Of a stretch of DNA of 64,000 bases, positions 1 to 64,000 are shown piece after piece. Every line of letters starts with the position of its first letter. Positions within the stretch are counted from its first letter, which is position 1. The notes under the pieces are model-generated. The model had not been told where the DNA came from. It did not search any database and saw only the letters and a program-made list of their open reading frames with translations. Source of the stretch: Nitrospira sp. Lineage in GTDB: Bacteria > Nitrospirota > Nitrospiria > Nitrospirales > Nitrospiraceae. The position numbers were made by a program, and so were the translations under genes. The DNA is taken from contig JANDJL010000011.1 in the NCBI GenBank assembly GCA_024330965.1, positions 1-64,000 of the forward strand. Reading direction: 5' to 3'.

Positions 1-127
1 CGGCCTCGTAGATATTTCCAAGCAATTCGTCGAATGTCTCGCCCTGAGTCGCGCAGCCGGGAATCGAGGGAACCTCGGCCCAATAACCTCCGTCTTCCGC
101 TTCATGAACAATGACTTTGAGTTTCAC
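1..127 (-). CDS. HicB-family (UPF0150) antitoxin, 3' part cut by the window edge
   Basis: The 42 visible codons begin with a GTG behind a good ribosome binding site (GAGAGGTGA about 5 bases upstream). The reading starts MKLKVIVHEAEDGGYWAEVP and continues with SIPGCATQGET, the classic HicB/UPF0150 N-terminal fold with the conserved GYW and PGC-x-TQG motifs. HicB proteins neutralise HicA mRNA interferases or act as orphan antitoxin-like proteins. A hicA gene would be expected just upstream on the same strand, but the 130-210 stretch holds only a 21-codon reading frame that does not resemble HicA. The partner may lie beyond the left edge, or this may be an orphan. The C-terminus is not visible. 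Confidence 0.8.
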   Translation of the reverse strand, partial: MKLKVIVHEAEDGGYWAEVPSIPGCATQGETFDELLGNIYEA

Positions 128-129
128 AA

Positions 130-766
130 ATCACCTCTCTTGTCATTCATCCAATGGTTGCTCCTCCGTCGGATCGAGCGACCACCTACCATAAACTGGA
201 TCGCTCATCCCAGCCAATCCTAATCAGATCATCCCACACGTCGCAAGCGCCGTCTGATTACCGAAGAGTTTCTGCTTGGCGAGGCTCTCCGTTGATTGCG
301 AATGGGAACAAGAGCAACCATATGTTATGAGGCAGCCCCTGCTGGATCAGCTATTTGTTTTGCCACTGTCCTGCTGATCCCTCGTTGCATGAGGGTAGCA
401 CAAGCATTCCGTCTCGCTCCCGGCGGCAGCCTCGTAGCCAGCCTGCCGATCGGCTACAACCGGTTTTTCGATGATCTGCTCGACAGGGGCACGAGTCCGT
501 TTACCACACAACACTTCTTGAAACGCATTTCAAAGCGGAACTATTGGGTAGAGGCTGATTGGGAACAGGTCCACGACGTGCCCCACGGCCGCTTCGTCGC
601 CCATGCGATCTGTATCGGGATGATCAGCGGGTGACGTACCGGCAAGCACCGTTTTGGCGGCCCCCCTTGCAGCGACACCGTCGACATTCTCCGATTTCGA
701 CCGGTCCTGCTTGCCCCATCGCTTCCGGCCAAAGGATGTTCCGCATCCCAGAAAGAGGAAAATCGG
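130..766. other. Gene-poor stretch, no supported gene
   Basis: About 640 bases between the HicB-like gene and the first cytochrome. Open frames occur on both strands, but none has a convincing ribosome binding site, domain motif or extent. A 21-codon minus-strand frame at 143-208, directly upstream of the HicB start, is the only short candidate and is not supported well enough to call. The sequence may be the decayed remains of an older gene. Confidence 0.4.
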
Positions 767-2011
767 CTATTTGCCGACCGGCACATTCTCCGTTCGCTTG
801 ACGATCTCGATTGGTTGGAAGACGGGGTCCTGAGAGCCTTTGGAGGATTCAGCTTCGACCCGTTCAAGAAAGGAAGCCGGACCCGTAATCGGCCCATAAT
901 TGAGGGTGACTTCGACATCAAAGGTGCGGGTATCTTTCGGCGTCGGGAAAGAAAAAGTCTCGATTCGTGTCTCTTCGGGTTTCAGCACCGTGTCGTCCAG
1001 CACCTTCACCGCTTCAAAATCGAACACAGTCTTTTCCCCCTTGGCGTCCAGGTAGGTCCTCCCATAGATCCTGCTGTCTGCAAAGACGGTCACGAGGTTC
1101 TTGCCCTTGATCTCGAGAGTCAAGACGACCGTGGCCCATCCCGGATGGGTCGTCGGCAAATTGTGCGGAACCAAACTTTTGACCTTTACCGTGACCGTCG
1201 TCTTGTCTCCTTCGACATTCGTCTGCACGTCTAATTTGGCCGCCTCCTGCCGCAGCTTGCCAATGCGACCTGGAAAAGTATGGTTGGCCACTTTACGCTT
1301 TTTCTCCCCATTGGCCGATTCGCCGACCTGCTCGGGCATGTGGCAATACTGGCATTCCCTCCCGACCTTCACTGCCTGGCTCTTATCCCAGTTGCCCAAT
1401 AAATCGTTGGCCCTCCCAAGATTCGCCGCAGACGGCACCGATTGGTGGCAGTTGAGGCAAAGATCGGATTTTTGAAAGACCTCGGCCTCTCGCGACTGAT
1501 GGGCGAGATTTTGGACCGCATCCTTGTACGGACCATAGAGGACCTTGCCTTCGACTTCATAGGTCGGCTCCGGTGGGTGTTTCGTACGATCCACCTGTTT
1601 GATCAAATGACATTGCGAACACGCGACTCCATCGAGCGACGGGTTGCCGGACATGGTTTGATCGATAAACAATTGAACAGAATCAGGAAATGCGCGGACG
1701 TGCGGGGCATGGCAACGAAAGCAAAGACTTTTGTCTTTACCGCCGGGGGACTTGAGAAACAGATCGAGAGAGGCACGAAACGCGGGGGAGTGAATGGACT
1801 TTGAGAGCGGCGACAGTTCCCATTCCTCAAACGCCCGTTCATGGCACCGTTTGCACTTGTTGGAATGGGGGAAGGCCTTTTCGATGGTCGCCTGCGGCTG
1901 GGGACCCTGCGAAGCCCCTTCGGACGCCCAGCCAGCAAGAGCACAGAACCAAACGACCACCGCCACGATCAGCACGATGGATTGCCGCCCGGGTCCTGTC
2001 CGACCATCCAT
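767..2011 (-). CDS. Exported pentahaem c-type cytochrome (cytochrome c554-like)
   Basis: A 414-residue protein with an N-terminal Sec signal (hydrophobic stretch VLIVAVVVWFCALAGW) and five CXXCH haem-binding motifs at about residues 53, 97, 131, 185 and 220: CKRCH, CFRCH, CSQCH, CLNCH and CQYCH. A beta-rich C-terminal half without haem motifs follows. The spacing resembles the cytochrome c554/multihaem family, so a periplasmic electron carrier is the likely role. The start at 2011 is chosen because it puts the signal peptide at the N-terminus and has GAGG upstream; the frame stays open to 2101. It lies 45 bases or more downstream of a second pentahaem cytochrome with the same motif order, so the two are probably co-transcribed paralogues. 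Redox partner unknown. Confidence 0.85.
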   Translation of the reverse strand: MDGRTGPGRQSIVLIVAVVVWFCALAGWASEGASQGPQPQATIEKAFPHSNKCKRCHERAFEEWELSPLSKSIHSPAFRASLDLFLKSPGGKDKSLCFRCHAPHVRAFPDSVQLFIDQTMSGNPSLDGVACSQCHLIKQVDRTKHPPEPTYEVEGKVLYGPYKDAVQNLAHQSREAEVFQKSDLCLNCHQSVPSAANLGRANDLLGNWDKSQAVKVGRECQYCHMPEQVGESANGEKKRKVANHTFPGRIGKLRQEAAKLDVQTNVEGDKTTVTVKVKSLVPHNLPTTHPGWATVVLTLEIKGKNLVTVFADSRIYGRTYLDAKGEKTVFDFEAVKVLDDTVLKPEETRIETFSFPTPKDTRTFDVEVTLNYGPITGPASFLERVEAESSKGSQDPVFQPIEIVKRTENVPVGK

Positions 2012-2145
2012 TATTTCAACGACCTCGCTCTCCAAACGGAGTTCGTGGACCCCGTGTCGTAACTGGTTCATCGTGACGCCTGGTCCACCGTCCCATTCCA
2101 TGCATCCGCATCATGCTCGGCTTGATCGATAGCGCTTCGCTCTGA

Positions 2146-3489
2146 TTACAGCGCCTTTGCACGGTATGTCAGCATGCGCGGCTTCGCATAGTCGTCGATG
2201 ATTCGCCCGGCCTCACTCCGCTCTTTGTCGGAACGCAACGTCGAGAGATACTTTTCCCTCAACGCCGGATCGGGAGTCGGGATGAGCGCATAGGTCAGCA
2301 CGACTTCCACGAATGCGGGGACCGTGCCGTCAGGGAGCGTCAAGGCAAACGGCACTTTTCTCGTCGTCCCACCCTTGATAAAAGGATCCGGAATCGGACC
2401 ACGCAGAATCCTGTCGTACGGCAATCCAAATTGTTTGGTCTCCTCGGCCAATACTCGCCCCTGAGCGTCCTTGGCCGTCACGATCAGAAAGAATTGCTTC
2501 AAGACCGGATCTCCGTCCGGAAAACTGTGGGGAAGGCTCCCGATCTTGACCAGCGCGATTCCCTCAAGCACGCCCCCGGCATGTTTCGCATCGATGTCAA
2601 TGCGCGGCGTCCATTCGGCTTGCAGATTGCGATTCCTCAGCATGGTACCGGCCCCGACCACGCCTCGAAACCAATGACGCCCAATGGCTCTGGTAATGGC
2701 TCCCCGCCTCGACGTCGAACTGCCGGTCGAGGGCTCCATGTGGCAATCCTGACAGACCATGCCCGCGAGAATTTCTCCGGGCAGCTCCTTTTGCGTGACG
2801 TCTTTGACCTTGTCGAAATGACACGCCGCGCAGAATGCCACCTCGCGAAACACCGGCGCCTGCGCCGCCTGATGAACCAAATTCTCCTCGGGATCGGCAA
2901 ACGGTCCATAGAAGACGGGGCCCGGTTTAATCCTGAACGTTGGCGGAGGATTCGGTGTCTGCTCTACCGCATGAATCAGGTGGCACGACGCACAGCCGAT
3001 TCCTTCGACAGAAGGCGCCCCAGTCAAAATACGCGCCGTCATCTTCTCCGCGTGCTGGGGGAAGACGGTGGCGGCGGGAACATGGCATGACAGGCAGCGG
3101 CTGTGCTCCTCGGGCGTGGGGTTCGTCTGAACCCACAACCCCAAGATCGTCCGAAACACAGGAGATTCCAACGACGTGCCGTGCAACAATGCCGCGTCAA
3201 CTCGTCCGAACGTTTTCAAATCCGGCGTCTGTTCTCTGGCGCCTTTCCACTCTTCATAGTGTCGCACGTGACATTGCTTGCACTCTTCTGATCGGATGAA
3301 GACTTTCTCAATTTCCGCTATCCACTCGGGCACCGACCCACTGTCCGCCTCCTGAGCAATCGCCTGCCCATGATAAACACCGTGCAAAAGGCCGATCAGA
3401 CTGACAAACGACAGGAGGCAGCACCTCGCGATGCCCCAGCCGATCTGCAACCTACGGCCCTGTCCGTTCGCCTCCCCCTTCACCACCAT
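2146..3489 (-). CDS. Exported pentahaem c-type cytochrome, paralogue of the downstream gene
   Basis: A 447-residue protein with a signal sequence (LLSFVSLIGLLHGVYHGQAI) and five haem motifs at about residues 70, 132, 166, 220 and 246: CKQCH, CLSCH, CASCH, CAACH and CQDCH. A haem-free C-terminal beta-rich region follows. The motif order, the GPF/GPY segment after the third haem and the overall length match the neighbouring 767-2011 protein, which points to tandem duplication. The start codon at 3489 overlaps the stop of the PDZ-like gene as ATGA, so translation is probably coupled; the frame is open to 3531, but that would overlap more. A periplasmic electron-transfer role near the NxrC-like protein at 3936 is inferred. 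Confidence 0.85.
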   Translation of the reverse strand: MVVKGEANGQGRRLQIGWGIARCCLLSFVSLIGLLHGVYHGQAIAQEADSGSVPEWIAEIEKVFIRSEECKQCHVRHYEEWKGAREQTPDLKTFGRVDAALLHGTSLESPVFRTILGLWVQTNPTPEEHSRCLSCHVPAATVFPQHAEKMTARILTGAPSVEGIGCASCHLIHAVEQTPNPPPTFRIKPGPVFYGPFADPEENLVHQAAQAPVFREVAFCAACHFDKVKDVTQKELPGEILAGMVCQDCHMEPSTGSSTSRRGAITRAIGRHWFRGVVGAGTMLRNRNLQAEWTPRIDIDAKHAGGVLEGIALVKIGSLPHSFPDGDPVLKQFFLIVTAKDAQGRVLAEETKQFGLPYDRILRGPIPDPFIKGGTTRKVPFALTLPDGTVPAFVEVVLTYALIPTPDPALREKYLSTLRSDKERSEAGRIIDDYAKPRMLTYRAKAL

Positions 3490-3929
3490 CAATCCCGCTT
3501 GCAGCCGACAAAATGAAAATTCACACCCCATCCGACAGGATCGCCCGGGTCGGCCGGCTCATAGGTGCCCACGGTGAAGTTGCAGCTTTTCATCGCTTTC
3601 TTCAAAGCCAGCCCGAACTCCATCATGTTCCGAATTTCCTGCTTATCGATTTCCTTGATCACCGACCGAACCTTGATACCGGCGTAGTCTGCCCGCGAAT
3701 TGCCGATGACTTCGAACACCGCCACCCCTTGCGGCCGTTGAAGCTTCAGCTCCCGTTGAATCTCCTCATCCACCTCGCCGACCACGACGCCGAATTCTTC
3801 TCCCAGCCGAGCCGCTTCTTCTTCCGTCATGATGTGGCTCTGCACCGCGTCTTCGGCAAACGTGAGGTCGGCGGCCAGCAAGACGGCAAACAGCAGCAGC
3901 AGCGCTGGTCGGCGGTACCTTGTTTTCAT
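3489..3929 (-). CDS. Small secreted protein with a PDZ-like domain
   Basis: 146 residues. A signal peptide (RRPALLLLFAVLLAADLTFA) is followed by a region ending in a PDZ-like segment: GVAVFEVIGNSRADYAGIK, then an IKEIDKQEIRNMMEF stretch that matches the 'recognise and bind C-terminus' fold of periplasmic PDZ proteins. No protease domain is attached. Two cysteines late in the protein (about 115 and 143) could form a disulfide. The gene is 6 bases downstream of the NxrC-like gene and overlaps the next cytochrome by ATGA, so it belongs to one transcription unit with electron-transfer proteins. It could act as an assembly or scaffold factor for them; that is inference. Confidence 0.7.
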   Translation of the reverse strand: MKTRYRRPALLLLFAVLLAADLTFAEDAVQSHIMTEEEAARLGEEFGVVVGEVDEEIQRELKLQRPQGVAVFEVIGNSRADYAGIKVRSVIKEIDKQEIRNMMEFGLALKKAMKSCNFTVGTYEPADPGDPVGWGVNFHFVGCKRD

Positions 3930-3935
3930 TCGCCC

Positions 3936-4766
3936 TCATCTCGGAAACGGATCGATATTCAGTTGAAACCACGGCGCCACGGCTTTCTGACCGTTCCGCT
4001 CTTTGTTCTCTCCGTTCCATACGGCGAAGGAGATGGCTTGAACATGGCCGGGGATCAGTTTCGCCTCGTTTTCGGGTTCCTCGCTTGCGAGCGATCGATA
4101 CATAACCACGCGCCAGACCCCATCCTTCCACAGCGCCCTGCCCTGCACGCGACCTTGTTTCTCCTTCGTCGTCAACGTGCTGAATCCTCCCCCAATCAAG
4201 TCTTCCACCGAAGACACCCGGCGCGGGATGACCTCAAACGTCCGCACACCGCCTTCTTTTTTCTCCGAAGCCCGAGCCGCTCGCCGGTCGATGTCACTCT
4301 GCCAATCCGCTTTCCAATGCCACATGTTGATGTAGTGGTCCAGTTGGCCCATACAAAAAAACGCCGGGGCATCGCCGAGAGGAAGGCCGATCGCCACTCC
4401 ATCCCGGAACGTCCCCGGCGTAAGCCTGTCGTTTTTCGTATTATCCTGCCACTCAAGGAGAAAGGCGATGTCGCGCCCGTTGTGAACGGATCGTACGTCG
4501 AGCGTCCTGGCTGACGGCTCCGGCCACGCCGGGCGCGTAATGATTTGCCCGCTCAGCGGGATTGTCATCCGCGGGATCTTACTCCACACGGCATCGTCAG
4601 GGGCGATGGGGATGTCGCCTTCGATCAAATGCGAACGGATGCCGATCCCCTCCGAACTGACGAGCGAAATTCCGAATCCCCCAAGAAGACCGGCCGTGAA
4701 GAGAAGACCGATGAGGCACGCGAGTATGCGGGACCGGAAGCTGAAGAGGTCTGTCATTCGCACCAC
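3936..4766 (-). CDS. NxrC-like haem-b gamma subunit (ethylbenzene dehydrogenase gamma / EB_dh family)
   Basis: 276 residues with a signal-anchor (ILACLIGLLFTAGLLGGFGI) and an EB_dh-type beta-sandwich domain: VWSKIPRMTIPLSGQ, LLEWQDNTKND, FFCMGQ and SSVEDLIGGGFSTLT. These motifs recur in the better NxrC candidate at 10588-11538 (PLSGQ, LEWLDQTKND, FQCMGQ, SSVEDL..GFSTLTT), so the two are paralogues. In this family the domain binds one haem b on the periplasmic side and passes electrons from the catalytic dimer to cytochrome c; the Met of CMGQ is a plausible ligand. Start choice is uncertain: GTG at 4766 or 4763, or ATG at 4757, all near an AAGGGG. The two multihaem cytochromes downstream are natural electron acceptors. 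Confidence 0.75.
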   Translation of the reverse strand: MVRMTDLFSFRSRILACLIGLLFTAGLLGGFGISLVSSEGIGIRSHLIEGDIPIAPDDAVWSKIPRMTIPLSGQIITRPAWPEPSARTLDVRSVHNGRDIAFLLEWQDNTKNDRLTPGTFRDGVAIGLPLGDAPAFFCMGQLDHYINMWHWKADWQSDIDRRAARASEKKEGGVRTFEVIPRRVSSVEDLIGGGFSTLTTKEKQGRVQGRALWKDGVWRVVMYRSLASEEPENEAKLIPGHVQAISFAVWNGENKERNGQKAVAPWFQLNIDPFPR

Positions 4767-4857
4767 GAAACCCCTTCATTCCCCGTCTCGCTCCGTCGCG
4801 CACAAGCACTTCTTCGGCACGCCGAGCGAGCGACGCCTGCACGGGGCGCGTGCGGTT

Positions 4858-6132
4858 TCATGCGAGCCTCAGCCGGCGTATCCTGTTTTCTCCCCGTTCA
4901 CAGATGTAGAGACATCCTCGTGAATCCATCGCCAACCCCACGGGAGCATTCACGACCGCCTCGATACCGAGGAGCCCCTCACCAGGCCTGAACAGACCGG
5001 CCGATTCTTTGGCGACAAACCGCGCGGCCCCGCACCCGCCCATGTGATTGTCCTCGTAGCCGCTGTCCCCGGTACCAGCCACCGTCGTGATGATGCCGGT
5101 CGTAGCGTCCACTTTCCGCACTCGATGATTCATCGTGTCGGAGATGTACAGGTTGTTCTCATGATCGATCACCACCGCTTCCGGCGCATGCAACATGGCC
5201 TTAACGGCCGGCTTGCCGTCCCCGTCATAGCCATATCGACACACCCCGGCCACCGTGCTGATCATGCCCGTCCGCCGATCGATCTTTCTGATTCGGTTGC
5301 TGCCTTTGTCCACCAGGTACAGATCGCCGTTCTGATCGACGGCGAGCCCGACGACGTCGTACAAACGCGCTTCCAGAGCCGACCGTCCGTCATCGAGATA
5401 CAGCGACAGATCCAGTCCGTCGGAGCAAACCGGCATGAGCCACCCCTGATCATCGCTGAAATCGATACCGATGGCGTCGCCGGAGAGCACGACGAGATTA
5501 CGGGCGACCAACGGCTGATCGCGGGCTTCGTCCTCCTCCGTCCAGATTCCGGCAATCGTCGTCACCATGCCGGTCCTGGGGTCATAGCGCCTCACCCGAT
5601 GCGCCTGGGTATCCGCGATATACAGCACATCTTCCCGATCAAACGCGATAGCAGCCGGCCAGGTCAGATTCACCTCCCTGGCGGGACCGTCGCCATTAAA
5701 ACCATGCTGTCCCGTTCCAACCACCGTCGTAATGATGCCAGTATCACGATCCACCTTGCGGATGCGATTGCTCCCCGAATCGCAAATATACAAGTTGTTT
5801 TGTGAATCAAACGCCACGTCCAACGGCAGGTAGAGTCCGGCCTCGCCGCACGGGCCGTCGTCTCCGCAATAGCAGGTCTCGCCGATTCCGGCAAAATTGT
5901 GAATCGTCCCGGTCTGAAGATCGATACGGCGGACGCGATCCGAGCCGGACTCCGCCACATAGAGCCATCGTTCGTCCTTGTCCAGCGCGGCGTGATGGGG
6001 AAGCGGAATCCCCGCCTTGATCGCCGGCTTGCCGTCACCCGTACTGCGGGCCTTCCCATTGCCGGCAAACGTCTCAATCAGTCCGACGGCCGTCCGCACA
6101 CCCGTTTCTTTCGACGTCAGTTGCGTATCCAC
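4858..6132 (-). CDS. NHL-repeat beta-propeller protein
   Basis: 424 residues made almost wholly of NHL repeats. About six copies of a motif of the form GD-x-LY-x-AD-x-x-x-x-RVRR-x-D are seen, for example WLYVAESGSDRVRRID, NLYICDSGSNRIRKVD, LYIADTQAHRVRRYD, LYLVDKGSNRIRKID and NLYISDTMNHRVRKVD, each followed by a TVAGTG-like strand. This predicts a six-bladed propeller. No signal peptide is visible, so either the protein is cytoplasmic or the true start is missed; NHL proteins usually bind proteins or ligands. The first repeat carries an insert with CYCGDDGPCG, unusual for its three cysteines. It stands 24 bases downstream of tatA, in the NxrC accessory region. Function unknown. Confidence 0.8.
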   Translation of the reverse strand: MDTQLTSKETGVRTAVGLIETFAGNGKARSTGDGKPAIKAGIPLPHHAALDKDERWLYVAESGSDRVRRIDLQTGTIHNFAGIGETCYCGDDGPCGEAGLYLPLDVAFDSQNNLYICDSGSNRIRKVDRDTGIITTVVGTGQHGFNGDGPAREVNLTWPAAIAFDREDVLYIADTQAHRVRRYDPRTGMVTTIAGIWTEEDEARDQPLVARNLVVLSGDAIGIDFSDDQGWLMPVCSDGLDLSLYLDDGRSALEARLYDVVGLAVDQNGDLYLVDKGSNRIRKIDRRTGMISTVAGVCRYGYDGDGKPAVKAMLHAPEAVVIDHENNLYISDTMNHRVRKVDATTGIITTVAGTGDSGYEDNHMGGCGAARFVAKESAGLFRPGEGLLGIEAVVNAPVGLAMDSRGCLYICERGENRIRRLRLA

Positions 6133-6156
6133 GGAACGGTTTCCCCTGACACACGA

Positions 6157-6441
6157 CTACGCAGGCGGGGCAGGTTGTACACCGGCCGCCGGCTGGCTCA
6201 CAACGGATGCCTGAGTCGAGGGCGGGCTCGCCGGTTGAGGAGAAGTCGCCGCCTGCTGTTGCGCTAGAGCCTGGGCCTGGGCCTCCGCCTCGATCGCGTC
6301 GGCTTCATGCACGGACTTTTTGAACCCTTTGATGGCCTTCCCCAACCCTTCTCCCAGTTGGGGCAATTTCCCCGCGCCGAAAATAATCAGCACGATGAAC
6401 AGAATCAGGACCAATTCGGTGAATCCAAGACTTCCAAACAT
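6157..6441 (-). CDS. tatA: Twin-arginine translocase subunit TatA
   Basis: 94 residues with the family hallmark: a short N-terminal transmembrane helix ([20 protein letters not shown]), the [10 protein letters not shown] hinge and an amphipathic helix ([14 protein letters not shown]). A long Ala/Gln/Pro-rich tail follows, of low complexity. TatA forms the variable pore that exports folded proteins; in nitrite-oxidisers it is needed for periplasmic molybdo-enzymes and iron-sulfur proteins. The gene lies between a TPR protein and an NHL protein on the same strand with gaps of about 25 bases, so it is probably co-transcribed with them. No tatB or tatC is in the window. The Ala/Gln tail is longer than usual and probably disordered. 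Confidence 0.92.
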
Positions 6442-6465
6442 GGCGCGCTCCTTCGTAAAGATGAA

Positions 6466-7287
6466 TCAGGCTCCGGACTCGTCTTTCACTTTTTTGGCGA
6501 ATCGCTCACGCAATCGTCTGCGAACCTCTTCGGCCTTATCGAACATTTTGCACTTATCATAGACACTGATCAGATTGTAATACGCCAACGGCTCGTCGGG
6601 ATTGTGCTCGACGGCGTTTTCCATGACGGTGATCGCCAGGTCGGACTTTTTGTGATTGAGCGCGACTTCCATCAACTTATAACTCGACTCTAAATGTTTC
6701 GGATCCAGCTCGAGCGTTCTGAGGTAACACTGAATCCCCATGTCGATCGTGTTGTAGTCCGACACCTGAGGGTTGTCCAACTCGATATAGATGCCGGCCA
6801 AGTTGTACCATGCGATCGGGTCTTCCGGCGTGATTTCGACCAGACGCTCGAAAAATTCTTTCGCCTCCATATATTTCTTTTTGTCCGCGTAGAGGCGCCC
6901 CAGGTTGAACAACGCCAGCACATCCTGGGGGAATACCTCCAAGGCATGTCGGAACTGGGCTTCCGCCTCGTCCATCATGTTCTTGGTCGCGTAGATCGTC
7001 CCCAGGTTCGAATAATACATGGCCAGCGACCGATTCATGTCCGCCCGCAAACTTTCGGCCATTTCGATGGTTTTTTTGACCTCCATCAGTGCATCATCGA
7101 GTCGCCCCTGCCGGAAATACAGTTCTCCGAGCCGGCTGCGCGCATGAAAATCGTCCGGCTCTTCGGCGAGCAACTTTTCAATGCCGGCGATTTCTTCTTC
7201 GGGCGACAGAGGTTGATCGCCTGGATCAACGGCCGCCGAGCCGGAGGAAGGCGGCGTGGGGTCAGACATCGGGATCTGTGTCTCCAT
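6466..7287 (-). CDS. Tetratricopeptide-repeat protein
   Basis: 273 residues. An acidic N-terminus precedes about five TPR units, with typical pairs such as ARSRLGELYFRQGRLDDAL, YYSNLGTIYATKNMMDEAE, ALFNLGRLYADKKKYMEAKE and AWYNLAGIYIELDNPQ. No signal peptide is seen, so it is probably cytoplasmic and acts as a protein-protein adaptor. AAGGAA lies upstream of the start at 7287; a second Met at 7269 is also possible. It sits between a polytopic membrane protein and tatA. A role in assembling exported redox enzymes is suggested by neighbours only. Confidence 0.8.
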   Translation of the reverse strand: METQIPMSDPTPPSSGSAAVDPGDQPLSPEEEIAGIEKLLAEEPDDFHARSRLGELYFRQGRLDDALMEVKKTIEMAESLRADMNRSLAMYYSNLGTIYATKNMMDEAEAQFRHALEVFPQDVLALFNLGRLYADKKKYMEAKEFFERLVEITPEDPIAWYNLAGIYIELDNPQVSDYNTIDMGIQCYLRTLELDPKHLESSYKLMEVALNHKKSDLAITVMENAVEHNPDEPLAYYNLISVYDKCKMFDKAEEVRRRLRERFAKKVKDESGA

Positions 7288-7336
7288 CGGAAAGCGTTCC
7301 TTTTCTGTTTGTGTATCTTTTCCTCAACTGTAGCGG

Positions 7337-8458
7337 TCAGGCTTCCTTGGCGACCAACGGGTCTGACGATCCCAGCAACGCCCCCTCGGTCGAAACCTGC
7401 GGTCCTGCGACCACCTGCCTCGCCCGATCGAGCGTCAATACCATCAGACCGAGGATCACCATCAACGTTAGATTGGAAAACATCAGCGCATAGCCCGCGA
7501 TGAACATCAGACCGATGCCATACCCCGCGAGCCGCCCCATCAGCAACAGTTTCACGACACTGTATCCCCAACACAAGAAGCCGACGAGATAGAGGGCAAA
7601 GGGGAGATAAAACGTGTAGCCCATTCCAAATTGGAAAATCCACCCGATCCCTTGCGAGGCTTGTCGAGCGACGGAAGCCAAGGCCGGATCATACCGTTCC
7701 AGCAGATAATCGAAAAAAATCAACAGCAAGAAGATGGCGCCACTCACCGCCCAAAACCACAGCGCCCGGCTCCGTTGACGCCGGTTCTTCACCCGGATGG
7801 AAAGCCCGCGCCCATAAGCCGCATAGACCAGCATGCTCGCCAACACCATCAGCGCCTCGCCGGCTCGGTGCAACTCATACACCAAAGGAGGCGCCTCCAA
7901 CGTTCCAGCCAAACTATAGGCCGTGGAGACGATTTGGTAGTACAACCAGCCTCCGATACCCAACACGTACACGGTAACCAGCAGACGCTTGATCCGTTCC
8001 GGATGGGAAGTCCAGTACTCCACCGTCAAGAACGCAAGCGTCATGAGCGCGATGCCGTTATAGATCACGGCTCCCAGCATTCCCGGCTGCACGAACAAAA
8101 AGGCAACGGTCAACACCAACAACAGGACGGTGGACGCCATCGCCGATTTAGCCGACCATCCGGCATCAGCCCCCATGCCACGTTGCGTCACGATCACGAC
8201 CAAGCTCAGGAAGAGGAGCACGGCCACGATATTCAGCAGCCACGCTCCGACGGCCGTCAACATGGTAAACATGGGGGTGATCCAGGAATGTTCCGCCGCC
8301 ATCTTGCTCAGATGCATTCCCAGACGGGACGCCAGCCGATACAGAACCAGTTCGAGAAACGAGGCCAACAGAGTGAGCTTAATGGCATACTCGAAGAGAA
8401 GGCCGAAGTCCCCGATCTTGCCCGTCGGCCGATTGCCCAGAAGAATGGAGGTCTTCAT
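7337..8458 (-). CDS. Polytopic membrane protein of unknown function
   Basis: About 373 residues with roughly ten predicted transmembrane helices, for example TLLASFLELVLYRLAS, AVGAWLLNIVAVLLFLSLVV, TVLLLVLTVAFLFVQPGM and LMFIAGYALMFSNLTLMVIL. No recognised transporter signature, haem motif or catalytic motif is seen. Histidines and arginines inside or near helices (YELHRAGEAL) could bind a cofactor, but this cannot be shown. The start at 8458 has a weak AAGGCG upstream; the frame opens 24 bases earlier at a TTG. It is transcribed with the TPR protein and tatA. It could be a membrane partner of the electron-transfer proteins encoded nearby; low certainty. Confidence 0.65.
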   Translation of the reverse strand: MKTSILLGNRPTGKIGDFGLLFEYAIKLTLLASFLELVLYRLASRLGMHLSKMAAEHSWITPMFTMLTAVGAWLLNIVAVLLFLSLVVIVTQRGMGADAGWSAKSAMASTVLLLVLTVAFLFVQPGMLGAVIYNGIALMTLAFLTVEYWTSHPERIKRLLVTVYVLGIGGWLYYQIVSTAYSLAGTLEAPPLVYELHRAGEALMVLASMLVYAAYGRGLSIRVKNRRQRSRALWFWAVSGAIFLLLIFFDYLLERYDPALASVARQASQGIGWIFQFGMGYTFYLPFALYLVGFLCWGYSVVKLLLMGRLAGYGIGLMFIAGYALMFSNLTLMVILGLMVLTLDRARQVVAGPQVSTEGALLGSSDPLVAKEA

Positions 8459-8548
8459 GACGAATACGCCTTGAGTCGGCAAGTATTATATCCATCGTAA
8501 AAAAATGAGGTCAACGCCGGGCAATCTCAAACCGCATGAATCACGGAC

Positions 8549-10330
8549 CTACGGGCCAATCGGCTGAGGCGTCTGAATTCCCGCCTCCTTGGCGCGCCCG
8601 ATATACAGCAACCCGTCGGCCATCGAGTAATTAAAGGGTAACTCGCAGACCACCTCGCTGATCCGCTCATAGACATATTGATAGACCGTTTGGGCTTGAT
8701 CCGGTGTCATACCGCTTTGAACCTCATAAAAAAATCCGAGGCTCAGATCCTCCGACGACGGACGCATGATCCGCCGGATGCCGTATTCGGCCGGATCACT
8801 CATAATCGGCGCCTCTTTCTCCAAATCGAACAGACAGGGCTGACAAGAGAATCCGAACGACTCATAAAGCCTGCGGTTTTCCACGATGAAATTCATGGTC
8901 TCCAGGGCTTCGTCTTCCGTTTCCGTCGGAAACCCCACGATGATGTAACAGTGGACGGCGATCCCGAGATCGACGCAGTCGTCCACAATCCGCCGGACCC
9001 ACTCCTGCTTGATTCCTTTTTTCATCAAATCCATGACCCGCTGATTGAACGATTCCAGTCCGAACACGATCTTCAAACACCCAGCGTCCCGCATAAGAGC
9101 CAGCAGGTCGCGCGTAAGATTTTTCTCAAACCGCATTTCGCAGGTCCATTTGACGTCAAGCCGCTTCTCGATCATCTGCCGGCAGAGTCGCCTGGTCGGC
9201 GCTAGCGCAAAACACTCGTCGGTGAAGAAAAAATGCCTGGCGCCGTACCGTTGCTTAAGCCATGTCAGCTCGTCGATCGTCCGTTCCGGATCTTTTTGTC
9301 GGAAGTTTTGATGGTCCAGCGTGAGGGCGCAGAACGCACAATCTTTGTAATAACAACCGCGGGAGAACTGGATGGGCAGTACCGGTTCCGGCGAGAGATA
9401 GCGGTCCAGTGGGAATCCGTCATAATTGGGAGCTGGAAGTCGATTGACATTCTCCGAATAGAACGGCTGATTGACTGTGATTTTGCCGTTCTGCCGATGA
9501 ATCAGGTTGGGCACCTTGCTGTACTCTTTTTTACCGGCCAACTGGTTGATCAATTCCAGCAGTGCGGTCTCGCCCTCGAACACGACGATGTCGTCGGCCA
9601 GTTCAAACAGACGGGGACACCGGCGAACGTTATCGACCAGGCGGGTAAAGATGCTCCCGCCGATCGTGACGTGCAGGTCCGGCGCCGCTTCTTTGATCAA
9701 CTTACAAAGTGTGAGGCCGGGAATAATCTGGGAGGTGGCGGTAATCGACACGCCGATCAAGTCTGGGCCGTCTCCGATGATCGATGGCAGAAACATTTCG
9801 CGCATCAGGCTGCGATAGGGATTTCGTGCTTCATCGCACACGACCTTCAGCAAGTCTTTCGAGGAATAGATCGAATAGTCGCCGAACTGATTGTCCACCA
9901 CCGTCAATCTCGTCGGAAAATAGGCGGACGAAATCAGCTCGAGCCACTTATCGATCATGAACAAACTGGCGCGATAGGCGTCGAGATCGTAAAACCCCTC
10001 TCCCCGCAATGTATCTTTGGCCAATTCGATCCGTTCGACCAGATAGGCGAATCGATCGAGAGACTCGGTAACCTTGGCATAATGCTCCCGACTCCCGTAG
10101 CCGGTTTCACCGGATGCCGTGCGTTCCAGCCGACGGTGTAAATCGATCAACTGCTGATAGACCCTCATCCCATAGGCCCTGGTCAGCATGCAATCCAACA
10201 GTTCGATGCCGAGATCTCGTTGCGACACGTCGGAGACGCCGCCCTGTCGCAGGAAACCGGTCAGGGATGGAAGACTCAAATACGGTTGGGACGGATGCCA
10301 CGTCGGTGGGAAAAGCAGCGAAACTTTCAT
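8549..10330 (-). CDS. B12-binding radical SAM protein
   Basis: 593 residues. The N-terminus (MKVSLLFPPTWHPSQPYLSL) and the LIGVSITATSQ and VTIGGSIFTR segments form a cobalamin-binding Rossmann-like domain without the DxHxxG motif. The radical SAM domain follows, with its iron-sulfur motif RGCYYKDCAFC at residues 326-334: spacing is C-x4-C-x2-C rather than the canonical C-x3-C-x2-C. Other radical SAM elements are FFFTDE, KIVFGLESF and GFPTETEDEALETMNF. Enzymes of this class do methylations or rearrangements at unreactive carbons. It is first in the run of genes leading to tatA and separated from the upstream nxrC-like gene by a terminator. The start at 10330 matches the family's N-terminus. 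Substrate unknown. Confidence 0.8.
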   Translation of the reverse strand: MKVSLLFPPTWHPSQPYLSLPSLTGFLRQGGVSDVSQRDLGIELLDCMLTRAYGMRVYQQLIDLHRRLERTASGETGYGSREHYAKVTESLDRFAYLVERIELAKDTLRGEGFYDLDAYRASLFMIDKWLELISSAYFPTRLTVVDNQFGDYSIYSSKDLLKVVCDEARNPYRSLMREMFLPSIIGDGPDLIGVSITATSQIIPGLTLCKLIKEAAPDLHVTIGGSIFTRLVDNVRRCPRLFELADDIVVFEGETALLELINQLAGKKEYSKVPNLIHRQNGKITVNQPFYSENVNRLPAPNYDGFPLDRYLSPEPVLPIQFSRGCYYKDCAFCALTLDHQNFRQKDPERTIDELTWLKQRYGARHFFFTDECFALAPTRRLCRQMIEKRLDVKWTCEMRFEKNLTRDLLALMRDAGCLKIVFGLESFNQRVMDLMKKGIKQEWVRRIVDDCVDLGIAVHCYIIVGFPTETEDEALETMNFIVENRRLYESFGFSCQPCLFDLEKEAPIMSDPAEYGIRRIMRPSSEDLSLGFFYEVQSGMTPDQAQTVYQYVYERISEVVCELPFNYSMADGLLYIGRAKEAGIQTPQPIGP

Positions 10331-10483
10331 ACGACCAGTCGCTCCGTGTGCGTCGAACAATCGGCGTGATGGCGTGATGGAATGAAACGGCCTTTCGTGG
10401 GTTATAGCCTCCGACCGGACTGAAATGCAACCCTGCTCGGACGAACGGCCTCACGGACAGGTTGCATTCCCTGTCGGTTTGGA

Positions 10484-10541
10484 TAGAAAAAAGGCCCCGG
10501 ATCGCATCGCCACTCCCTCGTGACGACGACCCGGAGCCTTT
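10484..10541 (-). terminator. Rho-independent terminator after the NxrC-like gene
   Basis: Read on the minus strand, AAAGGCTCCGG pairs with CCGGGGCCTTT (11 base pairs with one G-T wobble), separated by about 30 bases, and the second arm runs into a T tract of six. It lies about 47 bases beyond the stop of the gene at 10588-11538. It would set that gene apart from the radical SAM gene downstream. Confidence 0.7.
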
Positions 10542-10587
10542 GAACGGTTCTCAGACGGTACGGTCCGCCTCTCGATCCAATGACCGA

Positions 10588-11538
10588 CTACAGTTTGAGC
10601 GTAAACCAGGTGGACAGCGACTTCATACCGTTCCGCTCGATGTTAGCGCCATCCCACACCGCGAACGCGATTGGGATGGACATGCCGGGCTTGAATTGCG
10701 TATCGTTTGCGTCGTTGGTTTCCAATGCTCTCTTCACAACCACACGCCAGGTCGGACCCGTGTAGGCTCCGCCCTTCACGGAACCGGCTGGCTCCCACAC
10801 TCCATACCCCACAACGTCCTGATGGACTTGCGTGGTCAATGTGCTGAAGCCGTTGGCATTGAGATCTTCCACGGAACTCACGCGCAACGTAGGATCGGAC
10901 ATGATGTTGCCCGACCAGATGCCGGGATTGAACGGTCCCAGGCTCCGTCCGATACGATCGGGATAGGTCACCCCACCAGCCGGTTCTTCATAGTAGAAGT
11001 CCCAAAAAATGCCCGGATATTGGTCATCGACGTCCCAAATTCCCGCGCTGTCTTTCCCCAGGTCCTTCTGCCATTCGGCGTTCCAACGCCAAATATTGGT
11101 GGTTCCGCCGGACTGTCCCATACATTGAAACGGCGGCGCTCCCGACGTATTGACCGGGAACATCACCGCGACCTGGTCTCTGAAATCCTGAGGACCGATC
11201 GCCGTATCGTTCTTCGTCTGATCCAGCCATTCCAGCCGCAACCCCAGTTCTTTTCCGTTCGTCATGGCTTTGACGAAGATGGATTTGACCGCGATGTTTG
11301 GGTGCATCGGCGTTGTGATCAACTGCCCGCTCAGCGGCACGACGACGCCGGGCACGCTTTCCCAAATCGGGTTCGCCCCGTCCATCGGAATGGGCCCCTT
11401 GATCATTTTGGTCGGGATCGTGACCGGTTGACTGACGGCCAACGGCACCTGTCCGACCGTCAGAATCGCACCGACGGCGAGGACAGAGAGCAGCACGGCC
11501 CATACCACACGTTTGCTGGTCGTCTGCACTATGCGCAT
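10588..11538 (-). CDS. nxrC: Putative nitrite oxidoreductase gamma subunit NxrC (haem b, EB_dh family)
   Basis: 316 residues: a Sec-type signal peptide (VVWAVLLSVLAVGAILTVGQ) then a single EB_dh domain with PLSGQLITTPMHP, LRLEWLDQTKND, FQCMGQSGGTTNIWRWNAEW, SSVEDLNANGFSTLTT and ending FAVWDGANIERNGMKSLSTWF. The pattern is that of gamma subunits of type II DMSO-reductase enzymes (nitrite oxidoreductase, ethylbenzene dehydrogenase, chlorate reductase), which hold one haem b and pass electrons to periplasmic cytochromes c. The Met of CMGQ is a likely axial ligand. ATG at 11538 follows GGAGGGGG; a TTG 21 bases upstream is inside that site and is rejected. A TorD-like chaperone is directly upstream. 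The catalytic subunits are not here, so it may serve NXR or another enzyme; confidence in the exact role is moderate. Confidence 0.75.
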   Translation of the reverse strand: MRIVQTTSKRVVWAVLLSVLAVGAILTVGQVPLAVSQPVTIPTKMIKGPIPMDGANPIWESVPGVVVPLSGQLITTPMHPNIAVKSIFVKAMTNGKELGLRLEWLDQTKNDTAIGPQDFRDQVAVMFPVNTSGAPPFQCMGQSGGTTNIWRWNAEWQKDLGKDSAGIWDVDDQYPGIFWDFYYEEPAGGVTYPDRIGRSLGPFNPGIWSGNIMSDPTLRVSSVEDLNANGFSTLTTQVHQDVVGYGVWEPAGSVKGGAYTGPTWRVVVKRALETNDANDTQFKPGMSIPIAFAVWDGANIERNGMKSLSTWFTLKL

Positions 11539-11618
11539 AAACCTACCCCCTCCTCTCAACTAGAATGGTCTCTCTTCTCACAAACATCGTAGCTCGCTCC
11601 GAGCCGACAACCGGAACG

Positions 11619-12596
11619 TCAGGCGGTTCCAACGGGGCCCGTATTGCCACTGTCTTGTTCCTTCTCTTTCTCTTTGATGTCCATAAAGGATTGCGCGCCC
11701 ACCTCATTGAGCAAAAGACTCAGCTCATTCCCCTGATCTTGGGCGCCGCACTCGTAGGTCTGGCCTTCCGGAGAACTGAACGTCGCCGGCCGATAATCCG
11801 TCTCCGTATAGGGTTGGGGTGTCACGCCCAAAAAGGCGGTTTCAAAGTCTATCCACTCGGCCGTCATGTCGGCCACCAGCTTGAAAAGGCCATAATCCGC
11901 CTTCTTGGCGAGCATACGGCAAAACAGGGGAACCCACCGACCGATGTGATTTTTGACGAATTTCTTCTGGGCCTCTACGACAATCTCCGTTTTCTCCGCG
12001 CCGTCGTGGCACCGTGAATAGGACTCTTTATAGGCAAGAAAATGCATGAACTCGAACTCGACGCTCAAATGATCGAGTCGTTCATGGATGTCTTTGGACA
12101 GCTCCACTCCAAACGCCCGATAGAAGCCGGCGATATCGCCCATCACATGGGACTGCGCGAACACGTGATCGTTCCCAAACAAGGTTTCGTAAGGCGGACA
12201 ATCGAGCGTAATCACGTTGCTGAAGACCCGGCGATGCTCCGCTTGCAGATCACTGAGTTGCCAATTAGCGCACTCGGAGGTGCTCAGCGCCTCCACCAGC
12301 TCGATCTGTTTCTTGATCGCCGCCAATGCCCGGACAGCCCGCTCCCCCCCTTGTCCATCCAGCACGGCCTCCAACGTTTCCAAGGCGGCGCGCCCGTCTT
12401 CAACGAACTCACCGCACCGGAGATAATCAAGAAATTCATCGTCTTCCGGATACAGCATACTCCAGGAGATGAGGAGATAGATCTTGCTACGATTCAACGC
12501 CCGTTCAACCGCAGGGGAGTCTTTGACCGCAGGGGAAGCCTGAATCACGGCGCCTGGGGAAGGAGATACATTCGGCACAGGCTGTTTGATCGTCAT
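11619..12596 (-). CDS. TorD-like molybdoenzyme-specific chaperone
   Basis: About 325 residues of mostly helical sequence with the TorD/DmsD/NarJ-type core: YLLISWSMLYPEDDEFLDYL, QAEHRRVFSNVITLDCPPYE, YRAFGVELSKDIHERLDHLS and VEFEFMHFLAYKE. CPPYETLFG is the family's CPPYE loop. These chaperones bind the twin-arginine signal or the apo-form of a molybdopterin enzyme and hold it until the cofactor is in. GGAGAAGACGCG before the ATG at 12596 supports the start; the frame is open 57 bases earlier. The gene is 80 bases upstream of the putative nxrC and on the same strand. The C-terminus (about 70 residues) is longer than in TorD proper. Likely client: nitrite oxidoreductase or a relative. Confidence 0.8.
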   Translation of the reverse strand: MTIKQPVPNVSPSPGAVIQASPAVKDSPAVERALNRSKIYLLISWSMLYPEDDEFLDYLRCGEFVEDGRAALETLEAVLDGQGGERAVRALAAIKKQIELVEALSTSECANWQLSDLQAEHRRVFSNVITLDCPPYETLFGNDHVFAQSHVMGDIAGFYRAFGVELSKDIHERLDHLSVEFEFMHFLAYKESYSRCHDGAEKTEIVVEAQKKFVKNHIGRWVPLFCRMLAKKADYGLFKLVADMTAEWIDFETAFLGVTPQPYTETDYRPATFSSPEGQTYECGAQDQGNELSLLLNEVGAQSFMDIKEKEKEQDSGNTGPVGTA

Positions 12597-12810
12597 CGCG
12601 TCTTCTCCGGCCCGTCGGGTCGATCGCCGTACCAGCAACCTCCGGAACGACACGCCGGCCGGCCAACCTCTCGAACCGAAACCTTGGTATGTATATGAAA
12701 TGGCCTGAAGATTGTCAAGGGAGAACCATCCCTTCCTGACGAAAAACCGTCTTGCGGCACCGGCACACCTCTCAACAGTCGGTGGACATGAGAGAACAAC
12801 ATCGACTTTG

Positions 12811-13410
12811 TCACGACTTCCCCTGCATGTGCCGGCCGGTCGGCATCACTCGGATCGCCACATGGTCATTGACTGTCTTGCAGATGTTCTCGCACATTCC
12901 ACACCCCACACACCTATTCCGCACAATCGCCACCTGCATCAGATGAAAATCCATCGCCAACGCCTGCGTTGGACAGCGGGACACACAGGCATGGCACCCT
13001 TGTCCCGCCGTGCAAAGAGAGTGGGACACGACCGCACAGCCCATTCGGACCTCGTGAATCCCGCCGACAGGCTCCAGGGCTCCGGTTTGACACGCGGCAA
13101 TACAAGGAAAATCCTCGCACAACAGACACGGGGCTCGATCCGCGAACAAGATCGGCGTGGCGTCGCGCGCATGGACCACAATCGCCCCCGGTGGACAGTC
13201 TTTGATGCAGTCGCCGCACCTCGTACACCGTTCCAGAAACACGGTCTCCTCGACGGCGCCGGGCGGGCGCAACCAATCGCTTCGAATCGTCGAGGCCTTT
13301 TGAATCGGAGCGGCGTCTACTTGTTTGGAGAACTCCCGCGCGGCTTTCGCGACGGAGCGAACGGAATCCTTGAGAAAATCACGGCGGCCGTATGGGGGAT
13401 CAGATGTCAT
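12811..13410 (-). CDS. Ferredoxin-like protein with four [4Fe-4S] motifs (NapF/NapG type)
   Basis: 199 residues from the ATG at 13410 (a GTG at 13434 is also in frame). A twin-arginine-like GRRDFLKDS near the N-terminus has no hydrophobic stretch behind it, so export is doubtful. Cysteine motifs for about four clusters follow: CTRCGDCIKDCPPG, CLLCEDFPCIAAC, CTAGQGCHACVSRC and CVGCGMCENIC. The order resembles NapF/NapG/MauM ferredoxins, which feed electrons to or help mature periplasmic molybdoenzymes. It is upstream of the torD-like and nxrC-like genes on the same strand, with a gap of about 215 bases. A role in assembly or electron transfer for that enzyme is inferred. Confidence 0.8.
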   Translation of the reverse strand: MTSDPPYGRRDFLKDSVRSVAKAAREFSKQVDAAPIQKASTIRSDWLRPPGAVEETVFLERCTRCGDCIKDCPPGAIVVHARDATPILFADRAPCLLCEDFPCIAACQTGALEPVGGIHEVRMGCAVVSHSLCTAGQGCHACVSRCPTQALAMDFHLMQVAIVRNRCVGCGMCENICKTVNDHVAIRVMPTGRHMQGKS

Positions 13411-13426
13411 GGGGTGACTGTGTCCG

Positions 13427-13435
13427 TTATCCACA
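13427..13435 (+). promoter_or_regulatory. Perfect DnaA-box-like nonamer
   Basis: The sequence TTATCCACA matches the DnaA box consensus exactly. It overlaps the possible GTG start of the ferredoxin gene. One copy of a nonamer can occur by chance, so regulation by DnaA is only a suggestion. Confidence 0.3.
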
Positions 13436-13510
13436 AATATCGACCATCGGAGGCAGTGTTCTCGCCTTCTTCACACAGCGGGTGAAGAGAGCGTATGTTC
13501 CCGTCGGCGC

Positions 13511-14512
13511 TCATGTCACGCCGTCGGCGCGCAACTTATATACCTCCACACAGCGATCGCAGGCTCCAAACTCCACGTCCCAGCCCGGATGATTGTCCCG
13601 AATGTAGTCCAAGACGTACGACTCGACCTTGTTCGCCAAATCTTCGACCCAAGAATAGGTGGGAAATCGACACAGCGGACAGGGAAATCCCGGCATGAGC
13701 ATAATTTTGTTGCTCTGGACTTCCGGAACTTCGCCTCCCTCGACCTCGACGGCCCGTTCCATGACACGCAGCGTGTCGGCAGCCATCTCGATCAGTTCCG
13801 AATGGGTAAAGTAGGAGGTTTGCCACAGCCCTTCGAAGACCGATCTCAATTGAAGCGGCGGAATTTTTCGATACCAGGACCGGAATTCCTTGAACCGCTC
13901 TTCCTTGCTCAGCATCGGCTCTTTGCCCATGGCGACCAGCCGGCTGTCCACACTCAAGCTCCACAGCACGCGATACCGCTGCAAGATCAGCGTCTCTTCT
14001 CCAGGATTCTGCCCCACCTTGGTGTCCGGATCGTACCCGAACGCCGGGTCGATCATGTCCGAGATATGCATCAATTCATGGCGGCAGTACCGTGTCAGCG
14101 CCGGGTCATAGAATCGCCGGGGGATCAGCTTGATCCCGACGCCTTTCATTCCCTTTTCCTCAAACGAACGGGCCAACTCCTTTTCGACCGGCCCCCACTT
14201 CCGCAGAATATCAACCCCTTCTTGATCCTCTTTCAGCACCCCCTTGACCAGAACAATACCCACCTTCTCCTTCAGCAACGGATATTCGTCGAACGAGTCG
14301 CGGATGATATCCGAAAACCCCCAGGTCCCGAAGAGATACTGATAGAGTTTCTTAAACTCTCCTTCCCGATCCTCGAGGGCGAATTTCTCGTAGATCGGAT
14401 CGGCATATTCATGGAACTCTTTGTAGTAGGTAGGGTCCCCTTCTCGCTCCGTCTTCTCAATGAACGAATCGATCACTTCTTGAAGCAGGGCGGGCTGAAA
14501 TCGGATTTCCAT
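13511..14512 (-). CDS. Conserved hypothetical protein with an HExxH motif and a zinc-ribbon-like C-terminus
   Basis: 333 residues, no signal peptide and no membrane span. At residues 145-149 RHELMHISDM contains HELMH, the HExxH zinc-binding motif of metallopeptidases; a Glu or Asp for a third ligand could be in SDMID. At the C-terminus CPLC (278-281) and CDRC (318-321) make a four-cysteine zinc site, linked by a YSWVEDLANKVESYV helix. The ATG at 14512 is chosen because the protein upstream of it is low quality; the frame opens to 14701. It heads the minus-strand group with the ferredoxin, TorD-like and NxrC-like genes, about 100 bases upstream of the ferredoxin, and divergent from the WD40 gene. 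Not a family I can name; peptidase activity is only inferred. Confidence 0.6.
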   Translation of the reverse strand: MEIRFQPALLQEVIDSFIEKTEREGDPTYYKEFHEYADPIYEKFALEDREGEFKKLYQYLFGTWGFSDIIRDSFDEYPLLKEKVGIVLVKGVLKEDQEGVDILRKWGPVEKELARSFEEKGMKGVGIKLIPRRFYDPALTRYCRHELMHISDMIDPAFGYDPDTKVGQNPGEETLILQRYRVLWSLSVDSRLVAMGKEPMLSKEERFKEFRSWYRKIPPLQLRSVFEGLWQTSYFTHSELIEMAADTLRVMERAVEVEGGEVPEVQSNKIMLMPGFPCPLCRFPTYSWVEDLANKVESYVLDYIRDNHPGWDVEFGACDRCVEVYKLRADGVT

Positions 14513-14738
14513 AGGACAATGATCCTTCCAAACGGACCAACCGGAGTGCTGGTCTCTGGACCTTGCAAGGACATCCTCGCAAGAAAACGGCCTCTCTTCG
14601 CGGCAGGAAACGTCCGACCGGAGGCTGCTTGACTTGCCCGTCGCGCATCTCTTACGATCGCTTCGGGCGAGGAAAATTATACAGACCGCTTCGATAGCCA
14701 ATCAAGAATCTCTGCCGACAGGCGAAGAACCAAAATAC

Positions 14739-15839
14739 ATGATGCCTGAACAGACGACCACACCCGCACCGCACATACCGCCGGGCTCTCCGCTCGAGAT
14801 GGCTCCGGCACCCATAACCGACTGTCTGGACTACTGGTCGAAAGACTGCAGAGAAGTCCGGACCTACCGGGGACATACCCACGGCGTCTGGGCCGTGGCG
14901 TTCTCTCCCGACGGCCAAACCCTCGCGAGCGGCGGCGCCGACCGCCTCGTCCGCATGTGGGACATTGAAACCGGGCGACTCCTGCGCTCGCTTCGTGGTC
15001 ACACCCATGACATCCGCGCCGTCGTCTTCACTCCCGACGGCCAGACCCTCGCCACCGGCAGCGAAGATCGCACGATCCGACTCTGGAACGGCAAGACCGG
15101 CGAGCCGCTGAAACTGCTGTTCACGCGCTACGACCACGGCATCTGTAGTCTCTCGCTCTCGCCAGACGGCCTCATGCTCGCACGCGGCAGCCATAACAAA
15201 GACATCAAGATTTGGGAGGTCACCACCGGCACCGAACTGATGACCTTGCTCGGCAAGGACGAATACGATCACCACTGGTCGGTCTGCGTGGCCTTTTCTC
15301 CGGATGGCATTCATCTCGCGAGTGGCACCGACATCGGCAAGATCAAAATTTGGGAGGTGCTCCCCAGCGGCGATGAAAAGGTGTTTCACGACGGCCACTG
15401 GCGGCAGGACGAGGAAGATTCGACCGAAACCCGCGGCTACTTCATCGAAGACGACGGCGGGTTCCAGAAACCGATGGACTACTGGATCGGTGCCATGACC
15501 TTTACCCCGGACGCCAAACTCCTGATCACCGGCAGCCGCGACAAGACCATCAAGCTCTTCGAGATGCCGACCGTCGTGGAGAAAAAATCCCTCACTGGCC
15601 ACAAGGGCTGGGTCCGCAGTCTCGCCGTCTCGCCGGATGGGAAAGTCTTGGTCAGCGCGAGCGACGACCAGACCATCAAATTTTGGGATCTGACGACCGG
15701 CCGGAATTTCCGCACGCTCCAAGGCCACGCCGGAGCCGTCCGCTGTGTGACATTTTCGCCGGACGGCCGTCACCTCGCCAGCGCCTCCTGGGATCGAACC
15801 GTCAAACTCTGGGCGGGAGGAGACACAAGAGATGAGTAA
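14739..15839 (+). CDS. WD40-repeat beta-propeller protein
   Basis: About 366 residues. After a short Pro-rich N-terminus come about seven WD40 repeats, with GH...VWAVAFSPDGQTLASGGADR and ...RMWDIETGRLLRSL patterns repeated: HTHDIRAVVFTPDGQTLATG, HKGWVRSLAVSPDGKVLVSA and HAGAVRCVTFSPDGRHLASA among them. This predicts a seven-bladed propeller used for protein binding. No catalytic domain is attached. The start is ATG at 14739 or 14742; the upstream frame from 14634 covers the divergent promoter region and is unlikely. A longer insert, with an Asp/Glu-rich stretch (DEEDSTETRGYFIEDDGG), sits between repeats. It is followed by the decayed defence island, on the opposite strand. Confidence 0.85.
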   Translation: MMPEQTTTPAPHIPPGSPLEMAPAPITDCLDYWSKDCREVRTYRGHTHGVWAVAFSPDGQTLASGGADRLVRMWDIETGRLLRSLRGHTHDIRAVVFTPDGQTLATGSEDRTIRLWNGKTGEPLKLLFTRYDHGICSLSLSPDGLMLARGSHNKDIKIWEVTTGTELMTLLGKDEYDHHWSVCVAFSPDGIHLASGTDIGKIKIWEVLPSGDEKVFHDGHWRQDEEDSTETRGYFIEDDGGFQKPMDYWIGAMTFTPDAKLLITGSRDKTIKLFEMPTVVEKKSLTGHKGWVRSLAVSPDGKVLVSASDDQTIKFWDLTTGRNFRTLQGHAGAVRCVTFSPDGRHLASASWDRTVKLWAGGDTRDE

Positions 15840-15848
15840 CGGCGTTCC

Positions 15849-16441
15849 TTATCGAAGCAGGTCCGGAATGTCCGATACGCTCTTGGCCACGGCATACCAC
15901 CACGTTCCGTAAGTCCCGTCCGCATTGACCGCCGCCACCATCCCCATCACGGTCGTCTTGCCGGATCCCGTCGCCATCTTGCAGGCGTAGCGCCGAAAGT
16001 CGGTGAAACCCTGCGCACGCTTTTCTTCGCTGAGTGCTTCTTGCGGCACCTCAATCCCTTGCCGGTAATCGGCCCGCGCCTCCGTCAGAAAGATGATCGT
16101 TTCAGCCGCATCAAGCTGCGCAAAGAAGAGGCGCTGCGCCCGCCCATCGCGCCGCCACCAGTGCAATAATTCCAGCGTCGTTCTCGTCACGCCGGGATAG
16201 CCGTCCGACTGCCATCGCCTGACCCGCTCCCGAATGCGGTTGACGAGTGTCAGCTCAATGGCAGCGCCGACCACTTGGGCGGCCTCTGTCTCCGGTTTGG
16301 CTTTCGGATCGCGATAGAAATCCATCGCCGGACGGCGTCCAGGACGCCGCTCGGGAGTCTCGCCTTCTACGATGTGCCAGCGCTCGGTGGGCTCGTCGAA
16401 CGGAGAATTCAGAAAGGCTCCGGGACTTCGTAGGCGCTCAT
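15849..16441 (-). pseudogene. Broken DEAD/DEAH-box restriction helicase (type III res-like), frameshifted and internally deleted
   Basis: The visible reading has the N-terminal part of a type III restriction-type helicase: FFAQLDAAETIIFLTEARAD, then KMATGSGKTTVMGM, the Walker A motif. It then jumps to what looks like the C-terminal tail, YGTWWYAVAKSVSDIPDLL, so several hundred residues are missing. The start is also broken: an ATG at 16441 reads MSAYEVPEPF and stops, while the sequence LNSPFDEPTERWHIV that should follow is one base out of frame. The ORF can only be read from 16325. So there are two independent lesions. It lies next to a VapBC-like pair and a methyltransferase remnant, all on the minus strand, which marks a decayed defence island. 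Confidence 0.8.
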
Positions 16442-16451
16442 CGAATAACGA

Positions 16452-16866
16452 TCAGGTTTGTAAGACCGCCTGAGGGGTTTTCCTCCCTCGTTCCGTGCGG
16501 TCGAAGTCAGCATCGAAGCTCACGATGACCAGATTGTGTTTGTCGGCAGTCACATTCGGCAGTCACATATTGATACGCATCGTCGAAATCGAGCCCGAAC
16601 TGCTGTGAGCGCCTGGCAACATCGGCCAGATCAGCCGGAGCCAGTCGTAACAACGTCACGCCGCCGGTAAAGAGCAAATCTTCGACGGCTCGGAGAAAGA
16701 TGCCGTGCATATTTCGTCGAATTAGCAGGACGCCAAGCGAATAGAGCGAGAACTCCGTGAGAAAAAGCTGACCCGAAGAAGCACGTTGAAGAAATCGTTT
16801 CACTTCTTCGGATTTGGTTTGTCGGAGCAAAACCTCCAGAATGAGATTAGTGTCCACGAGATACAT
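16452..16866 (-). pseudogene. VapC-like PIN-domain toxin, frameshifted by a 13-bp tandem duplication
   Basis: The ATG at 16866 starts MYLVDTNLILEVLLRQT, a PIN-domain N-terminus with the first catalytic Asp (VDTN), and LDFDDAYQYVTAE carries the later acidic residues. After TAE the frame goes wrong and stops at 16507. The cause is visible: the 13-mer TCGGCAGTCACAT occurs twice head to tail at 16543-16555 and 16556-16568. Removing one copy restores QYVTADKHNLVIVSFDADFD and an end at 16452, 11 bases before the helicase pseudogene start. That restored tail holds the PIN C-terminal motif with the fourth acidic residue. The start overlaps the antitoxin by 20 bases. The encoded 119-residue truncated form probably lacks ribonuclease activity. 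Confidence 0.8.
16543..16568. repeat. 13-bp perfect tandem duplication
   Basis: Two adjacent copies of TCGGCAGTCACAT. Thirteen is not a multiple of three, so the insertion shifts the vapC-like frame. Short tandem duplication by replication slippage is the simplest origin. An assembly or sequencing artefact cannot be ruled out from the sequence alone. Confidence 0.95.
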
Positions 16867-17071
16867 CGTCGCCCCACCATTCGAGAATCTTATGTTGCAA
16901 GTCGACGGAGGTGTACTGACCTTGCAGATCGGCAAGAGCACCCTCCCAAACAAACTTCATCTTGCCCTTGGAATGGGGAACGCGCCGATCGATCAAGAAC
17001 TCGACAAAGTCCTCCACTTCGCGTCGGAGATCAGGGGGTAAGTCTTTGATCCGGTCCTCAAGAGAGGGCAT
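16847..17071 (-). CDS. VapB-like antitoxin (DUF2281 type)
   Basis: 74 residues beginning MPSLEDRIKDLPPDLRREVE, followed by DFVEFLIDRRV and KGKMKFVWEGALADL, the pattern of DUF2281/VapB-like antitoxins that pair with PIN toxins. The N-terminal half is a helical DNA-binding or dimerising part and the tail a toxin-binding part. The ATG at 17071 is preferred over the frame's earlier start at 17089. Its end overlaps the PIN gene start by 20 bases, as usual for toxin-antitoxin operons. Because the toxin is frameshifted, the antitoxin may be a leftover. It appears intact. Confidence 0.75.
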   Translation of the reverse strand: MPSLEDRIKDLPPDLRREVEDFVEFLIDRRVPHSKGKMKFVWEGALADLQGQYTSVDLQHKILEWWGDDVSRGH

Positions 17072-17104
17072 AGCGCAGGTCCTCCTCATTGGTATTCCAT
17101 CTTA

Positions 17105-17575
17105 TTACGCCAGCTTCTTCACCACCAGCAACTCATGGCCGCGGTCGTCGATCACTTTCACAGCGATCTGTTTGTGCTCGCCCGCCTTAAATGGCGCACT
17201 GATGGTGCCGGACAAGTGATCCCACACAGATTCTTCGTACTCGCCCTTGAGCGCCTTCTTCAGAAGATTATCCCGCAGTTGCCGGTTGTCGGTTCCCGGT
17301 TTCACGTCGGCAAGATTGGAGAGTTTCTCTCTGATTTCTGACAACTGAGGACTGAGAACTGACAACTGTTCCTCACCTTTTCCCCGGGCCAGATTCCACC
17401 CGTCCCAATCCAAGGCAGGCGAGAGCGATGAATCGTAGCGGTAGGTCTTGGGCGGTTTCTTTTTCTTGAACTGCGCCTGCGTGCCGACTTCAGGCCGCAG
17501 GAGGCTCTTTGCCTCGGGACGCTGGTAGGGGATGGTTTGAGCATTCTTCGTGGCGGGCTTTGCTTGCTTGGCCAT
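17105..17575 (-). pseudogene. Remnant of a DNA methyltransferase of a restriction system, internally deleted
   Basis: 156 residues. The start MAKQAKPATKN (ATG 17575, ribosome site GGAGGGGGGT) runs through QAQFKKKKPPKTYRYDSSLS and PALDWDGWNLARGKGEEQ, and the end is SAPFKAGEHKQIAVKVIDDR followed by GHELLVVKKLA. These look like the two ends of a long adenine-specific DNA methyltransferase used with type III-like restriction helicases, with the catalytic middle (including the DPPY-type motif) missing. In the middle, QLSVLSPQLS is encoded by short repeats of CAGTTCTCAGTCCTCAGTTG type, which may mark the deletion joint. Because the frame is open it could still be expressed, but no catalytic motif is left. 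Family assignment is from memory of such sequences, moderate certainty. Confidence 0.6.
17339..17370. repeat. Short CTGAGAACTGACAACTG-type repeat inside the methyltransferase remnant
   Basis: The plus strand reads TGACAACTGAGGACTGAGAA followed by CTGACAACTG, repeats of an 8- to 10-base unit. They are translated in frame as QLSVLSPQLS. Such stretches are common as intergenic simple repeats in bacteria and are odd inside a coding frame. Confidence 0.6.
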
Positions 17576-17624
17576 ACCCCCCTCCAGGATATGAGCCGAC
17601 TTGGGCCGCAGAATACCCTTTTGC

Positions 17625-17837
17625 TTAGAAGAAATCATCCACCGGCATGCCGGTAACAATGGCTTTCTTTTCAGGGTGGGCCTCGATCCAGAGGAGGATG
17701 GGATGCTGGCGGGATCCTGGGAAAAGCTTGAGGAAAACGCCGGCCGGCTCCGTCACGCTCTCCAGTCGGGCACGGCAGCGCCGCGCTCTACTCGCGTTAT
17801 ACTTGGGCGCGATTTCATGGACCGGCGTCGCGCTCAC
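17625..17837 (-). CDS. Short hypothetical frame, possibly a remnant of the defence island
   Basis: 70 codons from a GTG at 17837, reading MSATPVHEIAPKYN and later VTEPAGVFLKLFPGSR, HPILLWIEAHPEKKAIVTGM and PVDDFF. It has a soluble, compact-looking composition and a well-behaved C-terminus, but I recognise no family. The frame stays open upstream of the GTG through NDHHLSAGEIRLEV, so it may be the 3' end of a longer gene that has been lost. It lies directly upstream of the methyltransferase remnant on the same strand. Confidence 0.35.
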   Translation of the reverse strand: MSATPVHEIAPKYNASRARRCRARLESVTEPAGVFLKLFPGSRQHPILLWIEAHPEKKAIVTGMPVDDFF

Positions 17838-18101
17838 CTCCAGTCGGATCTCGCCTGCTGAGAGATGGTGATCGTTAGCGTCTCCGGCCCCACGCCGGCA
17901 TGGCCTTGGGCCATGGCCATGCCGACACCACCAGTCTTCACAAGATCCTCGTCATCGAAATTCCCTCCTCTCGTTGACACCGGACACCCACTTAGTCTAT
18001 CTCCTCGAAAACGGGGGGCGAAATGGGAGAACGGCTTCCCCTCTTGACGAAACTAGAGAACTGAGGCATTGTCCGGCACGCCGATTTCAAGGAGCAGACC
18101 C

Positions 18102-18659
18102 ATGGCCATGACGTCCATTGTACTTCCGCTGGGGACACCGGCTCCGCCGTTTGAGCTGCGCGACGTGGTGAGTGGCAAGATCTATACGCTCGACTCGTTC
18201 TCCGACAAAGCCGCCCTGCTCGTCATGTTCATCTGTCGCCACTGTCCTTACGTCGTCCACGTGCGACAGGAACTGGCCCGGCTGGGCTCGGATTATCGGG
18301 AAACCGCCCTTGGCATCGTTGCTATCAGCAGCAATGACCCCGTGACCTACCCAGACGATGCGCCGCCCAAGTTGAAAGAAATGGCCGAGCAGCTCGGATT
18401 TTCCTTTCCCCTTTGCTTCGACGAAACCCAGGAGGTCGCCAAGGCTTACCACGCCGTCTGCACACCAGAATTTTTCCTTTTCGATCGAAATCGGCTGCTC
18501 GTGTATCACGGGCAGTTGGACGACAGTCGTCCCGGCAACACCAAGCCGGTCACCGGCCGCGATTTGCGGGCCGCCATCGATGCGGTCTTAGCCGGAAGGC
18601 CGGTCAATCAGGTCCAACACCCCAGTATGGGCTGCAGCATCAAGTGGAAGCGAGGATGA
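18102..18659 (+). CDS. Thioredoxin-fold protein (AhpC/TSA-type peroxiredoxin-like)
   Basis: 185 residues with a complete thioredoxin-like fold: PAPPFELRDVVSGKIYTLD, then LLVMFICRHCPYVVHVRQEL, where CRHC is the active-site CXXC, and AVCTPEFFLFDRN with the cis-Pro loop. AAGGAG 8 bases before the ATG at 18102 gives the start. There is no signal peptide, so it works in the cytoplasm. Such proteins are annotated as thioredoxin family or alkyl hydroperoxide reductase-like; the CXXC suggests a thiol-disulfide or peroxide-reducing role. It lies at the edge of the decayed island, transcribed away from it. The C-terminus ends with MGCSIKWKRG, a motif common in this subfamily. Confidence 0.85.
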   Translation: MAMTSIVLPLGTPAPPFELRDVVSGKIYTLDSFSDKAALLVMFICRHCPYVVHVRQELARLGSDYRETALGIVAISSNDPVTYPDDAPPKLKEMAEQLGFSFPLCFDETQEVAKAYHAVCTPEFFLFDRNRLLVYHGQLDDSRPGNTKPVTGRDLRAAIDAVLAGRPVNQVQHPSMGCSIKWKRG

Positions 18660-18776
18660 CCTCTCTTTCCCGAGAGGGTCTGCTCCCTCCCTGTCATGTC
18701 TGAAAATCGACGGCGATCATTGAAATTTCATCGAGATTTCAGAGACAGGCCGGCTCGATCTTCTCATCCCCATTTC

Positions 18777-18785
18777 TGTGGATAA
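18777..18785 (-). promoter_or_regulatory. Perfect DnaA box
   Basis: TGTGGATAA on the plus strand is TTATCCACA on the minus strand, the DnaA consensus. A near-match (TGTGGGTAA) follows 12 bases later. No dnaA, dnaN or gyrB is in the window, so this is not shown to be the chromosome origin. Confidence 0.45.
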
Positions 18786-18845
18786 CCTTGTGGGTAAACG
18801 ACGGATCTTGCTCAGAATCGCGTGAATTCTGCTGTCATCCCTGCA

Positions 18846-18868
18846 AGATGCCCATTTTTTAGGCATCT
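18846..18868. other. Inverted repeat (hairpin) AGATGCC / GGCATCT
   Basis: AGATGCC at 18846-18852 pairs with GGCATCT at 18862-18868 across a T-rich loop of nine bases. It could end transcripts from the thioredoxin-fold gene, but it is about 190 bases downstream and has no T run after the second arm on the plus strand. Confidence 0.35.
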
Positions 18869-18885
18869 GCTTCCTAAGCCGGAAA

Positions 18886-18901
18886 CCACTATATCTTGTG
18901 G
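18886..18901. promoter_or_regulatory. NrdR-box-like 16-base palindrome
   Basis: CCACTATATCTTGTGG resembles the NrdR consensus ACACTATATATTGTGT: 13 of 16 positions match as I align them, with dyad ends. NrdR represses ribonucleotide reductase genes, normally through two boxes about 31 bases apart; I see only one, and no nrd gene nearby. It could be the leftover promoter of a rearranged nrd gene. Confidence 0.3.
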
Positions 18902-19004
18902 TTCTAACGAGAATCGTAAAATTTTTTGTACATTCCTAGAAAAATAGGCTTGACATTATTCTGCCTTGGATTGAAGAAAGCCGCCGTTGTGATTCAGACG
19001 GATT

Positions 19005-19013
19005 TTATCCACA
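19005..19013 (+). promoter_or_regulatory. Perfect DnaA box
   Basis: TTATCCACA on the plus strand, 228 bases from the minus-strand box at 18777. Confidence 0.45.
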
Positions 19014-19161
19014 GGGTGGACATTTTCGTCCCTGTCTTTCTGGCTCTAGCCGGATGTCTCTCATTGCCACTTGGAGGAGAGCGACTGGGGTTGACCGGGG
19101 TCGGCAGGACCATTTCCGGAAGCTCTATTCGTTGCTGAGCACCCCTCTGGCCCCGGGGAGG

Positions 19162-19338
19162 TTATTTTTTCCGGTACACGTTCAGCCCGACCTTTTCTGG
19201 GCGATTTGGAATAGCCACATTGCCTTCCGTCGAGGCAATGATGATCGTTTTGCCGGAAGCCGACGGACCAAACTCTTTCGCGAGATCGACCTTGATCGTC
19301 AGGATGGTTCCTTCGACTGTCATTTCAACGTTCTTCAT
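19162..19338 (-). CDS. Small conserved protein, 58 aa
   Basis: The frame reads MKNVEMTVEGTILTIKVDLA, then KEFGPSASGKTIIIASTEGN and VAIPNRPEKVGLNVYRKK. The ATG at 19338 follows GAAAGGAATCGCCC, a plausible ribosome site. It has a soluble, beta-rich look, with a GKTIIIASTEGN stretch and GLNVY near the end that I recall from a widespread small protein family of unknown function. There is no signal peptide or membrane span. It lies about 70 bases downstream of the small secreted protein at 19408-19815, on the same strand. It is easily missed by a length cut-off. Function unknown. Confidence 0.75.
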   Translation of the reverse strand: MKNVEMTVEGTILTIKVDLAKEFGPSASGKTIIIASTEGNVAIPNRPEKVGLNVYRKK

Positions 19339-19407
19339 GGGCGATTCCTTTCATCACCACACCGCATAACCACAACCTGAACTCTTCCCCCATCCCCCAT
19401 CAACACC

Positions 19408-19815
19408 TCAATAACCACGCCCCGTGCTGCCGCCGCGGCCCATTCGATCCAGCGGGAGCGCCTCGTATCGTTGTTTCAAGTCGGGATGCGCATCGAGAAA
19501 CTCCTTCACCGCCACCTCATCGGCAAAAACCTCCCTGCTGCGCTCTCGATACTCTTGAACAGTCATGCCGTACTTCGACAACAAGGTTCCCAGCTTGGCA
19601 CTGATGTCCTCGCCCATCGCCCTCATCTGCTCGGGCGATGGGCGCTGGCCCTCACCAAATCGTTCGCCCCCTTGAAAATAATTCATCATCATCTCGCCGA
19701 TTTCGATTCGCGCCTTGACGAATTTTTCCACTTCCGCCGGATCCGCCGCGATACAGAACGACGCCACCAAGACCAGGCTCAGCGACATCCCGATCATCCA
19801 ACGTGCTTTCTTCAT
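19408..19815 (-). CDS. Small secreted hypothetical protein
   Basis: 135 residues from the ATG at 19815. A signal peptide (MIGMSLSLVLVASFCIAADP) is followed by a helical, Met- and Glu-rich region (EKFVKARIEIGEMMMNYFQG), then EVAVKEFLDAHPDLKQRYEA and a Gly-rich tail. The Met cluster and its periplasmic fate may hint at metal binding, but I recognise no domain. It is about 90 bases downstream of the last of three lipoprotein genes, so it may be the end of that operon or separately transcribed. Confidence 0.65.
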   Translation of the reverse strand: MKKARWMIGMSLSLVLVASFCIAADPAEVEKFVKARIEIGEMMMNYFQGGERFGEGQRPSPEQMRAMGEDISAKLGTLLSKYGMTVQEYRERSREVFADEVAVKEFLDAHPDLKQRYEALPLDRMGRGGSTGRGY

Positions 19816-19907
19816 GGCTCTCATCCTTTCATCAGTGCCGGTCCATCGTCCCCTGACTTTCGATAAATCGACCCCTTCGATTCATCATTTCCCATCGCAA
19901 GCTCGGT

Positions 19908-20519
19908 CTACTCCGTCACCCGCCCTTCCAAGAACACAGCCTGCTCCAACAGGCGGAAAAATTGCTGATAGGGCGCGGGGTCCTCGACGGCCCGCAGATA
20001 AAACTGCAAACTGGCACGGACGACCGATTGCGATTCATTGCGCTGACGGACAGTCACAGTAAACCGCACCAAATTATTACGATGGTAGAACGGCCCCCAG
20101 GTCCTGGCGTTGCGCTGGAGCACAAGCAACGTATCGGGGCGATAGAGCAAGTAGCCAAGATCGACGCCGTCGATCTGCTCGTTCTCGACGTATTTCTTCC
20201 CTGACACGATACCCAGCTCTTCGTCAAGCACCTCCACCATGAAGTCCAAGTCCTGCATGGTCGCGATGACCGCAGCCAGCATTCGTCGCCGGTCCGTGGT
20301 ATCAAAGACCCGCGATTGCGCGGCCCTGATCTTGACCTGGCTCTCTTCCGAAAGCGTGATTTGCGTGCGAGCATCCCACTGGCTGTCGTGCCGCAGTTCG
20401 TACGGGGTGGGGCACCCCTGCAACAGCAGGCATAACATGACACCAGAGGCCGTGCCGATCCATCCGAACATCCCCCTTCCGGCGAACGGCAAATCGGTGT
20501 GCCAGTGACCCATCGTCAT
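19908..20519 (-). CDS. Predicted lipoprotein, paralogue 1 of a tandem triplet
   Basis: 203 residues. A lipobox (LLLQGC) follows the hydrophobic stretch TASGVMLCLL. If the start is the Met at 20471 rather than 20519, the signal peptide is of normal length; both are possible. The mature part shares RVFDTTDRRRMLAAVIATMQ and DLDFMVEVLDEELGIVSGKK with the next two genes, where the same positions read RSFDLADRQ... and RFFETKDEA.... The core thus forms a family with a repeated helix then 'QDLGF..E...LG' strand. The protein ends with a helix and QAVFLEGRVTE. Outer-membrane attachment is inferred; function unknown. Confidence 0.7.
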   Translation of the reverse strand: MTMGHWHTDLPFAGRGMFGWIGTASGVMLCLLLQGCPTPYELRHDSQWDARTQITLSEESQVKIRAAQSRVFDTTDRRRMLAAVIATMQDLDFMVEVLDEELGIVSGKKYVENEQIDGVDLGYLLYRPDTLLVLQRNARTWGPFYHRNNLVRFTVTVRQRNESQSVVRASLQFYLRAVEDPAPYQQFFRLLEQAVFLEGRVTE

Positions 20520-20531
20520 TGCCTGGTCAGA

Positions 20532-20981
20532 TCATTCCTTCACGAGAAACAGCGATCGCTCCAACGTCGCGAAGAAATTCTGATAGACCTTGGGATCTTC
20601 GATCGGCTTATTATTGTAGATGGCATTGGCGCGGATCGTCATCCGCCCCTCAGCCTCCGGTCGGACAGTCACCGTGATACCCACGACATCGTAGAACCTC
20701 GGCTCGGCAAAACGAGCGGCGGTGACCAGCCCCAACGACTCGTTGGCCCGCTCGATGATGAACCCCAAGTCTTGCAAAGCCGCGATCACACCTCGCATGG
20801 CGACCTGCCGATCCGCCAAATCGAAGGATCGGGATTGCACGCTCCGGATCTTCATCTGCGCTTCAGTCGGCGCAAGCAAATCCTGACTGGGTTGCGGCGC
20901 GGCGCAACCCTGGACCATGACAAGCATAGCGGCAAGCAGGCATCCCGCGATCTCGCCCCAGGCAACCGACGGCTTCATCAT
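20532..20981 (-). CDS. Predicted lipoprotein, paralogue 2 of a tandem triplet
   Basis: 149 residues from ATG 20981, behind GAGGTG. Signal peptide and lipobox: GCLLAAMLVMVQGCAAP. The mature part has SVQSRSFDLADRQVAMRGVI and AALQDLGFIIERANESLGLV, homologous to both neighbours, followed by TVTVRPEAEGRMTIRANAIY and the end FFATLERSLFLVKE. It is the shortest of the three. The gap to the gene above is 10 bases and to the one below 12, so they form one operon. The shared ending '(L)E(R/Q)...(L/V)FL' suggests a common C-terminal helix. Confidence 0.75.
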   Translation of the reverse strand: MMKPSVAWGEIAGCLLAAMLVMVQGCAAPQPSQDLLAPTEAQMKIRSVQSRSFDLADRQVAMRGVIAALQDLGFIIERANESLGLVTAARFAEPRFYDVVGITVTVRPEAEGRMTIRANAIYNNKPIEDPKVYQNFFATLERSLFLVKE

Positions 20982-20991
20982 CACCTCACGA

Positions 20992-21591
20992 TTAGAGAGC
21001 AAAGGCTTCAAGAAAGACGGCCTTCGACAGTTTGGCAAAGAAAGTCTGGTAGAGAACAGGATCTCGCACCATTTCCATCCGCTGCTCTCCCGGCAAAATC
21101 GGCTGATTGCCGACCGATCCGTTTCCTTTCCAGATGACCCGGTAAAACATGACTCTCACTTCATGGCGCGTCTTCTCCTGATTCAGAGGCCTGGTGATCA
21201 ACGTCGCGGCGATTTTCTGATGGAGATCAACCGGGATCACGATTGGGGGCTGCTGCACTAACACCAGCGCAGAGCTAAACAGAAAAATAAAAAACCGGCT
21301 GATGTCTTGGCCGTGTTCCCGTGCGCTCCGCTCCTTCGTCGCTCGCAGAAAGCCCATGTCCCGTACACTTTCCTCGACTTGAAATCCCAGGTCCTGTAGC
21401 ACAGCCGCCGAGGCCGAGAGCAGTTCCGCCTCGTCCTTGGTTTCGAAGAAACGGGTCTGCATGGCCCTGTGGCTTGGACTTTCGGCGGTCAATTGAAAGA
21501 ACTCAGCCGGCTGCGTCTGCGCGACACAACCCATCAGGTGGCCGGCCAGGATCACCCCGCCAACCATCGTTTCCCATCGACCCTTCGTCAT
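20992..21591 (-). CDS. Predicted lipoprotein, paralogue 3 of a tandem triplet
   Basis: 199 residues with a signal peptide and lipobox (VILAGHLMGCVAQTQ). The family core is MQTRFFETKDEAELLSASAA and VLQDLGFQVEESVRDMGFL. Unlike the other two it carries a second hydrophobic stretch (FFIFLFSSALVLVQQPPIVI), which could be a membrane-embedded segment or a buried strand. The end matches the triplet (FFAKLSKAVFLEAFAL). It starts 12 bases downstream of the BamE-like lipoprotein gene, which makes a four-gene lipoprotein operon. Function unknown. Confidence 0.72.
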   Translation of the reverse strand: MTKGRWETMVGGVILAGHLMGCVAQTQPAEFFQLTAESPSHRAMQTRFFETKDEAELLSASAAVLQDLGFQVEESVRDMGFLRATKERSAREHGQDISRFFIFLFSSALVLVQQPPIVIPVDLHQKIAATLITRPLNQEKTRHEVRVMFYRVIWKGNGSVGNQPILPGEQRMEMVRDPVLYQTFFAKLSKAVFLEAFAL

Positions 21592-21603
21592 GAATCGGTC
21601 TAC

Positions 21604-21993
21604 CTAGAACTGCGTATAGTTATAGGCGAAGTCGCGCACCTTCTTCTCTTCGTCGTATTTGATGATGATGGTCAGCGTTCGCTGCCGCTGGGAGCTTGAG
21701 CTGTCGCGCGCGGCGGCCCCCAGAATGATGAGACTGGCAAAAGACGACCGCGCCGTGTCCACCCGGTCAGTGGAGACCTTGTCGTAGATCCACACCTCCC
21801 GACGTTTCTCGTCGGTCGTCACGATGTTTGGACTTCCCAGCAATTCCGCGACTTGCGATGCGGGCATGCCGACCTTGATTTCTCCCTGCACCTTTCCGAC
21901 CGTCAACCGGTCTTCTTTGATCTCCGCCGGCCCGCTTGCACAACCGACCGCCATCGCCAAACACACGCTCAGCACCACCCCTCGTCTTTTCAT
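21604..21993 (-). CDS. BamE/SmpA-like lipoprotein
   Basis: 129 residues from the ATG at 21993 (GGAGGAACGTTCG upstream). A signal peptide with lipobox AMAVGCASG is followed by a small BamE-type domain: GEIKVGMPASQVAELLGSPN, then EVWIYDKVS, and a beta ending TLTIIIKYDEEKKVRDFAYN. The 'G-x-V-x-x-x-LG-x-P' turn is typical of SmpA/OmlA-type proteins, which bind outer-membrane assembly factors. It leads the operon with three paralogous lipoproteins and follows the two-component pair after a 134-base gap. Exact role not shown; it may be an assembly factor for the three lipoproteins. Confidence 0.75.
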   Translation of the reverse strand: MKRRGVVLSVCLAMAVGCASGPAEIKEDRLTVGKVQGEIKVGMPASQVAELLGSPNIVTTDEKRREVWIYDKVSTDRVDTARSSFASLIILGAAARDSSSSQRQRTLTIIIKYDEEKKVRDFAYNYTQF

Positions 21994-22127
21994 CGAACGT
22001 TCCTCCTCATGTTGTGCATCACGATCTTCGCGAATGACCGATCTCGCCCTTTGCAACGGCCACGTTCTTGGAATCGGCAGCTTCCACGCTCCAGGCGGAG
22101 AAATTGCTCGATCGGTTAAATATTTCT

Positions 22128-23579
22128 TCACGCCGGCTCTTCGTCCTCGTGTTGGTCGCCATACGGGGAAGGGATGCCGTAGCGTTTGCACTTCTCCCAG
22201 AGTGCTTTGCGTGAGAGGCCCAACACCTTGGACGCCGTCGTCCGGCTTCCTTCGACCCGTTCCAAAACGGAGACGATATATTCCTTTTCAAACTGCTCGC
22301 GCGCAGCCGCGAGCGGCATCAACGGTCTGTGGGCCGGCTTTCCGCCGGTCAACCCCTCGTTACAAAAGCCGCACGACTCTTGCGGAGGGCCGCCGAGATA
22401 GGGACAGGTTTGAAATCCGCAGAGATCGGTCGGTTCGATCACTTGGCGCTCATGGCCCAGCGCTACCGCTCGTTCCACGATATTTTCAAGTTCACGCACA
22501 TTCCCCGGATAAGAATATCGCAGCAACAGCTCGCGGGCGGCCGGCGAGAATCCTTTGAGCTTTTTGTTCAGCTTGGCGGCGCAGGTTTCGATGACATGCT
22601 CTGCAATGAGCATGATGTCTTCCCGCCGTTCCCGGAGCGGCGGAATCACGACTTGCACCACGTTCAACCGATAAAACAAATCGTCACGAAACCGACCCTG
22701 GGCGACCTCCTTGCGAAGATCCTTCTGGGTGGCGCACACCAACCGGACGTCCGCGTCGATGGTGTCGTTGCCCCCGACCCGCTCGAACTTCCGTTCTTGG
22801 AGCACTCGCAGCAACTTCACCTGGACCACCGGCGACAGCTCGCCGATTTCATCAAGGAACAGTGTGCCGCGGTGGGCCAACTCAAACCGTCCTCGGCGCT
22901 GGCGGAGGGCGCCGGTGAACGCCCCTTTCTCGTGGCCGAACAGCTCGGCCTCCAGCAACGTTTCCGGCAGAGCAGCGCAACTCACCTTGATCAACGGGCC
23001 GTCCCGCCGCGGACTGTTTTGATGCACCGCGTTGGCGACCAGTTCCTTGCCTGTTCCGCTCTCCCCCAGAATCAACACCGTGGAATCGGTCGCCGCAACC
23101 AGCTTGATCTTTTCCAACACCGCCCGCATCCGGCTGTTCGCGCCTAGAATGCCGCCGAAGCAAAACTTGTCCTCCAGCGCCGTCTTGAGGTCTTGGTTTT
23201 CGCGCCGCAACATCACAATGCGCGCGATCCGCTCGACGATCAGCAGCAGTTCGTCCATCTGAAACGGTTTGGTGATGTAGTCCATCGCCCCCAGTTTCAT
23301 CGCACCCACCGCCGTTTCCACAGAGCCGTGAGCTGTGATGACCAGCACTTCCGTTTCGGCATCGCGGTCCTTGGCCGCCTTCAGCACGGTCAAGCCGTCG
23401 CAGCCCGGCAATCTCAGATCGGTAATCACTACGTCGAACCGCCTCTGTCCGATAGCCTCGACGCCCTCCGTCCCGGACGAGGCCGTCTGCACCTCGTAGC
23501 CGACGGCTTCCAGTGCGTCCACCATCGAGAGCCGAATCAACGGCTCGTCGTCCACCAACAGGATCGAGAGTCCTTTCAC
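22128..23579 (-). CDS. Sigma-54-dependent response regulator (NtrC family) with a four-cysteine linker
   Basis: 483 residues from a GTG at 23579 that overlaps the kinase stop (GTGA), so translation is coupled. Domains: receiver (DDE at 10-12, phospho-Asp 54 in VVITDLRLPG), AAA+ sigma-54 activator (Walker A GESGTGKE 172-179, GAFTGA 219-224, LFLDEIGEL), and a Fis-type helix-turn-helix at the end (TTASKVLGLSRKALWEKCKR). Between the AAA+ and HTH domains lies an unusual segment DLCGFQTCPYLGGPPQESCG with FC following: Cys 387, 392, 403 and 406, which could hold zinc or an iron-sulfur cluster. It would activate sigma-54 promoters in answer to the adjacent kinase. The target genes are unknown; the lipoprotein operon downstream is a candidate. 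Confidence 0.9.
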   Translation of the reverse strand: MKGLSILLVDDEPLIRLSMVDALEAVGYEVQTASSGTEGVEAIGQRRFDVVITDLRLPGCDGLTVLKAAKDRDAETEVLVITAHGSVETAVGAMKLGAMDYITKPFQMDELLLIVERIARIVMLRRENQDLKTALEDKFCFGGILGANSRMRAVLEKIKLVAATDSTVLILGESGTGKELVANAVHQNSPRRDGPLIKVSCAALPETLLEAELFGHEKGAFTGALRQRRGRFELAHRGTLFLDEIGELSPVVQVKLLRVLQERKFERVGGNDTIDADVRLVCATQKDLRKEVAQGRFRDDLFYRLNVVQVVIPPLRERREDIMLIAEHVIETCAAKLNKKLKGFSPAARELLLRYSYPGNVRELENIVERAVALGHERQVIEPTDLCGFQTCPYLGGPPQESCGFCNEGLTGGKPAHRPLMPLAAAREQFEKEYIVSVLERVEGSRTTASKVLGLSRKALWEKCKRYGIPSPYGDQHEDEEPA

Positions 23580-26500
23580 GGCGCCCGCTCCACCAATGAA
23601 TGATCGCGCGATACCGGCAAACACAGCGTGAAGGTCGTTCCCTTGCCGACCTCGCTTTCCACCAAAATCCTGCCGCCGTGACGTTCGACGATGCCCAGAT
23701 TGACGGACAGCCCCAATCCAGTCCCTTCTCCCTCGCCTTTCGTCGTAAAGAAGGGGTCGAACACACGGGGAAGGATGGAGGCCGGAATCCCCAAGCCGGT
23801 ATCGCGGACGTCGACTCGGCAGACTCCCTCGGCAACCGAAGTCCGAATGGTCAAGACGCCTCCGTTCTTCATCGCCTGGACAGCGTTGAGGATCAGATTC
23901 ATCAAGACCTGCTCGATCATATGGCTGTCCACCATCACGTTGGGCAAGTCGGTCCCCAACTCGGTCTCCAGCGTGATACGGTTGGGAACGAACAGGTGAG
24001 TGGTCAGCACCAACACCCGCTCGACGATCCGATTGATGTCGGCCGGACTGAATTCGGGCTCGTGTTGTTGAGAGAAATCCAGCAATTGTCGAACGATCTT
24101 CTGTACCCGGCGAACGCCGTGCTCCATGGAGGCCCAGTACTCCTCTTGCCTGGCCGGGGAAATGCCGCCTTTTCTCAGGTTGTAAAGACAATTCAGGATG
24201 CCGCCCAAGGGATTGTTGATTTCGTGTGCCACGCCGGCCGCAAGTTTTCCGATGGACGCCAATTTTTCGGCGTTGCGGATCTGCTGCTCCAACTTTTTCG
24301 TCTCCGTCATGTCGCGGGCGATCCCGAGCACGCCGAGAATGCGGCCCTCGGCGCCTTGGAGGGGAGATACGCTGATCATCGCCGTTCGGATCTCGCCTCG
24401 CTTGGTCACGATTTCCACTTCATACACCTGTTTCGCACCGATGTCCAAGGTGGCCTTGAGGCGCCGGCCGCGATGACGGCGCGAGAGCAACGAGAGATAG
24501 GGACGACCCAACAGATCGTCCTTGCGATACCCCCAGGCGCTGACCTTGCCGTTGACATACGTGAATCGCTGTTCCGTATCGAGCGTGTAGATGACGTCGT
24601 TGGCGTTTTCGAGCAAGTTCTCCAAGTATTGCTTCGTTTCCTCGATCTCCCTCGTCCGTTCTCTCACTTTGAGTTCGAGATCTTCCCGATACGACTGCAA
24701 CTGTCGCTCGAGTTTTTTTCGGTCCGTGATGTCCCGCATTTGCACCATGACCAGTTCCTGATCGACGCCCCCGGCGCTGATCAGATTCATCTCGACCGGC
24801 ACCACACGGCCGTCGCAGTGCCTGACAGTGATTTCCCTCGTGAAGACCCGCTGGTGGCCGCGCCCGATCTCCGCCACCCATTCTTTAAATTCGCGGTGAT
24901 GCCCTCCTTCGATCAGATCCAGAATGTTCCGTCCGACGACGCTGGCCTCCGCGTAGCCCAGCACCTGTTCCTCGCGTTTGTTCACGGCAGCGATCAGTCC
25001 CTGGGTGTCAACCATGAACACCGAGTCGGCAACCAGATCGAACAGGGCTTTGTAGCGGGCCTGCGAGGCGGCCAACTGCCGCGTGCGCTCCGAGACGGCC
25101 TGCTCCAGTCCTGCCGTATAGCGATGCAGTTCTTGCTCTAACCGGCGCCGCTCCGTCACGTCCCTGACGAACGCCCGGGAATAAATCAATCCTCCGCGCT
25201 CGTGGTCGAGGAGCGCCGTGGCGTGAATTTCGACGTCGATGGCTCGTCCGTCCTTCGCCACGAGCAAGGTTTCCATAGACCCCTGTCCCTGCGAGACCAA
25301 TCGCTCGAGAAAATGCAGCACTCGCGCTTCTTCTCCCTTCGGCACCACTTCCCAAAGCCGAAGGGGCAACATTTCTTCGAGCGTATAGCCCAATTTGTCG
25401 AGCCCCGTCTTATTGACGTGGACGAACCGGCCGCTGCGATCCATCTGGTAAATCATCTCCGGCGAATGTTCGATCAAATCGCGATACCGCGCCTCCAACT
25501 GTTTGACATCGGCCATCTGCCGTTCGATTTGCCCGAACGACCGTTGCAGATTGGCGGCCATGTGATTGAACGCTTCCGCCAACTGTTCGATTTCATCGCC
25601 GGTTTTGAGGTCCAGCCGCCGGTCCAACCGTCCGCTCCCGATCTCCCGTGCACCCTCCTGCAACAGTTTGATCGGACCGGCGATGCGCCCCGCCATCACC
25701 ACTCCGATTCCGCCGAGCATGGCCAAGACTGTCCCGCCGAACAAGAGGATCTTGGTCATCAACTCACCGAGAGGAGCAAAAATTTCTCCGGGATCCTGCC
25801 GCACGACGACCACCCAATGTCGGCCTCCGAGGCTTCCCGCGGCAAGACCGTCGGCGAATCGCACGGGCGCGTACCCGATCATGCCTCCTTCACTCCCGTG
25901 CGAATCATCATCGACCGAAGCCCACCCGGGTTTGAGCGTCCCCAACAGGCCGGCGACGTCGGGATGGATTGTGTGCGCTTCCGGAGCCAGCACCGGACAC
26001 AGCACCACGACGCCGTCCGATCCGACCAACATCGCGTGCCCCGTGGCGCCGAGCGAAACCTCCGAAATGGAATGAAAGACGGCGTCGCGACGAAGCAGGA
26101 TCGTCACTGCGCCGATTGCCGTCTTTTGCCCTTCGTCCATGATAGGCACCGCGACGGTCACGACGTGCGTCCCGAAGGCGGGGTCGAACGTTATATCGCC
26201 CACGTAGGGCCGCGCTCCCTCGTCTTGCACGACGGCCTTCCACCACGCCGTCTTCTTGTACCAATATTCCACCTGGGGAATGGAACTGATCACCAGGGCT
26301 CCCTGCCCGTCCGTCACAAGAATGCCGATGTAGTCGGACTTCCGAATCTCATGCCAGCGGATCAGAGAATTCGTCGAGATCCGGTTGACGAACAATGGAA
26401 ACTCGCTGCGCGAATCCCGCTGCCCCCAACGTCGCTGCCAATCCTTGATGATGGCCTCGATGGCGCGGGGATCTTTGCCTTCATAGGTTCGATTGGCTTC

Positions 26501-26761
26501 CAAGACGGCGGCGCGAAGGAACGGCATGGTGGCGAGCTGCTGCGCCTCGTTGATGGTGCGGGTCACCTGCATTTCGACGCGCCGGGCGGATTCGACGGCT
26601 GCTTCTTTGAGATTCGCCCCCGTTGTCTCGCGTAAAGCCCGGCGCTCTTCGAGATAGAGCAGGATAAGAAACAGCGTCAGAGGCACAAGGCCGACCACCA
26701 CGATCGCTGCGATGATCTTGCGCTGGAGGCTGTGGAACCGGCTCCAGAATGTCATGCCCAT
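23576..26761 (-). CDS. Membrane-bound multi-PAS sensor histidine kinase
   Basis: 1061 residues. Two membrane spans (IIAAIVVVGLVPLTLFLILL near residue 20 and KILLFGGTVLAMLGGIGVVM near 345) flank a periplasmic dCache-type sensor domain. A HAMP domain, three PAS domains (each ending in a DVTERRRLE or DITDRKKLE-type PAC motif), HisKA (AAGVAHEINNPLGGIL, with the phospho-accepting His) and HATPase (NLILNAVQAMKNGG, DTGLGIP, TGLGLSVNLGIVERHGG) follow. It signals to the NtrC-type regulator encoded by the next, overlapping gene. The periplasmic domain suggests an extracytoplasmic small-molecule signal; the PAS domains might add redox or cytoplasmic input. The start at 26761 is one of two adjacent Met codons. 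Confidence 0.9.
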   Translation of the reverse strand: MGMTFWSRFHSLQRKIIAAIVVVGLVPLTLFLILLYLEERRALRETTGANLKEAAVESARRVEMQVTRTINEAQQLATMPFLRAAVLEANRTYEGKDPRAIEAIIKDWQRRWGQRDSRSEFPLFVNRISTNSLIRWHEIRKSDYIGILVTDGQGALVISSIPQVEYWYKKTAWWKAVVQDEGARPYVGDITFDPAFGTHVVTVAVPIMDEGQKTAIGAVTILLRRDAVFHSISEVSLGATGHAMLVGSDGVVVLCPVLAPEAHTIHPDVAGLLGTLKPGWASVDDDSHGSEGGMIGYAPVRFADGLAAGSLGGRHWVVVVRQDPGEIFAPLGELMTKILLFGGTVLAMLGGIGVVMAGRIAGPIKLLQEGAREIGSGRLDRRLDLKTGDEIEQLAEAFNHMAANLQRSFGQIERQMADVKQLEARYRDLIEHSPEMIYQMDRSGRFVHVNKTGLDKLGYTLEEMLPLRLWEVVPKGEEARVLHFLERLVSQGQGSMETLLVAKDGRAIDVEIHATALLDHERGGLIYSRAFVRDVTERRRLEQELHRYTAGLEQAVSERTRQLAASQARYKALFDLVADSVFMVDTQGLIAAVNKREEQVLGYAEASVVGRNILDLIEGGHHREFKEWVAEIGRGHQRVFTREITVRHCDGRVVPVEMNLISAGGVDQELVMVQMRDITDRKKLERQLQSYREDLELKVRERTREIEETKQYLENLLENANDVIYTLDTEQRFTYVNGKVSAWGYRKDDLLGRPYLSLLSRRHRGRRLKATLDIGAKQVYEVEIVTKRGEIRTAMISVSPLQGAEGRILGVLGIARDMTETKKLEQQIRNAEKLASIGKLAAGVAHEINNPLGGILNCLYNLRKGGISPARQEEYWASMEHGVRRVQKIVRQLLDFSQQHEPEFSPADINRIVERVLVLTTHLFVPNRITLETELGTDLPNVMVDSHMIEQVLMNLILNAVQAMKNGGVLTIRTSVAEGVCRVDVRDTGLGIPASILPRVFDPFFTTKGEGEGTGLGLSVNLGIVERHGGRILVESEVGKGTTFTLCLPVSRDHSLVERAP

Positions 26762-26846
26762 CCCATCGTTTGAGGGAAGGTCCCGCGGGCAACGACTCGC
26801 ATACCGGGCGGTCTCCGAACGGAACCGTCTTATTCCATCATCCGGC

Positions 26847-27764
26847 TTAACCGCGTTTCAAGAGTCGGCCGGACTTGCCCGGCCACAGAAGGACCAACGG
26901 GCTTGCGACAAAGACGGACGAGTAGGTGCCGCAAATCACGCCCCAGAGAAGGGCCAGCGAAAAATCGTGCAATACCTCGCCGCCTGCGATCGTCAAGGGA
27001 ATCAGCACAAGGATCACCGTCAAGCTGGTGACGATGGTCCGACTCAGGACTTGATTGACGGCGTTGTTGATGGTGGCCTCTTCGCTCTCCCGACGGCGCA
27101 CCTTTAGATTTTCCCGGATCCGATCGAAGACGACGACGGTATCGGTGAGGGAATAGCCGGCCAGCGTCAACAGGGCCGTGACGATGAGCAGCGTGATCTC
27201 CTTGTCCAGCACATAGAACGCACCGAGCACCGCGAGGACGTCATGAAACGTCGCCAGCGCCGCCGCGACGCCAAACCGTAGCTCGAATCGCGCCGCGATA
27301 TACATAATGATTCCGGCGAAAGAAATGAGGATCGCGATGAGCGCGTCCTCCTGAAGTTTTTTGCCGATCGTCGGCCCGATTTCGGTCGTCGAATCGACCA
27401 CGAACGGATTGTTGGGAAATTCCTTGGCAAACACCCCGACGATCCGTTCCGCGATCTTCTCCTCGATCGTCGTTGAAGTTTTGACGCGAACGAGCAGTTT
27501 GTTATCCTCCCCGAACTCCTGCAGCTCGGCGTTGCCCACCCCGTTGGACTCCAGCGCTTTTCTCGCTTCATCGATTCGGATCGCCTGATCGAATTTCAAC
27601 TGCACCGCCGTGCCGCCGGCGAAATCGATGCCGAGATTCGCCGCCCCCCGTGCAATCTGAATCACGGCCACAAGCCCCAGCGCAACCATGAGACCGGACA
27701 AGGCGAAGGTGATCTTGCGCTTGCCCATGAAATCGATGTCGGTTTTTCCTACAATCTCGAACAT
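26847..27764 (-). CDS. secF: Protein translocase subunit SecF
   Basis: 305 residues, six predicted membrane spans. It has the SecF hallmarks: GIDFAGGTAVQLKFD in the first periplasmic region, the motif GYSLTDTVVVFDRIRENL between membrane segments, and SLTVILVLIPLTIAGG. Together with SecD it uses proton motive force to pull proteins through SecYEG on the periplasmic side. It follows secD (70-base gap) and is followed by the histidine kinase gene on the same strand, after 85 bases. Confidence 0.95.
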   Translation of the reverse strand: MFEIVGKTDIDFMGKRKITFALSGLMVALGLVAVIQIARGAANLGIDFAGGTAVQLKFDQAIRIDEARKALESNGVGNAELQEFGEDNKLLVRVKTSTTIEEKIAERIVGVFAKEFPNNPFVVDSTTEIGPTIGKKLQEDALIAILISFAGIIMYIAARFELRFGVAAALATFHDVLAVLGAFYVLDKEITLLIVTALLTLAGYSLTDTVVVFDRIRENLKVRRRESEEATINNAVNQVLSRTIVTSLTVILVLIPLTIAGGEVLHDFSLALLWGVICGTYSSVFVASPLVLLWPGKSGRLLKRG

Positions 27765-27834
27765 GCCTGCTCCTTACCAAACGGGCGGGGCCAGGACTCC
27801 GATCCTCGTGCTCCGCCTCAAATTCGCTCTCGTT

Positions 27835-29481
27835 TCAAATACTCAACGTCTGGGCTTTCGGCTGCCGCCGGCCCCACAAATCGAAAATCACCTTGGTGCC
27901 GACCAACGCCGTAAACAGATTGATTGCGATGCCCAGACACAACGTGACGGCAAACCCCTTGATCGGCCCCGTTCCAAATAAAAAGAGCGCGACTCCGGTG
28001 ATCAACGTCGTCACGTGCGAATCGATGATCGTGAGCAACGCCTTGTCGTAACCGGCGTCGATCGCCGTCCGCACGGCTTTGCCGCTCCGCAATTCCTCGC
28101 GGATGCGCTCGAAAATCAACACGTTCGAGTCGACCCCCATGCCGATCGTGAGCACGATGCCGGCAATCCCCGGCAACGTCAGCGTTGCGTTCAAGGCGGA
28201 CAGCGCGCCCATCAGACACACCAGGTTGAGAATCAGCGCGAAGTCGGCGATCGCGCCGGAGAGACGGTAATACACGACCATGAACAGGAGGACCACCGCT
28301 CCCGCAATCAACGTCGCCCTGATCCCTTTATCGATCGAGTCTTGCCCCAGAGACGGACCGACCGTCAGATCTTGCACGATCTTCAGAGGCGCCGGCAGAG
28401 CCCCGGCCCGCAGCACAATGGCGAGATCGTTGGCCTCCTGCGTCGTAAAGGTGCCGGTGATTTGGGCGCGTCCACCTCCGATCCGTTCTTGAATGACGGG
28501 AGCCGAATAAATCGTGTTGTCGAGTACGATCGCCATCCGTTTCTTGACGTTCTCCGCCGTGATTCGCTCAAACTCCTGGCCCCCCTTGGAATCAAAGGTA
28601 ATGGACACGTACGGATCGTTGAATTGCCCGATCGATACCCGCGCGTCGCTCAAGACGTCGCCGGTGAGCATGACCCGTTTCTTGACCAGATACGGAATCC
28701 TGTATTCGCGTCCCGTCTCCTTGTCGATCACGCGCTCAAACAAAATTTCGTCGCCCTCCGGGATCTTGTCCTGAAACTGCCGGATGATTTCTTCTTCCAT
28801 CTCCTTTGGAATCCGGGCCGGTAGCTCCAACCGCAGTTGGTTGTCCTCATCCAGCATTTTGAATTCAAGCAACGCGGTTTCCTTGATCAAGTCCTTGGCC
28901 CGCTTGGGCTCTTTGATACCTGGCAACTGTACGACGATCTGCTTCAATCCCTGCCGCTGCACGATCGGCTCGGTCACGCCAAACTGATCGATTCGGTTGC
29001 GGATCGTCTCCAGGGCCTGATTGATCGCAAAGTCCTTGATGCGCTTGCTCTCCGTGTCGCGCAGTTCCCACACCACCGACGTCGGAGTCCCAACCGCTTC
29101 CTTTTCGACAAACGATGGAAATTCGTCGATCAATTTCTGAACCGCAGGTTTCACGCTTTCATCCGCAAATCGGATCGTTATCTGTTCTGGAGCCGTTCGT
29201 TTCACCGATTCAACGGACAGGTTCTTCTCAGTCAGCAGGTCTTGAAGCGACGTCACGGTTCGATCGACCGCGATCTCCACCGCCCGATCTTCGTCCACTT
29301 CCATCACCAGGTGAATACCGCCTTGCAAATCAAGGCCCAGCGCGATGCCTTTGTCCGGCAGGATGGCCTTCATCCAACCAGGCAACGTTTGATACAGCGG
29401 CTGGTACGACGGCAACGAACATATCACCGACACCACGATGACCAGCGCCAACAATCCCAATCGCCCGCTCACCTTCCTCAT
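27835..29481 (-). CDS. secD: Protein translocase subunit SecD
   Basis: 548 residues. The first span is LGLLALVIVVSVICSLPSYQ, then a large periplasmic domain (GLDLQGGIHLVMEVD motif, GALPAPLKIVQDLTVGPSLG), and the C-terminal helices with GIVLTIGMGVDSNVLIFERI. This is the complete SecD architecture. It cooperates with SecF and YajC in late steps of protein export. It is one gene upstream of secF and 30 bases downstream of yajC, the conserved yajC-secD-secF order. Confidence 0.95.
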   Translation of the reverse strand: MRKVSGRLGLLALVIVVSVICSLPSYQPLYQTLPGWMKAILPDKGIALGLDLQGGIHLVMEVDEDRAVEIAVDRTVTSLQDLLTEKNLSVESVKRTAPEQITIRFADESVKPAVQKLIDEFPSFVEKEAVGTPTSVVWELRDTESKRIKDFAINQALETIRNRIDQFGVTEPIVQRQGLKQIVVQLPGIKEPKRAKDLIKETALLEFKMLDEDNQLRLELPARIPKEMEEEIIRQFQDKIPEGDEILFERVIDKETGREYRIPYLVKKRVMLTGDVLSDARVSIGQFNDPYVSITFDSKGGQEFERITAENVKKRMAIVLDNTIYSAPVIQERIGGGRAQITGTFTTQEANDLAIVLRAGALPAPLKIVQDLTVGPSLGQDSIDKGIRATLIAGAVVLLFMVVYYRLSGAIADFALILNLVCLMGALSALNATLTLPGIAGIVLTIGMGVDSNVLIFERIREELRSGKAVRTAIDAGYDKALLTIIDSHVTTLITGVALFLFGTGPIKGFAVTLCLGIAINLFTALVGTKVIFDLWGRRQPKAQTLSI

Positions 29482-29511
29482 GATCGCTCCACCCTCTTCA
29501 TTCCGTGCGGC

Positions 29512-29865
29512 CTACGCATCTTTTTCTTTATCCTCATCTTCTCCGCGCAGCCGCGCGATGGAATCCCGCTGGATCTTGATCCGTGTATTGTCGGCTATTT
29601 GGAGGGTGACGGTCTGTTTGCCGAGATTCGTGACTGTTCCCCAAATGCCGGACGTGGTCACGACTTTGTCGCCTTTCTTGAGCGCATCGATCAAAGCCTT
29701 CTGCTCTTTCTGTTTCTTCTGCTGCGGCCGGATCAGCAGAAAGTAAAAGATGATGAAAATCAGAATAAAGGGAACGAGGGAGAGCAGTCCCCCCGGACCT
29801 TGACCACCGGCCCCCGCCCCGCTCGCCCCAGTTCCCTGAGCCCATGCTATGGATTCCATCAACAT
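29512..29865 (-). CDS. yajC: Preprotein translocase subunit YajC
   Basis: 117 residues with one membrane span (LVPFILIFIIFYFLLIRPQQ) ending in the signature RPQQKKQKE, and a soluble part with the ALKKGDKVVTTSGIWGTV motif. A Gly-rich N-terminus precedes the span. The start at 29865 overlaps the end of tgt by 7 bases; an alternative Met at 29859 forms an ATGA overlap with the tgt stop. Part of the SecDF-YajC accessory complex. Confidence 0.95.
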   Translation of the reverse strand: MLMESIAWAQGTGASGAGAGGQGPGGLLSLVPFILIFIIFYFLLIRPQQKKQKEQKALIDALKKGDKVVTTSGIWGTVTNLGKQTVTLQIADNTRIKIQRDSIARLRGEDEDKEKDA

Positions 29866-31058
29866 AACGAACGATCTCCCCTCTTCCGGTTAGGTAAGCT
29901 GTCTCCCGTCGCAACGGCTTCGTGGTCTTCCCGCGCCTCGGCGACCGGCTGTTCCTGCATTCGACCGCGGTAAAAAGCGGCTCGAAATTCCGAAAATGTT
30001 CCTTGCTCGATGGCCGCCCGTATGCGACGCATCAGGTCCGAAACGTACCACAGGTTGTGAAACGTGTTCAGCCGTGCAGCCAACATTTCTTTCACCGAAA
30101 ACAAATGATGAAGATAGGCCCGCGAATATCGCCGGCAAACCGGACAGCCGCAATCGGGATCGATCGGTCGCTCATCCCGCGCGTATTGAGCCTGTTTGAT
30201 GACCACTCGTCCCGTCGCTGTCAACAACGCCCCCGTCCGTCCATGCCGCGAGGGCGCAACACAGTCGAAGAGATCGATGCCACGAGCAACCCCCTCGACC
30301 AGATCCTCGGGGTATCCGACTCCCATCAGATACCGCGGCTTGTTTTCCGGCAGTTCCGGCACCGTCACATCGAGCATCGCGTACATCTCAGCCTTGCTTT
30401 CTCCCACGGACAAGCCTCCGACCGCGTAGCCGTCAAATCCCATGGCTGTGAGGTCTCTTGCCGAGCGGACGCGCAGATCCGCGTCCAGACCGCCTTGCAC
30501 GATACCGAACAGAGCTTGGTCGTTTCTCCGCCGACTGGCCAAACATCGCTCGGCCCACAGCTTGGTTCGCCGCACGCCGTCCAGCACCATTTCACGGCTT
30601 GCGGGCAACGCGACGCAGTGATCGAAGGCCATGATGATATCGGCCCCCAAGGCTTCTTGGATTTCAACGGCGGTTTCCGGTGTGATGAAGTGATTCGAGC
30701 CGTCGAGATGCGATTGAAAGAGTACACCCTCGTCCGTCACCTTGCATAACTTGGCTAAACTGAAAACCTGAAAGCCTCCGCTGTCCGTCAAAATCGCCCC
30801 CGGCCAGCCGGTAAAGGCGTGCAGCCCGCCCATCTCGGCCACGATCTTATGCCCGGGGCGAAGAGAGAGATGATACGCGTTGTTCAACAACAACCGGAAT
30901 CCCATGAGCTGAAGATCATCCGGGGCCAGTCCCTTGACCGGCCCCAACGACCCGACCGGCATGAACGCCGGCGTATCGATGACGGCCCGTGAGGTGCACA
31001 ATTGGCCGACCCTGGCTCTGGATTGCCGATCCCGTTGCTGAAGTCGATACTGGATCAT
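29859..31058 (-). CDS. tgt: Queuine/preQ1 tRNA-ribosyltransferase (tRNA-guanine transglycosylase)
   Basis: 399 residues. The N-terminus MIQYRLQQRDRQSRARVGQL leads to TPAFMPVGSLGPVKGL, the signature of bacterial Tgt. LTDSGGFQVFSLAKL, IMAFDHCVALPASREM and GGLSVGESKAEMY are active-site segments, and DCGCPVCRRYSRAYLHHLF is the zinc site near the C-terminus. The enzyme exchanges guanine-34 for preQ1 in tRNA for Asp, Asn, His and Tyr. The start at 31058 matches the family; a GTG at 31079 overlaps the argS stop. The C-terminus is about 20 residues longer than usual (SLPNRKRGDRSLC), perhaps from sequence beyond the normal stop. Confidence 0.95.
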   Translation of the reverse strand: MIQYRLQQRDRQSRARVGQLCTSRAVIDTPAFMPVGSLGPVKGLAPDDLQLMGFRLLLNNAYHLSLRPGHKIVAEMGGLHAFTGWPGAILTDSGGFQVFSLAKLCKVTDEGVLFQSHLDGSNHFITPETAVEIQEALGADIIMAFDHCVALPASREMVLDGVRRTKLWAERCLASRRRNDQALFGIVQGGLDADLRVRSARDLTAMGFDGYAVGGLSVGESKAEMYAMLDVTVPELPENKPRYLMGVGYPEDLVEGVARGIDLFDCVAPSRHGRTGALLTATGRVVIKQAQYARDERPIDPDCGCPVCRRYSRAYLHHLFSVKEMLAARLNTFHNLWYVSDLMRRIRAAIEQGTFSEFRAAFYRGRMQEQPVAEAREDHEAVATGDSLPNRKRGDRSLC

Positions 31059-31075
31059 GCCGCGCTGTTCTTCCT

Positions 31076-32800
31076 TCACATCTGCTCGGGAGCGGAAATT
31101 CCCAGTACCGTCAGACCGTTTCTGATGACTTGCTGAACGCCACGCATGAGAGCCAGCCTGGCGGCAGTCCGCTTGGGCGTCAGTTCCTCAGCCGATCCGG
31201 CTTCATCGTGGTCCTGGCTGCCTGCGGGCGGGAGTATTCGATGTTTGTTGTAAAAAGTGTGCAGCAGCGCCGCAAGCTGTTGGAGATAATACGTAACGCG
31301 GTGGGGCTCGAATGTGGACGCGCTGGTCTGAAGAATGTCCGGATAGACGGAGAGCTTTCGAATCAGACTTAATTCGTCGGGATCCGTCAACGGCGTGAGG
31401 TCCGTCTTTTCCGGTCGAGGACACTCAATGCCCCGCACGGCCGCCATCCGCCACAAACTCGCGATACGAGCGTGGGCATACTGTACGTAGTACACCGGAT
31501 TGTCTGCCGATCGTTGTTTGGCCAATTCCAGGTCAAAGTCAAGATGGGTCCGTGGATCCCTCATTAAGAAAAAGAACTTCGCGGCATCGGCGCCCACTTC
31601 GTCGATGACTTCGCGCATCGTCACGAACGAACCAGTCCGCTTCGACATCTTGACTTCGACCCCGGCCCGCAGAAGCTTGACGAGCTGAACCAATACGACC
31701 CGCAACCGCTCTTTCGGGTGGCCGTAGGCCTGCATCACGGCCTCCATGCGGGGGATGTAACCATGATGATCGGCCCCCCATACATCGACCAAGAGATCGT
31801 ATCCACGTCGCAGTTTGTCCCGATGATAGGCGATGTCCGATGCCAGGTAGGTGTATTCGCCGTCCTGCTTCTTGACGACACGGTCTTTTTCATCGCCGAA
31901 GACCGTGGAGCGAAACCATAGCGCTCCCTCTCGCTCAAACAAAAGGCCGCGGGCTTGCAAATCGTCCAAGGCCTGCTCCACCGCTCCGGACTTGAGCAGC
32001 GATTCCTCGCTGAACCACGACTGAAATTCGATACCCAACGACGCCAGGTCCTCGCGGATCAATTTCAACAGTTCCTGATAGGCGAGCGTCCGACATCGCG
32101 CCTCGATCTCCGCCGGGTCGGAAGACTCCGTCTCACCTTCGAGTTTATGCTTGAGTCGCTGAGCCACGTCGCTGATATAGGCACCGTGGTAACCTTCTTC
32201 AGGAAATTCGGTAGGCCGCCCCAACAGTTCTTGATAACGCGCATAGACCGATGCCCCCAACAGTTTCATCTGTCTGCCGGCATCGTTGATGTAATACTCG
32301 CTGGTCACATCATAGCCGACTGCTCTCAACAGACGAGCAACGGCCTGCCCGATCGCCGCCCCCCGTCCGTGCCCGACATGGAGCGGACCAGTGGGATTGG
32401 CACTGACATATTCCACCAGAACACGACGCCCTCCTCCCACATCGGCTTTGCCATAGGCGTCGCCCCGTATGTCGATCTCTCGTAATACCTCATGCCACAA
32501 GGTCGGTTTGACAGTCAGATTCAAAAACCCCGGACGGACGACTTCCACCCGTTCGAAAAGCCGGCCCGTTTCCGCGAGATGTTCAGCGATAATTTCGGCA
32601 ATCTCGTAAGGTCCCTTTTCTTCCGATGACGCCAAGGACATCGCAATCGTCGTCGCCAATTCTCCCCACTCCGGACGTTTTGGCGCATCCAGGGTCAGCG
32701 CCGGCCATGTTTGCGTTTTCAATCGACCTTTTTTCTTGGCCTCATTGAGAGCACCAAGCAAAGCGGCGACAACCCTCTCCTGAACGACACCGTGAGACAT
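31076..32800 (-). CDS. argS: Arginyl-tRNA synthetase
   Basis: 574 residues, complete. The HIGH motif appears as VSANPTGPLHVGHGRGAAIG and the KMSKR loop as EVKMSKRTGSFVTM. The C-terminal anticodon-binding domain has the conserved YVQYAHARIASL helix and ends in LGISAPEQM. It charges tRNA-Arg. The argS and tgt genes overlap or nearly so, with the same strand as yajC-secDF. Confidence 0.96.
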   Translation of the reverse strand: MSHGVVQERVVAALLGALNEAKKKGRLKTQTWPALTLDAPKRPEWGELATTIAMSLASSEEKGPYEIAEIIAEHLAETGRLFERVEVVRPGFLNLTVKPTLWHEVLREIDIRGDAYGKADVGGGRRVLVEYVSANPTGPLHVGHGRGAAIGQAVARLLRAVGYDVTSEYYINDAGRQMKLLGASVYARYQELLGRPTEFPEEGYHGAYISDVAQRLKHKLEGETESSDPAEIEARCRTLAYQELLKLIREDLASLGIEFQSWFSEESLLKSGAVEQALDDLQARGLLFEREGALWFRSTVFGDEKDRVVKKQDGEYTYLASDIAYHRDKLRRGYDLLVDVWGADHHGYIPRMEAVMQAYGHPKERLRVVLVQLVKLLRAGVEVKMSKRTGSFVTMREVIDEVGADAAKFFFLMRDPRTHLDFDLELAKQRSADNPVYYVQYAHARIASLWRMAAVRGIECPRPEKTDLTPLTDPDELSLIRKLSVYPDILQTSASTFEPHRVTYYLQQLAALLHTFYNKHRILPPAGSQDHDEAGSAEELTPKRTAARLALMRGVQQVIRNGLTVLGISAPEQM

Positions 32801-32907
32801 GTCGAATCTGCTAAGTTCTCAGCAAAGAAGGAGAAAATGAACGGACCACTTTAGCACACAGGTCTGATGGAGACAAGGTAGAGTCCGGGCGGTGACCTTA
32901 CGACTTG

Positions 32908-32923
32908 ATGATCAATTGATCAT
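32908..32923. other. 16-bp perfect palindrome ATGATCAATTGATCAT at the end of the GT9 gene
   Basis: A perfect dyad that covers the stop codon of the glycosyltransferase (32920) and runs past it. It has no loop, so it is more like a protein-binding site than a terminator. It might be chance. Confidence 0.4.
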
Positions 32924-33900
32924 AATTTTCCACATGCATCCAGTATCTGTTCCGGGGAAATAGCCAAACAACCTTTTTCGGAACAAGCGGTGACGTGCTC
33001 CCACGACGGGCACATGCACGGTCCCGCGCGCAAGACGATTACGTGCGGTCCTTTGGGCGCCCATCGGGCGGGATCGGTCGGCCCAAAGAGTGCAACGGTG
33101 GGAACTCCCAATAATCCCGCCAGATGAGTGATCCCTGAATCATGTCCGATATACACCCATGCTCGGAGAAGCACGCCAGCGACGGTCGTCAAGTCGGCAT
33201 CGCGTAAGACAGGGAGAGGATGGCATACTCTCTCCATGACGGCCCTCACGGTTTCCCGATCAGCCGGACCTTCCAGCAGAAGACACTGTTTCCCTGTGTT
33301 CTTTAATTCCTCGATGACGGAAGCCAACACTTCCGGCCTTATACATTTTGCGCGACTCCCGCTCCCCGGATGAATCACCACTATGGGACGATCGAGGGTG
33401 ATGCTCCGTTTCGTCAGACACATCTCTGCGCTCTGCTTGAACGCCGGCCGCACACATATCCGCGGCTCGACCGTCGAACCATGCCCTCGTCCTCCGATCA
33501 CTTCACTATAGCGGTCGCTCTGATGCGTCGCCGTTACGGCGGGATCGAACGGTGATTTTATGCACACGTGGCGAATGCCCATCATTTTGAGACGATTCTC
33601 GATGAGACCGTCATCATCCTTCAACCACCCTATGACAAGCTCGCAATCTTGAATCCAGGAGTACCTCTCGCTCAACGGAACCGATTCTTCACCAAACAAG
33701 AGATCCCGAATGGCGCCGCTTTCAAAAGAAACCCACTCCTCCACTACGTTACATTCCAACAGCAATCGCCCTACTGATTCATGGGAAGCGAGAATATATC
33801 GGTGGTTCGGATAACCAGCCCGAAGCCGTTGAAGAGTCGGAACCGCAAGGAGGACGTCTCCGAGGGAGCCAGGATGAATGGCGAGAACGGTTTGGGGCAT
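32920..33900 (-). CDS. Glycosyltransferase family 9 (heptosyltransferase-like)
   Basis: 326 residues. The N-terminal motif is VLAIHPGSLGDVLLAVPTLQ and the second domain begins VIHPGSGSRAKCIRPEVLA; YIGHDSGITHLAGLLGVPTV and ALFGPTDPARWAP form the nucleotide-sugar binding end. This is the GT-B fold of ADP-heptose:LPS heptosyltransferases. The enzyme acts in the cytoplasm on the inner core of lipopolysaccharide or a related glycan. It is 6 bases downstream of mobA on the same strand, an odd partner functionally. Confidence 0.85.
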   Translation of the reverse strand: MPQTVLAIHPGSLGDVLLAVPTLQRLRAGYPNHRYILASHESVGRLLLECNVVEEWVSFESGAIRDLLFGEESVPLSERYSWIQDCELVIGWLKDDDGLIENRLKMMGIRHVCIKSPFDPAVTATHQSDRYSEVIGGRGHGSTVEPRICVRPAFKQSAEMCLTKRSITLDRPIVVIHPGSGSRAKCIRPEVLASVIEELKNTGKQCLLLEGPADRETVRAVMERVCHPLPVLRDADLTTVAGVLLRAWVYIGHDSGITHLAGLLGVPTVALFGPTDPARWAPKGPHVIVLRAGPCMCPSWEHVTACSEKGCLAISPEQILDACGKL

Positions 33901-33906
33901 CGACGT

Positions 33907-34521
33907 TTAACTTCCAACGGGAGAGGGTCCCGCCATTTTTCTGGCTGTCTCCAACTCCTCTGGCGTATTGACATTGAAAAAAGACCGTCCCCCTGGATCA
34001 AGACCGCTTATTTCCGCCTGCTGGACCCATCGAACTCGAAGACTTGCTTCATTGACAACGTCTTTGATACTGAGCCGGCCGCTCCGGACCATTGTCTCGA
34101 TTACCGGCAGACACCGACCGCTATAGAGCGCATGCGTCGGTTGCGGGCCAAACTCGGAACGAGGCATGACTACATCCACGTGGTTTTTCAACGAAACCAG
34201 GTATTGAATCACGATCGGACTTATGAACGGCATGTCACAAGCAACCGCAAAAATATATGGTGTCTTCGATAGTTTCAATCCTGTGTAAATCCCCCCTAGG
34301 CTTCCACAATTGGGGATAATATCCCGCCACACCGGTACCCTTGCCTCGATCACCGTGGAATCATCGCCGATCACAATGCTCACGCTCTGAAAGACACCCT
34401 GCAATACAGCGAGGCTTCTCTCAAGAAGAGTGTGTTCCCCGACAAAAAGAAATCTTTTGTCTTTTCCCATCCGCCGACTTCGGCCACCGGCGAGAAGAAT
34501 ACCCGTGACGTCGGAGATCAT
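33907..34521 (-). CDS. mobA: Molybdenum cofactor guanylyltransferase
   Basis: 204 residues. The N-terminus GILLAGGRSRRMGKDKRFLF is the GTP-binding signature of the MobA family, and FAVACDMPFISPIVIQYL holds the metal-binding Asp. QPTHALYSGRCLPVIE and FFNVNTPEELETAR finish the fold. It turns molybdopterin into bis-MGD, the cofactor of nitrite oxidoreductase and other DMSO-reductase family enzymes, which fits the genomic context. The ATG at 34521 follows AGGGGAGAGG; the longer frame to 34653 crosses a terminator. Co-transcribed with the GT9 gene. Confidence 0.9.
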   Translation of the reverse strand: MISDVTGILLAGGRSRRMGKDKRFLFVGEHTLLERSLAVLQGVFQSVSIVIGDDSTVIEARVPVWRDIIPNCGSLGGIYTGLKLSKTPYIFAVACDMPFISPIVIQYLVSLKNHVDVVMPRSEFGPQPTHALYSGRCLPVIETMVRSGRLSIKDVVNEASLRVRWVQQAEISGLDPGGRSFFNVNTPEELETARKMAGPSPVGS

Positions 34522-34550
34522 CCTCTCCCCTCTGTAAGGATCAATGAGGA

Positions 34551-34583
34551 AAAACAAAAAGGGGGTGGGATTTTCCCACCCCC
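34551..34583 (-). terminator. Strong rho-independent terminator
   Basis: Read on the minus strand: GGGGGTGGGA, loop AAA, TCCCACCCCC, then TTTTTGTTTTT. A perfect ten-base stem with a U tract, 40 bases downstream of the stop of the cytochrome fusion gene (34622). It ends the respiratory operon and separates it from mobA. Confidence 0.9.
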
Positions 34584-34621
34584 TCTCTCCCTTGCCAATA
34601 TTTTTGTGATACCTGACCCGT

Positions 34622-36397
34622 TTACAGAGTTTTTCCCTTCTTCTTGTTGGCACGGCGCGTCAATACCCACCCCTCGAGAAATACGACGCCGACGGCAATG
34701 ACAACAGGATAAATGTAGGTCTCCTGTGGAATTGGAGGATTCATAAACGTGTAATAAAACGCAGACACGGCCATTTTTCGACCTGCATCCCCGTTATGGC
34801 CGTCCCATGCGAAAAAGACCGTGGGAATATACTGGCCGACTTCAAAAAACGTGTCTTCATCATAGTCCTGGTCTTTCTTGTTTCCCAGGGGACGTTCGAT
34901 CATCACATACCAACGACCATTCTTCCATTCGCTTTTCAGGACTTTAAGATGCTCCTCGTAGTTATCACGTTCCTCAAAGTCCTTATCCCATCCAGTCCCT
35001 TTGAAAGCCCTGATGGAACCATCGGCTTCCCACTTCACGATATCGACCGGGAATTGCTCGTTCGTTCCGAACAGATACCGCGGCTTAATGGGAGCGGGGA
35101 GTTCCTTCCATTTGACGGGAGTTTCAATGGCGATGGCGTCATTATAGACCGGATAGTTATTCTGCTTCGCCGCTATGGAACCTTCTTCTCCGGTGGCCGG
35201 CTCTTGCTCTGGAATGTCGATATTGACTTCAGTCGGTGCCCAGGGCAACTTGCCCTCAGCCACGCTCTTTGTTCGGTCATCCCATTCCAAGAGATAGGCA
35301 ATGGACTTATCGTTGTACAAGGACCGAACCCATATGTCGTCAATTCGATTGACGAAATTTCTCGGCTTATGGGTGATCTGCCCGCCCATCGCGACATAGC
35401 GCCGCGGAGCATTTTTCCACGCTTCGGCCTCGATATCGGCCGGAATTTCCCCTTCCACTAGATTTGATGGAATCACAAAATCGATTTTAGGCTTATCGGT
35501 TAACGGATCTATCGGAAGAGGCTTCCCATCAGCATCACGCTCACACAAGGAATTCACAAAATTGGCGATGTCCCACCGCTCATCTATTGTCGTGTTGTCC
35601 GCAAACGACGGCATGGGAGTTCCATTGATCCCTGTCGAGAAGGTTCTAAAAATGTTGACCACATTGTAAGGATCTTGCCGACTCCCTCTAAAGTTCCAAC
35701 ATTTATGCCAATTAGCCGGCTGGATAGAAAATCCCCAATCGTCTTTCAAATTGAACGCGTTGCCATCACCACGACCTTCAAGGCCATGGCATTCAATACA
35801 TTTCTTTTCAACAATCAGTTCGGCCCCCCTTTTGAGGCTTTCTTCCGTTGGCGGTTTGGGCTTGAGTTCTGCCACGTTGAGAATAGTTTGGGTCTCCGAC
35901 TGTTTATCCGTAAAGCTCCTATCCTTCACAAGCTGGGTTGTGACAAAGGCCAGCACTTGGAGTCGTTGTTCCTCTGTCAGAATACCTTCCCACGGCGGCA
36001 TAGCCGATCCCGGTAATCCGTGCGTCACCGTGTCGAAGAGGTCATTTTGACCGCGAACGGGCTTTTTGGCGTCGAACAGAGGAAGTTCACCGCTGGCCGT
36101 ATGACGAATTTTAAACGTCCCTTGATTAAAATTACGCGGGCGAGGCCAGAGTCGATCAGCGCCAGGCCCATCGCCCGCACCATCCACACCATGACACCAC
36201 ACGCATTTCGTAAAATATACCCTTTTACCGGCCTCGATCATTTCAGCGGAAGGTGGCGCCGCGAGCTCTCCCTTTTTAAATCCTTCTGGAATCCCCCCTT
36301 GAGCAAAAGCCGGAATTTCCATGCCAACGGTCATTAAAACGGCCCCGAAGGCAATTGATCGCATCAGCCCAGCCTTCTGAGTTCCACTGTTTTGCAT
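34622..36397 (-). CDS. Dihaem cytochrome c fused to an NxrC-like haem-b domain, membrane-anchored
   Basis: 591 residues. Signal peptide (SIAFGAVLMTVGMEIPAFAQ), two cytochrome c domains with CVWCH at about 65 and CIECH at about 200, each with a downstream Met ligand region (GLPGSAMPPW, INGTPMPSF), then an EB_dh/NxrC-like domain (VAMGGQITHKPRNFVNRIDD, SIAYLLEWDDRTKSVAEGKL, QYIPTVFFAWDGHNGDAGRK) and a C-terminal membrane helix (YPVVIAVGVVFLEGW). The CMGQ motif of the other NxrC candidates is missing. ATG 36397 follows GAGGAAGAGG. It closes the operon of two other cytochromes and the bd-like oxidase, so it likely moves electrons among haem c, haem b and that oxidase. A fusion of this kind is unusual outside Nitrospira-type organisms. 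Confidence 0.8.
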   Translation of the reverse strand: MQNSGTQKAGLMRSIAFGAVLMTVGMEIPAFAQGGIPEGFKKGELAAPPSAEMIEAGKRVYFTKCVWCHGVDGAGDGPGADRLWPRPRNFNQGTFKIRHTASGELPLFDAKKPVRGQNDLFDTVTHGLPGSAMPPWEGILTEEQRLQVLAFVTTQLVKDRSFTDKQSETQTILNVAELKPKPPTEESLKRGAELIVEKKCIECHGLEGRGDGNAFNLKDDWGFSIQPANWHKCWNFRGSRQDPYNVVNIFRTFSTGINGTPMPSFADNTTIDERWDIANFVNSLCERDADGKPLPIDPLTDKPKIDFVIPSNLVEGEIPADIEAEAWKNAPRRYVAMGGQITHKPRNFVNRIDDIWVRSLYNDKSIAYLLEWDDRTKSVAEGKLPWAPTEVNIDIPEQEPATGEEGSIAAKQNNYPVYNDAIAIETPVKWKELPAPIKPRYLFGTNEQFPVDIVKWEADGSIRAFKGTGWDKDFEERDNYEEHLKVLKSEWKNGRWYVMIERPLGNKKDQDYDEDTFFEVGQYIPTVFFAWDGHNGDAGRKMAVSAFYYTFMNPPIPQETYIYPVVIAVGVVFLEGWVLTRRANKKKGKTL

Positions 36398-36435
36398 AGC
36401 GTTCCTCTTCCTCAATGAACAAGTCGGAAATACGA

Positions 36436-37473
36436 TCAATCCCAGGTTCGTGGATAGTAGCCTGTATGCCAATATTCGAACAGGATGACCTTCCATATTT
36501 CATCAACCGTCAGGTGCTGTTCCCAAGGCGGCATAACGGATGCCCATGGAAACCCTTCATTTGGGAGACCAATCCCACCTTTTGCGACGCGCCAGAAGAT
36601 AAACGTCTCCTGTAACTGAGCAATTGTTCCCGGATCCGTGAAATTCGCTGGGATGGGGTTGAAAGCGAAAGCGTGCAGACCGCGGCCGTTTAAGTTATCG
36701 CCATGACAGAAGTGGCAATTTTGGAAAAATATTTCCCCACCTTCACGGACATACTTTAAGTAACCTTCAGCCTTTTCATCCCAAGGATTGGCATTCGGCT
36801 TCATGAGCCGCCCCATACCCTGCTCAACGATAAGCGAATTGGTATATTCTTGATCGTATTTGCCCTCAGGATTGACACGATACGGATTCAAGGAGGTTTG
36901 CAACACATAGGTCTTTCCGTGCACTTTGGTACTGGCAGGTGGAGCAGGATGCACAGTCCTCAATTCAATCGGCTCTTCCGATTTCGGCATCATAGCATTG
37001 TACGAGAACCCCCACGTAAGAATGGGAAGAGCGATCAAATAAACGTATCGAAGCACTTTATTGAAGCCAGTCTGAGCATCCAAGACATTCAAGATCGGCT
37101 GTTTGAATTTTTTCCAGTCTTCCTCGTTGGAGGAAACCCACATGAGCACGGCGACAAGCCCTACCGTTCCATACATGGCCCGGACGCTGAATGGAATGGG
37201 TGGGTAGATTCGATACTTAATGTAGAGAAGGAAGAAGATCCAAAATCCTATCCCTTGCCAGAACCGCGGAATTCCCATTCCCATTGCATTGAGCATATAG
37301 CTCAGTCCGGTAAACCCAAGAACGTAGCATCCGACCTCGAAGAGCATCTGCATCGGCATGTACCCTTCGACAAGACGAATCGTATTCGAAGGGATAATGT
37401 CGAATATCATTCCAGCCAGCAGCAGCAAACCGACAACCCCTACTAAGGCGCCGATCGACATCAGTGCTTTCAT
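36436..37473 (-). CDS. Membrane-anchored monohaem cytochrome c with four transmembrane helices
   Basis: 345 residues. Four or five hydrophobic helices in the first 160 residues (ALMSIGALVGVVGLLLLAGM, MLFEVGCYVLGFTGLSYML, GFWIFFLLYIKYRIYPPIPF, MYGTVGLVAVLMW) precede a periplasmic cytochrome c domain with CHFCH at 253-257 and a Met ligand in SVMPPWEQHL. It begins 48 bases downstream of the next cytochrome gene and ends 38 bases before the fusion gene. It is probably a subunit of the same membrane complex as the bd-like oxidase. Confidence 0.8.
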   Translation of the reverse strand: MKALMSIGALVGVVGLLLLAGMIFDIIPSNTIRLVEGYMPMQMLFEVGCYVLGFTGLSYMLNAMGMGIPRFWQGIGFWIFFLLYIKYRIYPPIPFSVRAMYGTVGLVAVLMWVSSNEEDWKKFKQPILNVLDAQTGFNKVLRYVYLIALPILTWGFSYNAMMPKSEEPIELRTVHPAPPASTKVHGKTYVLQTSLNPYRVNPEGKYDQEYTNSLIVEQGMGRLMKPNANPWDEKAEGYLKYVREGGEIFFQNCHFCHGDNLNGRGLHAFAFNPIPANFTDPGTIAQLQETFIFWRVAKGGIGLPNEGFPWASVMPPWEQHLTVDEIWKVILFEYWHTGYYPRTWD

Positions 37474-37521
37474 CGCTTACTCCCTTTACACATCCCAAAC
37501 GAAATATGGATCTTGCTCACC

Positions 37522-38832
37522 TTATGAAATTTTTGGCGGCGGTGCTCCAGCTTTTACCTGAGAGAGATAATCGACTATTTTCTTCAGAGCCCCGGCACTC
37601 AATTTTTGTCCGAATACTTTGGGCATCGTGTTGTCAGGGAACGGCTTGACCACGTATGCACTAGGATCGACAATTGACTCCATAATGTATTCGGCCGGAG
37701 ACTTGGCTGTTCCCTTGTAGTCAGGCGCTTTGATACGCTGAGCCGCCGTCGTTCCCTCCTCGAGCTTCGGACCAATAGTGCCGACGGCCCCAGGAATACC
37801 CGGTATCGTGTGGCAGGCCACACACTGGGCTTTGGCAAAAATTTGATCCACAGGCTCTGAGCCATCAGCCATTAAAGAGGTCGCTCCATCTGCCGGCTTG
37901 TCTTCCTGAAGCTGGGGACGCTCCCCTTCCGGGATAAACTTTTCATAGGACTTGATCATTTCCTCAAACGACGGAGGCTCCAATCCCTCTCGTACATACA
38001 TCCAGGTATCGACAGCCGCCAACTCTGGAAGACTCAGAGAGATCGGTGGCTTATGGATGGCTGGCATGGGACTTTCCCTATCGTTCGTCCCCTTCACCCC
38101 ATACCCTTCAACTACATAGCAGCTTGGACAAGCGTGAGACTCCGCTATGTATTCTTGAGCATTCTCTGCCGTGCCAGACCCCGGGAAAGCCTCCTTCACC
38201 GAATATTCTCGTTTAGCAGGATTTCCTTTAGAGTATTTCGGATCTTCCAACCGTTCCTTGGCACGATTAATCAGCCCAAGCAAATTTGGGGCACGCTCTC
38301 CCAACATGCCGGCATGGAACGCATGGCACAAGGGACATTGCCCTTTCCCAATCGCCCCCTGCTCTTTGTTTTTCCCGATTCCTCCAAAAATGATTTTCTC
38401 TCCCTCGTCGGCCAACTGCTGAGGCGTCATGGAACTGAAATCAAGCTTCTCTTCTACAGGAGGAAATCCCCCTTCTACCTGAGGAAGCCAGTTCCCATAT
38501 CCAGACAGAAACGCTGCGACAAAGAACATAAACCCACCGATCTTGAGCAACGCGCTCAGATTGGTGAAGTACAGCGCCATAATGAAAGACGTGGCGGTAA
38601 TCATCGCGAGAGAAACCGGCAGCAGCCTGCTTTCTCCATAAAAGTTGGTTTTGTAATTGGCGATCGCCACGAACAAGAGGAATGTCGAAACGATCCCGAT
38701 AAACGTCTTAAAAACCGCCCGTCTTTTGGCAGCAGGATCACTGATCGATACTTGAAAATAGACAAGCAGCCCAATCAGGATGGCAATCGCCATCCAACCC
38801 ATCGAAAGCGCCTCAGCAATCAAATTACCCAA
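37522..38832 (-). CDS. Membrane-anchored dihaem cytochrome c with a CPSCY loop
   Basis: 436 residues. Three helices (WMAIAILIGLLVYFQVSI, FKTFIGIVSTFLLFVAIA, LPVSLAMITATSFIMALYF; a fourth near 100) are followed by two cytochrome c domains with CPLCH at 166 and CVACH at 337. In the first domain ESHACPSCYVVEGYGVKG replaces the stretch that in the second domain reads ESIVDPSAYVVKPFPDNT; so Cys 235 and 238 are not a haem site but a modified loop, possibly a disulfide or metal pair. Each domain has a distal Met (SPMPAI, NTMPKVFG). It is next to the bd-like oxidase gene on the same strand. Confidence 0.8.
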   Translation of the reverse strand: MGNLIAEALSMGWMAIAILIGLLVYFQVSISDPAAKRRAVFKTFIGIVSTFLLFVAIANYKTNFYGESRLLPVSLAMITATSFIMALYFTNLSALLKIGGFMFFVAAFLSGYGNWLPQVEGGFPPVEEKLDFSSMTPQQLADEGEKIIFGGIGKNKEQGAIGKGQCPLCHAFHAGMLGERAPNLLGLINRAKERLEDPKYSKGNPAKREYSVKEAFPGSGTAENAQEYIAESHACPSCYVVEGYGVKGTNDRESPMPAIHKPPISLSLPELAAVDTWMYVREGLEPPSFEEMIKSYEKFIPEGERPQLQEDKPADGATSLMADGSEPVDQIFAKAQCVACHTIPGIPGAVGTIGPKLEEGTTAAQRIKAPDYKGTAKSPAEYIMESIVDPSAYVVKPFPDNTMPKVFGQKLSAGALKKIVDYLSQVKAGAPPPKIS

Positions 38833-38915
38833 GGTACTAACCCTCCTACCGCTTCACAAGAAGAGACCAACGACGATACCCTTCCTCGTAAAGCCGATCC
38901 TTAGATAAAAATCGA

Positions 38916-40832
38916 TCAATGGCTTCCAGCCGGTTGTGGGATAGCCCCAGGAACCCCGACTTTTGCCTCAACCGGAGCCTTCTTTGCCGTCAAACTGCCG
39001 AGCCAGAAGACAAAGAGAATGCTGATCCAGAAAAACAGAACGTTGGCCGAGATCACATTGGCGGCAAACCCTACCGTATGGGTATAGGCCCACGGAGAGT
39101 TATCCCGCATAATTTCATTGACATGCCAAAAGAGACGAACCGAGGAACGAATATACCCCATCAATCCCATCATCCAGGTAAAAGCAGTTGCCAGCATGAT
39201 GAGAGCATACTGGGAGCGGGCTGAAATTTTGCCCCATTCGATGGGCCCCATCTGCTTGGCACCTTTCATCATCATACTATTGAGGGTGAACATGAAAAAG
39301 AGGCACGACAGAGTCGTTGCAACTTGCGGCACAGACAGGCCAACACGCACGTTCGCAGGAATGTAATAGCCGTAAATCGCAAGGAATATGATGTTTATAT
39401 ATGCGCAGGTAAAAAACACCCCCATAAAGATATTGCCGAACCTTGCCCATGACACAGTTGAAACCTTGTTACCCCTCATGTACCACACAAAGCTCAGCAC
39501 CGTGGTCGTGATGATGACGTTGATGCCACCATTCTTCGCTGACATGACTCCATAGTTACCCAGAACTGGGTGCTGCTGCCCTCCCATCGCCTTCAATTCG
39601 GCCGGCGTCATCACCATGGTATGAGGGGTAATAAAGACCATAAACCCGCAGGCCAACAAAAAGACCAGGTACTTGATATACCGCTGATACTTCTCGGCAC
39701 CCCGCATACGGCCCATGGCCTGCCATAAGTAATAATTGGTGCTCAAGAACAGAATTCCTATCATAGTAGCCTGGATAATAAACAGCCACGCCAGCAGACC
39801 GCCCATGAGCGTGATCCCCATTTGCTGCCTGTAGGCATAGACCTCTCTCATCAGCCAATAGCCTGCAAATGGGAGAGGAATGAGGAACGCCACCCCGAGC
39901 GCCATTGCGATATAACCCATCCAATCGTAATGGGCTCGCTCTTCATCGGTCTTTGCAGCCAAAAACTTATAGGCCGCATAGGCAGCCACAACACCGCCCC
40001 CGAATGCCATGTTCCCGAGAATACGATGGAGATTTAGCGGATTCCACAAAGCCGTATGAATGACGTGCCAAATGTTGCCCAGATAGCGACCCTGTTCATC
40101 AACGCCGGCAGGCGACATCATGAAACCAATCCATGAATTCGCCAGGAACATGAGCAGCGTGCCAATCACGTTCAGCACGACAGACATGCTCAGGTGAATC
40201 CACTTCAGGAACCCCTCTTTCATCTTGTCCCAGCCATAATAATAAATGTAGAGGGTTCCACTCTCCGCCACAAACATCAAGGCATAGATATGCATCACGG
40301 GACGGAAGATGCTTGAGAGGTACGAGAAAAAGGTCGGATATAGCGTCAGGAATGTAAAAATAAGAATCCCGCCCAGGATGGCCGTCAACGAGTAGGCGGT
40401 CAGACTGATCTTAATAAAGTCGTATGCCAGTTGGTCATATCGCTTGGCAAGCGCCTTATCTTTGGTGACCACCCCCATGAACTCAATGATCATGCAGAAA
40501 ATCGGGACGGCAAGAACAAAGCTTCCATAATAAAGGTGCTGCTGATTGGCAAACCAGAGCAACACCCGACTTTCAAAGTTGTATCGCGGATAATCGGTGG
40601 GGCTATCCGTTGTCTTAGGAGCAGGAGCGCCAACCACAATGCCTTCGGTCTTGTAGTAGACATCCCGTGCCTTTTCAACTTTTTCGCCCTCTTTCTGCGC
40701 TCCCTCGGCGACTGGAGCCTCTTCACCTGTAGCCGGCGACGGAAGCGCCATAACGATCGGAAGCAGAAGAGCAACAACCATCGCGCTCAGCGCAATGATC
40801 GAGAGTAACTTCTTCCGGGTTACGACACCCAT
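38916..40832 (-). CDS. Cytochrome bd-like terminal oxidase, large membrane subunit (paralogue A)
   Basis: 638 residues and about fourteen predicted membrane spans after a signal-like N-terminus. Conserved with the second copy at 44432-46309 are QQH in the first core helix, IWHVIHTALWNPLNLHR, HTMVMTPAELKAMGGQQHP followed by VLGNYGVMSAKNG, and GLMGYIRSSVRLFWHVNEIM. Several histidines are placed inside helices as haem ligands. Such proteins from Nitrospira have been described as bd-like oxidases with features of their own. It is likely to reduce oxygen at the end of nitrite respiration, taking electrons from the c-type cytochromes encoded downstream. ATG follows AAGGAGGTATTTTC, an excellent site. 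Confidence 0.8.
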   Translation of the reverse strand: MGVVTRKKLLSIIALSAMVVALLLPIVMALPSPATGEEAPVAEGAQKEGEKVEKARDVYYKTEGIVVGAPAPKTTDSPTDYPRYNFESRVLLWFANQQHLYYGSFVLAVPIFCMIIEFMGVVTKDKALAKRYDQLAYDFIKISLTAYSLTAILGGILIFTFLTLYPTFFSYLSSIFRPVMHIYALMFVAESGTLYIYYYGWDKMKEGFLKWIHLSMSVVLNVIGTLLMFLANSWIGFMMSPAGVDEQGRYLGNIWHVIHTALWNPLNLHRILGNMAFGGGVVAAYAAYKFLAAKTDEERAHYDWMGYIAMALGVAFLIPLPFAGYWLMREVYAYRQQMGITLMGGLLAWLFIIQATMIGILFLSTNYYLWQAMGRMRGAEKYQRYIKYLVFLLACGFMVFITPHTMVMTPAELKAMGGQQHPVLGNYGVMSAKNGGINVIITTTVLSFVWYMRGNKVSTVSWARFGNIFMGVFFTCAYINIIFLAIYGYYIPANVRVGLSVPQVATTLSCLFFMFTLNSMMMKGAKQMGPIEWGKISARSQYALIMLATAFTWMMGLMGYIRSSVRLFWHVNEIMRDNSPWAYTHTVGFAANVISANVLFFWISILFVFWLGSLTAKKAPVEAKVGVPGAIPQPAGSH

Positions 40833-40913
40833 GAAAATACCTCCTTCACAAGCAGGACAATTACGCTAGAATTTTTTGTTCTCGCCGCCTATCTCCATTC
40901 ACGTTCGCTCAGC

Positions 40914-41045
40914 CTACTGGCGGAAGAGATACCAAAAATCCAACCCTTGCATATCCATCAAGTAATGATCGATCAACGTAAAGTACCCCACCGCGATGAC
41001 CAACGATACAATCACTGCGATGACCGGATTGTTCAGTGCGCTCAT
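40914..41045 (-). CDS. Small single-span membrane protein, 43 aa
   Basis: Starts MSALNNPVIAVIVSLVIAVG, with the hydrophobic helix continued as YFTLIDHYL and a tail MDMQGLDFWYLFRQ rich in aromatics. The ATG at 41045 has AGAGGAGAGAGG upstream. It lies 80 bases upstream of the bd-like oxidase, on the same strand. Size and place recall the tiny accessory subunits of cytochrome bd (CydX-like). Role inferred, but the gene itself looks real. Confidence 0.7.
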   Translation of the reverse strand: MSALNNPVIAVIVSLVIAVGYFTLIDHYLMDMQGLDFWYLFRQ

Positions 41046-41129
41046 ACCTCTTCTCTCCTCTTGACCATTTACCCCTCTTTCACAAAAAAACCGCTTGGGC
41101 CCGAACTGCACCCTGACATTCCTGGACTG

Positions 41130-41255
41130 TTAGCAGGGGCACTGAATACCCGCAAACCAATAAAAAAACCACAGCCCGACGGCACAGGTAATATAGAAAA
41201 TCATCTTGCCGATTTTGATTTTAACATCGCTATCCTGCTGTGTTGCCTCTGCCAT
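41130..41255 (-). CDS. Small single-span membrane protein, 41 aa
   Basis: Reads MAEATQQDSDVKIKIGKMIF, then YITCAVGLWFFYWFAGIQCPC. One helix (MIFYITCAVGLWFFYWFAGI) with a charged N-terminus and a CPC end. ATG 41255 follows AAGGAGCTATAG, a strong ribosome site. Upstream of the 43-aa gene on the same strand, so the first gene of the bd-like oxidase operon. It is too short for usual gene finders. The terminal CPC is unusual for a membrane microprotein. Confidence 0.72.
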   Translation of the reverse strand: MAEATQQDSDVKIKIGKMIFYITCAVGLWFFYWFAGIQCPC

Positions 41256-41307
41256 CTATAGCTCCTTGTTCCTGATTAAGAGGAATGAACGACCGGCCTT
41301 ACGTTTC

Positions 41308-41336
41308 TTGACAGAGAGGTGACCCTGTGTTAATCA
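41308..41336 (+). promoter_or_regulatory. Candidate sigma-70 promoter for the 34-aa plus-strand gene
   Basis: TTGACA at 41308-41313, 17 bases, then TAATCA at 41331-41336, about 48 bases before the ATG. The -35 is perfect and the -10 weak. The same 130-base gap must also hold the minus-strand promoter of the oxidase operon. Confidence 0.45.
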
Positions 41337-41384
41337 ACTCCTCGCAAACGCGGTATGAACTTTTGAAGTTGCAAGGAAAAAATT

Positions 41385-41489
41385 ATGTCAAAAAATGCAA
41401 AAGTGTTTGACATTATAGTTTTGGCGGGAATGGTTGTCAACATCATTTTGGCCGTGTTTTTGATCCTGTACTACTTCGACTTTCTCTAA
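41385..41489 (+). CDS. Small single-span membrane protein, 34 aa, plus strand
   Basis: Reads MSKNAKVFDIIVLAGMVVNI then ILAVFLILYYFDFL. Nearly all of it is one hydrophobic helix with a positive N-terminus. AAGGA at 41373-41377 gives a good ribosome site and a candidate promoter lies upstream. It is divergent from the oxidase operon and convergent with the FGE-like gene, whose stop is 3 bases beyond. Composition and the ribosome site argue for a true gene. Possibly another accessory subunit of one of the oxidases. Confidence 0.6.
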   Translation: MSKNAKVFDIIVLAGMVVNIILAVFLILYYFDFL

Positions 41490-41491
41490 CA

Positions 41492-42403
41492 TCAAGTCTT
41501 TGCTTTTCTCTCTTCATTTTCGGAAATTTCCGACGTTGCACAGCGAAACCCTATGGTCTCATCTCGGAAGTCAGGCATCATTTTGCTTCGACTCGTAATG
41601 CGGATGTCGGCGCCGGTGGTCGTGTATCCTCCCCCTCGAAGCACCCGATAGGTCCCATACTCAGGACCTGTAGGGTCCTTGTCAGGTGAATCTCTATAAT
41701 ATGTTTCTTGGTACCAATCGGCGACCCATTCCATCACGTTGCCCGCTCCATCCATGACTCCATATGGGCTCTGGTCCGTTTTGAAACTGCCAACCGGAGC
41801 AGACACCTCGTATCCATCATGCACTCGAGCCCAGTTGGCGCCGTTGGCCAACCCGTTATTCCCCCAAGGCCAGAGCCTCCCGTCGCTACCGCGCATGGCC
41901 TTTTCCCACTCCGCCTCCGTCGGAAGACGCCTCCCCTTCCATCGGCAATATGCCTCTGCATCGTCCCAGGAAACGTACACGACCGGTTGATTAGGCCCCT
42001 TCATCTTTCCGCCGCTCTTGGCATACCGTGCCGGCAAACCCGGTTTTCGATGTCCGGTCGCCAGAACAAATTGCTGATATTGAGAATTAGTCACTTCGTA
42101 TCGATCGATGAAAAACTCTTCTAAATAAATTGTCCGTTGCGGTTGTTCGTCAAATCCTCCACTCTCGGTCCCACGAATAAACGGTCCGGCTGGAATCCTC
42201 ACCATCTCTTCTTCGATCGGCTCTTCTTTGGACACAGTGTCGGCCTCTGGTCCATCTATGGGGATCGCCTCTCCCGGAATCGCTCCCCCCAACGGCTCTT
42301 CATATGGCGTTAGTGTTGTACCCTTCATAATGCCCGCTATGGGAAGAGCGGCACAGACCAACACCACGATCAGAAACACGACTTTGAACTTTGTCTCGAG
42401 CAT
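41492..42403 (-). CDS. Membrane-anchored FGE-fold (SUMF1-like) protein, copy 1
   Basis: 303 residues from ATG 42403. One N-terminal helix (FKVVFLIVVLVCAALPIAGI), then the FGE/SUMF1 domain: EEMVRIPAGPFIRGTESGG, FFIDRYEVTNSQYQQF, VSWDDAEAYCRWKGRRLPTE, GVMDGAGNVMEWVADWYQET, VLRGGGY and ETIGFRCATSEI. The active-site cysteine pair of true formylglycine-generating enzymes (in the RGGSW...C...C region) is missing; SRSKMMPDFRDETIGFRC holds only the structural C-terminal Cys. So it is probably a structural or binding protein. It follows copy 2 by 7 bases, which makes them a pair. Position next to oxidase genes suggests a role in the respiratory complex. Confidence 0.82.
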   Translation of the reverse strand: MLETKFKVVFLIVVLVCAALPIAGIMKGTTLTPYEEPLGGAIPGEAIPIDGPEADTVSKEEPIEEEMVRIPAGPFIRGTESGGFDEQPQRTIYLEEFFIDRYEVTNSQYQQFVLATGHRKPGLPARYAKSGGKMKGPNQPVVYVSWDDAEAYCRWKGRRLPTEAEWEKAMRGSDGRLWPWGNNGLANGANWARVHDGYEVSAPVGSFKTDQSPYGVMDGAGNVMEWVADWYQETYYRDSPDKDPTGPEYGTYRVLRGGGYTTTGADIRITSRSKMMPDFRDETIGFRCATSEISENEERKAKT

Positions 42404-42410
42404 GCCCGCC

Positions 42411-43331
42411 TCATGGAGCAGCAACTGATCCGTTTTCTTGATCAACATCCGCTGCGCAACGGATTCCGATCGTGATATCCGCACGCCAGTGTTTTGCCGC
42501 AAATCGCTTGGAGAGTCTCGCATTATGCGCTGTTTCTCTCCATGATCCGCCGCGGACCACTTTGAGGTCGCCGTCCTCCGGCCCCTTGGGATCACGATAC
42601 GGAGACTTCTTGTAATAGTTCTCGTCGTACGAATCGGCGACCCACTCCGCAACATTGCCAGTCATATCATACAGTCCGTACGGACTCCGCCCCGTCTCAA
42701 ACGAACCGGGAGGAGCAAGATATTTATACCCGTCTTCGCTCCCATCCAAATTGGCGTGATCCGGAGCAAACTTATCGCCCCATGCGTACTTCCTCTTCCC
42801 CTCGCCGCGGCCTGCCTTTTCCCATTCCGCCTCCGTGGGAAGGCGCTTGCCGGCCCATTTACAATAGGCCGCCGCGTCGCTCCAAGAGACGCTCATGGCG
42901 GCAAACTCGGGTTGCAGCAGCTTAGATTGGTCGTCCTCAAACACTTCGATCCTCGGCATCGGGCGCTTCGTCATTTTGGCAAATCGCATATATTCCGCCT
43001 GCGTCACTTCCTTCAAATCAATATAGAATCCTTTTAAGAACACTTGATGTTCGGGGGCTTCGTCCGGATCACCGTCGTTGCTCCCCATAATGAACGGCCC
43101 CTCCGGGATATGGACCATTTCACGTCCTTCGTCGCCGATTTTTGTTTTGTACATCGAATAGTCTTGGGACATCGCTTTGGGCGCAGCCGCCTGAGTTTCG
43201 GATGCCACGGATTTCGCAAGTTCTTTGATCTTGTTCGCCTTATACGACTCATACACCAGCATGCCGATCAGTCCAAAAAACGACGCAAAGACAAAAATGA
43301 TCGACCCATACAACACGCCTCTATTTTCCAC
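42411..43331 (-). CDS. Membrane-anchored FGE-fold (SUMF1-like) protein, copy 2
   Basis: 306 residues. One helix (GSIIFVFASFFGLIGMLVY), a coiled linker (ESYKANKIKELAKSVASETQ), then the FGE domain: MVHIPEGPFIMGSNDGDPDE, FYIDLKEVTQAEYMRFA, VSWSDAAAYCKWAGKRLPTE, LYDMTGNVAEWVADSYDENY and KVVRGGSW. As in copy 1, the catalytic cysteine pair is missing (RLSKRFAAKHWRADITIGIR then CAA). Copies 1 and 2 share the same domain order and are adjacent, so arose by duplication. Periplasmic, N-anchored. It lies 17 bases downstream of the small glycine-rich membrane protein. Confidence 0.82.
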   Translation of the reverse strand: MENRGVLYGSIIFVFASFFGLIGMLVYESYKANKIKELAKSVASETQAAAPKAMSQDYSMYKTKIGDEGREMVHIPEGPFIMGSNDGDPDEAPEHQVFLKGFYIDLKEVTQAEYMRFAKMTKRPMPRIEVFEDDQSKLLQPEFAAMSVSWSDAAAYCKWAGKRLPTEAEWEKAGRGEGKRKYAWGDKFAPDHANLDGSEDGYKYLAPPGSFETGRSPYGLYDMTGNVAEWVADSYDENYYKKSPYRDPKGPEDGDLKVVRGGSWRETAHNARLSKRFAAKHWRADITIGIRCAADVDQENGSVAAP

Positions 43332-43348
43332 GCCATCTCCCCCGTCGT

Positions 43349-43732
43349 TTAGGGTTGCGGCGGCGACGGCTCCGTACGATCCGACGAGGCCTTCTTAGCC
43401 GCACGAAAATCCAGCAGCATCGACACTTGGACACCGAGGAATCCGCCCATCGCAGCACCAGCCCCCGCGCCTACCCAAACCCTCTCAACATCCGCTACCA
43501 ACCATGCCAGCGCCCCTCCCAGTAAAGTTCCCGTCATAATGCTCACAAGAAACCGGCGTCCACCCAAAAACCCAACGACACCGCCCAACAAGAGCCCCAC
43601 CAGAATGGCAAGGGGCAACGCTCCCCACCCCATGACCATCCCAATCAGAGTTCCGACGGTACCCATCACCGCCATCCCCAAAAGGATGTCCAGGATTGTC
43701 CCCATCGGCATCTCTCGGACTCGCTGATTCAT
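43349..43732 (-). CDS. Small Gly-rich membrane protein (glycine-zipper type)
   Basis: 127 residues with about four short hydrophobic segments rich in Gly and small residues: [58 protein letters not shown] and [20 protein letters not shown]. Such glycine-zipper sequences pack tightly in membranes or line oligomers. No named domain. It is between the DUF3047 protein (10-base gap) and FGE copy 2, all minus strand. Confidence 0.65.
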
Positions 43733-43742
43733 CGGTCTTAAC

Positions 43743-44405
43743 TCACTGTTTCATCTTTACCGGAAGCGCCATCAGCGGCCCGATGTCGATCTCGACACCG
43801 GGTCCCGCAACAATCGAGATTCCCCATGCCCTTGGCGCGGGCTCATGCCCATGAATCTTCTTGAAATCTTCATAGACGTTCACACGTTCCTCAAACCATT
43901 GTCCCAGCGCCGTGGTCCCGCTTCGGACCACGATCTCCGACCCACTGAACATCCCTCCCTCGGTGAGCGTGCCTTCGGGCTTCGAGGGACTCCAGACGTA
44001 TTTCGTGAAGACTGGAATAAACAGAAGATCGGTATCAAGCGAGGCATAGACGGCGGCGAGCGGTTCAGTCCCTGTCGGCGCCTTCAACAATCGCCATCGC
44101 CAAGTCAGGACCGGATAGGCTTTGGGATCCCAATCGATCTTCTTTTTTTTGATCCGTTGCCCCGCGTCCTTCGCTGACAAAAAGACGTCGCCGTTCTCCG
44201 ATTGAACTTTATAGGCCTCACGACCTTTTGACTTGCTCCGTTGGCTTTCGTGTTCCCAATGCGAAGGAAACCCGTCGGCATCTTTCATTTTGAAATCTTC
44301 CAAGATCAGGACTTGGTCTTCCGCCAGACCGAAATCAGGCCGGGAGACAAATCCGATCGCCACAAGAGCGATGATCATGGTTTGAATCGGCACCTTCCAT
44401 CGCAT
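43743..44405 (-). CDS. DUF3047-like periplasmic protein
   Basis: 220 residues from ATG 44405, behind GAGAGGGAGAGGGGGAAG. Signal peptide ([20 protein letters not shown]). The mature part has [40 protein letters not shown] and [20 protein letters not shown] with [20 protein letters not shown], which fits DUF3047, a beta-sandwich family of unknown role. A longer start at 44432 makes an ATGA overlap with the oxidase stop, but its codons are the ribosome site. Downstream of the second oxidase gene. Confidence 0.78.
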
Positions 44406-44431
44406 CAACTTCCCCCTCTCCCTCTCATTCA

Positions 44432-46309
44432 TCAGGTTTCATGCGAAGAGACCGGCGACAACAGCGGCGCATTCGTATTATGACGCTCTTCTCCCATTAC
44501 CGGTCGCCGACCCCATTGACACATCCAAAAGAGAACCAGCACCGCTCCCCAAAAGACCACCATGTTCAATGTCACCATTTTCGCGGCGAACGCCAGATCC
44601 GGAGTAAACGCCCAGGGCGACACGTCGGCCATCACTTCGCTCACGTGCCACGCCAATCGACCTGATGAGCGAATATAGCCCATCAGCCCCATCACCCAAC
44701 TGAAGGCCGCCGCCATTATAAACAGCACCACCATCCCACGCGCTGGAATGTTCCCCCATTGGATCGGCCCATGAACGATCGACCGCTTCAGCATGGCGCG
44801 ATTGATCAACAATCCGACGACAATGACCGTCAAGGTCGTGAAGGCTTGCGGCGCCGATAATCCCACTCGAATGTTCGCCGGCAGATAGAATCCATAAACG
44901 GACAGCCCCACGACATTTGCGAGACCGACCGCAAACAGTATCGCGATCACCACGTTGCCCGTTGTGACCCACGGCACCGTCATGGTCCGATTCGCCCGCC
45001 GCATATACAAGAAGCTGAGGGCCGTACAGAGGAGAATGACGTTGATGGCTCCATTCTTGGACGACATGACTCCATAGTTCCCAATAACCGGATGCTGCGC
45101 GCCACCCATCGCCTTCATCTCTCCCGCCGACATGAGCAGCGTATGAGGAGTCAACCAAATGAACAGCGCCAACAAGAGTCCCCCGAACACCAATTGATAG
45201 TAGGGTTGATATCGTTCCGCTCCCTTCAACCGTGCCATGCCTTGCCAGATGTAATAATTGATGCCCAGAAAGAGAGCCCCGATCAGCAACGCCTGCACGA
45301 CAAACATCCAGGTCAGCAGCCCTCCCATCATGGTCACGCCCATAGTCTGCCGAAATGCAAAAACCGACCGCATCAACCAATACCCGGCGATCGGCATGGG
45401 CACCAACGCGCATACCGTCACGACGAGAAAGACGTACCCCACCCAATCAAAATAGGCCCGTTCCTCGGTCGTCTTGGCGGTGAAGAACCGGTAACAGGCG
45501 TACGCCAACACGACCGCCCCTCCGGACATGATGTCGGCCAGAAACCGATGCACGTTGAGCGGATTCCAGAGGACGGAATGCAACAGATGCCACCCATTCC
45601 CAAGAAACCGACCTTGAGCATCCACGCCCGCCGGCGCCATCATGAATGCGGACCAGGCATTGGCCAACAGCAACAGAGCGGTCCCCACGATGTTCGTCGC
45701 AACCCCGATGGCCGCATGTATCCATTTCAGGCCCCGCTCGGTCATCCGATCCCAACTATAGTAATACAAGATCAGGAGCACGGACTCGATCACGAATACG
45801 GCGGCATAGGCCGGCATAAACGATTTGAAAGTTCCGCCCATGTAAGTCATGAAGCTCGGATAGAGCCCGATAAACATCGCGAGCATCAGACTTCCGATGA
45901 TGGCGGTCACGGAGAGCGCCAACACCGCCACCTTCGCCAGATCTCTTGCCAACCCGTCATACCGGAGCGACAACGCCGGCTTGGAGGTCATCAACCCCAG
46001 AAATTCCAGCAGGGCGCAAAAGAGCGGCAACGCCAACACGAATCCGCCGAAATACGTGTGCTGTTGGGTTACAAACCACACCAGGGCCCGGCTGTCGAAT
46101 GAGCCAATCTGCGGGTACGCCGTTTCGTGCGGGGCAGGCGCGGCGGGACCTTGCGGCACGCCGGGCGTGTTGAAATAGACGTCCAGCGACTCCTCAGCTA
46201 AGGAAGCCCCTTCCATACCGAGCCCCAACAAGACGACCAGGGCCGCGATGGCTCCCATCAGATCGAGCGCTCCCCATTTCTCTCGTCGCAAACGACCCCG
46301 AACGACCAT
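44432..46309 (-). CDS. Cytochrome bd-like terminal oxidase, large membrane subunit (paralogue B)
   Basis: 625 residues and about fourteen spans. The layout is the same as paralogue A: QQHTYFGGFVLALPLF, GWHLLHSVLWNPLNVHR, LTPHTLLMSAGEMKAMGGAQ then HPVIGNYGVMSSKNG, and GLMGYIRSSGRLAWHVSEVM. The N-terminal extension is different and shorter. There are no cytochrome c genes directly beside this copy; instead a DUF3047 protein and an unusual membrane protein flank it. The start at 46309 is one base after the stop of the gene at 46311, a tight coupling. The two oxidases may work at different oxygen levels or in different complexes; inferred. Confidence 0.8.
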   Translation of the reverse strand: MVVRGRLRREKWGALDLMGAIAALVVLLGLGMEGASLAEESLDVYFNTPGVPQGPAAPAPHETAYPQIGSFDSRALVWFVTQQHTYFGGFVLALPLFCALLEFLGLMTSKPALSLRYDGLARDLAKVAVLALSVTAIIGSLMLAMFIGLYPSFMTYMGGTFKSFMPAYAAVFVIESVLLILYYYSWDRMTERGLKWIHAAIGVATNIVGTALLLLANAWSAFMMAPAGVDAQGRFLGNGWHLLHSVLWNPLNVHRFLADIMSGGAVVLAYACYRFFTAKTTEERAYFDWVGYVFLVVTVCALVPMPIAGYWLMRSVFAFRQTMGVTMMGGLLTWMFVVQALLIGALFLGINYYIWQGMARLKGAERYQPYYQLVFGGLLLALFIWLTPHTLLMSAGEMKAMGGAQHPVIGNYGVMSSKNGAINVILLCTALSFLYMRRANRTMTVPWVTTGNVVIAILFAVGLANVVGLSVYGFYLPANIRVGLSAPQAFTTLTVIVVGLLINRAMLKRSIVHGPIQWGNIPARGMVVLFIMAAAFSWVMGLMGYIRSSGRLAWHVSEVMADVSPWAFTPDLAFAAKMVTLNMVVFWGAVLVLFWMCQWGRRPVMGEERHNTNAPLLSPVSSHET

Positions 46310-46310
46310 G

Positions 46311-47363
46311 CTACACCTTTGATCCAGGAACAGTCGGCATCGGCGTGCCCACATGTTTTGCTTTTCCAAGAATGCCCATCACAAAAGGACACCGAAGCAG
46401 GGCATCATCGATCTTTTGTCCTTGTTGTTCTTCAACGTGCCGGCGATACCCCAAATAGTATCCGTAGAGCGCCATGACTCCGCTCACAAAGGCCCCGATG
46501 GTAACGGAAAAACCGGGCGAGATGGTCGGCAGTTGCAATACAAACAGACCGACACCCATCGCGACCAAATAGTACGTGGACGAAAACGCAAGCCCCGGCC
46601 ACCACCAATACTTGAAGAGCTCGGAAAGACTCGTCGCGGCGAACCGCGCTGTCCATGAGGCTCGTCCGCTCAGACCGCCGAAATAGGCACACAAGGTGAT
46701 CGCGCCCCCCAGCAACGTCACGGCGAGCAATGGCACGATGACCGTCTGCTGCCCCATAACCACCTGATCGAGGGAAGCGGCTGCCGCACCGATCACCAAT
46801 CCGGCCGCTACCCAAGGACCGACCTGGACCGCGAAGCCCCTTATCATTGCTCGCAACGGTGCTCCGTCCGGGAATGTGGGAAACGGTTTTCCCATTGCGG
46901 CGATCCGACGCACATGGCCGATTTCGAACGCGTCCCGCGCAACCGACGTACAAGCGACCATGATCGCCATCATGGCAGGACCATCCGGATGGTGCAGGTA
47001 GTTGTACCCCACCATCCATAACAGCGCCAACACCAACAATGAGAGCTGCACGCCGTAGACCGCTCCGATCCAGAAAATCATCCAGGCGAGAACACGTCCG
47101 CCGTCTTGGCGGGCAATCACCGCCCAGGAGGCGGATCGCCCGATCCGATAGGCGAGCAGAGCCGTCGCCATTGCGATCAGACCGCTTAACGAAAGCAATA
47201 TCAGCGGCTCCGCGATCGGAACCAGGTGTTTGGCCATGCGATACACCACGAACGCGCCCAAGCCCGACACAAGCATGATCGTCCGTTTCCGCTTTCGGAC
47301 GGACTCCTCCGTCACAGCCAGGCTCAAACTGGGAAGCACCCGCAAGGCCATCCGATGCAACAT
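46311..47363 (-). CDS. Polytopic membrane protein beside oxidase B
   Basis: About 350 residues, eight to nine predicted spans (TIMLVSGLGAFVVYRMA, PLILLSLSGLIAMATALLAY, VLAWMIFWIGAVYGVQLSLL, LLAVTLLGGAITLCAYFGGL, SVTIGAFVSGVMALYGYYLG). No family is recognised. HHPDGPAMMAIMVACTSVAR carries polar residues in mid-membrane. The start at 47363 has GGTGGGGACAAG upstream; the frame remains open to 47621 but overlaps the PCP-reductase gene. Its stop is one base before the oxidase B start, so the two are probably a functional pair: possibly a second subunit. Uncertain. Confidence 0.6.
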   Translation of the reverse strand: MLHRMALRVLPSLSLAVTEESVRKRKRTIMLVSGLGAFVVYRMAKHLVPIAEPLILLSLSGLIAMATALLAYRIGRSASWAVIARQDGGRVLAWMIFWIGAVYGVQLSLLVLALLWMVGYNYLHHPDGPAMMAIMVACTSVARDAFEIGHVRRIAAMGKPFPTFPDGAPLRAMIRGFAVQVGPWVAAGLVIGAAAASLDQVVMGQQTVIVPLLAVTLLGGAITLCAYFGGLSGRASWTARFAATSLSELFKYWWWPGLAFSSTYYLVAMGVGLFVLQLPTISPGFSVTIGAFVSGVMALYGYYLGYRRHVEEQQGQKIDDALLRCPFVMGILGKAKHVGTPMPTVPGSKV

Positions 47364-47449
47364 CTTGTCCCCACCAAACGTGACGCCCAAGGAAAGAAGC
47401 AGCCCACCGGTCGCGCGGTCCTGCGCAACGTTCTCCGCTTCCCAGGTCC

Positions 47450-47944
47450 TTATGTCCTTTGAGCTCCCATTCCAAAATACTTCGCCTTGACCTCTTCCAT
47501 CAGCGACACGGTCACGACATTCATCCCTCGCTCGACCGCCGTGCGTTCCAGCTCGATCTTCGCCATCGCTCGCACAGCGGGCGGCACCTTCCCCAATCGC
47601 CGTTCCGCTTCCGGTTCCCACTCGATCCGTTCGTCGGACGGCGGGCGGAGCAGCGAATCATACGTAATAACCCTGGCATCTCGGGCCCTAGCCCATTCTT
47701 CCGCTTCCTGCCGAACAAGTGCCGCCAAGTAAGGCGGCATTCGGTCCAGCCGATGCAGTGCCTCGTCCGTCCACATCAATCGATCGACCAATCCACCGAC
47801 CTGCCCCGCCGGCACATCGACCCCTACCCTCAGCCCACAACCACGACATTCTGATCGAACAAACCACTGAGGTACCCCGCCTTCGCAAACCTGTTCCTCA
47901 ATCCCTTCCGTGTGCATCCACCGGCCGCACCCGCACGTCAACAT
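47450..47944 (-). CDS. Small protein with two PCP-reductase-type domains
   Basis: 164 residues. A Cys-rich head (CGCGRW..., CRGCG) is followed by two copies of a PCP_red-like motif: WTDEALHRLDRMPPYLAALV with RQEAEEWARARDARVITYDS, and WEPEAERRLGKVPPAVRAMA with KIELERTAVERGMNVVTVSL. The pattern W-x-x-E-A-x-x-R-L-x-x-(V/M)-P...A-x-x-x-x-x-x-V-(I/V)-T is the small PCP reductase domain known from the C-terminus of light-independent protochlorophyllide reductase subunit B and from stand-alone proteins. The four cysteines could bind zinc. There is no chlorophyll pathway here. It sits upstream of the oxidase B pair; role unknown. Confidence 0.72.
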   Translation of the reverse strand: MLTCGCGRWMHTEGIEEQVCEGGVPQWFVRSECRGCGLRVGVDVPAGQVGGLVDRLMWTDEALHRLDRMPPYLAALVRQEAEEWARARDARVITYDSLLRPPSDERIEWEPEAERRLGKVPPAVRAMAKIELERTAVERGMNVVTVSLMEEVKAKYFGMGAQRT

Positions 47945-48057
47945 TGCCCGTCACCCACAAACCCTTGCTCAGGAGATAGAAATTTCCATCGCTTCTCGAA
48001 CTCCAAACCCTTCGATCATCACGCACCGTTCCCTCCCCCACCCATCCCCATCCGACC

Positions 48058-48834
48058 TCATCCGATTTTCCCAGGATAGAGAATGTACAGCATCGTGTAC
48101 GTGAAGCTCCCAGTCACAAACAGCGCGCAGTAGATTACCATGGTGAACCGGCCGAGAGCTCGATGTCGCTGTGCTCCATCCGGCCACATTCGTTGAATCG
48201 CCATCTCCATCAGCAACACCACCGTAAAGATAAGCATAAACCCGATCCAGACACTGGACCTCCGGATTGAAAGACGATCCGTCATGTGTAAATAGAGAAG
48301 ATACGTTCCTATCATGCCGCCGACGGTGGTCCACAGCTTGGCAATCGCACCCCATGAAGCTTGCTTAGGCCCCGCTTTCAGCAGCCGTTTCCCGCCGACA
48401 AACGTCTGAACCCGAAAACCCAATACGATGAGGTAGACCGCCATGATAAGCCCGATGATGACGAGGGTAATATGAAGGATCAGCACGGGGACAAACACGT
48501 TGTCGTACAGCGCCTGCGATCCGCCGAATCCCTCTTTCCCCTCAAACGCCAAGACGCCGAGCTGACGAAACAGATAATAGGCCACGAAGAAACTGGCCAT
48601 GGAGACCATGCCGCCCAACATCAGCCAGTGGTGAGCGTTGCCATTGTGTCTTCGAGCCTGCAGCCATCCCAGGATAAAGAGCGTCGTGAAAAGCGTTGCC
48701 ATCAATTGGCTTAAATCCGCCCCCACCGTGGCGTGTGTGCCGAAGAACCCCGACTCCCGCAGCCAATCCATTGTCAGATCTTTCGCCCGCTGTCTCTGTT
48801 GAAAGCGCCTGACCGATTCGTTGTCACCTTGCAT
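48058..48834 (-). CDS. DUF420-like membrane protein
   Basis: 258 residues from ATG 48834 (an internal Met at 48771 is also possible). Six to seven spans: LMATLFTTLFILGWLQ, HWLMLGGMVSMASFFVAYYL, VLILHITLVIIGLIMAVYLI, GAIAKLWTTVGGMIGTYLLY, WIGFMLIFTVVLLMEMAI and TMVIYCALFVTGSFTYTMLY. His residues at helix ends (AHHW, ILHI) and RHRALGR follow the DUF420/CtaM pattern, a family tied to cytochrome oxidase assembly in some bacteria. Here it may help assemble the bd-like oxidases. The stop of the methyltransferase above is 9 bases away. Confidence 0.65.
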   Translation of the reverse strand: MQGDNESVRRFQQRQRAKDLTMDWLRESGFFGTHATVGADLSQLMATLFTTLFILGWLQARRHNGNAHHWLMLGGMVSMASFFVAYYLFRQLGVLAFEGKEGFGGSQALYDNVFVPVLILHITLVIIGLIMAVYLIVLGFRVQTFVGGKRLLKAGPKQASWGAIAKLWTTVGGMIGTYLLYLHMTDRLSIRRSSVWIGFMLIFTVVLLMEMAIQRMWPDGAQRHRALGRFTMVIYCALFVTGSFTYTMLYILYPGKIG

Positions 48835-48842
48835 GCCATGCG

Positions 48843-49832
48843 TCAGATCGCCTGCTTCTTGACGCCTTGGACGACGGCCGTTTGTTCCAACTCCGTAATA
48901 TCGGCAAACCCCGCCTTCGTCATCCATCTCACCGCATCACTGCATCGATAGCAACTCCCGGCCTGAGTGTTCACCAAGATGTGCACGGCAAACGCGGTTG
49001 TCCATGCGGGACCGGTCCCGGCCTCGTTGAGGAAGCGATCCTTGATGATCAACCGCCCTTGGGGAGTGAGATGCGCGAACACTTTTTTGACCAACGCTTC
49101 ATTCGCCTCATCGGTCTGATAATGCAATATGTCGGACATCAACACGACATCGTAGGGGCCGCCGAGAGGGTCCCGGTTAAAATCGCCGGGAAGCAGCGCA
49201 ATCCGCGAGGCCAACCCTCTCTCTTGTACAGCCTTCTCCGTCAGTCGAAGCGTAGTCGGAAGATCGAAAACCGTGGCGGTTAAATCGGGATAGACTTCAC
49301 AACATGCGATCGCGTTTGTCCCGACTCCTCCCCCTAAATCAAGTAGATGCACGGCTCCGTTCAATTTTAGGCGTCTTGCCAATTCGGGACCGCTCTGCCG
49401 ACCTATTCGATCCAAAACGGCCAAGACATTGCTGGCTAATTCGGGATCGGTCTCGAAGACGTGTCGATCGACCGCCCGCCTTCCCGTGCGAACGGTTTCT
49501 TCCAACTTGCCCCACTTGTTCCATTCCGCATCATGGAGCAGCAGCAAATGCCCCACATAGTGGGGCGACCGTTTAACAAGATGTTTGGCCGCAACTGACG
49601 AATTGCCGTACCGATCGCCTTCTTTCGTCAGTAATTTCATGGCCACAAGGGCGTTCAGCAAGAGGCGGAGCGTTGGTTCATGGGCGTGGATCCGGCTTGC
49701 GACTTCACCGGCGGTTTGGGGCGTGCCGTCCAGCGCGGAAAACACGTCCAGCGTCACAGCGGTCAATAAAATCTTTGTTTCCCAGTAGTAGCCGAGTTGA
49801 AAAAGCTCGGCGAGCGAAAGCTCCCGTGACAC
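48843..49832 (-). CDS. SAM-dependent O-methyltransferase (plant-type family 2 fold)
   Basis: 329 residues. An N-terminal winged-helix dimerisation domain (DVFSALDGTPQTAGEVASRI, LRLLLNALVAMKLLTKEGDR) is followed by the Rossmann methyltransferase with motif I VHLLDLGGGVGTNAIACCEV, motif II TVFDLPTTLRLTEKAV, GDFNRDPLGGPYDVVLMSDI and motif LLHYQTDE. It resembles acetylserotonin/caffeate O-methyltransferase-like proteins that in bacteria act on quinone or secondary metabolites. It is co-directional and 9 bases upstream of the DUF420 protein. A role in quinone or haem modification is possible, not shown. Confidence 0.85.
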   Translation of the reverse strand: MSRELSLAELFQLGYYWETKILLTAVTLDVFSALDGTPQTAGEVASRIHAHEPTLRLLLNALVAMKLLTKEGDRYGNSSVAAKHLVKRSPHYVGHLLLLHDAEWNKWGKLEETVRTGRRAVDRHVFETDPELASNVLAVLDRIGRQSGPELARRLKLNGAVHLLDLGGGVGTNAIACCEVYPDLTATVFDLPTTLRLTEKAVQERGLASRIALLPGDFNRDPLGGPYDVVLMSDILHYQTDEANEALVKKVFAHLTPQGRLIIKDRFLNEAGTGPAWTTAFAVHILVNTQAGSCYRCSDAVRWMTKAGFADITELEQTAVVQGVKKQAI

Positions 49833-49932
49833 ACGACTCCCCTGTCATTGAACAACTCAGAAAGAGAGGATCTTACCGAGACTGGAAATTGAAAGGCAAG
49901 GAGCGGAGGGAACTGATTCCCCGCAAAAACAC

Positions 49933-49961
49933 GAAAGGCAGCGGTTTACCCGCTGCCTTTC
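49933..49961 (-). terminator. Rho-independent terminator after the cupredoxin-like gene
   Basis: On the minus strand GAAAGGCAGCGG, a five-base loop, CCGCTGCCTTTC, then GTGTTTTTG. A perfect 12-bp stem 28 bases after the gene's stop at 49990. Confidence 0.8.
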
Positions 49962-49989
49962 ACGAGATCAGTCAGATGAAAGAACTCGT

Positions 49990-50784
49990 CTACTTGATCT
50001 CAGCCTTGAGATTGGCCGTTCCACCATCCGTCACCTCGACCTCAAACTCGACCCTCTTGGCCTTTCCGGCGAACGGATGCCACGCTACCACCTTATGCTT
50101 GCCGGCCGGAACATCCTTGATCTCGAACGAGCCATCTTCCTTCGTCACTGCGTAGTACGGATTGCTCACCGGAAGGAAGAAGGACTGCATAAACTCATGC
50201 TGATCACACTGCAAGCGGAAATAGCCCTCTTTCTCCGCACCGCCGCGAAATACGACCGGCTTCTCGAGTCTGTCACCCTTCTTAGCGAGACCGATGTTAA
50301 ACCCGGTTGCGGACGTCGACCCTTTCACCACAAAGCTGTGGGGATTATGAAGCACTCCCGCCACCGACTTGGGATCATCCGGATCCGCATCAGTATTTTC
50401 AACCTTAAAGGGCCGGTTGTTCACCACAATGCCGCTGAACGGCTGAAAATCGCAGAATTCCGCCTTGACCTCGGTGCCACTGTAGCCGTCCATGAACGCT
50501 TTATCTTCGATATCCGCTACCGCTATGACCGCATTCTTCAAACCGCCGTCCTTCCCCACTTCGATTGTCTTGAGGAAACGTTTATCGCCTTCCGCCAACC
50601 CCTTGGTCGGAATCTTGTTGCAGAAATTAGGGTTGGGGAACTTGGAGAAGAGAAATTCCTTTTGCTCAGACTTTCCGGCATAGGTGACTTTACCGGAAAT
50701 CGTCCCTCCCGCAAACGACGCGACAGGCGCCGCCACCACGGCGACGGCTACCGCGCTCAGCATCACTAACCACGAACTCCTCAT
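49990..50784 (-). CDS. Exported cupredoxin-like protein with a carboxypeptidase-regulatory domain
   Basis: 264 residues. Signal peptide (VMLSAVAVAVVAAPVASFAG) then GTISGKVTYAGKSEQKEF, a beta-sandwich start. CDQHEFMQSFFLPVSNPYYA carries Cys-x2-His-x2-Met, a type-1 copper-like ligand set, and EDGSFEIKDVPAGKHKVVAW is a carboxypeptidase-regulatory-like (Ig-type) end. The protein resembles methylamine-utilisation-type cupredoxin-like proteins. ATG 50784 follows AAGGAGG. The strong terminator and the isolated place suggest its own transcript, perhaps well expressed. Periplasmic; a copper-based electron carrier or structural protein is inferred. Confidence 0.75.
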   Translation of the reverse strand: MRSSWLVMLSAVAVAVVAAPVASFAGGTISGKVTYAGKSEQKEFLFSKFPNPNFCNKIPTKGLAEGDKRFLKTIEVGKDGGLKNAVIAVADIEDKAFMDGYSGTEVKAEFCDFQPFSGIVVNNRPFKVENTDADPDDPKSVAGVLHNPHSFVVKGSTSATGFNIGLAKKGDRLEKPVVFRGGAEKEGYFRLQCDQHEFMQSFFLPVSNPYYAVTKEDGSFEIKDVPAGKHKVVAWHPFAGKAKRVEFEVEVTDGGTANLKAEIK

Positions 50785-51215
50785 AACATTGCCTCCTTGT
50801 AATGGACTTAGGGGTCCCACTCGCGCCCCTAGGGAGTCCTCTCCCGGATCCCCCCGATCGACACACGGGAACAGCCTGAGCTGGATTGTGTCAAGACGAT
50901 CGGCACCGTGCCGGTAAGACTGGCCTAGGACTTGTTGACTTGACGGATATTACCGCAACCCTGCTTGCGCAAACAAGACCCAAAATTTCCATGAACCCCT
51001 CGCGCACAAGCATTCTATCTCCGTCTCGCTCCATCTCGCTCTCGCCCACTGGCAAATGAACATCACCCCCCAAACACGTCGTAATTTTGAATAGCCATTC
51101 TAGATTCGCCTCGAATACCGGGCCTGATAAAAAATGAATGGCGAACGAGCTTCCAACCTGGTACAGTATCGCTCGGTTTCATAGTGGAAGAGAGTAGGGG
51201 TCTATAGCTGTCCGC
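50785..51215. other. Intergenic, divergent promoter region
   Basis: About 430 bases between the cupredoxin-like gene (minus) and the desaturase (plus), which must hold promoters for both. No clear -35/-10 pair, operator or small gene was recognised by eye. Confidence 0.4.
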
Positions 51216-52166
51216 ATGGTTCGTGTATCCACGAGTTCCGAAACGTCCCGGCCCAATTGCTCTTCCTCAGGGCCTTCCGATCCAATCTCAGCCGGTCCCC
51301 GACGAAGGTACCCTCAGTCCGCCACCGTGCTTCTTTTCTGTGTGATCGTCGGCAGTACGATCATTGGAGTCCCCTTATTCGGCTATCTCTATGGGTACAA
51401 CTGGCTGGACTGGACCATGTTCGGCCTCTTGTACGTAGTCACCGGGCTGGGCATTACGGTCGGCTACCATCGTTTGATTTCCCATCGAAGCTTCGACTGC
51501 CCCGACTGGGTCAAGGGAGGATTGCTCATCGCCGGTGGCTGGGCGCTCCAGAATTCAGCCCTGAAGTGGGGGGCGGACCATATCCGGCACCATGCAGCCT
51601 GTGATCAAGAAGCCGATCCCTACAACGCAACACGCGGGTTTTGGTACAGCCACTGTGGATGGCTCCTGGTAGGACAACGTTACACCGATGAAAAATATGC
51701 GGCGCGACTCCGGCAGGATCCGATCGTCATGTGGCAACACCGGTACTACATGCCGATCGTGTTGTCGGGGCTGGCGCTGCCGTTTCTCGTAGGATCGCTG
51801 CACGGTGGATGGCGCGGCGGACTGAGCTGTTTTCTGCTGGCCGGAGTCGGTAGAACGTTTGCCGTCCTCAATTCGACGTTTTGCATCAATTCGGTCTGCC
51901 ATATCTGGGGGCGTCAACCACACAGTCAAGCCAATTCAAGCCGCGACAGTTGGCTCGTCTCGCTGATTACGTTCGGCGAGGGATATCACAATTATCATCA
52001 TACCTACCCCAGCGATTATCGTAATGGCCCTCGATGGTACAACTTCGACCCATCGAAATGGTTGATCGCCACGCTCTCGTTCCTAGGATTAGCATGGTCG
52101 CTCCGAACAGCCGGCGGTCCCGAGGCAAGAAATCCAGGTTTCCCCTCTGCGCCCCAACCACAGTAG
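51216..52166 (+). CDS. Acyl-CoA/acyl-lipid delta-9 type fatty acid desaturase
   Basis: 316 residues. All three histidine boxes of the membrane desaturase family are present: HRLISH (85-90), HIRHH (122-126) and HNYHH near residue 262 (EGYHNYHHTYPSDYRNG). Four hydrophobic segments (TVLLFCVIVGSTIIGVPLFG, WTMFGLLYVVTGLGITVGY, GGLLIAGGWALQ, LPFLVGSLHGGWRGG) fit. It inserts a double bond in fatty acids of membrane lipids using oxygen and a di-iron centre. No partner ferredoxin or cytochrome b5 gene is adjacent. The first about 35 residues are Ser/Pro-rich and poorly conserved, so the start may be later. Confidence 0.92.
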   Translation: MVRVSTSSETSRPNCSSSGPSDPISAGPRRRYPQSATVLLFCVIVGSTIIGVPLFGYLYGYNWLDWTMFGLLYVVTGLGITVGYHRLISHRSFDCPDWVKGGLLIAGGWALQNSALKWGADHIRHHAACDQEADPYNATRGFWYSHCGWLLVGQRYTDEKYAARLRQDPIVMWQHRYYMPIVLSGLALPFLVGSLHGGWRGGLSCFLLAGVGRTFAVLNSTFCINSVCHIWGRQPHSQANSSRDSWLVSLITFGEGYHNYHHTYPSDYRNGPRWYNFDPSKWLIATLSFLGLAWSLRTAGGPEARNPGFPSAPQPQ

Positions 52167-52448
52167 AGAAATCTCGCAACGGCCATACGACGGCCCGCGC
52201 TCGGTTCCGCGACAGTAGGAATCGGCCGTTCCCACCCTAATGCCGGTTTTACCTCTGATAAGCCAAGAGAAAAGGAAGAGATCTCTGTGACCTAGTATTA
52301 AAATTTATTGACCAGCGGTGAGCTTCTCTCGCAAGGCAACAATCGTCATGGGCCCATGGGCTAATGCGTCGTACGCGCGTTTGTTTTAAGAAGACCCTTT
52401 TTGTTAGACTGGCGTTCTGTGTCCTTCTTTAACTCGTCAACCAAGAGT

Positions 52449-53342
52449 ATGACCATGCACACTGTCGATCGCCCGCTCGCTCTCTCTTCTTGCTTTGTTC
52501 TTGTGACGGGATGTCTCACATTTTTTCTCACCGGCTGCGCCGGCATGCAGACGCCGATCACTACGATCCACGAAGAAAGCCGGGGCGCTGTGCTGCTTGA
52601 GACCGTGCGAGACAAATCATTCCAAGCAGCTCACCCTATAAAGCTGGATGAAGCAACGATCGCCAACGTCTTGCGCGGTGTCCATACCAAAGAAAAACCA
52701 GGCCTGGTGCTGTTGCTCGGCAAGGCCCTGATGGCAGCCAACTACAACGACATCCGAACCTTTTCAGAAGACGACATCGCGCTCTTGGCGCCACACATCT
52801 CCGCTGCGCTCGCGCAGGCCGCGCCCAATCAGCGGGTGGCTTTTCGCCTGTACTCCACGCCGGAAGGGCACGGGCGCGCCGCAAAGGGACAAGACACAAG
52901 AGAAGTGACCGCCGGCTATCTCTTCGCGGAAGGGCTCTCACTTAATCTGACGCTCACTCATTATCGCTACCGGCCCGGGAAAATTGACAAAACACAGCCT
53001 CATCAACTCCCGGATCCAGACGGTTTGCGCAATCGCGAAGTGCGCTTCGTCCCGGAAAAGGCCCTGCGAAATGAAGCTGGTTCATCGAGCTGGTTCGGCG
53101 AGTCGGACAATCGGACGTTGGCCGTCGATTACCATCTCCTCAACAAACTCCTGACGTTCCCATCGGCCACTCAACTAGCGCCGATGCCGGCGGCTTCGGG
53201 AGGACAACTCATCCAACCGGCGCCGTCGGCAAGTGATGCGGAGCTACGCGCTTTCAGAGAAGAGCTCAAAGCCATGCAAAAAAAACTGGCCGAGCAAGAG
53301 GCTGAACTGGAACGGCTGAGAAAATCCTCTGGCAAACCGTAG
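52449..53342 (+). CDS. Predicted lipoprotein with a C-terminal coiled coil
   Basis: 297 residues. Signal and lipobox: SSCFVLVTGCLTFFLTGCAG. The middle has DEATIANVLRGVHTKEKPGL, LRNREVRFVPEKALRNEAGS and LAVDYHLLNKLLTFPSATQ; the end is a coiled coil (DAELRAFREELKAMQKKLAE). No known domain is recognised. Starts at ATG 52449 or 52455. Plus strand, convergent with the HAF gene. Function unknown. Confidence 0.7.
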   Translation: MTMHTVDRPLALSSCFVLVTGCLTFFLTGCAGMQTPITTIHEESRGAVLLETVRDKSFQAAHPIKLDEATIANVLRGVHTKEKPGLVLLLGKALMAANYNDIRTFSEDDIALLAPHISAALAQAAPNQRVAFRLYSTPEGHGRAAKGQDTREVTAGYLFAEGLSLNLTLTHYRYRPGKIDKTQPHQLPDPDGLRNREVRFVPEKALRNEAGSSSWFGESDNRTLAVDYHLLNKLLTFPSATQLAPMPAASGGQLIQPAPSASDAELRAFREELKAMQKKLAEQEAELERLRKSSGKP

Positions 53343-53833
53343 TGCCTGCCTCATGTATCCCCAAGCACAACGTGTGACTCTCGCCGCCCCTGACATTTCT
53401 CCGCGCTCGACGTCGGCACGTTGATCAGCAGCGGTAACACCTCTAAAGAGACCATCACGGCAAGCCAAACAGTTCATCTCCTCAGACCGGTTCTGGTCGC
53501 GAAACTTGATCGCCGCAAACCCATTGATTGAGTGTGCGGTTCGACCCATTGCCATGGAGCCGATTTCCAGCGGGCAGATGCGGCGCGTGCGATCCTCCGC
53601 CAGCTTGAAGTCCCGCGTGTAGCACGCAGAAAAAACTCCCGGCACACTTTTCAGCCGTCGGAGCGAGGGGGGAGACAAGCGAGCGATGAGCGATGAGACA
53701 AGCACCGCTGAGGAGACGAAGGGAAGGGCCGGCACGGACCATCGTCTCGATGCCGGCCCTTCCGACCTCCTGAGCACCATTCTGTACACCCTGTACACCC
53801 GAAGGTCAGAGCAGATTCAGCAGCCCCACCGCG
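53343..53833. other. Convergent intergenic stretch with a long hairpin
   Basis: 490 bases between convergent genes. A stem of 11 bp, AAGGGCCGGCA at 53724-53734 and TGCCGGCCCTT at 53751-53761, with a 16-base loop, may end transcripts from either side, though without a clear T tract. A minus-strand open frame at 53244-53798 overlaps the lipoprotein gene and lacks a ribosome site or recognisable domain, so no gene is called. Confidence 0.45.
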
Positions 53834-54982
53834 CTAGCTCCGCCGCCGGGCGAATCCCGCCAAGCCCACGAGCCCAGCCCCAAAGAGCCACACGGCCGCC
53901 GGCAGGGGAACGGGGGTGAGTAAAAAGCCCCGCAACTCTCTATCAGGATTGAGCCCCCACCCGACGATCTGCCCCCGGTCGTTGATGGCGGTGGCCTCAC
54001 CCAACAACTGCCATCCATGGCCGGAGACGAGGAGAGTCATGAGATCAAACATCGTCCCCCCTTCGTAGAGAAAGGCCCGCATGCCGCCACTGGCGTTCCT
54101 CGCCCAGCCCACCACCTGGCCGTGATCGTTGATGTCGTAGGCCAAACTCAAGTCTCCGCCCAACGTCCCCAGATCCACCATGCCGCTCTCACTAGTCCAG
54201 AGAAAGGCCCTACCCTGGCCGCCGGCGTTCTCCGCCCAGCCCACCACCTGGCCATGATTGTTGATGCCGGAGGCCCTGCTCCGGTCTCCGCCCAACGTCC
54301 CCAGATCCACCATGCCGCTCTCACTAGTCCAGAGAAAGGCCCTGTCGTAGCCTCTGGCGTTCTCCGCCCAGCCCACCACCTGGCCATGATCGTTGATGTC
54401 GAAGGCCTCGCTCCAGCTCCTCCCAAAAGTCCCCAGCTCGGTCATGGTACCGCTATTCCAGAGAAAGGCCCTACCCCGGCCTCTGGCGTTCTCCGCCTCG
54501 CCCACCACCTGGCCGTGATCGTTGATGCCGGAGGCCAAACTCCAGTCTCCGCCCAACGTCCCCAGATCCACCATGCCGCTCTCACTAGTCCAGAGAAAGG
54601 CCCGCCTGTTGCCACTGGCGTTCTCCGCCACGCCCACCACCTGGCCATGATTGTTGATGCCGGAGGCCAAACTCCAGTCTCCGCCCAACGTCCCCAGATC
54701 CACCATGCCGCTCCCACTAGTCCAGAGAAAGGCCCGCTCGTCGCCACTGGCGTTCTCCGCCACGCCCACCACCTGGCCGTGATTGTTGATGCCGGTGGCC
54801 CTGCTCCAGCTTACACCTGGAAGAGTCCCCAGGTCGGTGATGGTGTAGAGACTCACCGCCTGCGCCGGCCCAGCCCCCAGGCTCCCGGCTACCCAAAGCG
54901 CCACGGCCACGGTTCCCCCTCTGAGCCACCCCCTGTGAGAGCTCCTCCGCACCTTTCTCCCCACTGTGCTTGTCTGTCCCAT
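53834..54982 (-). CDS. Exported HAF-repeat protein with PEP-CTERM sorting signal
   Basis: 382 residues. Signal peptide (GGTVAVALWVAGSLGAGPAQ), about seven HAF repeats of about 43 residues with the pattern ...DLGTLGGDWSLASGINNHGQ and VVG-x-A-x-N-A... AFLW, and a C-terminal sorting signal: VPLPAAVWLFGAGLVGLAGF with a final ARRRS. Such VPLPA...W...GL..RR ends are cut by exosortase/archaeosortase-like enzymes. The repeat units are almost identical at DNA level over 120-130 bases, which suggests recent duplication. No exosortase gene is in the window. Likely an extracellular or surface protein. Confidence 0.88.
   Translation of the reverse strand: MGQTSTVGRKVRRSSHRGWLRGGTVAVALWVAGSLGAGPAQAVSLYTITDLGTLPGVSWSRATGINNHGQVVGVAENASGDERAFLWTSGSGMVDLGTLGGDWSLASGINNHGQVVGVAENASGNRRAFLWTSESGMVDLGTLGGDWSLASGINDHGQVVGEAENARGRGRAFLWNSGTMTELGTFGRSWSEAFDINDHGQVVGWAENARGYDRAFLWTSESGMVDLGTLGGDRSRASGINNHGQVVGWAENAGGQGRAFLWTSESGMVDLGTLGGDLSLAYDINDHGQVVGWARNASGGMRAFLYEGGTMFDLMTLLVSGHGWQLLGEATAINDRGQIVGWGLNPDRELRGFLLTPVPLPAAVWLFGAGLVGLAGFARRRS
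54160..54800. repeat. Near-identical tandem coding repeats inside the HAF gene
   Basis: Blocks of about 129-132 bases repeat the same text (for example CGCCCAACGTCCCCAGATCC, then ACCATGCCGCTCTCACTAGT) around 54160, 54290, 54550 and 54680. The copies differ by few bases. They lie in frame, so changes in copy number would keep the protein readable. Confidence 0.85.
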
Positions 54983-55871
54983 AGTCGAGTCCTCCTTGTG
55001 GTGATATCGTCGCTTTGTTTTTTATCTGGTATATGTGAACGCCGGTGAAAGACCGGCCCCTCCGATGCTCATCGACTCATCCTCTCCTCTCCGCCCGTCG
55101 GGGGCACGCGACCCCCTGGCCGGCCCCTCTGATCCCCGGAGTCCCCCTTCTCTGATCTGAAGACCAAGGCTCCTTGCTGAGCCGAGGAGCCAGGCTCCTT
55201 GAGCCGCCAAGGCCTTGCCCCGGAACACGCCACAGGGCCTGGTGCGCCTTGAGAAGCCGAGCGGAGCACCGGTCCGAAGCAAGGCCCTCGGTCCTCCCGC
55301 CGACTTGTGCGGCTCTCCTGGGCGGGCCCCTCCACTCAAGGCACGTGCCCGCGCCCGGCCATCTCACTACTCGCTCACTCTCTCGCCCTTCCACACCGGC
55401 CACCCTCTCGCCCGCTGTCCCAGCAACGCCCCCCTGCTGGATTCACCGCTTCGCTCCCTCATCACCACCCCGAGCCGGCACAGATGCGCCTGTCTAGGAC
55501 ACTGAGGGGAATCCTGTCAACCCCTCTTTCGGAGGGAATGCAGGGCCACCATCCGTCCGGGGCTCGGGAGACCAGGAACGACTCCCGATACCTTTCTCTG
55601 GTGATACCTTTTCTCCGGTACAGGTATGGCCTGTCACGGTCGAACAGCCCGATGTCTCTCGATCTCTGTTCATCGAAGAAGACGTCACTCATGGCTAGCT
55701 TTCTTCACAAAAACCGGCAACCGTCCAAGGAACGGCCGGTCCACCGGCCATGTCTTGCGCCTATTGCACCGATCTCCTAGAATGCGACCCGCTCACGGAA
55801 TCACGCGAGTTGGCCCCATCGCTAATCAGAGGCGCCAGACCGGCGCCGTAACGACAACATGGAGGTATGGC
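54983..55871. other. GC-rich stretch of about 890 bases without a supported gene
   Basis: Between the HAF gene (minus) and a small secreted protein gene (plus). Several overlapping frames are open on both strands because stop codons are rare in this C-rich sequence, but none has a ribosome site, signal peptide or domain, and their composition is arginine-, proline- and serine-rich. Small direct and inverted elements are present (GCCGGCCCCTC, GCTCCTTG). It may be a decayed region or non-coding. Confidence 0.4.
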
Positions 55872-56474
55872 ATGAACGCAGTGAACGGTGTTGTGGCTGT
55901 CACAATGACGTCGGCGCTTTTATTCGGCATGGCATCGTACCCTCCCGCCGAAGCCGGCACGCCCGCCGAAGCCGGCACGATTGAGTCGCTGGTCATGGTG
56001 GACGCGAAGGGAAAGACGCTCGGCCCCGTCGTCGAGTTGGCCGGCCCCTTCTTTAAGTTGCCTCTTGTTCCATTCAAAGCGGGCGATTCCATCTTCGTCC
56101 TGTCGATCTTCAAAAACAAAGTCGCCGGGAGCGGGAATCCCGTCAACCTCTACTTCGACAATCGGCGCTGTGATCACAAGACCGGTCAAGCCGTCGCCGC
56201 TTTGGACGAAATCATCACAAAGGAAGCAGCACGAGACGAGGCGTTCTGGTCCTTTGTCGGTGCGGATGGGAAGACGGTTTATGTCCCCACGCCCAATGCG
56301 CAACCGATGAAATCCTTCAAAGTTCAATCCAGGCTCTATGTCGAGCCGAACGGAAATGTCGAATGTCAGGAATACCCCAAATTCATTCCCATAGCCATTC
56401 CGGCGACGGCCATTGAAAACTTTCTGGACACATTCACGCCGCCGTTTTCGGTTGACGCCGTGGTCAAGAAGTAG
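55872..56474 (+). CDS. Small secreted hypothetical protein
   Basis: 200 residues from ATG 55872, 6 bases after GGAGGT. Signal peptide VVAVTMTSALLFGMASYPPA, then a repeat-like AEAGTPAEAGT. The mature part (ESLVMVDAKGKTLGPVVELA, GNPVNLYFDNRRCDHKTGQA, VEPNGNVECQEYPKFIPIAI) is a compact soluble domain with two cysteines that may form a disulfide. No family recognised. Single gene on the plus strand before the oxoprolinase operon. Confidence 0.7.
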   Translation: MNAVNGVVAVTMTSALLFGMASYPPAEAGTPAEAGTIESLVMVDAKGKTLGPVVELAGPFFKLPLVPFKAGDSIFVLSIFKNKVAGSGNPVNLYFDNRRCDHKTGQAVAALDEIITKEAARDEAFWSFVGADGKTVYVPTPNAQPMKSFKVQSRLYVEPNGNVECQEYPKFIPIAIPATAIENFLDTFTPPFSVDAVVKK

Positions 56475-56631
56475 CCAGCGTTGAACACATCTGGGACAAG
56501 GCCAGCGAGTAAGAGCACCCCATGCCGGCCGGCTCGTATCGTATGACTATGCTGCGACGTTGCTTCCGAACCAGCCGGAAGGCGGCCGCAATCAGGTTGG
56601 TGTGGGGAACGAGCCCCCGTCATAGCTCGCC

Positions 56632-57375
56632 ATGACCACTGATGCCGAGCATCCGACAGAAGAGACGCCGGTTCTCCGACGTCTCATTCCGCTCGGAGAC
56701 TCGGCCGTCACCGTGGAGTTTGGAGACACAATCGATCCGGAAATCAACGCCCTCGTCATTTCCTACGCGAACAGGATCGTCGAGCAAGGTTGGAGTGGAA
56801 TTGTGGACATCGTCCCCACCTATCGGTCGATCACCATTCATTACGATCCGGTTCAGTGGGACGTGACCGCCTTGACCGACCGGTTGCTGACCATCCCTCG
56901 CCTGAATCCGCATGAAGAGAAGTCGCAGGGGACGCTGCACGAGATCCCGGTCTTGTACGGTGGCGACTCTGGACCAGACTTGGAAGACGTGGCATCCTTC
57001 TCGGGATTGGAGCCATCCGAGGTCGTCGCCTTGCATACCTCCGTTCGCTATCGCGTCTATATGCTCGGGTTCACCCCTGGATTTCCCTATCTGGGTTTGC
57101 TCCCAGAAAAACTGGCGATGCCTCGACTCCCGACGCCACGTCCGAGAGTCCCGCCCGGATCGGTCGGCCTCGCCGACCGGCAGACCGGCATCTACCCGAT
57201 CGAGACTCCGGGAGGCTGGAGACTGATCGGCCGAACTCCCATTCCCTTGTATCGCCGAAATGGGTCCACACCCTTTTTGCTCAAGCCTGGCGATCTGGTT
57301 CAATTCCGGCCAATCGAGCCGGGCGAATTCGAACGGCTCAGTCGTCAAATGATCCATGAGGACCATCGACCTTAA
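56632..57375 (+). CDS. pxpB: 5-oxoprolinase subunit PxpB (KipI family)
   Basis: 247 residues. Core motifs of the KipI/PxpB family: LGDSAVTVEFGDTIDPEINA at the start, PVLYGGDSGPDLEDVA, RVYMLGFTPGFPYLGLLPEK and PRVPPGSVGLADRQTGIYPI with ETPGGWRLIGRTP. With PxpA and PxpC it hydrolyses 5-oxoproline to glutamate using ATP. It overlaps pxpA by 20 bases, and the three genes are in the order pxpB-pxpA-pxpC, as in many bacteria. The start at 56632 directly follows a long intergenic gap. Confidence 0.93.
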   Translation: MTTDAEHPTEETPVLRRLIPLGDSAVTVEFGDTIDPEINALVISYANRIVEQGWSGIVDIVPTYRSITIHYDPVQWDVTALTDRLLTIPRLNPHEEKSQGTLHEIPVLYGGDSGPDLEDVASFSGLEPSEVVALHTSVRYRVYMLGFTPGFPYLGLLPEKLAMPRLPTPRPRVPPGSVGLADRQTGIYPIETPGGWRLIGRTPIPLYRRNGSTPFLLKPGDLVQFRPIEPGEFERLSRQMIHEDHRP

Positions 57376-58117
57376 CAGCGACCTCGGTGAGTACGACAGC
57401 GCGGAATTTCTCTCCCGCGAAGCCGAACTGATGCCGCTTCTCACATCGGTCAACATCGCCTGTGGCGCGCACGCCGGCCATCCGACCCTCATGCGCCGAA
57501 CCGCACGACTGGCAGCCGAACATGGTGTGGCGATCGGCGCCCATCCGGGATTTCCCAACAAGGGAGACTTCGGCCGGGGCGACCGCCGCGCATCCCCAGA
57601 TCAAGTCGCATCCCTGGTCATCGAACAACTTACCACCCTGTCACAGGTCTTGATGGAAGAACGTCTGCCTCTCCGCCACGTCAAGCTCCACGGCGCGCTC
57701 TATCACTTCGTGAGCTGGAGCCATGACGCCGCCGAATCATTCGTCCAAACCGTGGCGGCCTTCGATCGTCAACTGCTGATCGTCGCACCGGCCGGTTCCT
57801 TCTTGATCGCGAGTGCGGAACGAGCGGGCCTGGGAGTCGTCCAAGAAGCTTTCGCCGATCGCACCTACCGAGCCGACGGCACCCTCGTGCCCCGTTCCGA
57901 TGCGGCCGCCCTGCTCCGGACCGACCAGCAGGTCCTTCGCCAATTACGCGAGATCCTTCAAGGCTTCGTCACCAGTATCGACGGGCTGCGTGTCCCTCTC
58001 CACGCCGACAGTCTGTGCATCCATGCCGATACGCCGCGGAGCGTTGACCTCGCCCGCCTCATTCGAGCAGAACTTGAATCGGCGGGATACCGATTGGCCC
58101 CTCCGAAACGTCCTTAA
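57356..58117 (+). CDS. pxpA: 5-oxoprolinase subunit PxpA (LamB/YcsF family)
   Basis: 253 residues starting MRTIDLNSDLGEYDSAEFLS, the conserved DLN-x-D-x-GE motif. NIACGAHAGHPTLMRRTARL, GAHPGFPNKGDFGRG and PVRHVKLHGALYH-like RHVKLHGALYHFVSWS are the family's core. The end is LCIHADTPRSVDLARLIRAE. It is the catalytic hydrolase subunit of the 5-oxoprolinase complex. Confidence 0.94.
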   Translation: MRTIDLNSDLGEYDSAEFLSREAELMPLLTSVNIACGAHAGHPTLMRRTARLAAEHGVAIGAHPGFPNKGDFGRGDRRASPDQVASLVIEQLTTLSQVLMEERLPLRHVKLHGALYHFVSWSHDAAESFVQTVAAFDRQLLIVAPAGSFLIASAERAGLGVVQEAFADRTYRADGTLVPRSDAAALLRTDQQVLRQLREILQGFVTSIDGLRVPLHADSLCIHADTPRSVDLARLIRAELESAGYRLAPPKRP

Positions 58118-58122
58118 CCGCC

Positions 58123-59124
58123 ATGTCCCGGATCGAGCATAGGATGACACGCAAACGGGCCGAGATCGACGTCGCTAAACCGGGCTGGCTCACGACCATC
58201 CAGGACCTGGGGCGCTACGGCTACCAGCGATACGGCATGCCGAGTGCGGGCGCAATGGACCGGTTCGCAGCCGTAGTAGCCAATCGCTTAGTCGGGAATC
58301 CCGATCAGGCGGCCGTGCTCGAATGTACCCTCAAGGGCCCGGAACTCCTTTTTCGTGATGACGCACTCATGGCCGTCACCGGAGCGGATCTCTCTCCGAC
58401 TCTTAACGGAAGCGACATTCCTCTCTGGACATGTCTCACCGTTCGACGCGGCGGCCGGCTCCGATTTGGCACACGGCGCATCGGGGTTCGTTGTTACCTC
58501 GCCATCGGCGGAGGCTTCGACGTCCCGCTGGTCCTGGGAAGCCGCTCCACCCATTGCCCGAGCCGAACCGGAGGGCTCGACGGGCGGCCGTTGCGAGCGG
58601 GAGATCTGCTGCTGGGCGGTCCATTTGGCAGTGACGTCGAGCGGTTGGTCGGGCGACGGCTGCCCGATCGATTGCTCCCCCGTTATGATCGATCCATCGT
58701 CGCGCGCATCATTCTTGATTCTCGTCGCGAATGGTTCCACAGCGCCGCGTTCACCACGCTCACAAATTCCGTTTACATGGTCGCTCCTCAATCCGATCGC
58801 ATGGGCTATCGTTTGATAGGCCCCCCGCTCCCTCGCACCGGTGCACACCGCTTCATCTCAGAAGGGACGGTGACAGGCGCGTTGCAAGTCCCGGCCGACG
58901 GGCAACCGATTCTTCTGATGGCTGATCGCCAGACCACCGGGGGCTATCCTCCCATCGCCACCGTCATCTCAGTCGATGTGCCCCTCGCTGCCCAATTGGG
59001 TCCCGGCGACACCGTCCGGTTTGTTTCCTGTTCGATTGTCGAAGCCCAGGCCCTCTTGCGAACCCGACATCACCTTCTCGATGCGGCTCTTCCTCCCGTC
59101 GCAATCAACCGGCCGTCTCTTTGA
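58123..59124 (+). CDS. pxpC: 5-oxoprolinase subunit PxpC (KipA family)
   Basis: 333 residues. The KipA/PxpC motifs are GWLTTIQDLGRYGYQRYGMP, SAGAMDRFAAVVANRLVGNP, LECTLKGPELLF, YLAIGGGFDVPLVLGSRST and QSDRMGYRLIGPPLPR with ILLMADRQTTGGYPPIATVI. The start is ATG 58123, 6 bases after pxpA, or an in-frame Met at 58144. It completes the pxpBAC operon. The enzyme salvages 5-oxoproline, a damage product of glutamine and glutamate. Confidence 0.93.
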   Translation: MSRIEHRMTRKRAEIDVAKPGWLTTIQDLGRYGYQRYGMPSAGAMDRFAAVVANRLVGNPDQAAVLECTLKGPELLFRDDALMAVTGADLSPTLNGSDIPLWTCLTVRRGGRLRFGTRRIGVRCYLAIGGGFDVPLVLGSRSTHCPSRTGGLDGRPLRAGDLLLGGPFGSDVERLVGRRLPDRLLPRYDRSIVARIILDSRREWFHSAAFTTLTNSVYMVAPQSDRMGYRLIGPPLPRTGAHRFISEGTVTGALQVPADGQPILLMADRQTTGGYPPIATVISVDVPLAAQLGPGDTVRFVSCSIVEAQALLRTRHHLLDAALPPVAINRPSL

Positions 59125-59238
59125 CGAAAGGAACTTGCCAGCAGCTCGCCGAGGCGCCTCACCGAGATGGTTCTGCGCAATCGCTCACATTTTATGCTAT
59201 GGTGCAGTGTCCGATCGATCACTCAACTGGAGATTGCT

Positions 59239-59544
59239 ATGAGCCGCTTGTGGAGAAACCTGACGATGTTGATGACAGCCGCCGTCATGTCGTCGGTCGC
59301 ATCGGCCGCCGGGCCACCTTGCGACAAGTACCCACCCGCCAAACAAGCCCGCTGCGCCGAGATATGGAAAGAGCTGAACGAGCAAGACGGACCGATCATC
59401 GCCCAATTCGGACTCGATCAGCAAAGACGCCGGGAGGAAGGAACCATCGACGCCCGGCGGCACCTGGCCGAAAACATGGCGTTCATCAAACAATCGACCG
59501 AGAAGCGGCTTGAACGGCTCAAAGAGCGGATGGCGAGGGAGTAA
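59239..59544 (+). CDS. Small secreted hypothetical protein
   Basis: 101 residues from ATG 59239 (TGGAGATTGCT upstream). Signal peptide LTMLMTAAVMSSVASAAGPP, then CDKYPPAKQARCAEIWKELN and a helical end EKRLERLKERMARE. Two cysteines close to the cleavage site may form a disulfide. No family recognised. Convergent with the hydrolase gene, 24 bases away. Confidence 0.65.
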   Translation: MSRLWRNLTMLMTAAVMSSVASAAGPPCDKYPPAKQARCAEIWKELNEQDGPIIAQFGLDQQRRREEGTIDARRHLAENMAFIKQSTEKRLERLKERMARE

Positions 59545-59567
59545 CGGGACGTTTGGACGATCCGCCC

Positions 59568-60209
59568 CTACGAAGCCCGGATAAACTGATTTGTTTCCTT
59601 TTCCCACCCGATTTCGGTCTCAGGCCCATGCCCGGTCACGACGACCGTGGCGTCGTCGAGGGTATAGAGCCGTTCTCTGATCGATCGTTCAATGGCGTCA
59701 GGGTCGCCGCCCCAGAGGTCGGTACGGCCGATGCTGCCCCGAAAAAGGGTATCCCCTGCCAACACCAGCTTGTCGGCCGGGACATGAAAGCTCATCGAAC
59801 CCGGCGTATGGCCTGGCGTATGGAGCGCGAAAAGGGGGATCTCCCCGACAAACAATCGTTCTTCATCCCTGAGCCAATACTCCGGCATTGGGACGATTGC
59901 GGAGGGCACCCCGAACAGCCGGCATTGGATATCGAGATTCTTCCAGAGATCGAGGTCGTCCTGGTGCAGGCACAAGATCGCCCCCGTCGCCTCTTTCAAC
60001 GAACCGGCCGCGAGAAAATGGTCGAAATGGGCATGGGTGTGCAGGATGTGACTCACCGTCAGGCCGAGCCGCCGCACTTCTCCCAGAATCCGTCCCGGAT
60101 CACCGCCGGGATCGACGATGATCGCCTGTTTTGTCACGGGATCGCCGATGATCGAACAGTTGCACCCGAGCGGAGGAACGGCGAAGGTTTTTCGAATCAG
60201 TCCGGCCAT
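59568..60209 (-). CDS. Metallo-beta-lactamase-fold hydrolase (glyoxalase II-like)
   Basis: 213 residues. VSHILHTHAHFDHFLAAGSL contains the HxHxDH metal motif; FALHTPGHTPGSMSFHVP and GDTLFRGSIGRTDLWGGDPD are the next metal-binding and active-site segments, and TVVVTGHGPETEIGWEKETN the last. Soluble and without signal peptide. Glyoxalase II or a related thioester hydrolase is likely; length (213) is close to the YcbL/GloB-like short type. Confidence 0.9.
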   Translation of the reverse strand: MAGLIRKTFAVPPLGCNCSIIGDPVTKQAIIVDPGGDPGRILGEVRRLGLTVSHILHTHAHFDHFLAAGSLKEATGAILCLHQDDLDLWKNLDIQCRLFGVPSAIVPMPEYWLRDEERLFVGEIPLFALHTPGHTPGSMSFHVPADKLVLAGDTLFRGSIGRTDLWGGDPDAIERSIRERLYTLDDATVVVTGHGPETEIGWEKETNQFIRAS

Positions 60210-60248
60210 GGACGCGCATGCTACCGTTCCTCACCTCTTCGACGCAAG

Positions 60249-60893
60249 CTACGGGAATTCTTCTCCTTCCTCATCCCGGATGATCCATACGACGTCCGTC
60301 TCGAGGATCGTCCATTCCGATCCCTTTCGATGAAACCACACGAGAAAACCGGCGCCTGTGTCGTCAGGCCTGAAATGTTCCACATAGAGCAATGCCTGAT
60401 CATTGCGTAGCGTCCGCCCGATCCTCGAAAGGGCCACACGTTCGGACAACGACGGAGGCGTCTGCGTCAAGAGACCGACCTTCAAGGGCCTCATGGACAA
60501 GGCTTCCGGCTCTTCCATCAACCCGTCCGACAGAAACCGATATCGAGCGCCGAAACGGAAGAGCCCTTCAAGGCGAGCGGAGACGCGATTTGCCTGCACA
60601 AAGTCATGCACCAGCTCTTCCGGAAGACGTGCCTTGAAATAATTCTGTTCATGAAACCAATCGACCGTCAGCGGTCCCGTTTGGTTCGGCAACAGCCGAC
60701 CGACGGTCATCCGCTCAATCAATAAGAACCGCGTGTGAGCGGATAGAAACAGCCGCTCGATTGCCCGATCGTACAGGAGATAATCTTCGGCAGGCACTTC
60801 CACCACTCCCCCGCCCGCCTCGCCGCCGAACGTCGCCTGCCACGGCAATCCCAGCCAGCATCCCACCGTCAGGACGGCCACCAGTTTTCTCAT
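60249..60893 (-). CDS. Periplasmic hypothetical protein
   Basis: 214 residues from ATG 60893. Signal peptide KLVAVLTVGCWLGLPWQATF. The mature part has EDYLLYDRAIERLFLSAHTR, TVDWFHEQNYFKARLPEELV, and ALLYVEHFRPDDTGAGFLVW. No named domain. It is divergent from the lipoprotein gene at 60998, with 105 bases between that should hold both promoters, and 40 bases upstream of the hydrolase gene. Confidence 0.65.
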   Translation of the reverse strand: MRKLVAVLTVGCWLGLPWQATFGGEAGGGVVEVPAEDYLLYDRAIERLFLSAHTRFLLIERMTVGRLLPNQTGPLTVDWFHEQNYFKARLPEELVHDFVQANRVSARLEGLFRFGARYRFLSDGLMEEPEALSMRPLKVGLLTQTPPSLSERVALSRIGRTLRNDQALLYVEHFRPDDTGAGFLVWFHRKGSEWTILETDVVWIIRDEEGEEFP

Positions 60894-60997
60894 GATCGAA
60901 GCATACAAGGCCGTTTCCGAGACGGTCAAACGTTCGGGCATGGACAACCTGCGGGAAAGCATGGATAATCGGGCCGGCTTTTCGGGAGACCTCTTCT

Positions 60998-61732
60998 ATG
61001 TTTCGGGCCGGTCATCCTGTTTATCGTCTGCTGGTCATCGGCGCGCTCGCCCTTTCATCGGCCCTCGTCAGTTGCGGCCCGGACGATGCTCCTCTCAAAG
61101 CGGAAAACGAGGCGCTGAAGAAGCAAGTGGCCAAGCAAGAATCCCTATTGACCTCGCTTCAAGACGGTAATCGCGTCATGCAGCAGCAAATCGATCTGCT
61201 GAACCAGGAACTCCGCGACGCTAAACAGGCCACCGAATCGGCCAAAGAAGCGACCGCCCGCCTGAATGAACAACTGGAGGCCCAACTCGCACAGGTCAAG
61301 CGGATGAGCGCGGAGATTCAGCGGACGGCCCAGGCCCAAGCGGCCCTGTCCATCAAGGTCGATGACAAAGGAGTCCAGTTCGAGACCATTCCCCACTCCC
61401 TGAACGCCGTTGCCAAAATAACGGAAGAAGCCTTGGCAAGAAACGGCTATCAGATCAAAGCCGGCTTCAGAACCGATCAAAGGGCCGTCTACGTGACGGA
61501 CCGCAAAATCTCATCCCCCGCCTCGCTCGAAATCGCCGGTTTTCGGAACCAATATCTTATCTCCCTTCAAGCCGTGCCGGGAAATGCTACGAAACTCGGC
61601 GTCAAGGCGGAGTTTGAAAAAGTCGCCCAGGGCGGGCGCATACTGGCTGTCAGCGCGGAGGAGACGGCGGAAATCGAACGGCGTCTGATCGGCGAAATCA
61701 ACAAGGCGCTCAACGCGCCAGGCAGGACGTGA
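60998..61732 (+). CDS. Predicted lipoprotein with a long coiled coil
   Basis: 244 residues. Lipobox LSSALVSCGPDD after the signal LLVIGALALSSALV. A coiled coil (LKAENEALKKQVAKQESLLT to about residue 110: QLEAQLAQVKRMSAEIQRTA) is followed by a compact domain (VQFETIPHSLNAVAKITEEA, RNGYQIKAGFRTDQ). No family named. Likely on the inner face of the outer membrane. Confidence 0.7.
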   Translation: MFRAGHPVYRLLVIGALALSSALVSCGPDDAPLKAENEALKKQVAKQESLLTSLQDGNRVMQQQIDLLNQELRDAKQATESAKEATARLNEQLEAQLAQVKRMSAEIQRTAQAQAALSIKVDDKGVQFETIPHSLNAVAKITEEALARNGYQIKAGFRTDQRAVYVTDRKISSPASLEIAGFRNQYLISLQAVPGNATKLGVKAEFEKVAQGGRILAVSAEETAEIERRLIGEINKALNAPGRT

Positions 61733-61925
61733 TCCTGCGCCCAGTACCATCCGGCCGTTGTGCTCGCTGAATTATCCCGTCCTCGCCGGCGTCAGGGCCT
61801 GATCGGGTCCCATGGAAATCATCACGATCAGGAGCCGACCGCATCGGGTGCCCACCTCGCGGCGTTCCGCAACAATCGCTCGTTTTCTTCGTCGCACATG
61901 TCCCTCGTGCTACCATCACGTTTTG

Positions 61926-63479
61926 ATGAATCCTCCGACCGGCACGCACGACTTCCGCACGCTGATCCGCTCCTCTCATCCACTCATTGCAATCGACACG
62001 GTCGAAGAGGATCGCGTGTTGGCCTTGCTTCAGTCGGTCACGACGCAAGAGCGGATGCCCCTCTTCGAGTGGTCCCTCACCAGGGGCCTGACTCGATCCG
62101 ACGGGCCGACGCTCAGCAAATTGACCGCCACACCGCTGGCGCTCCTCCAACACCTGCACGGATTGACGGTCGAAGCGGTTTTTTGGCTCAAGGATCTCGC
62201 GCCGCATCTGCAGGACCCGCAAGTCGCGCGCCAGCTTCGAGAGGTGGCAGCCGTGTTCTGCCGATCGCGCGCTACCTGCGTGATCACCGGCCATCCCCTC
62301 ATCCTCCCGCCCGACATTGAGCGTCTCGCGGTTCGATTCGAACTGCGATTGCCCGATACCAACGAGCTGCGATCCATGCTCCATAACCTGCTCCATTCAC
62401 TCGGACCGAGGCTGACACCGCAACCGACCGACGCGGTCAGACTCACACCGAGCAAAGCCGGTCAGGCCGACACCACTCCAAGGACGGATGACGGGACCGA
62501 CGAGCACGAAACCGTACTCCGCGCCTTGCGCGGCCTCACGCTCCATCAAGCCCGCCAGATCGTTACGCAGTGTCTCGTCGAGAACGGATGCCTCTCCGCC
62601 TCGGCCGTTCAGGCCATCATCAAGCGGAAGATCCAACTCATCAAGGACGGGGGACTGCTGGAATACTACCCTCTTGAGGACAATCAGTTCGAGCTGGGCG
62701 GCTTTGCCAACTTGAAGGCGTGGTTGGACCGGACCCAAATGGGGTTTACAGACGAGGCCAAGGCGCTCAATCTCCCGCCTCCCCGCGGCATCATGCTCGT
62801 GGGCGTCCCAGGTTGCGGAAAATCGCTTGCAGCCAAGGCCGTCGCCCGCTCATGGCAACTGCCGCTGCTCAAACTCGATGCAGGACGACTGTTCGATAAG
62901 TTCGTCGGCGAGTCGGAGAAAAACTTCCGCAGAGCGATCGAGATGGCTGAATCCTTGTCGCCGATCGTGCTCTGGATCGACGAAATCGAAAAGGCCATGG
63001 CGGGGGGACGCGGGGACGGCGAGGCCGACGCGGGTTTGAGCCGCCGGCTATTCGGCGCCTTCCTCACCTGGTTGCAAGAGAAAAAACAGGAAGTCTTCGT
63101 CATCGCCACCGCTAACGATCTCTCATCACTACCGCCCGAACTGCTGCGCAAGGGCCGATTCGATGAGATTTTTTTTGTGGATTTGCCAGACGATGAAGAA
63201 CGGAAGGCCATTTGGAGGATCCATTTGCACCTTCGGAAGCAGGACGTGACGCGCTTCGATCTGACCAAACTGGCCAGTGCCAGCGACGGTTTCAGCGGAT
63301 CCGAGATCGAACAAGTCGTTGTCGCATCCCTCTATCAGGCGTTATATCAGCGGACCCCGCTGACGACCGATCTTTTGATCGAGGAACTGACCAAGACCGT
63401 TCCGCTTTCCGTCACCAGACACGAAGACATCGACGAACTCAGGCGGACGGCTTACGGACGGTTTATCAGCGTGCGGTAA
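61926..63479 (+). CDS. AAA+ ATPase (Ycf46-like)
   Basis: 517 residues from ATG 61926; the longer frame to 61812 is unlikely. The N-terminal half resembles the Ycf46 N-domain (THDFRTLIRSSHPLIAIDTV, LKDLAPHLQDPQVARQLREV). The AAA+ module has Walker A GVPGCGKS, Walker B VLWIDEIEKA, sensor 1 VFVIATANDLSSLPPELLRK, the arginine finger GRFDEIFFVDLP, and sensor 2 ASDGFSGSEIEQ. Ycf46-like proteins in cyanobacteria affect CO2 uptake, but the family is wide and its bacterial role unclear. Soluble. Confidence 0.85.
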   Translation: MNPPTGTHDFRTLIRSSHPLIAIDTVEEDRVLALLQSVTTQERMPLFEWSLTRGLTRSDGPTLSKLTATPLALLQHLHGLTVEAVFWLKDLAPHLQDPQVARQLREVAAVFCRSRATCVITGHPLILPPDIERLAVRFELRLPDTNELRSMLHNLLHSLGPRLTPQPTDAVRLTPSKAGQADTTPRTDDGTDEHETVLRALRGLTLHQARQIVTQCLVENGCLSASAVQAIIKRKIQLIKDGGLLEYYPLEDNQFELGGFANLKAWLDRTQMGFTDEAKALNLPPPRGIMLVGVPGCGKSLAAKAVARSWQLPLLKLDAGRLFDKFVGESEKNFRRAIEMAESLSPIVLWIDEIEKAMAGGRGDGEADAGLSRRLFGAFLTWLQEKKQEVFVIATANDLSSLPPELLRKGRFDEIFFVDLPDDEERKAIWRIHLHLRKQDVTRFDLTKLASASDGFSGSEIEQVVVASLYQALYQRTPLTTDLLIEELTKTVPLSVTRHEDIDELRRTAYGRFISVR

Positions 63480-63797
63480 CGGCGACGTGACCTCTTTCAT
63501 CCCGACGGCCTTCACGGTCTCGACGGTTGCCCGCCGCCTGAACCGCTTTCCCTCTGCCAGTGCCCCCCAACGGTCATGAACCCGTCTCGATGTGTACAAA
63601 TCGACTTCCATGAAAGAGCCACCCCACGAGCCGCTTGCCCACCTTTCCGCATACCTCGTTTCATCAATTTTTTCCGTCGTCCCGTTACAGTCCCGACACG
63701 GAGCCGCCGATAAGAACCTGCAAGGACGAGAAAAAGAACCGACACCGTGCCCTTACGTTCACGGCACTGTCGTCCCGTAACCTGTTACAATACCTTT
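63480..63797. other. Intergenic, no gene recognised
   Basis: About 320 bases. Short open frames on both strands have no ribosome site or motif. A promoter for the next gene should be near the end. Confidence 0.4.
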
Positions 63798-64000
63798 ATG
63801 ACGCTCTCCTCAAAGCACACGAGAATGCCGCCTCCCACGTCTCTCCGCCACGCCTTGGTGAACGTGCGGCACGGTCTTTTGAAATTGCATAAGGCGCTCA
63901 TCGTAGCGGAACAGATCACCTTTGAGCGAATTTATGGACGCATCGATTCGACCAGCCAATTGCTCCAGTTGGTCATGAACGACCCCTGGTTTACGTGGCT
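63798..64000 (+). CDS. Conserved hypothetical protein, 5' part cut by the window edge
   Basis: 67 codons visible, starting MTLSSKHTRMPPPTSLRHAL and continuing VNVRHGLLKLHKALIVAEQI, TFERIYGRIDSTSQLLQLVM and NDPWFTWL. The 'LLKLHKAL...E...G-x-I...LLQL...DPWF-WL' pattern is that of a widespread bacterial family of unknown function in which the DPWFAWL motif is followed by RPLS. No signal peptide. A first Met further downstream (MPPPT) is also possible. The C-terminus lies beyond the window. Confidence 0.65.
   Translation, partial: MTLSSKHTRMPPPTSLRHALVNVRHGLLKLHKALIVAEQITFERIYGRIDSTSQLLQLVMNDPWFTW

What the first reader, a model, noticed from the sequence alone, without database searches (positions are those of the whole stretch)
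34622..41255. Putative respiratory complex: NxrC-like fusion, two anchored cytochromes c, bd-like oxidase and microproteins
Six minus-strand genes with small gaps and one strong terminator at the end encode a 14-span oxidase, two membrane-bound cytochromes c and a cytochrome c/haem-b fusion. The haem c, haem b and oxidase parts could form one chain from a periplasmic donor to oxygen, a layout different from standard bc1 and bd complexes.
Basis: partly seen in the sequence, partly recalled or inferred. Interest (0 to 1): 0.7.

Follow-up and report, generated by a model that had tools for sequence, protein, structure and literature searches.

The report
Bd-type respiratory complex with three microproteins
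In a nitrite-oxidising bacterium related to Nitrospira, one compact gene cluster encodes a bd-oxidase-like membrane protein, three cytochrome proteins and three tiny membrane proteins; relatives of this set recur in many other bacterial groups, and the parts likely form one machine that would carry electrons from outside donors such as nitrite to oxygen.

Summary
In detail: six minus-strand genes (34622-41255, gaps 38-84 nt, strong terminator) encode two microproteins, a CydA-type protein of about 14 helices ("bd3"), two anchored cytochromes c and an NxrC-like haem c/haem b protein. The cluster is in print as bd-like_3/alt_NxrC_2 of Nitrospira, with reverse electron flow proposed; the wider OR-N family is called an oxygen reductase.
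New here: (1) bd3, two cytochromes c and NxrC-like form one module in 62 of 80 named loci (best 80 of a capped scan; 17 of the other 18 are cut short), and 32 of 35 carrier genomes tested show no NxrA. (2) Monohaem c and NxrC-like are fused in 16 of the 80. (4) A perfect TTGACA-17-TATAAT lies antisense inside the third gene in 15 of 15 Nitrospirales loci examined. (5) CydA's H19 equivalent is kept in 240 of 240 bd3-type hits but is Met in 48 of 48 of a branch seen in nxrABC-type operons.
I favour a cytochrome c oxidase (0.47) over a cytochrome c:quinone reductase (0.32).

The parts
34556..34588 (-). Intrinsic terminator: GC-rich hairpin followed by a T tract
   Evidence: 15 pairs, dG -29.3 kcal/mol, z -3.95, 0 of 200 shuffles as stable
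34622..36397 (-). alt_NxrC_2-type protein (591 aa): hydrophobic N-terminus, two CXXCH c-haem sites, EB_dh haem b domain, C-terminal span
   Evidence: PF00034, PF13442, PF09459 43.4 bits over its cut-off 33.3; scanned as 34622-36400; dihaem part matches PDB 6h5l_B, 2e-42; span 562-580
36436..37473 (-). cytc1: membrane-anchored monohaem cytochrome c (345 aa)
   Evidence: PF13442 28.8 over cut-off 27; one CXXCH; N-terminal span
37522..38832 (-). cytc2: membrane-anchored dihaem cytochrome c (436 aa, TTG start), with an extra non-haem CPSC pair
   Evidence: two CXXCH, four hydrophobic spans; CP[SNA]C in all 22 own-class cytc2 ORFs listed
38916..40832 (-). bd3: CydA-superfamily (bd-like_3) membrane protein, 638 aa, about 14 helices
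40914..41045 (-). mp43: single-span microprotein (43 aa) with a QGL motif
   Evidence: pN/pS 0.38; 91 hits, all beside bd on its strand; 0 reversed-ORF hits
41130..41255 (-). mp41: single-span microprotein (41 aa), ending CPC in the Nitrospirales loci read
   Evidence: pN/pS 0.26; 76 hits, 76 just upstream of bd on its strand
41385..41489 (+). mp34: divergent single-span microprotein (34 aa), nearly invariant in the order
   Evidence: pN/pS 0.14; 83 hits; 0 reversed-ORF hits
41412..41440 (-). Predicted operon promoter TTGACA-17-TATAAT, antisense inside mp34
   Evidence: 12 of 12; 12 of 12 in 15 of 15 Nitrospirales loci examined; fixed ATT ATA and GTT GTC codons
44432..46369 (-). bd4: second bd-like paralogue (bd-like_4 of the literature), 50% identical to bd3, upstream of bd3 in the Nitrospirales loci that reach so far

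Best explanation
These genes encode a CydA-superfamily membrane protein, a dihaem and a monohaem anchored cytochrome c, an NxrC-like haem c/haem b protein and three single-span microproteins, which likely form one membrane complex that would take electrons from periplasmic donors such as nitrite oxidoreductase and is predicted to pass them to oxygen. Proposed path: donor (NXR or a soluble cytochrome) to the NxrC-like haem b and its two c haems, to the monohaem and dihaem cytochromes, to a b-type haem near the periplasmic side of bd3 (H269 and M343 are candidate ligands), and to a reaction haem on H99 near E190. In layout it would be a bd-type counterpart of a cbb3 oxidase: a catalytic membrane subunit fed by anchored mono- and dihaem cytochromes c, with an added gamma-type input subunit. 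The microproteins would stabilise the haem core as CydX does in canonical bd oxidase. The operon is predicted to start from the promoter buried antisense in mp34. Shown: the genes, their conserved order, fusions, fixed residues, purifying selection and promoter-sequence conservation. Inferred: assembly into one complex, haem loading, electron order, oxygen as acceptor, promoter activity.
For: Order cytc2 > cytc1 > NxrC-like after bd3 in 62 of 80 named loci (46 separate, 16 with cytc1 and NxrC-like fused); of the other 18, 17 have 2,225 bp or less after bd3 and one, L110, has room but no NxrC-like gene within 6.5 kb. Same order in 22 of 22 own-class loci with the cluster (L065-L084, L097, L101) and 14 of 15 Nitrospinota loci. 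A cytochrome c/bd fusion is listed in a distant branch (P0289). Microprotein homologues beside bd, with no hit at E 1e-3 among 41,335 reversed ORFs. H99 in 240 of 240 bd3-type proteins, the top 120 of each of two capped searches; H99 aligns to E. coli CydA H19 and E190 to E107. A branch with Met at H99, 48 of 48: its three fetched loci are nxrABC-type operons, and those 3 genomes carry COX1-family genes, while 9 of 11 own-class genomes tested carry none. G131 (96% complete) has no COX1-family gene, no CydB and bd3 as its only bd-type gene. A cytochrome b gene follows the module in 3 of 80 loci, L113, L125 and L128, as complex III beside an oxidase would. Published: the N. moscoviensis cluster is among the 40 most transcribed genes (PMC6606698, passages read).
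Confidence: 0.47

Rival explanations
1. The complex is a cytochrome c:quinone oxidoreductase, an alternative complex III: it would push high-potential electrons from nitrite into the methyl-plastoquinone pool for CO2 fixation, consuming proton motive force.
Against: No quinone site was recognised; the H19 equivalent is invariant in the bd3 hits although a quinone reductase would not need a reaction haem; a cytochrome b gene sits next to 3 of 80 modules, which would be redundant; ActF likeness probably holds for CydA too and was not controlled.
Confidence: 0.32
2. It is a membrane docking and wiring station for NXR and other periplasmic enzymes: bd3 holds electron-transfer haems only and hands electrons on to the oxidase set on C46, without a reaction of its own.
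For: NxrC-like subunit; extra bd3 copy beside nxrAB in two genomes; a four-gene paralogue lies beside bc1 and another bd-like gene on C46.
Against: G131 and G259 hold bd3 with no other bd-type gene found (G259's completeness is not told); a 14-helix haem core is more than an anchor needs.
Confidence: 0.13
3. The genes are co-transcribed but do not form one complex; the microproteins serve regulation or assembly.
For: mp34 is on the other strand, and in some loci lies 2-5 kb from bd; Nitrospinota loci show none of the microproteins (0 of 15), nor do the extra copies L098-L100.
Against: Monohaem c/NxrC-like fusions in 16 loci, constant order across phyla, and positional fixation of mp41 and mp43.
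Confidence: 0.08

Closest known systems
bd-like_3 / alt_NxrC_2 cluster of Nitrospira moscoviensis (PMC6606698, passages read)
   Same: Same four large genes, with a second bd-like gene nearby; this window holds the corresponding cluster
   Different: The passages read do not mention the microproteins, the buried promoter, or carriers without NXR
OR-N family of the cytochrome bd superfamily, CydAA' (Murali et al. 2021, not held; known here through passages of PMC10839748, PMC12342949 and PMC12324825)
   Same: CydA-type core, c-type cytochrome as presumed donor
   Different: The published oxidase pair is OR-N1 plus OR-N2; bd3 can be the only bd-type gene found in a genome (G131, G259). Which OR-N subclade bd3 belongs to was not tested
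Canonical cytochrome bd, CydABX
   Different: No CydB in the operon, three microproteins instead of one, encoded before and not after the large gene
cbb3 cytochrome c oxidase
   Same: Layout: catalytic membrane subunit with anchored mono- and dihaem cytochromes c
   Different: Catalytic subunit is CydA-type, not haem-copper; extra NxrC-like subunit
CydX, CydY, CydZ small proteins (PMC4325964, passages read)
   Same: Small, one span, in bd-type operons
   Different: No Pfam match for mp41 and mp43; encoded upstream of the CydA-type gene
Alternative complex III (ActF subunit)
   Different: No iron-sulfur or other Act-type family among the scanned operon proteins

Membership tests
Cytochrome bd superfamily, OR-N type | CydA homology and fold | tested here: met
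Cytochrome bd superfamily, OR-N type | CydA H19 and E107 equivalents | tested here: met
   H99 and E190; H99 in 240 of 240, E190 in 239 of 240 listed hits
Cytochrome bd superfamily, OR-N type | CydA H186 equivalent | tested here: inconclusive
   H269 is invariant but aligns four residues away from H186
Cytochrome bd superfamily, OR-N type | No quinol-binding Q loop | tested here: inconclusive
   Profile alignment ends at CydA residue 196, before the Q loop; absence is stated in PMC3578206
Cytochrome bd superfamily, OR-N type | Oxygen reduction | not testable with these tools
   Needs enzyme assay
Canonical cytochrome bd (CydAB) | CydB partner in the operon | tested here: not met
   No PF02322 among the scanned operon proteins; the only CydB match in the genome is on C19
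Canonical cytochrome bd (CydAB) | b595 ligand E445 and b558 ligand M393 | tested here: inconclusive
   Not covered by hhalign; the low-identity MAFFT alignment puts other residues there
CydX-type small subunit | Pfam small-subunit family match | tested here: not met
   No family for the 41 and 43 aa proteins at E up to 1; mp34 was not scanned
cbb3 oxidase | Haem-copper catalytic subunit | tested here: not met
   bd3 matches PF01654, not PF00115; no PF00115 hit in the genome
bc1 complex | Rieske protein and cytochrome b in the cluster | tested here: not met
   None among the scanned operon proteins; such genes lie on C46
Alternative complex III | ActF-type fold | tested here: inconclusive
NxrC / DMSO reductase type II gamma | EB_dh haem b domain | tested here: met
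   PF09459 43.4 bits, cut-off 33.3
NxrC / DMSO reductase type II gamma | TIGR03477 curated cut-off | tested here: not met
   68 bits against 169.85

The most novel reading that the evidence does not exclude
A seven-subunit respiratory complex that has no name yet - bd-type haem core, dihaem c, monohaem c, NxrC-type haem c/b input subunit and three microprotein subunits - is a widespread cytochrome c oxidase of nitrite, sulfur and iron oxidisers and the main nitrite-fed oxidase of Nitrospira, and its operon is driven from a promoter written into the opposite strand of one of its own subunit genes.
Probability: 0.25. Interest if true: 0.8.

Novelty: new variant of a known kind. Interest (0 to 1): 0.6.

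Why it matters
How Nitrospira passes nitrite electrons to oxygen and to CO2 fixation is an open question, and this highly transcribed cluster has been read as a reverse-flow or anchor complex while its family is called an oxygen reductase. The module, the fusions and the microproteins define what to purify and tag; the H99 state separates a possibly catalytic form from a form seen in nxrABC-type operons and makes the oxidase question testable. The spread to carriers without NXR weakens the published inference that the cluster exists for nitrite oxidation. A promoter fixed within the antisense of a 34-codon gene would be a clean case of one DNA stretch under two constraints.

Tried and rejected
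Rejected: that the cluster is specific to nitrite oxidisers (36 of the 80 named loci, lying in 35 genomes, were tested; 32 of 35 have no NxrA at E 1e-50; their completeness is not told, so absence is soft). Rejected: canonical bd oxidase (no CydB in the operon). Rejected: mp34 as a mere echo of the promoter (it is also found in loci where it lies 2-5 kb from bd). Dropped on rechecking: H404 as a second marker of the Met branch (Arg in 40 of 70 of P0290-P0360), and H269 as a direct match to CydA H186 (four residues off). Not used: the Met branch as strict anaerobes; its three genomes carry COX1-family genes and two of three a superoxide dismutase. Superoxide dismutase did not help to tell aerobes (5 of 14, own genome none). 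The ActF match does not tell function. Membership of bd3 in a numbered OR-N subclade was not tested; "OR-N1-like" and "OR-N2-like" for the C46 genes rest on likeness to published descriptions. No anammox locus was retrieved, so H99 there is unknown. The total of promoter-like and terminator-like sites in the region is no more than chance (7 against 8.1, and 7 against 7.7); the case rests on the 12/12 score and its conservation. pS of mp34 (0.53) is lower than of the other genes (about 0.8), which raises its pN/pS. Nitrospinota loci show no microprotein at this sensitivity; L079 and L080 show no mp41 or mp43, L083 no mp41, L081 no mp34, and L089-L096, L098-L100, L102-L104 and L175 none of the three. 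Loci are not all independent: L086/L106 and L088/L140 are the same contigs by length and title, and L136/L146 look like near copies. The final microprotein HMMs were trained on their own hits; seed HMMs from Nitrospirota alone already found 26, 10 and 31 of the 80 named loci for mp34, mp41 and mp43 at E 1e-3. Of the 37 mp34 hits outside the expected place, only 25 were printed. In five loci (L123, L142, L149, L157, L164) the gene at the dihaem place has one CXXCH, and a few others have odd counts from merged or split ORFs.
Full report
OBSERVATION. The six minus-strand genes are where the finding puts them. Gaps from stop to start are 84, 81, 83, 48 and 38 nt. The last gene is better started at 36397 than at the ORF list's 36496, because the longer form overlaps the preceding gene. 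A 15-pair hairpin with a T tract closes the cluster. Pfam and NCBIfam give CydA subunit I for the 638 aa protein, cytochrome c domains for the two anchored cytochromes, and cytochrome c plus ethylbenzene dehydrogenase (haem b) for the last protein. Pfam gives no family for the 41 and 43 aa proteins at E up to 1.

WHAT IT IS IN PRINT. The genome is of a nitrite oxidiser by gene content: NxrA (1145 aa) and NxrB (429 aa) lie on contig C6, and NxrA has relatives in 73 of 245 genomes of the phylum sample at E 1e-150, mostly of the same order. The cluster is the one described in N. [quoted passage not shown] PMC3578206 (passages read) describes the 14-helix protein of Nitrospina, states that haem b ligands are kept and quinol residues missing, and proposes that it might act like an alternative complex III. 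PMC10839748 and PMC12342949 (passages read) follow Murali et al. 2021 (not held) in placing such proteins in the OR-N family and take OR-N1 plus OR-N2 as the likely terminal oxidase. So the cluster is known; its function is open.

PARALOGUES AT HOME. The genome has four bd-like genes (five matches, two of them in one gene): bd3; bd4 at 44432-46369 of the window; and two on contig C46, where an OR-N2-like gene, a Rieske-type gene, a cytochrome b gene and a second module (OR-N1-like, cytochrome c, cytochrome c, NxrC-like) lie together (Rieske and cytochrome b named from their sequences, not scanned). The second module has the same gene order as the window's. The genome shows no COX1-family gene and one CydB.

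THE MODULE IS WIDESPREAD. In the phylum sample 110 of 245 genomes have a relative of bd3 at E 1e-30. In 62 of the 80, bd3 is followed on the same strand by cytc2, cytc1 and the NxrC-like protein; 17 of the other 18 have 2,225 bp or less left, and one (L110) has room but no NxrC-like gene within 6.5 kb. In 16 of the 62 the monohaem cytochrome and the NxrC-like protein are one polypeptide with three or more CXXCH, a fusion that argues for contact. In five of the 62 the gene at the dihaem place has one CXXCH. Within the own class 22 of 22 loci with the cluster keep the order. Nitrospinota: 69 of 77 genomes have a relative of bd3 at E 1e-40, and 14 of 15 fetched loci the complete module. Of 35 genomes behind 36 of the 80 named loci, 32 show no NxrA at E 1e-50; their completeness is not told, so single absences are weak.

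MICROPROTEINS. mp41 and mp43 precede bd3; mp34 (41385-41489, plus strand) points away and was not in the finding. All three are under protein-level selection. Seed HMMs from Nitrospirota and then iterated HMMs were run over 41,335 ORFs of 25-400 aa from 132 loci. After iteration mp41 has 76 hits, all just upstream of a bd gene on its strand; mp43 has 91, 89 at the expected place and two more only because the bd ORF is called longer; mp34 has 83, of which 46 are divergent within 1.2 kb upstream of bd, the rest (25 of 37 printed) on the bd strand or up to about 5 kb off. The same ORFs reversed give no hit at E 1e-3 for any. Of 68 named loci with at least 800 bp upstream, 58 have mp34, 53 mp41, 64 mp43 and 49 all three; of 34 such Nitrospirota loci, paralogues and extra copies included, 21, 19, 20 and 18; of 15 Nitrospinota loci, none. 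Two of the class-level loci (L079, L080) show no mp41 or mp43. I found no mention of these proteins in the passages read, and the search for such a paper listed none that names them.

A PROMOTER INSIDE A GENE. The only 12-of-12 sigma-70 match in 34400-41800 is TTGACA-17-TATAAT at 41440-41412 on the minus strand, about 156 nt before mp41 and wholly inside mp34; weaker matches in the region are no more frequent than in shuffles. It is perfect in 15 of 15 Nitrospirales loci examined. The mp34 codons that spell it are fixed (ATT 15/15, ATA 15/15, GTT 15/15, GTC 15/15) while most other codons of the conserved core vary synonymously; ATA is 19 of 231 isoleucine codons in seven window genes. The 15 are related, so this is not 15 independent events. 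The promoter's activity is predicted, not measured.

LINKS TO MOLYBDENUM ENZYMES. An extra bd3 copy lies directly before nxrAB in L098 and L099. In L137, L156, L162, L165, L171 and L173, Aio/Idr-type small and large subunit genes with two MauG-type genes lie near the module, and in L176 the AB pair alone was seen; in L137 they lie upstream on the other strand. Of the large subunits scanned, those of L137 and L176 pass the arsenite-oxidase-type cut-off and those of L162 and L173 fall short (both cut by the locus end). The set resembles iodate reductase idrABP1P2 (PMC8692401, passages read). Such links fit either a cytochrome-to-quinone connector or an oxidase that shares the cytochromes.

JUDGEMENT. 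One complex with periplasmic haem input is well supported by inference. As to the acceptor, the fixed H19 equivalent, its loss in a branch whose sampled genomes have another oxidase, and genomes with no other recognised oxidase (G131 for the three types tested; four own-order genomes for haem-copper) favour oxygen; reported anammox carriers, operon links with molybdenum enzymes, and the unmatched further haem ligands favour the connector. On rechecking, the H186 match and the H404 marker fell away, so I lowered the oxidase from 0.50 to 0.47, raised the quinone reductase from 0.30 to 0.32 and the docking reading from 0.12 to 0.13, and lowered the novel case from 0.27 to 0.25.

Noticed in passing
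window 44432-46369 (-): A second bd-like gene (bd4), 50% identical to bd3, keeps its place upstream of bd3 in the Nitrospirales loci that reach so far, with two short genes and two FGE-sulfatase-domain genes between.
   Followed up: partly
window 41492-43331 (-): Two neighbouring formylglycine-generating-enzyme-like (PF03781) genes are kept beside the cluster in Nitrospirales and in several other Nitrospirota families; their role is unknown.
   Followed up: no
L098 (7203-9134) and L099 (7083-9254): An extra bd3 copy (74-78% identical) sits directly before nxrA-nxrB on the same strand.
   Followed up: partly
L093-L095: A branch of bd-like proteins, seen in nxrABC-type operons, has Met in place of H99 (48 of 48 database relatives aligned).
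   Followed up: yes
L137, L156, L162, L165, L171, L173, L176: Aio/Idr-type molybdenum enzyme genes, in six of the seven with two MauG-type peroxidase genes, lie a few kb from the module.
   Followed up: partly
L116, L118, L120, L121, L124, L127, L135, L143 and others: Two complete modules in tandem, the first with a more distant bd gene (about 40% identical to bd3).
   Followed up: partly
window 38119-38130 (-), cytc2 residues 235-238: A conserved non-haem CP[SNA]C pair in the first cytochrome domain, in 22 of 22 own-class ORFs listed and absent in L086-L088; mp41 ends in CPC in the Nitrospirales loci.
   Followed up: partly
P0289: A 699 aa protein of the Met branch listed with cytochrome c and bd-subunit-I domains in one chain.
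   Followed up: no
L121, L133, L135, L144, L161, L165, L173: A SCO1/SenC-type gene (one member scanned) lies near the module.
   Followed up: no
window 767-3531 (-): Two adjacent genes with five CXXCH motifs each.
   Followed up: no
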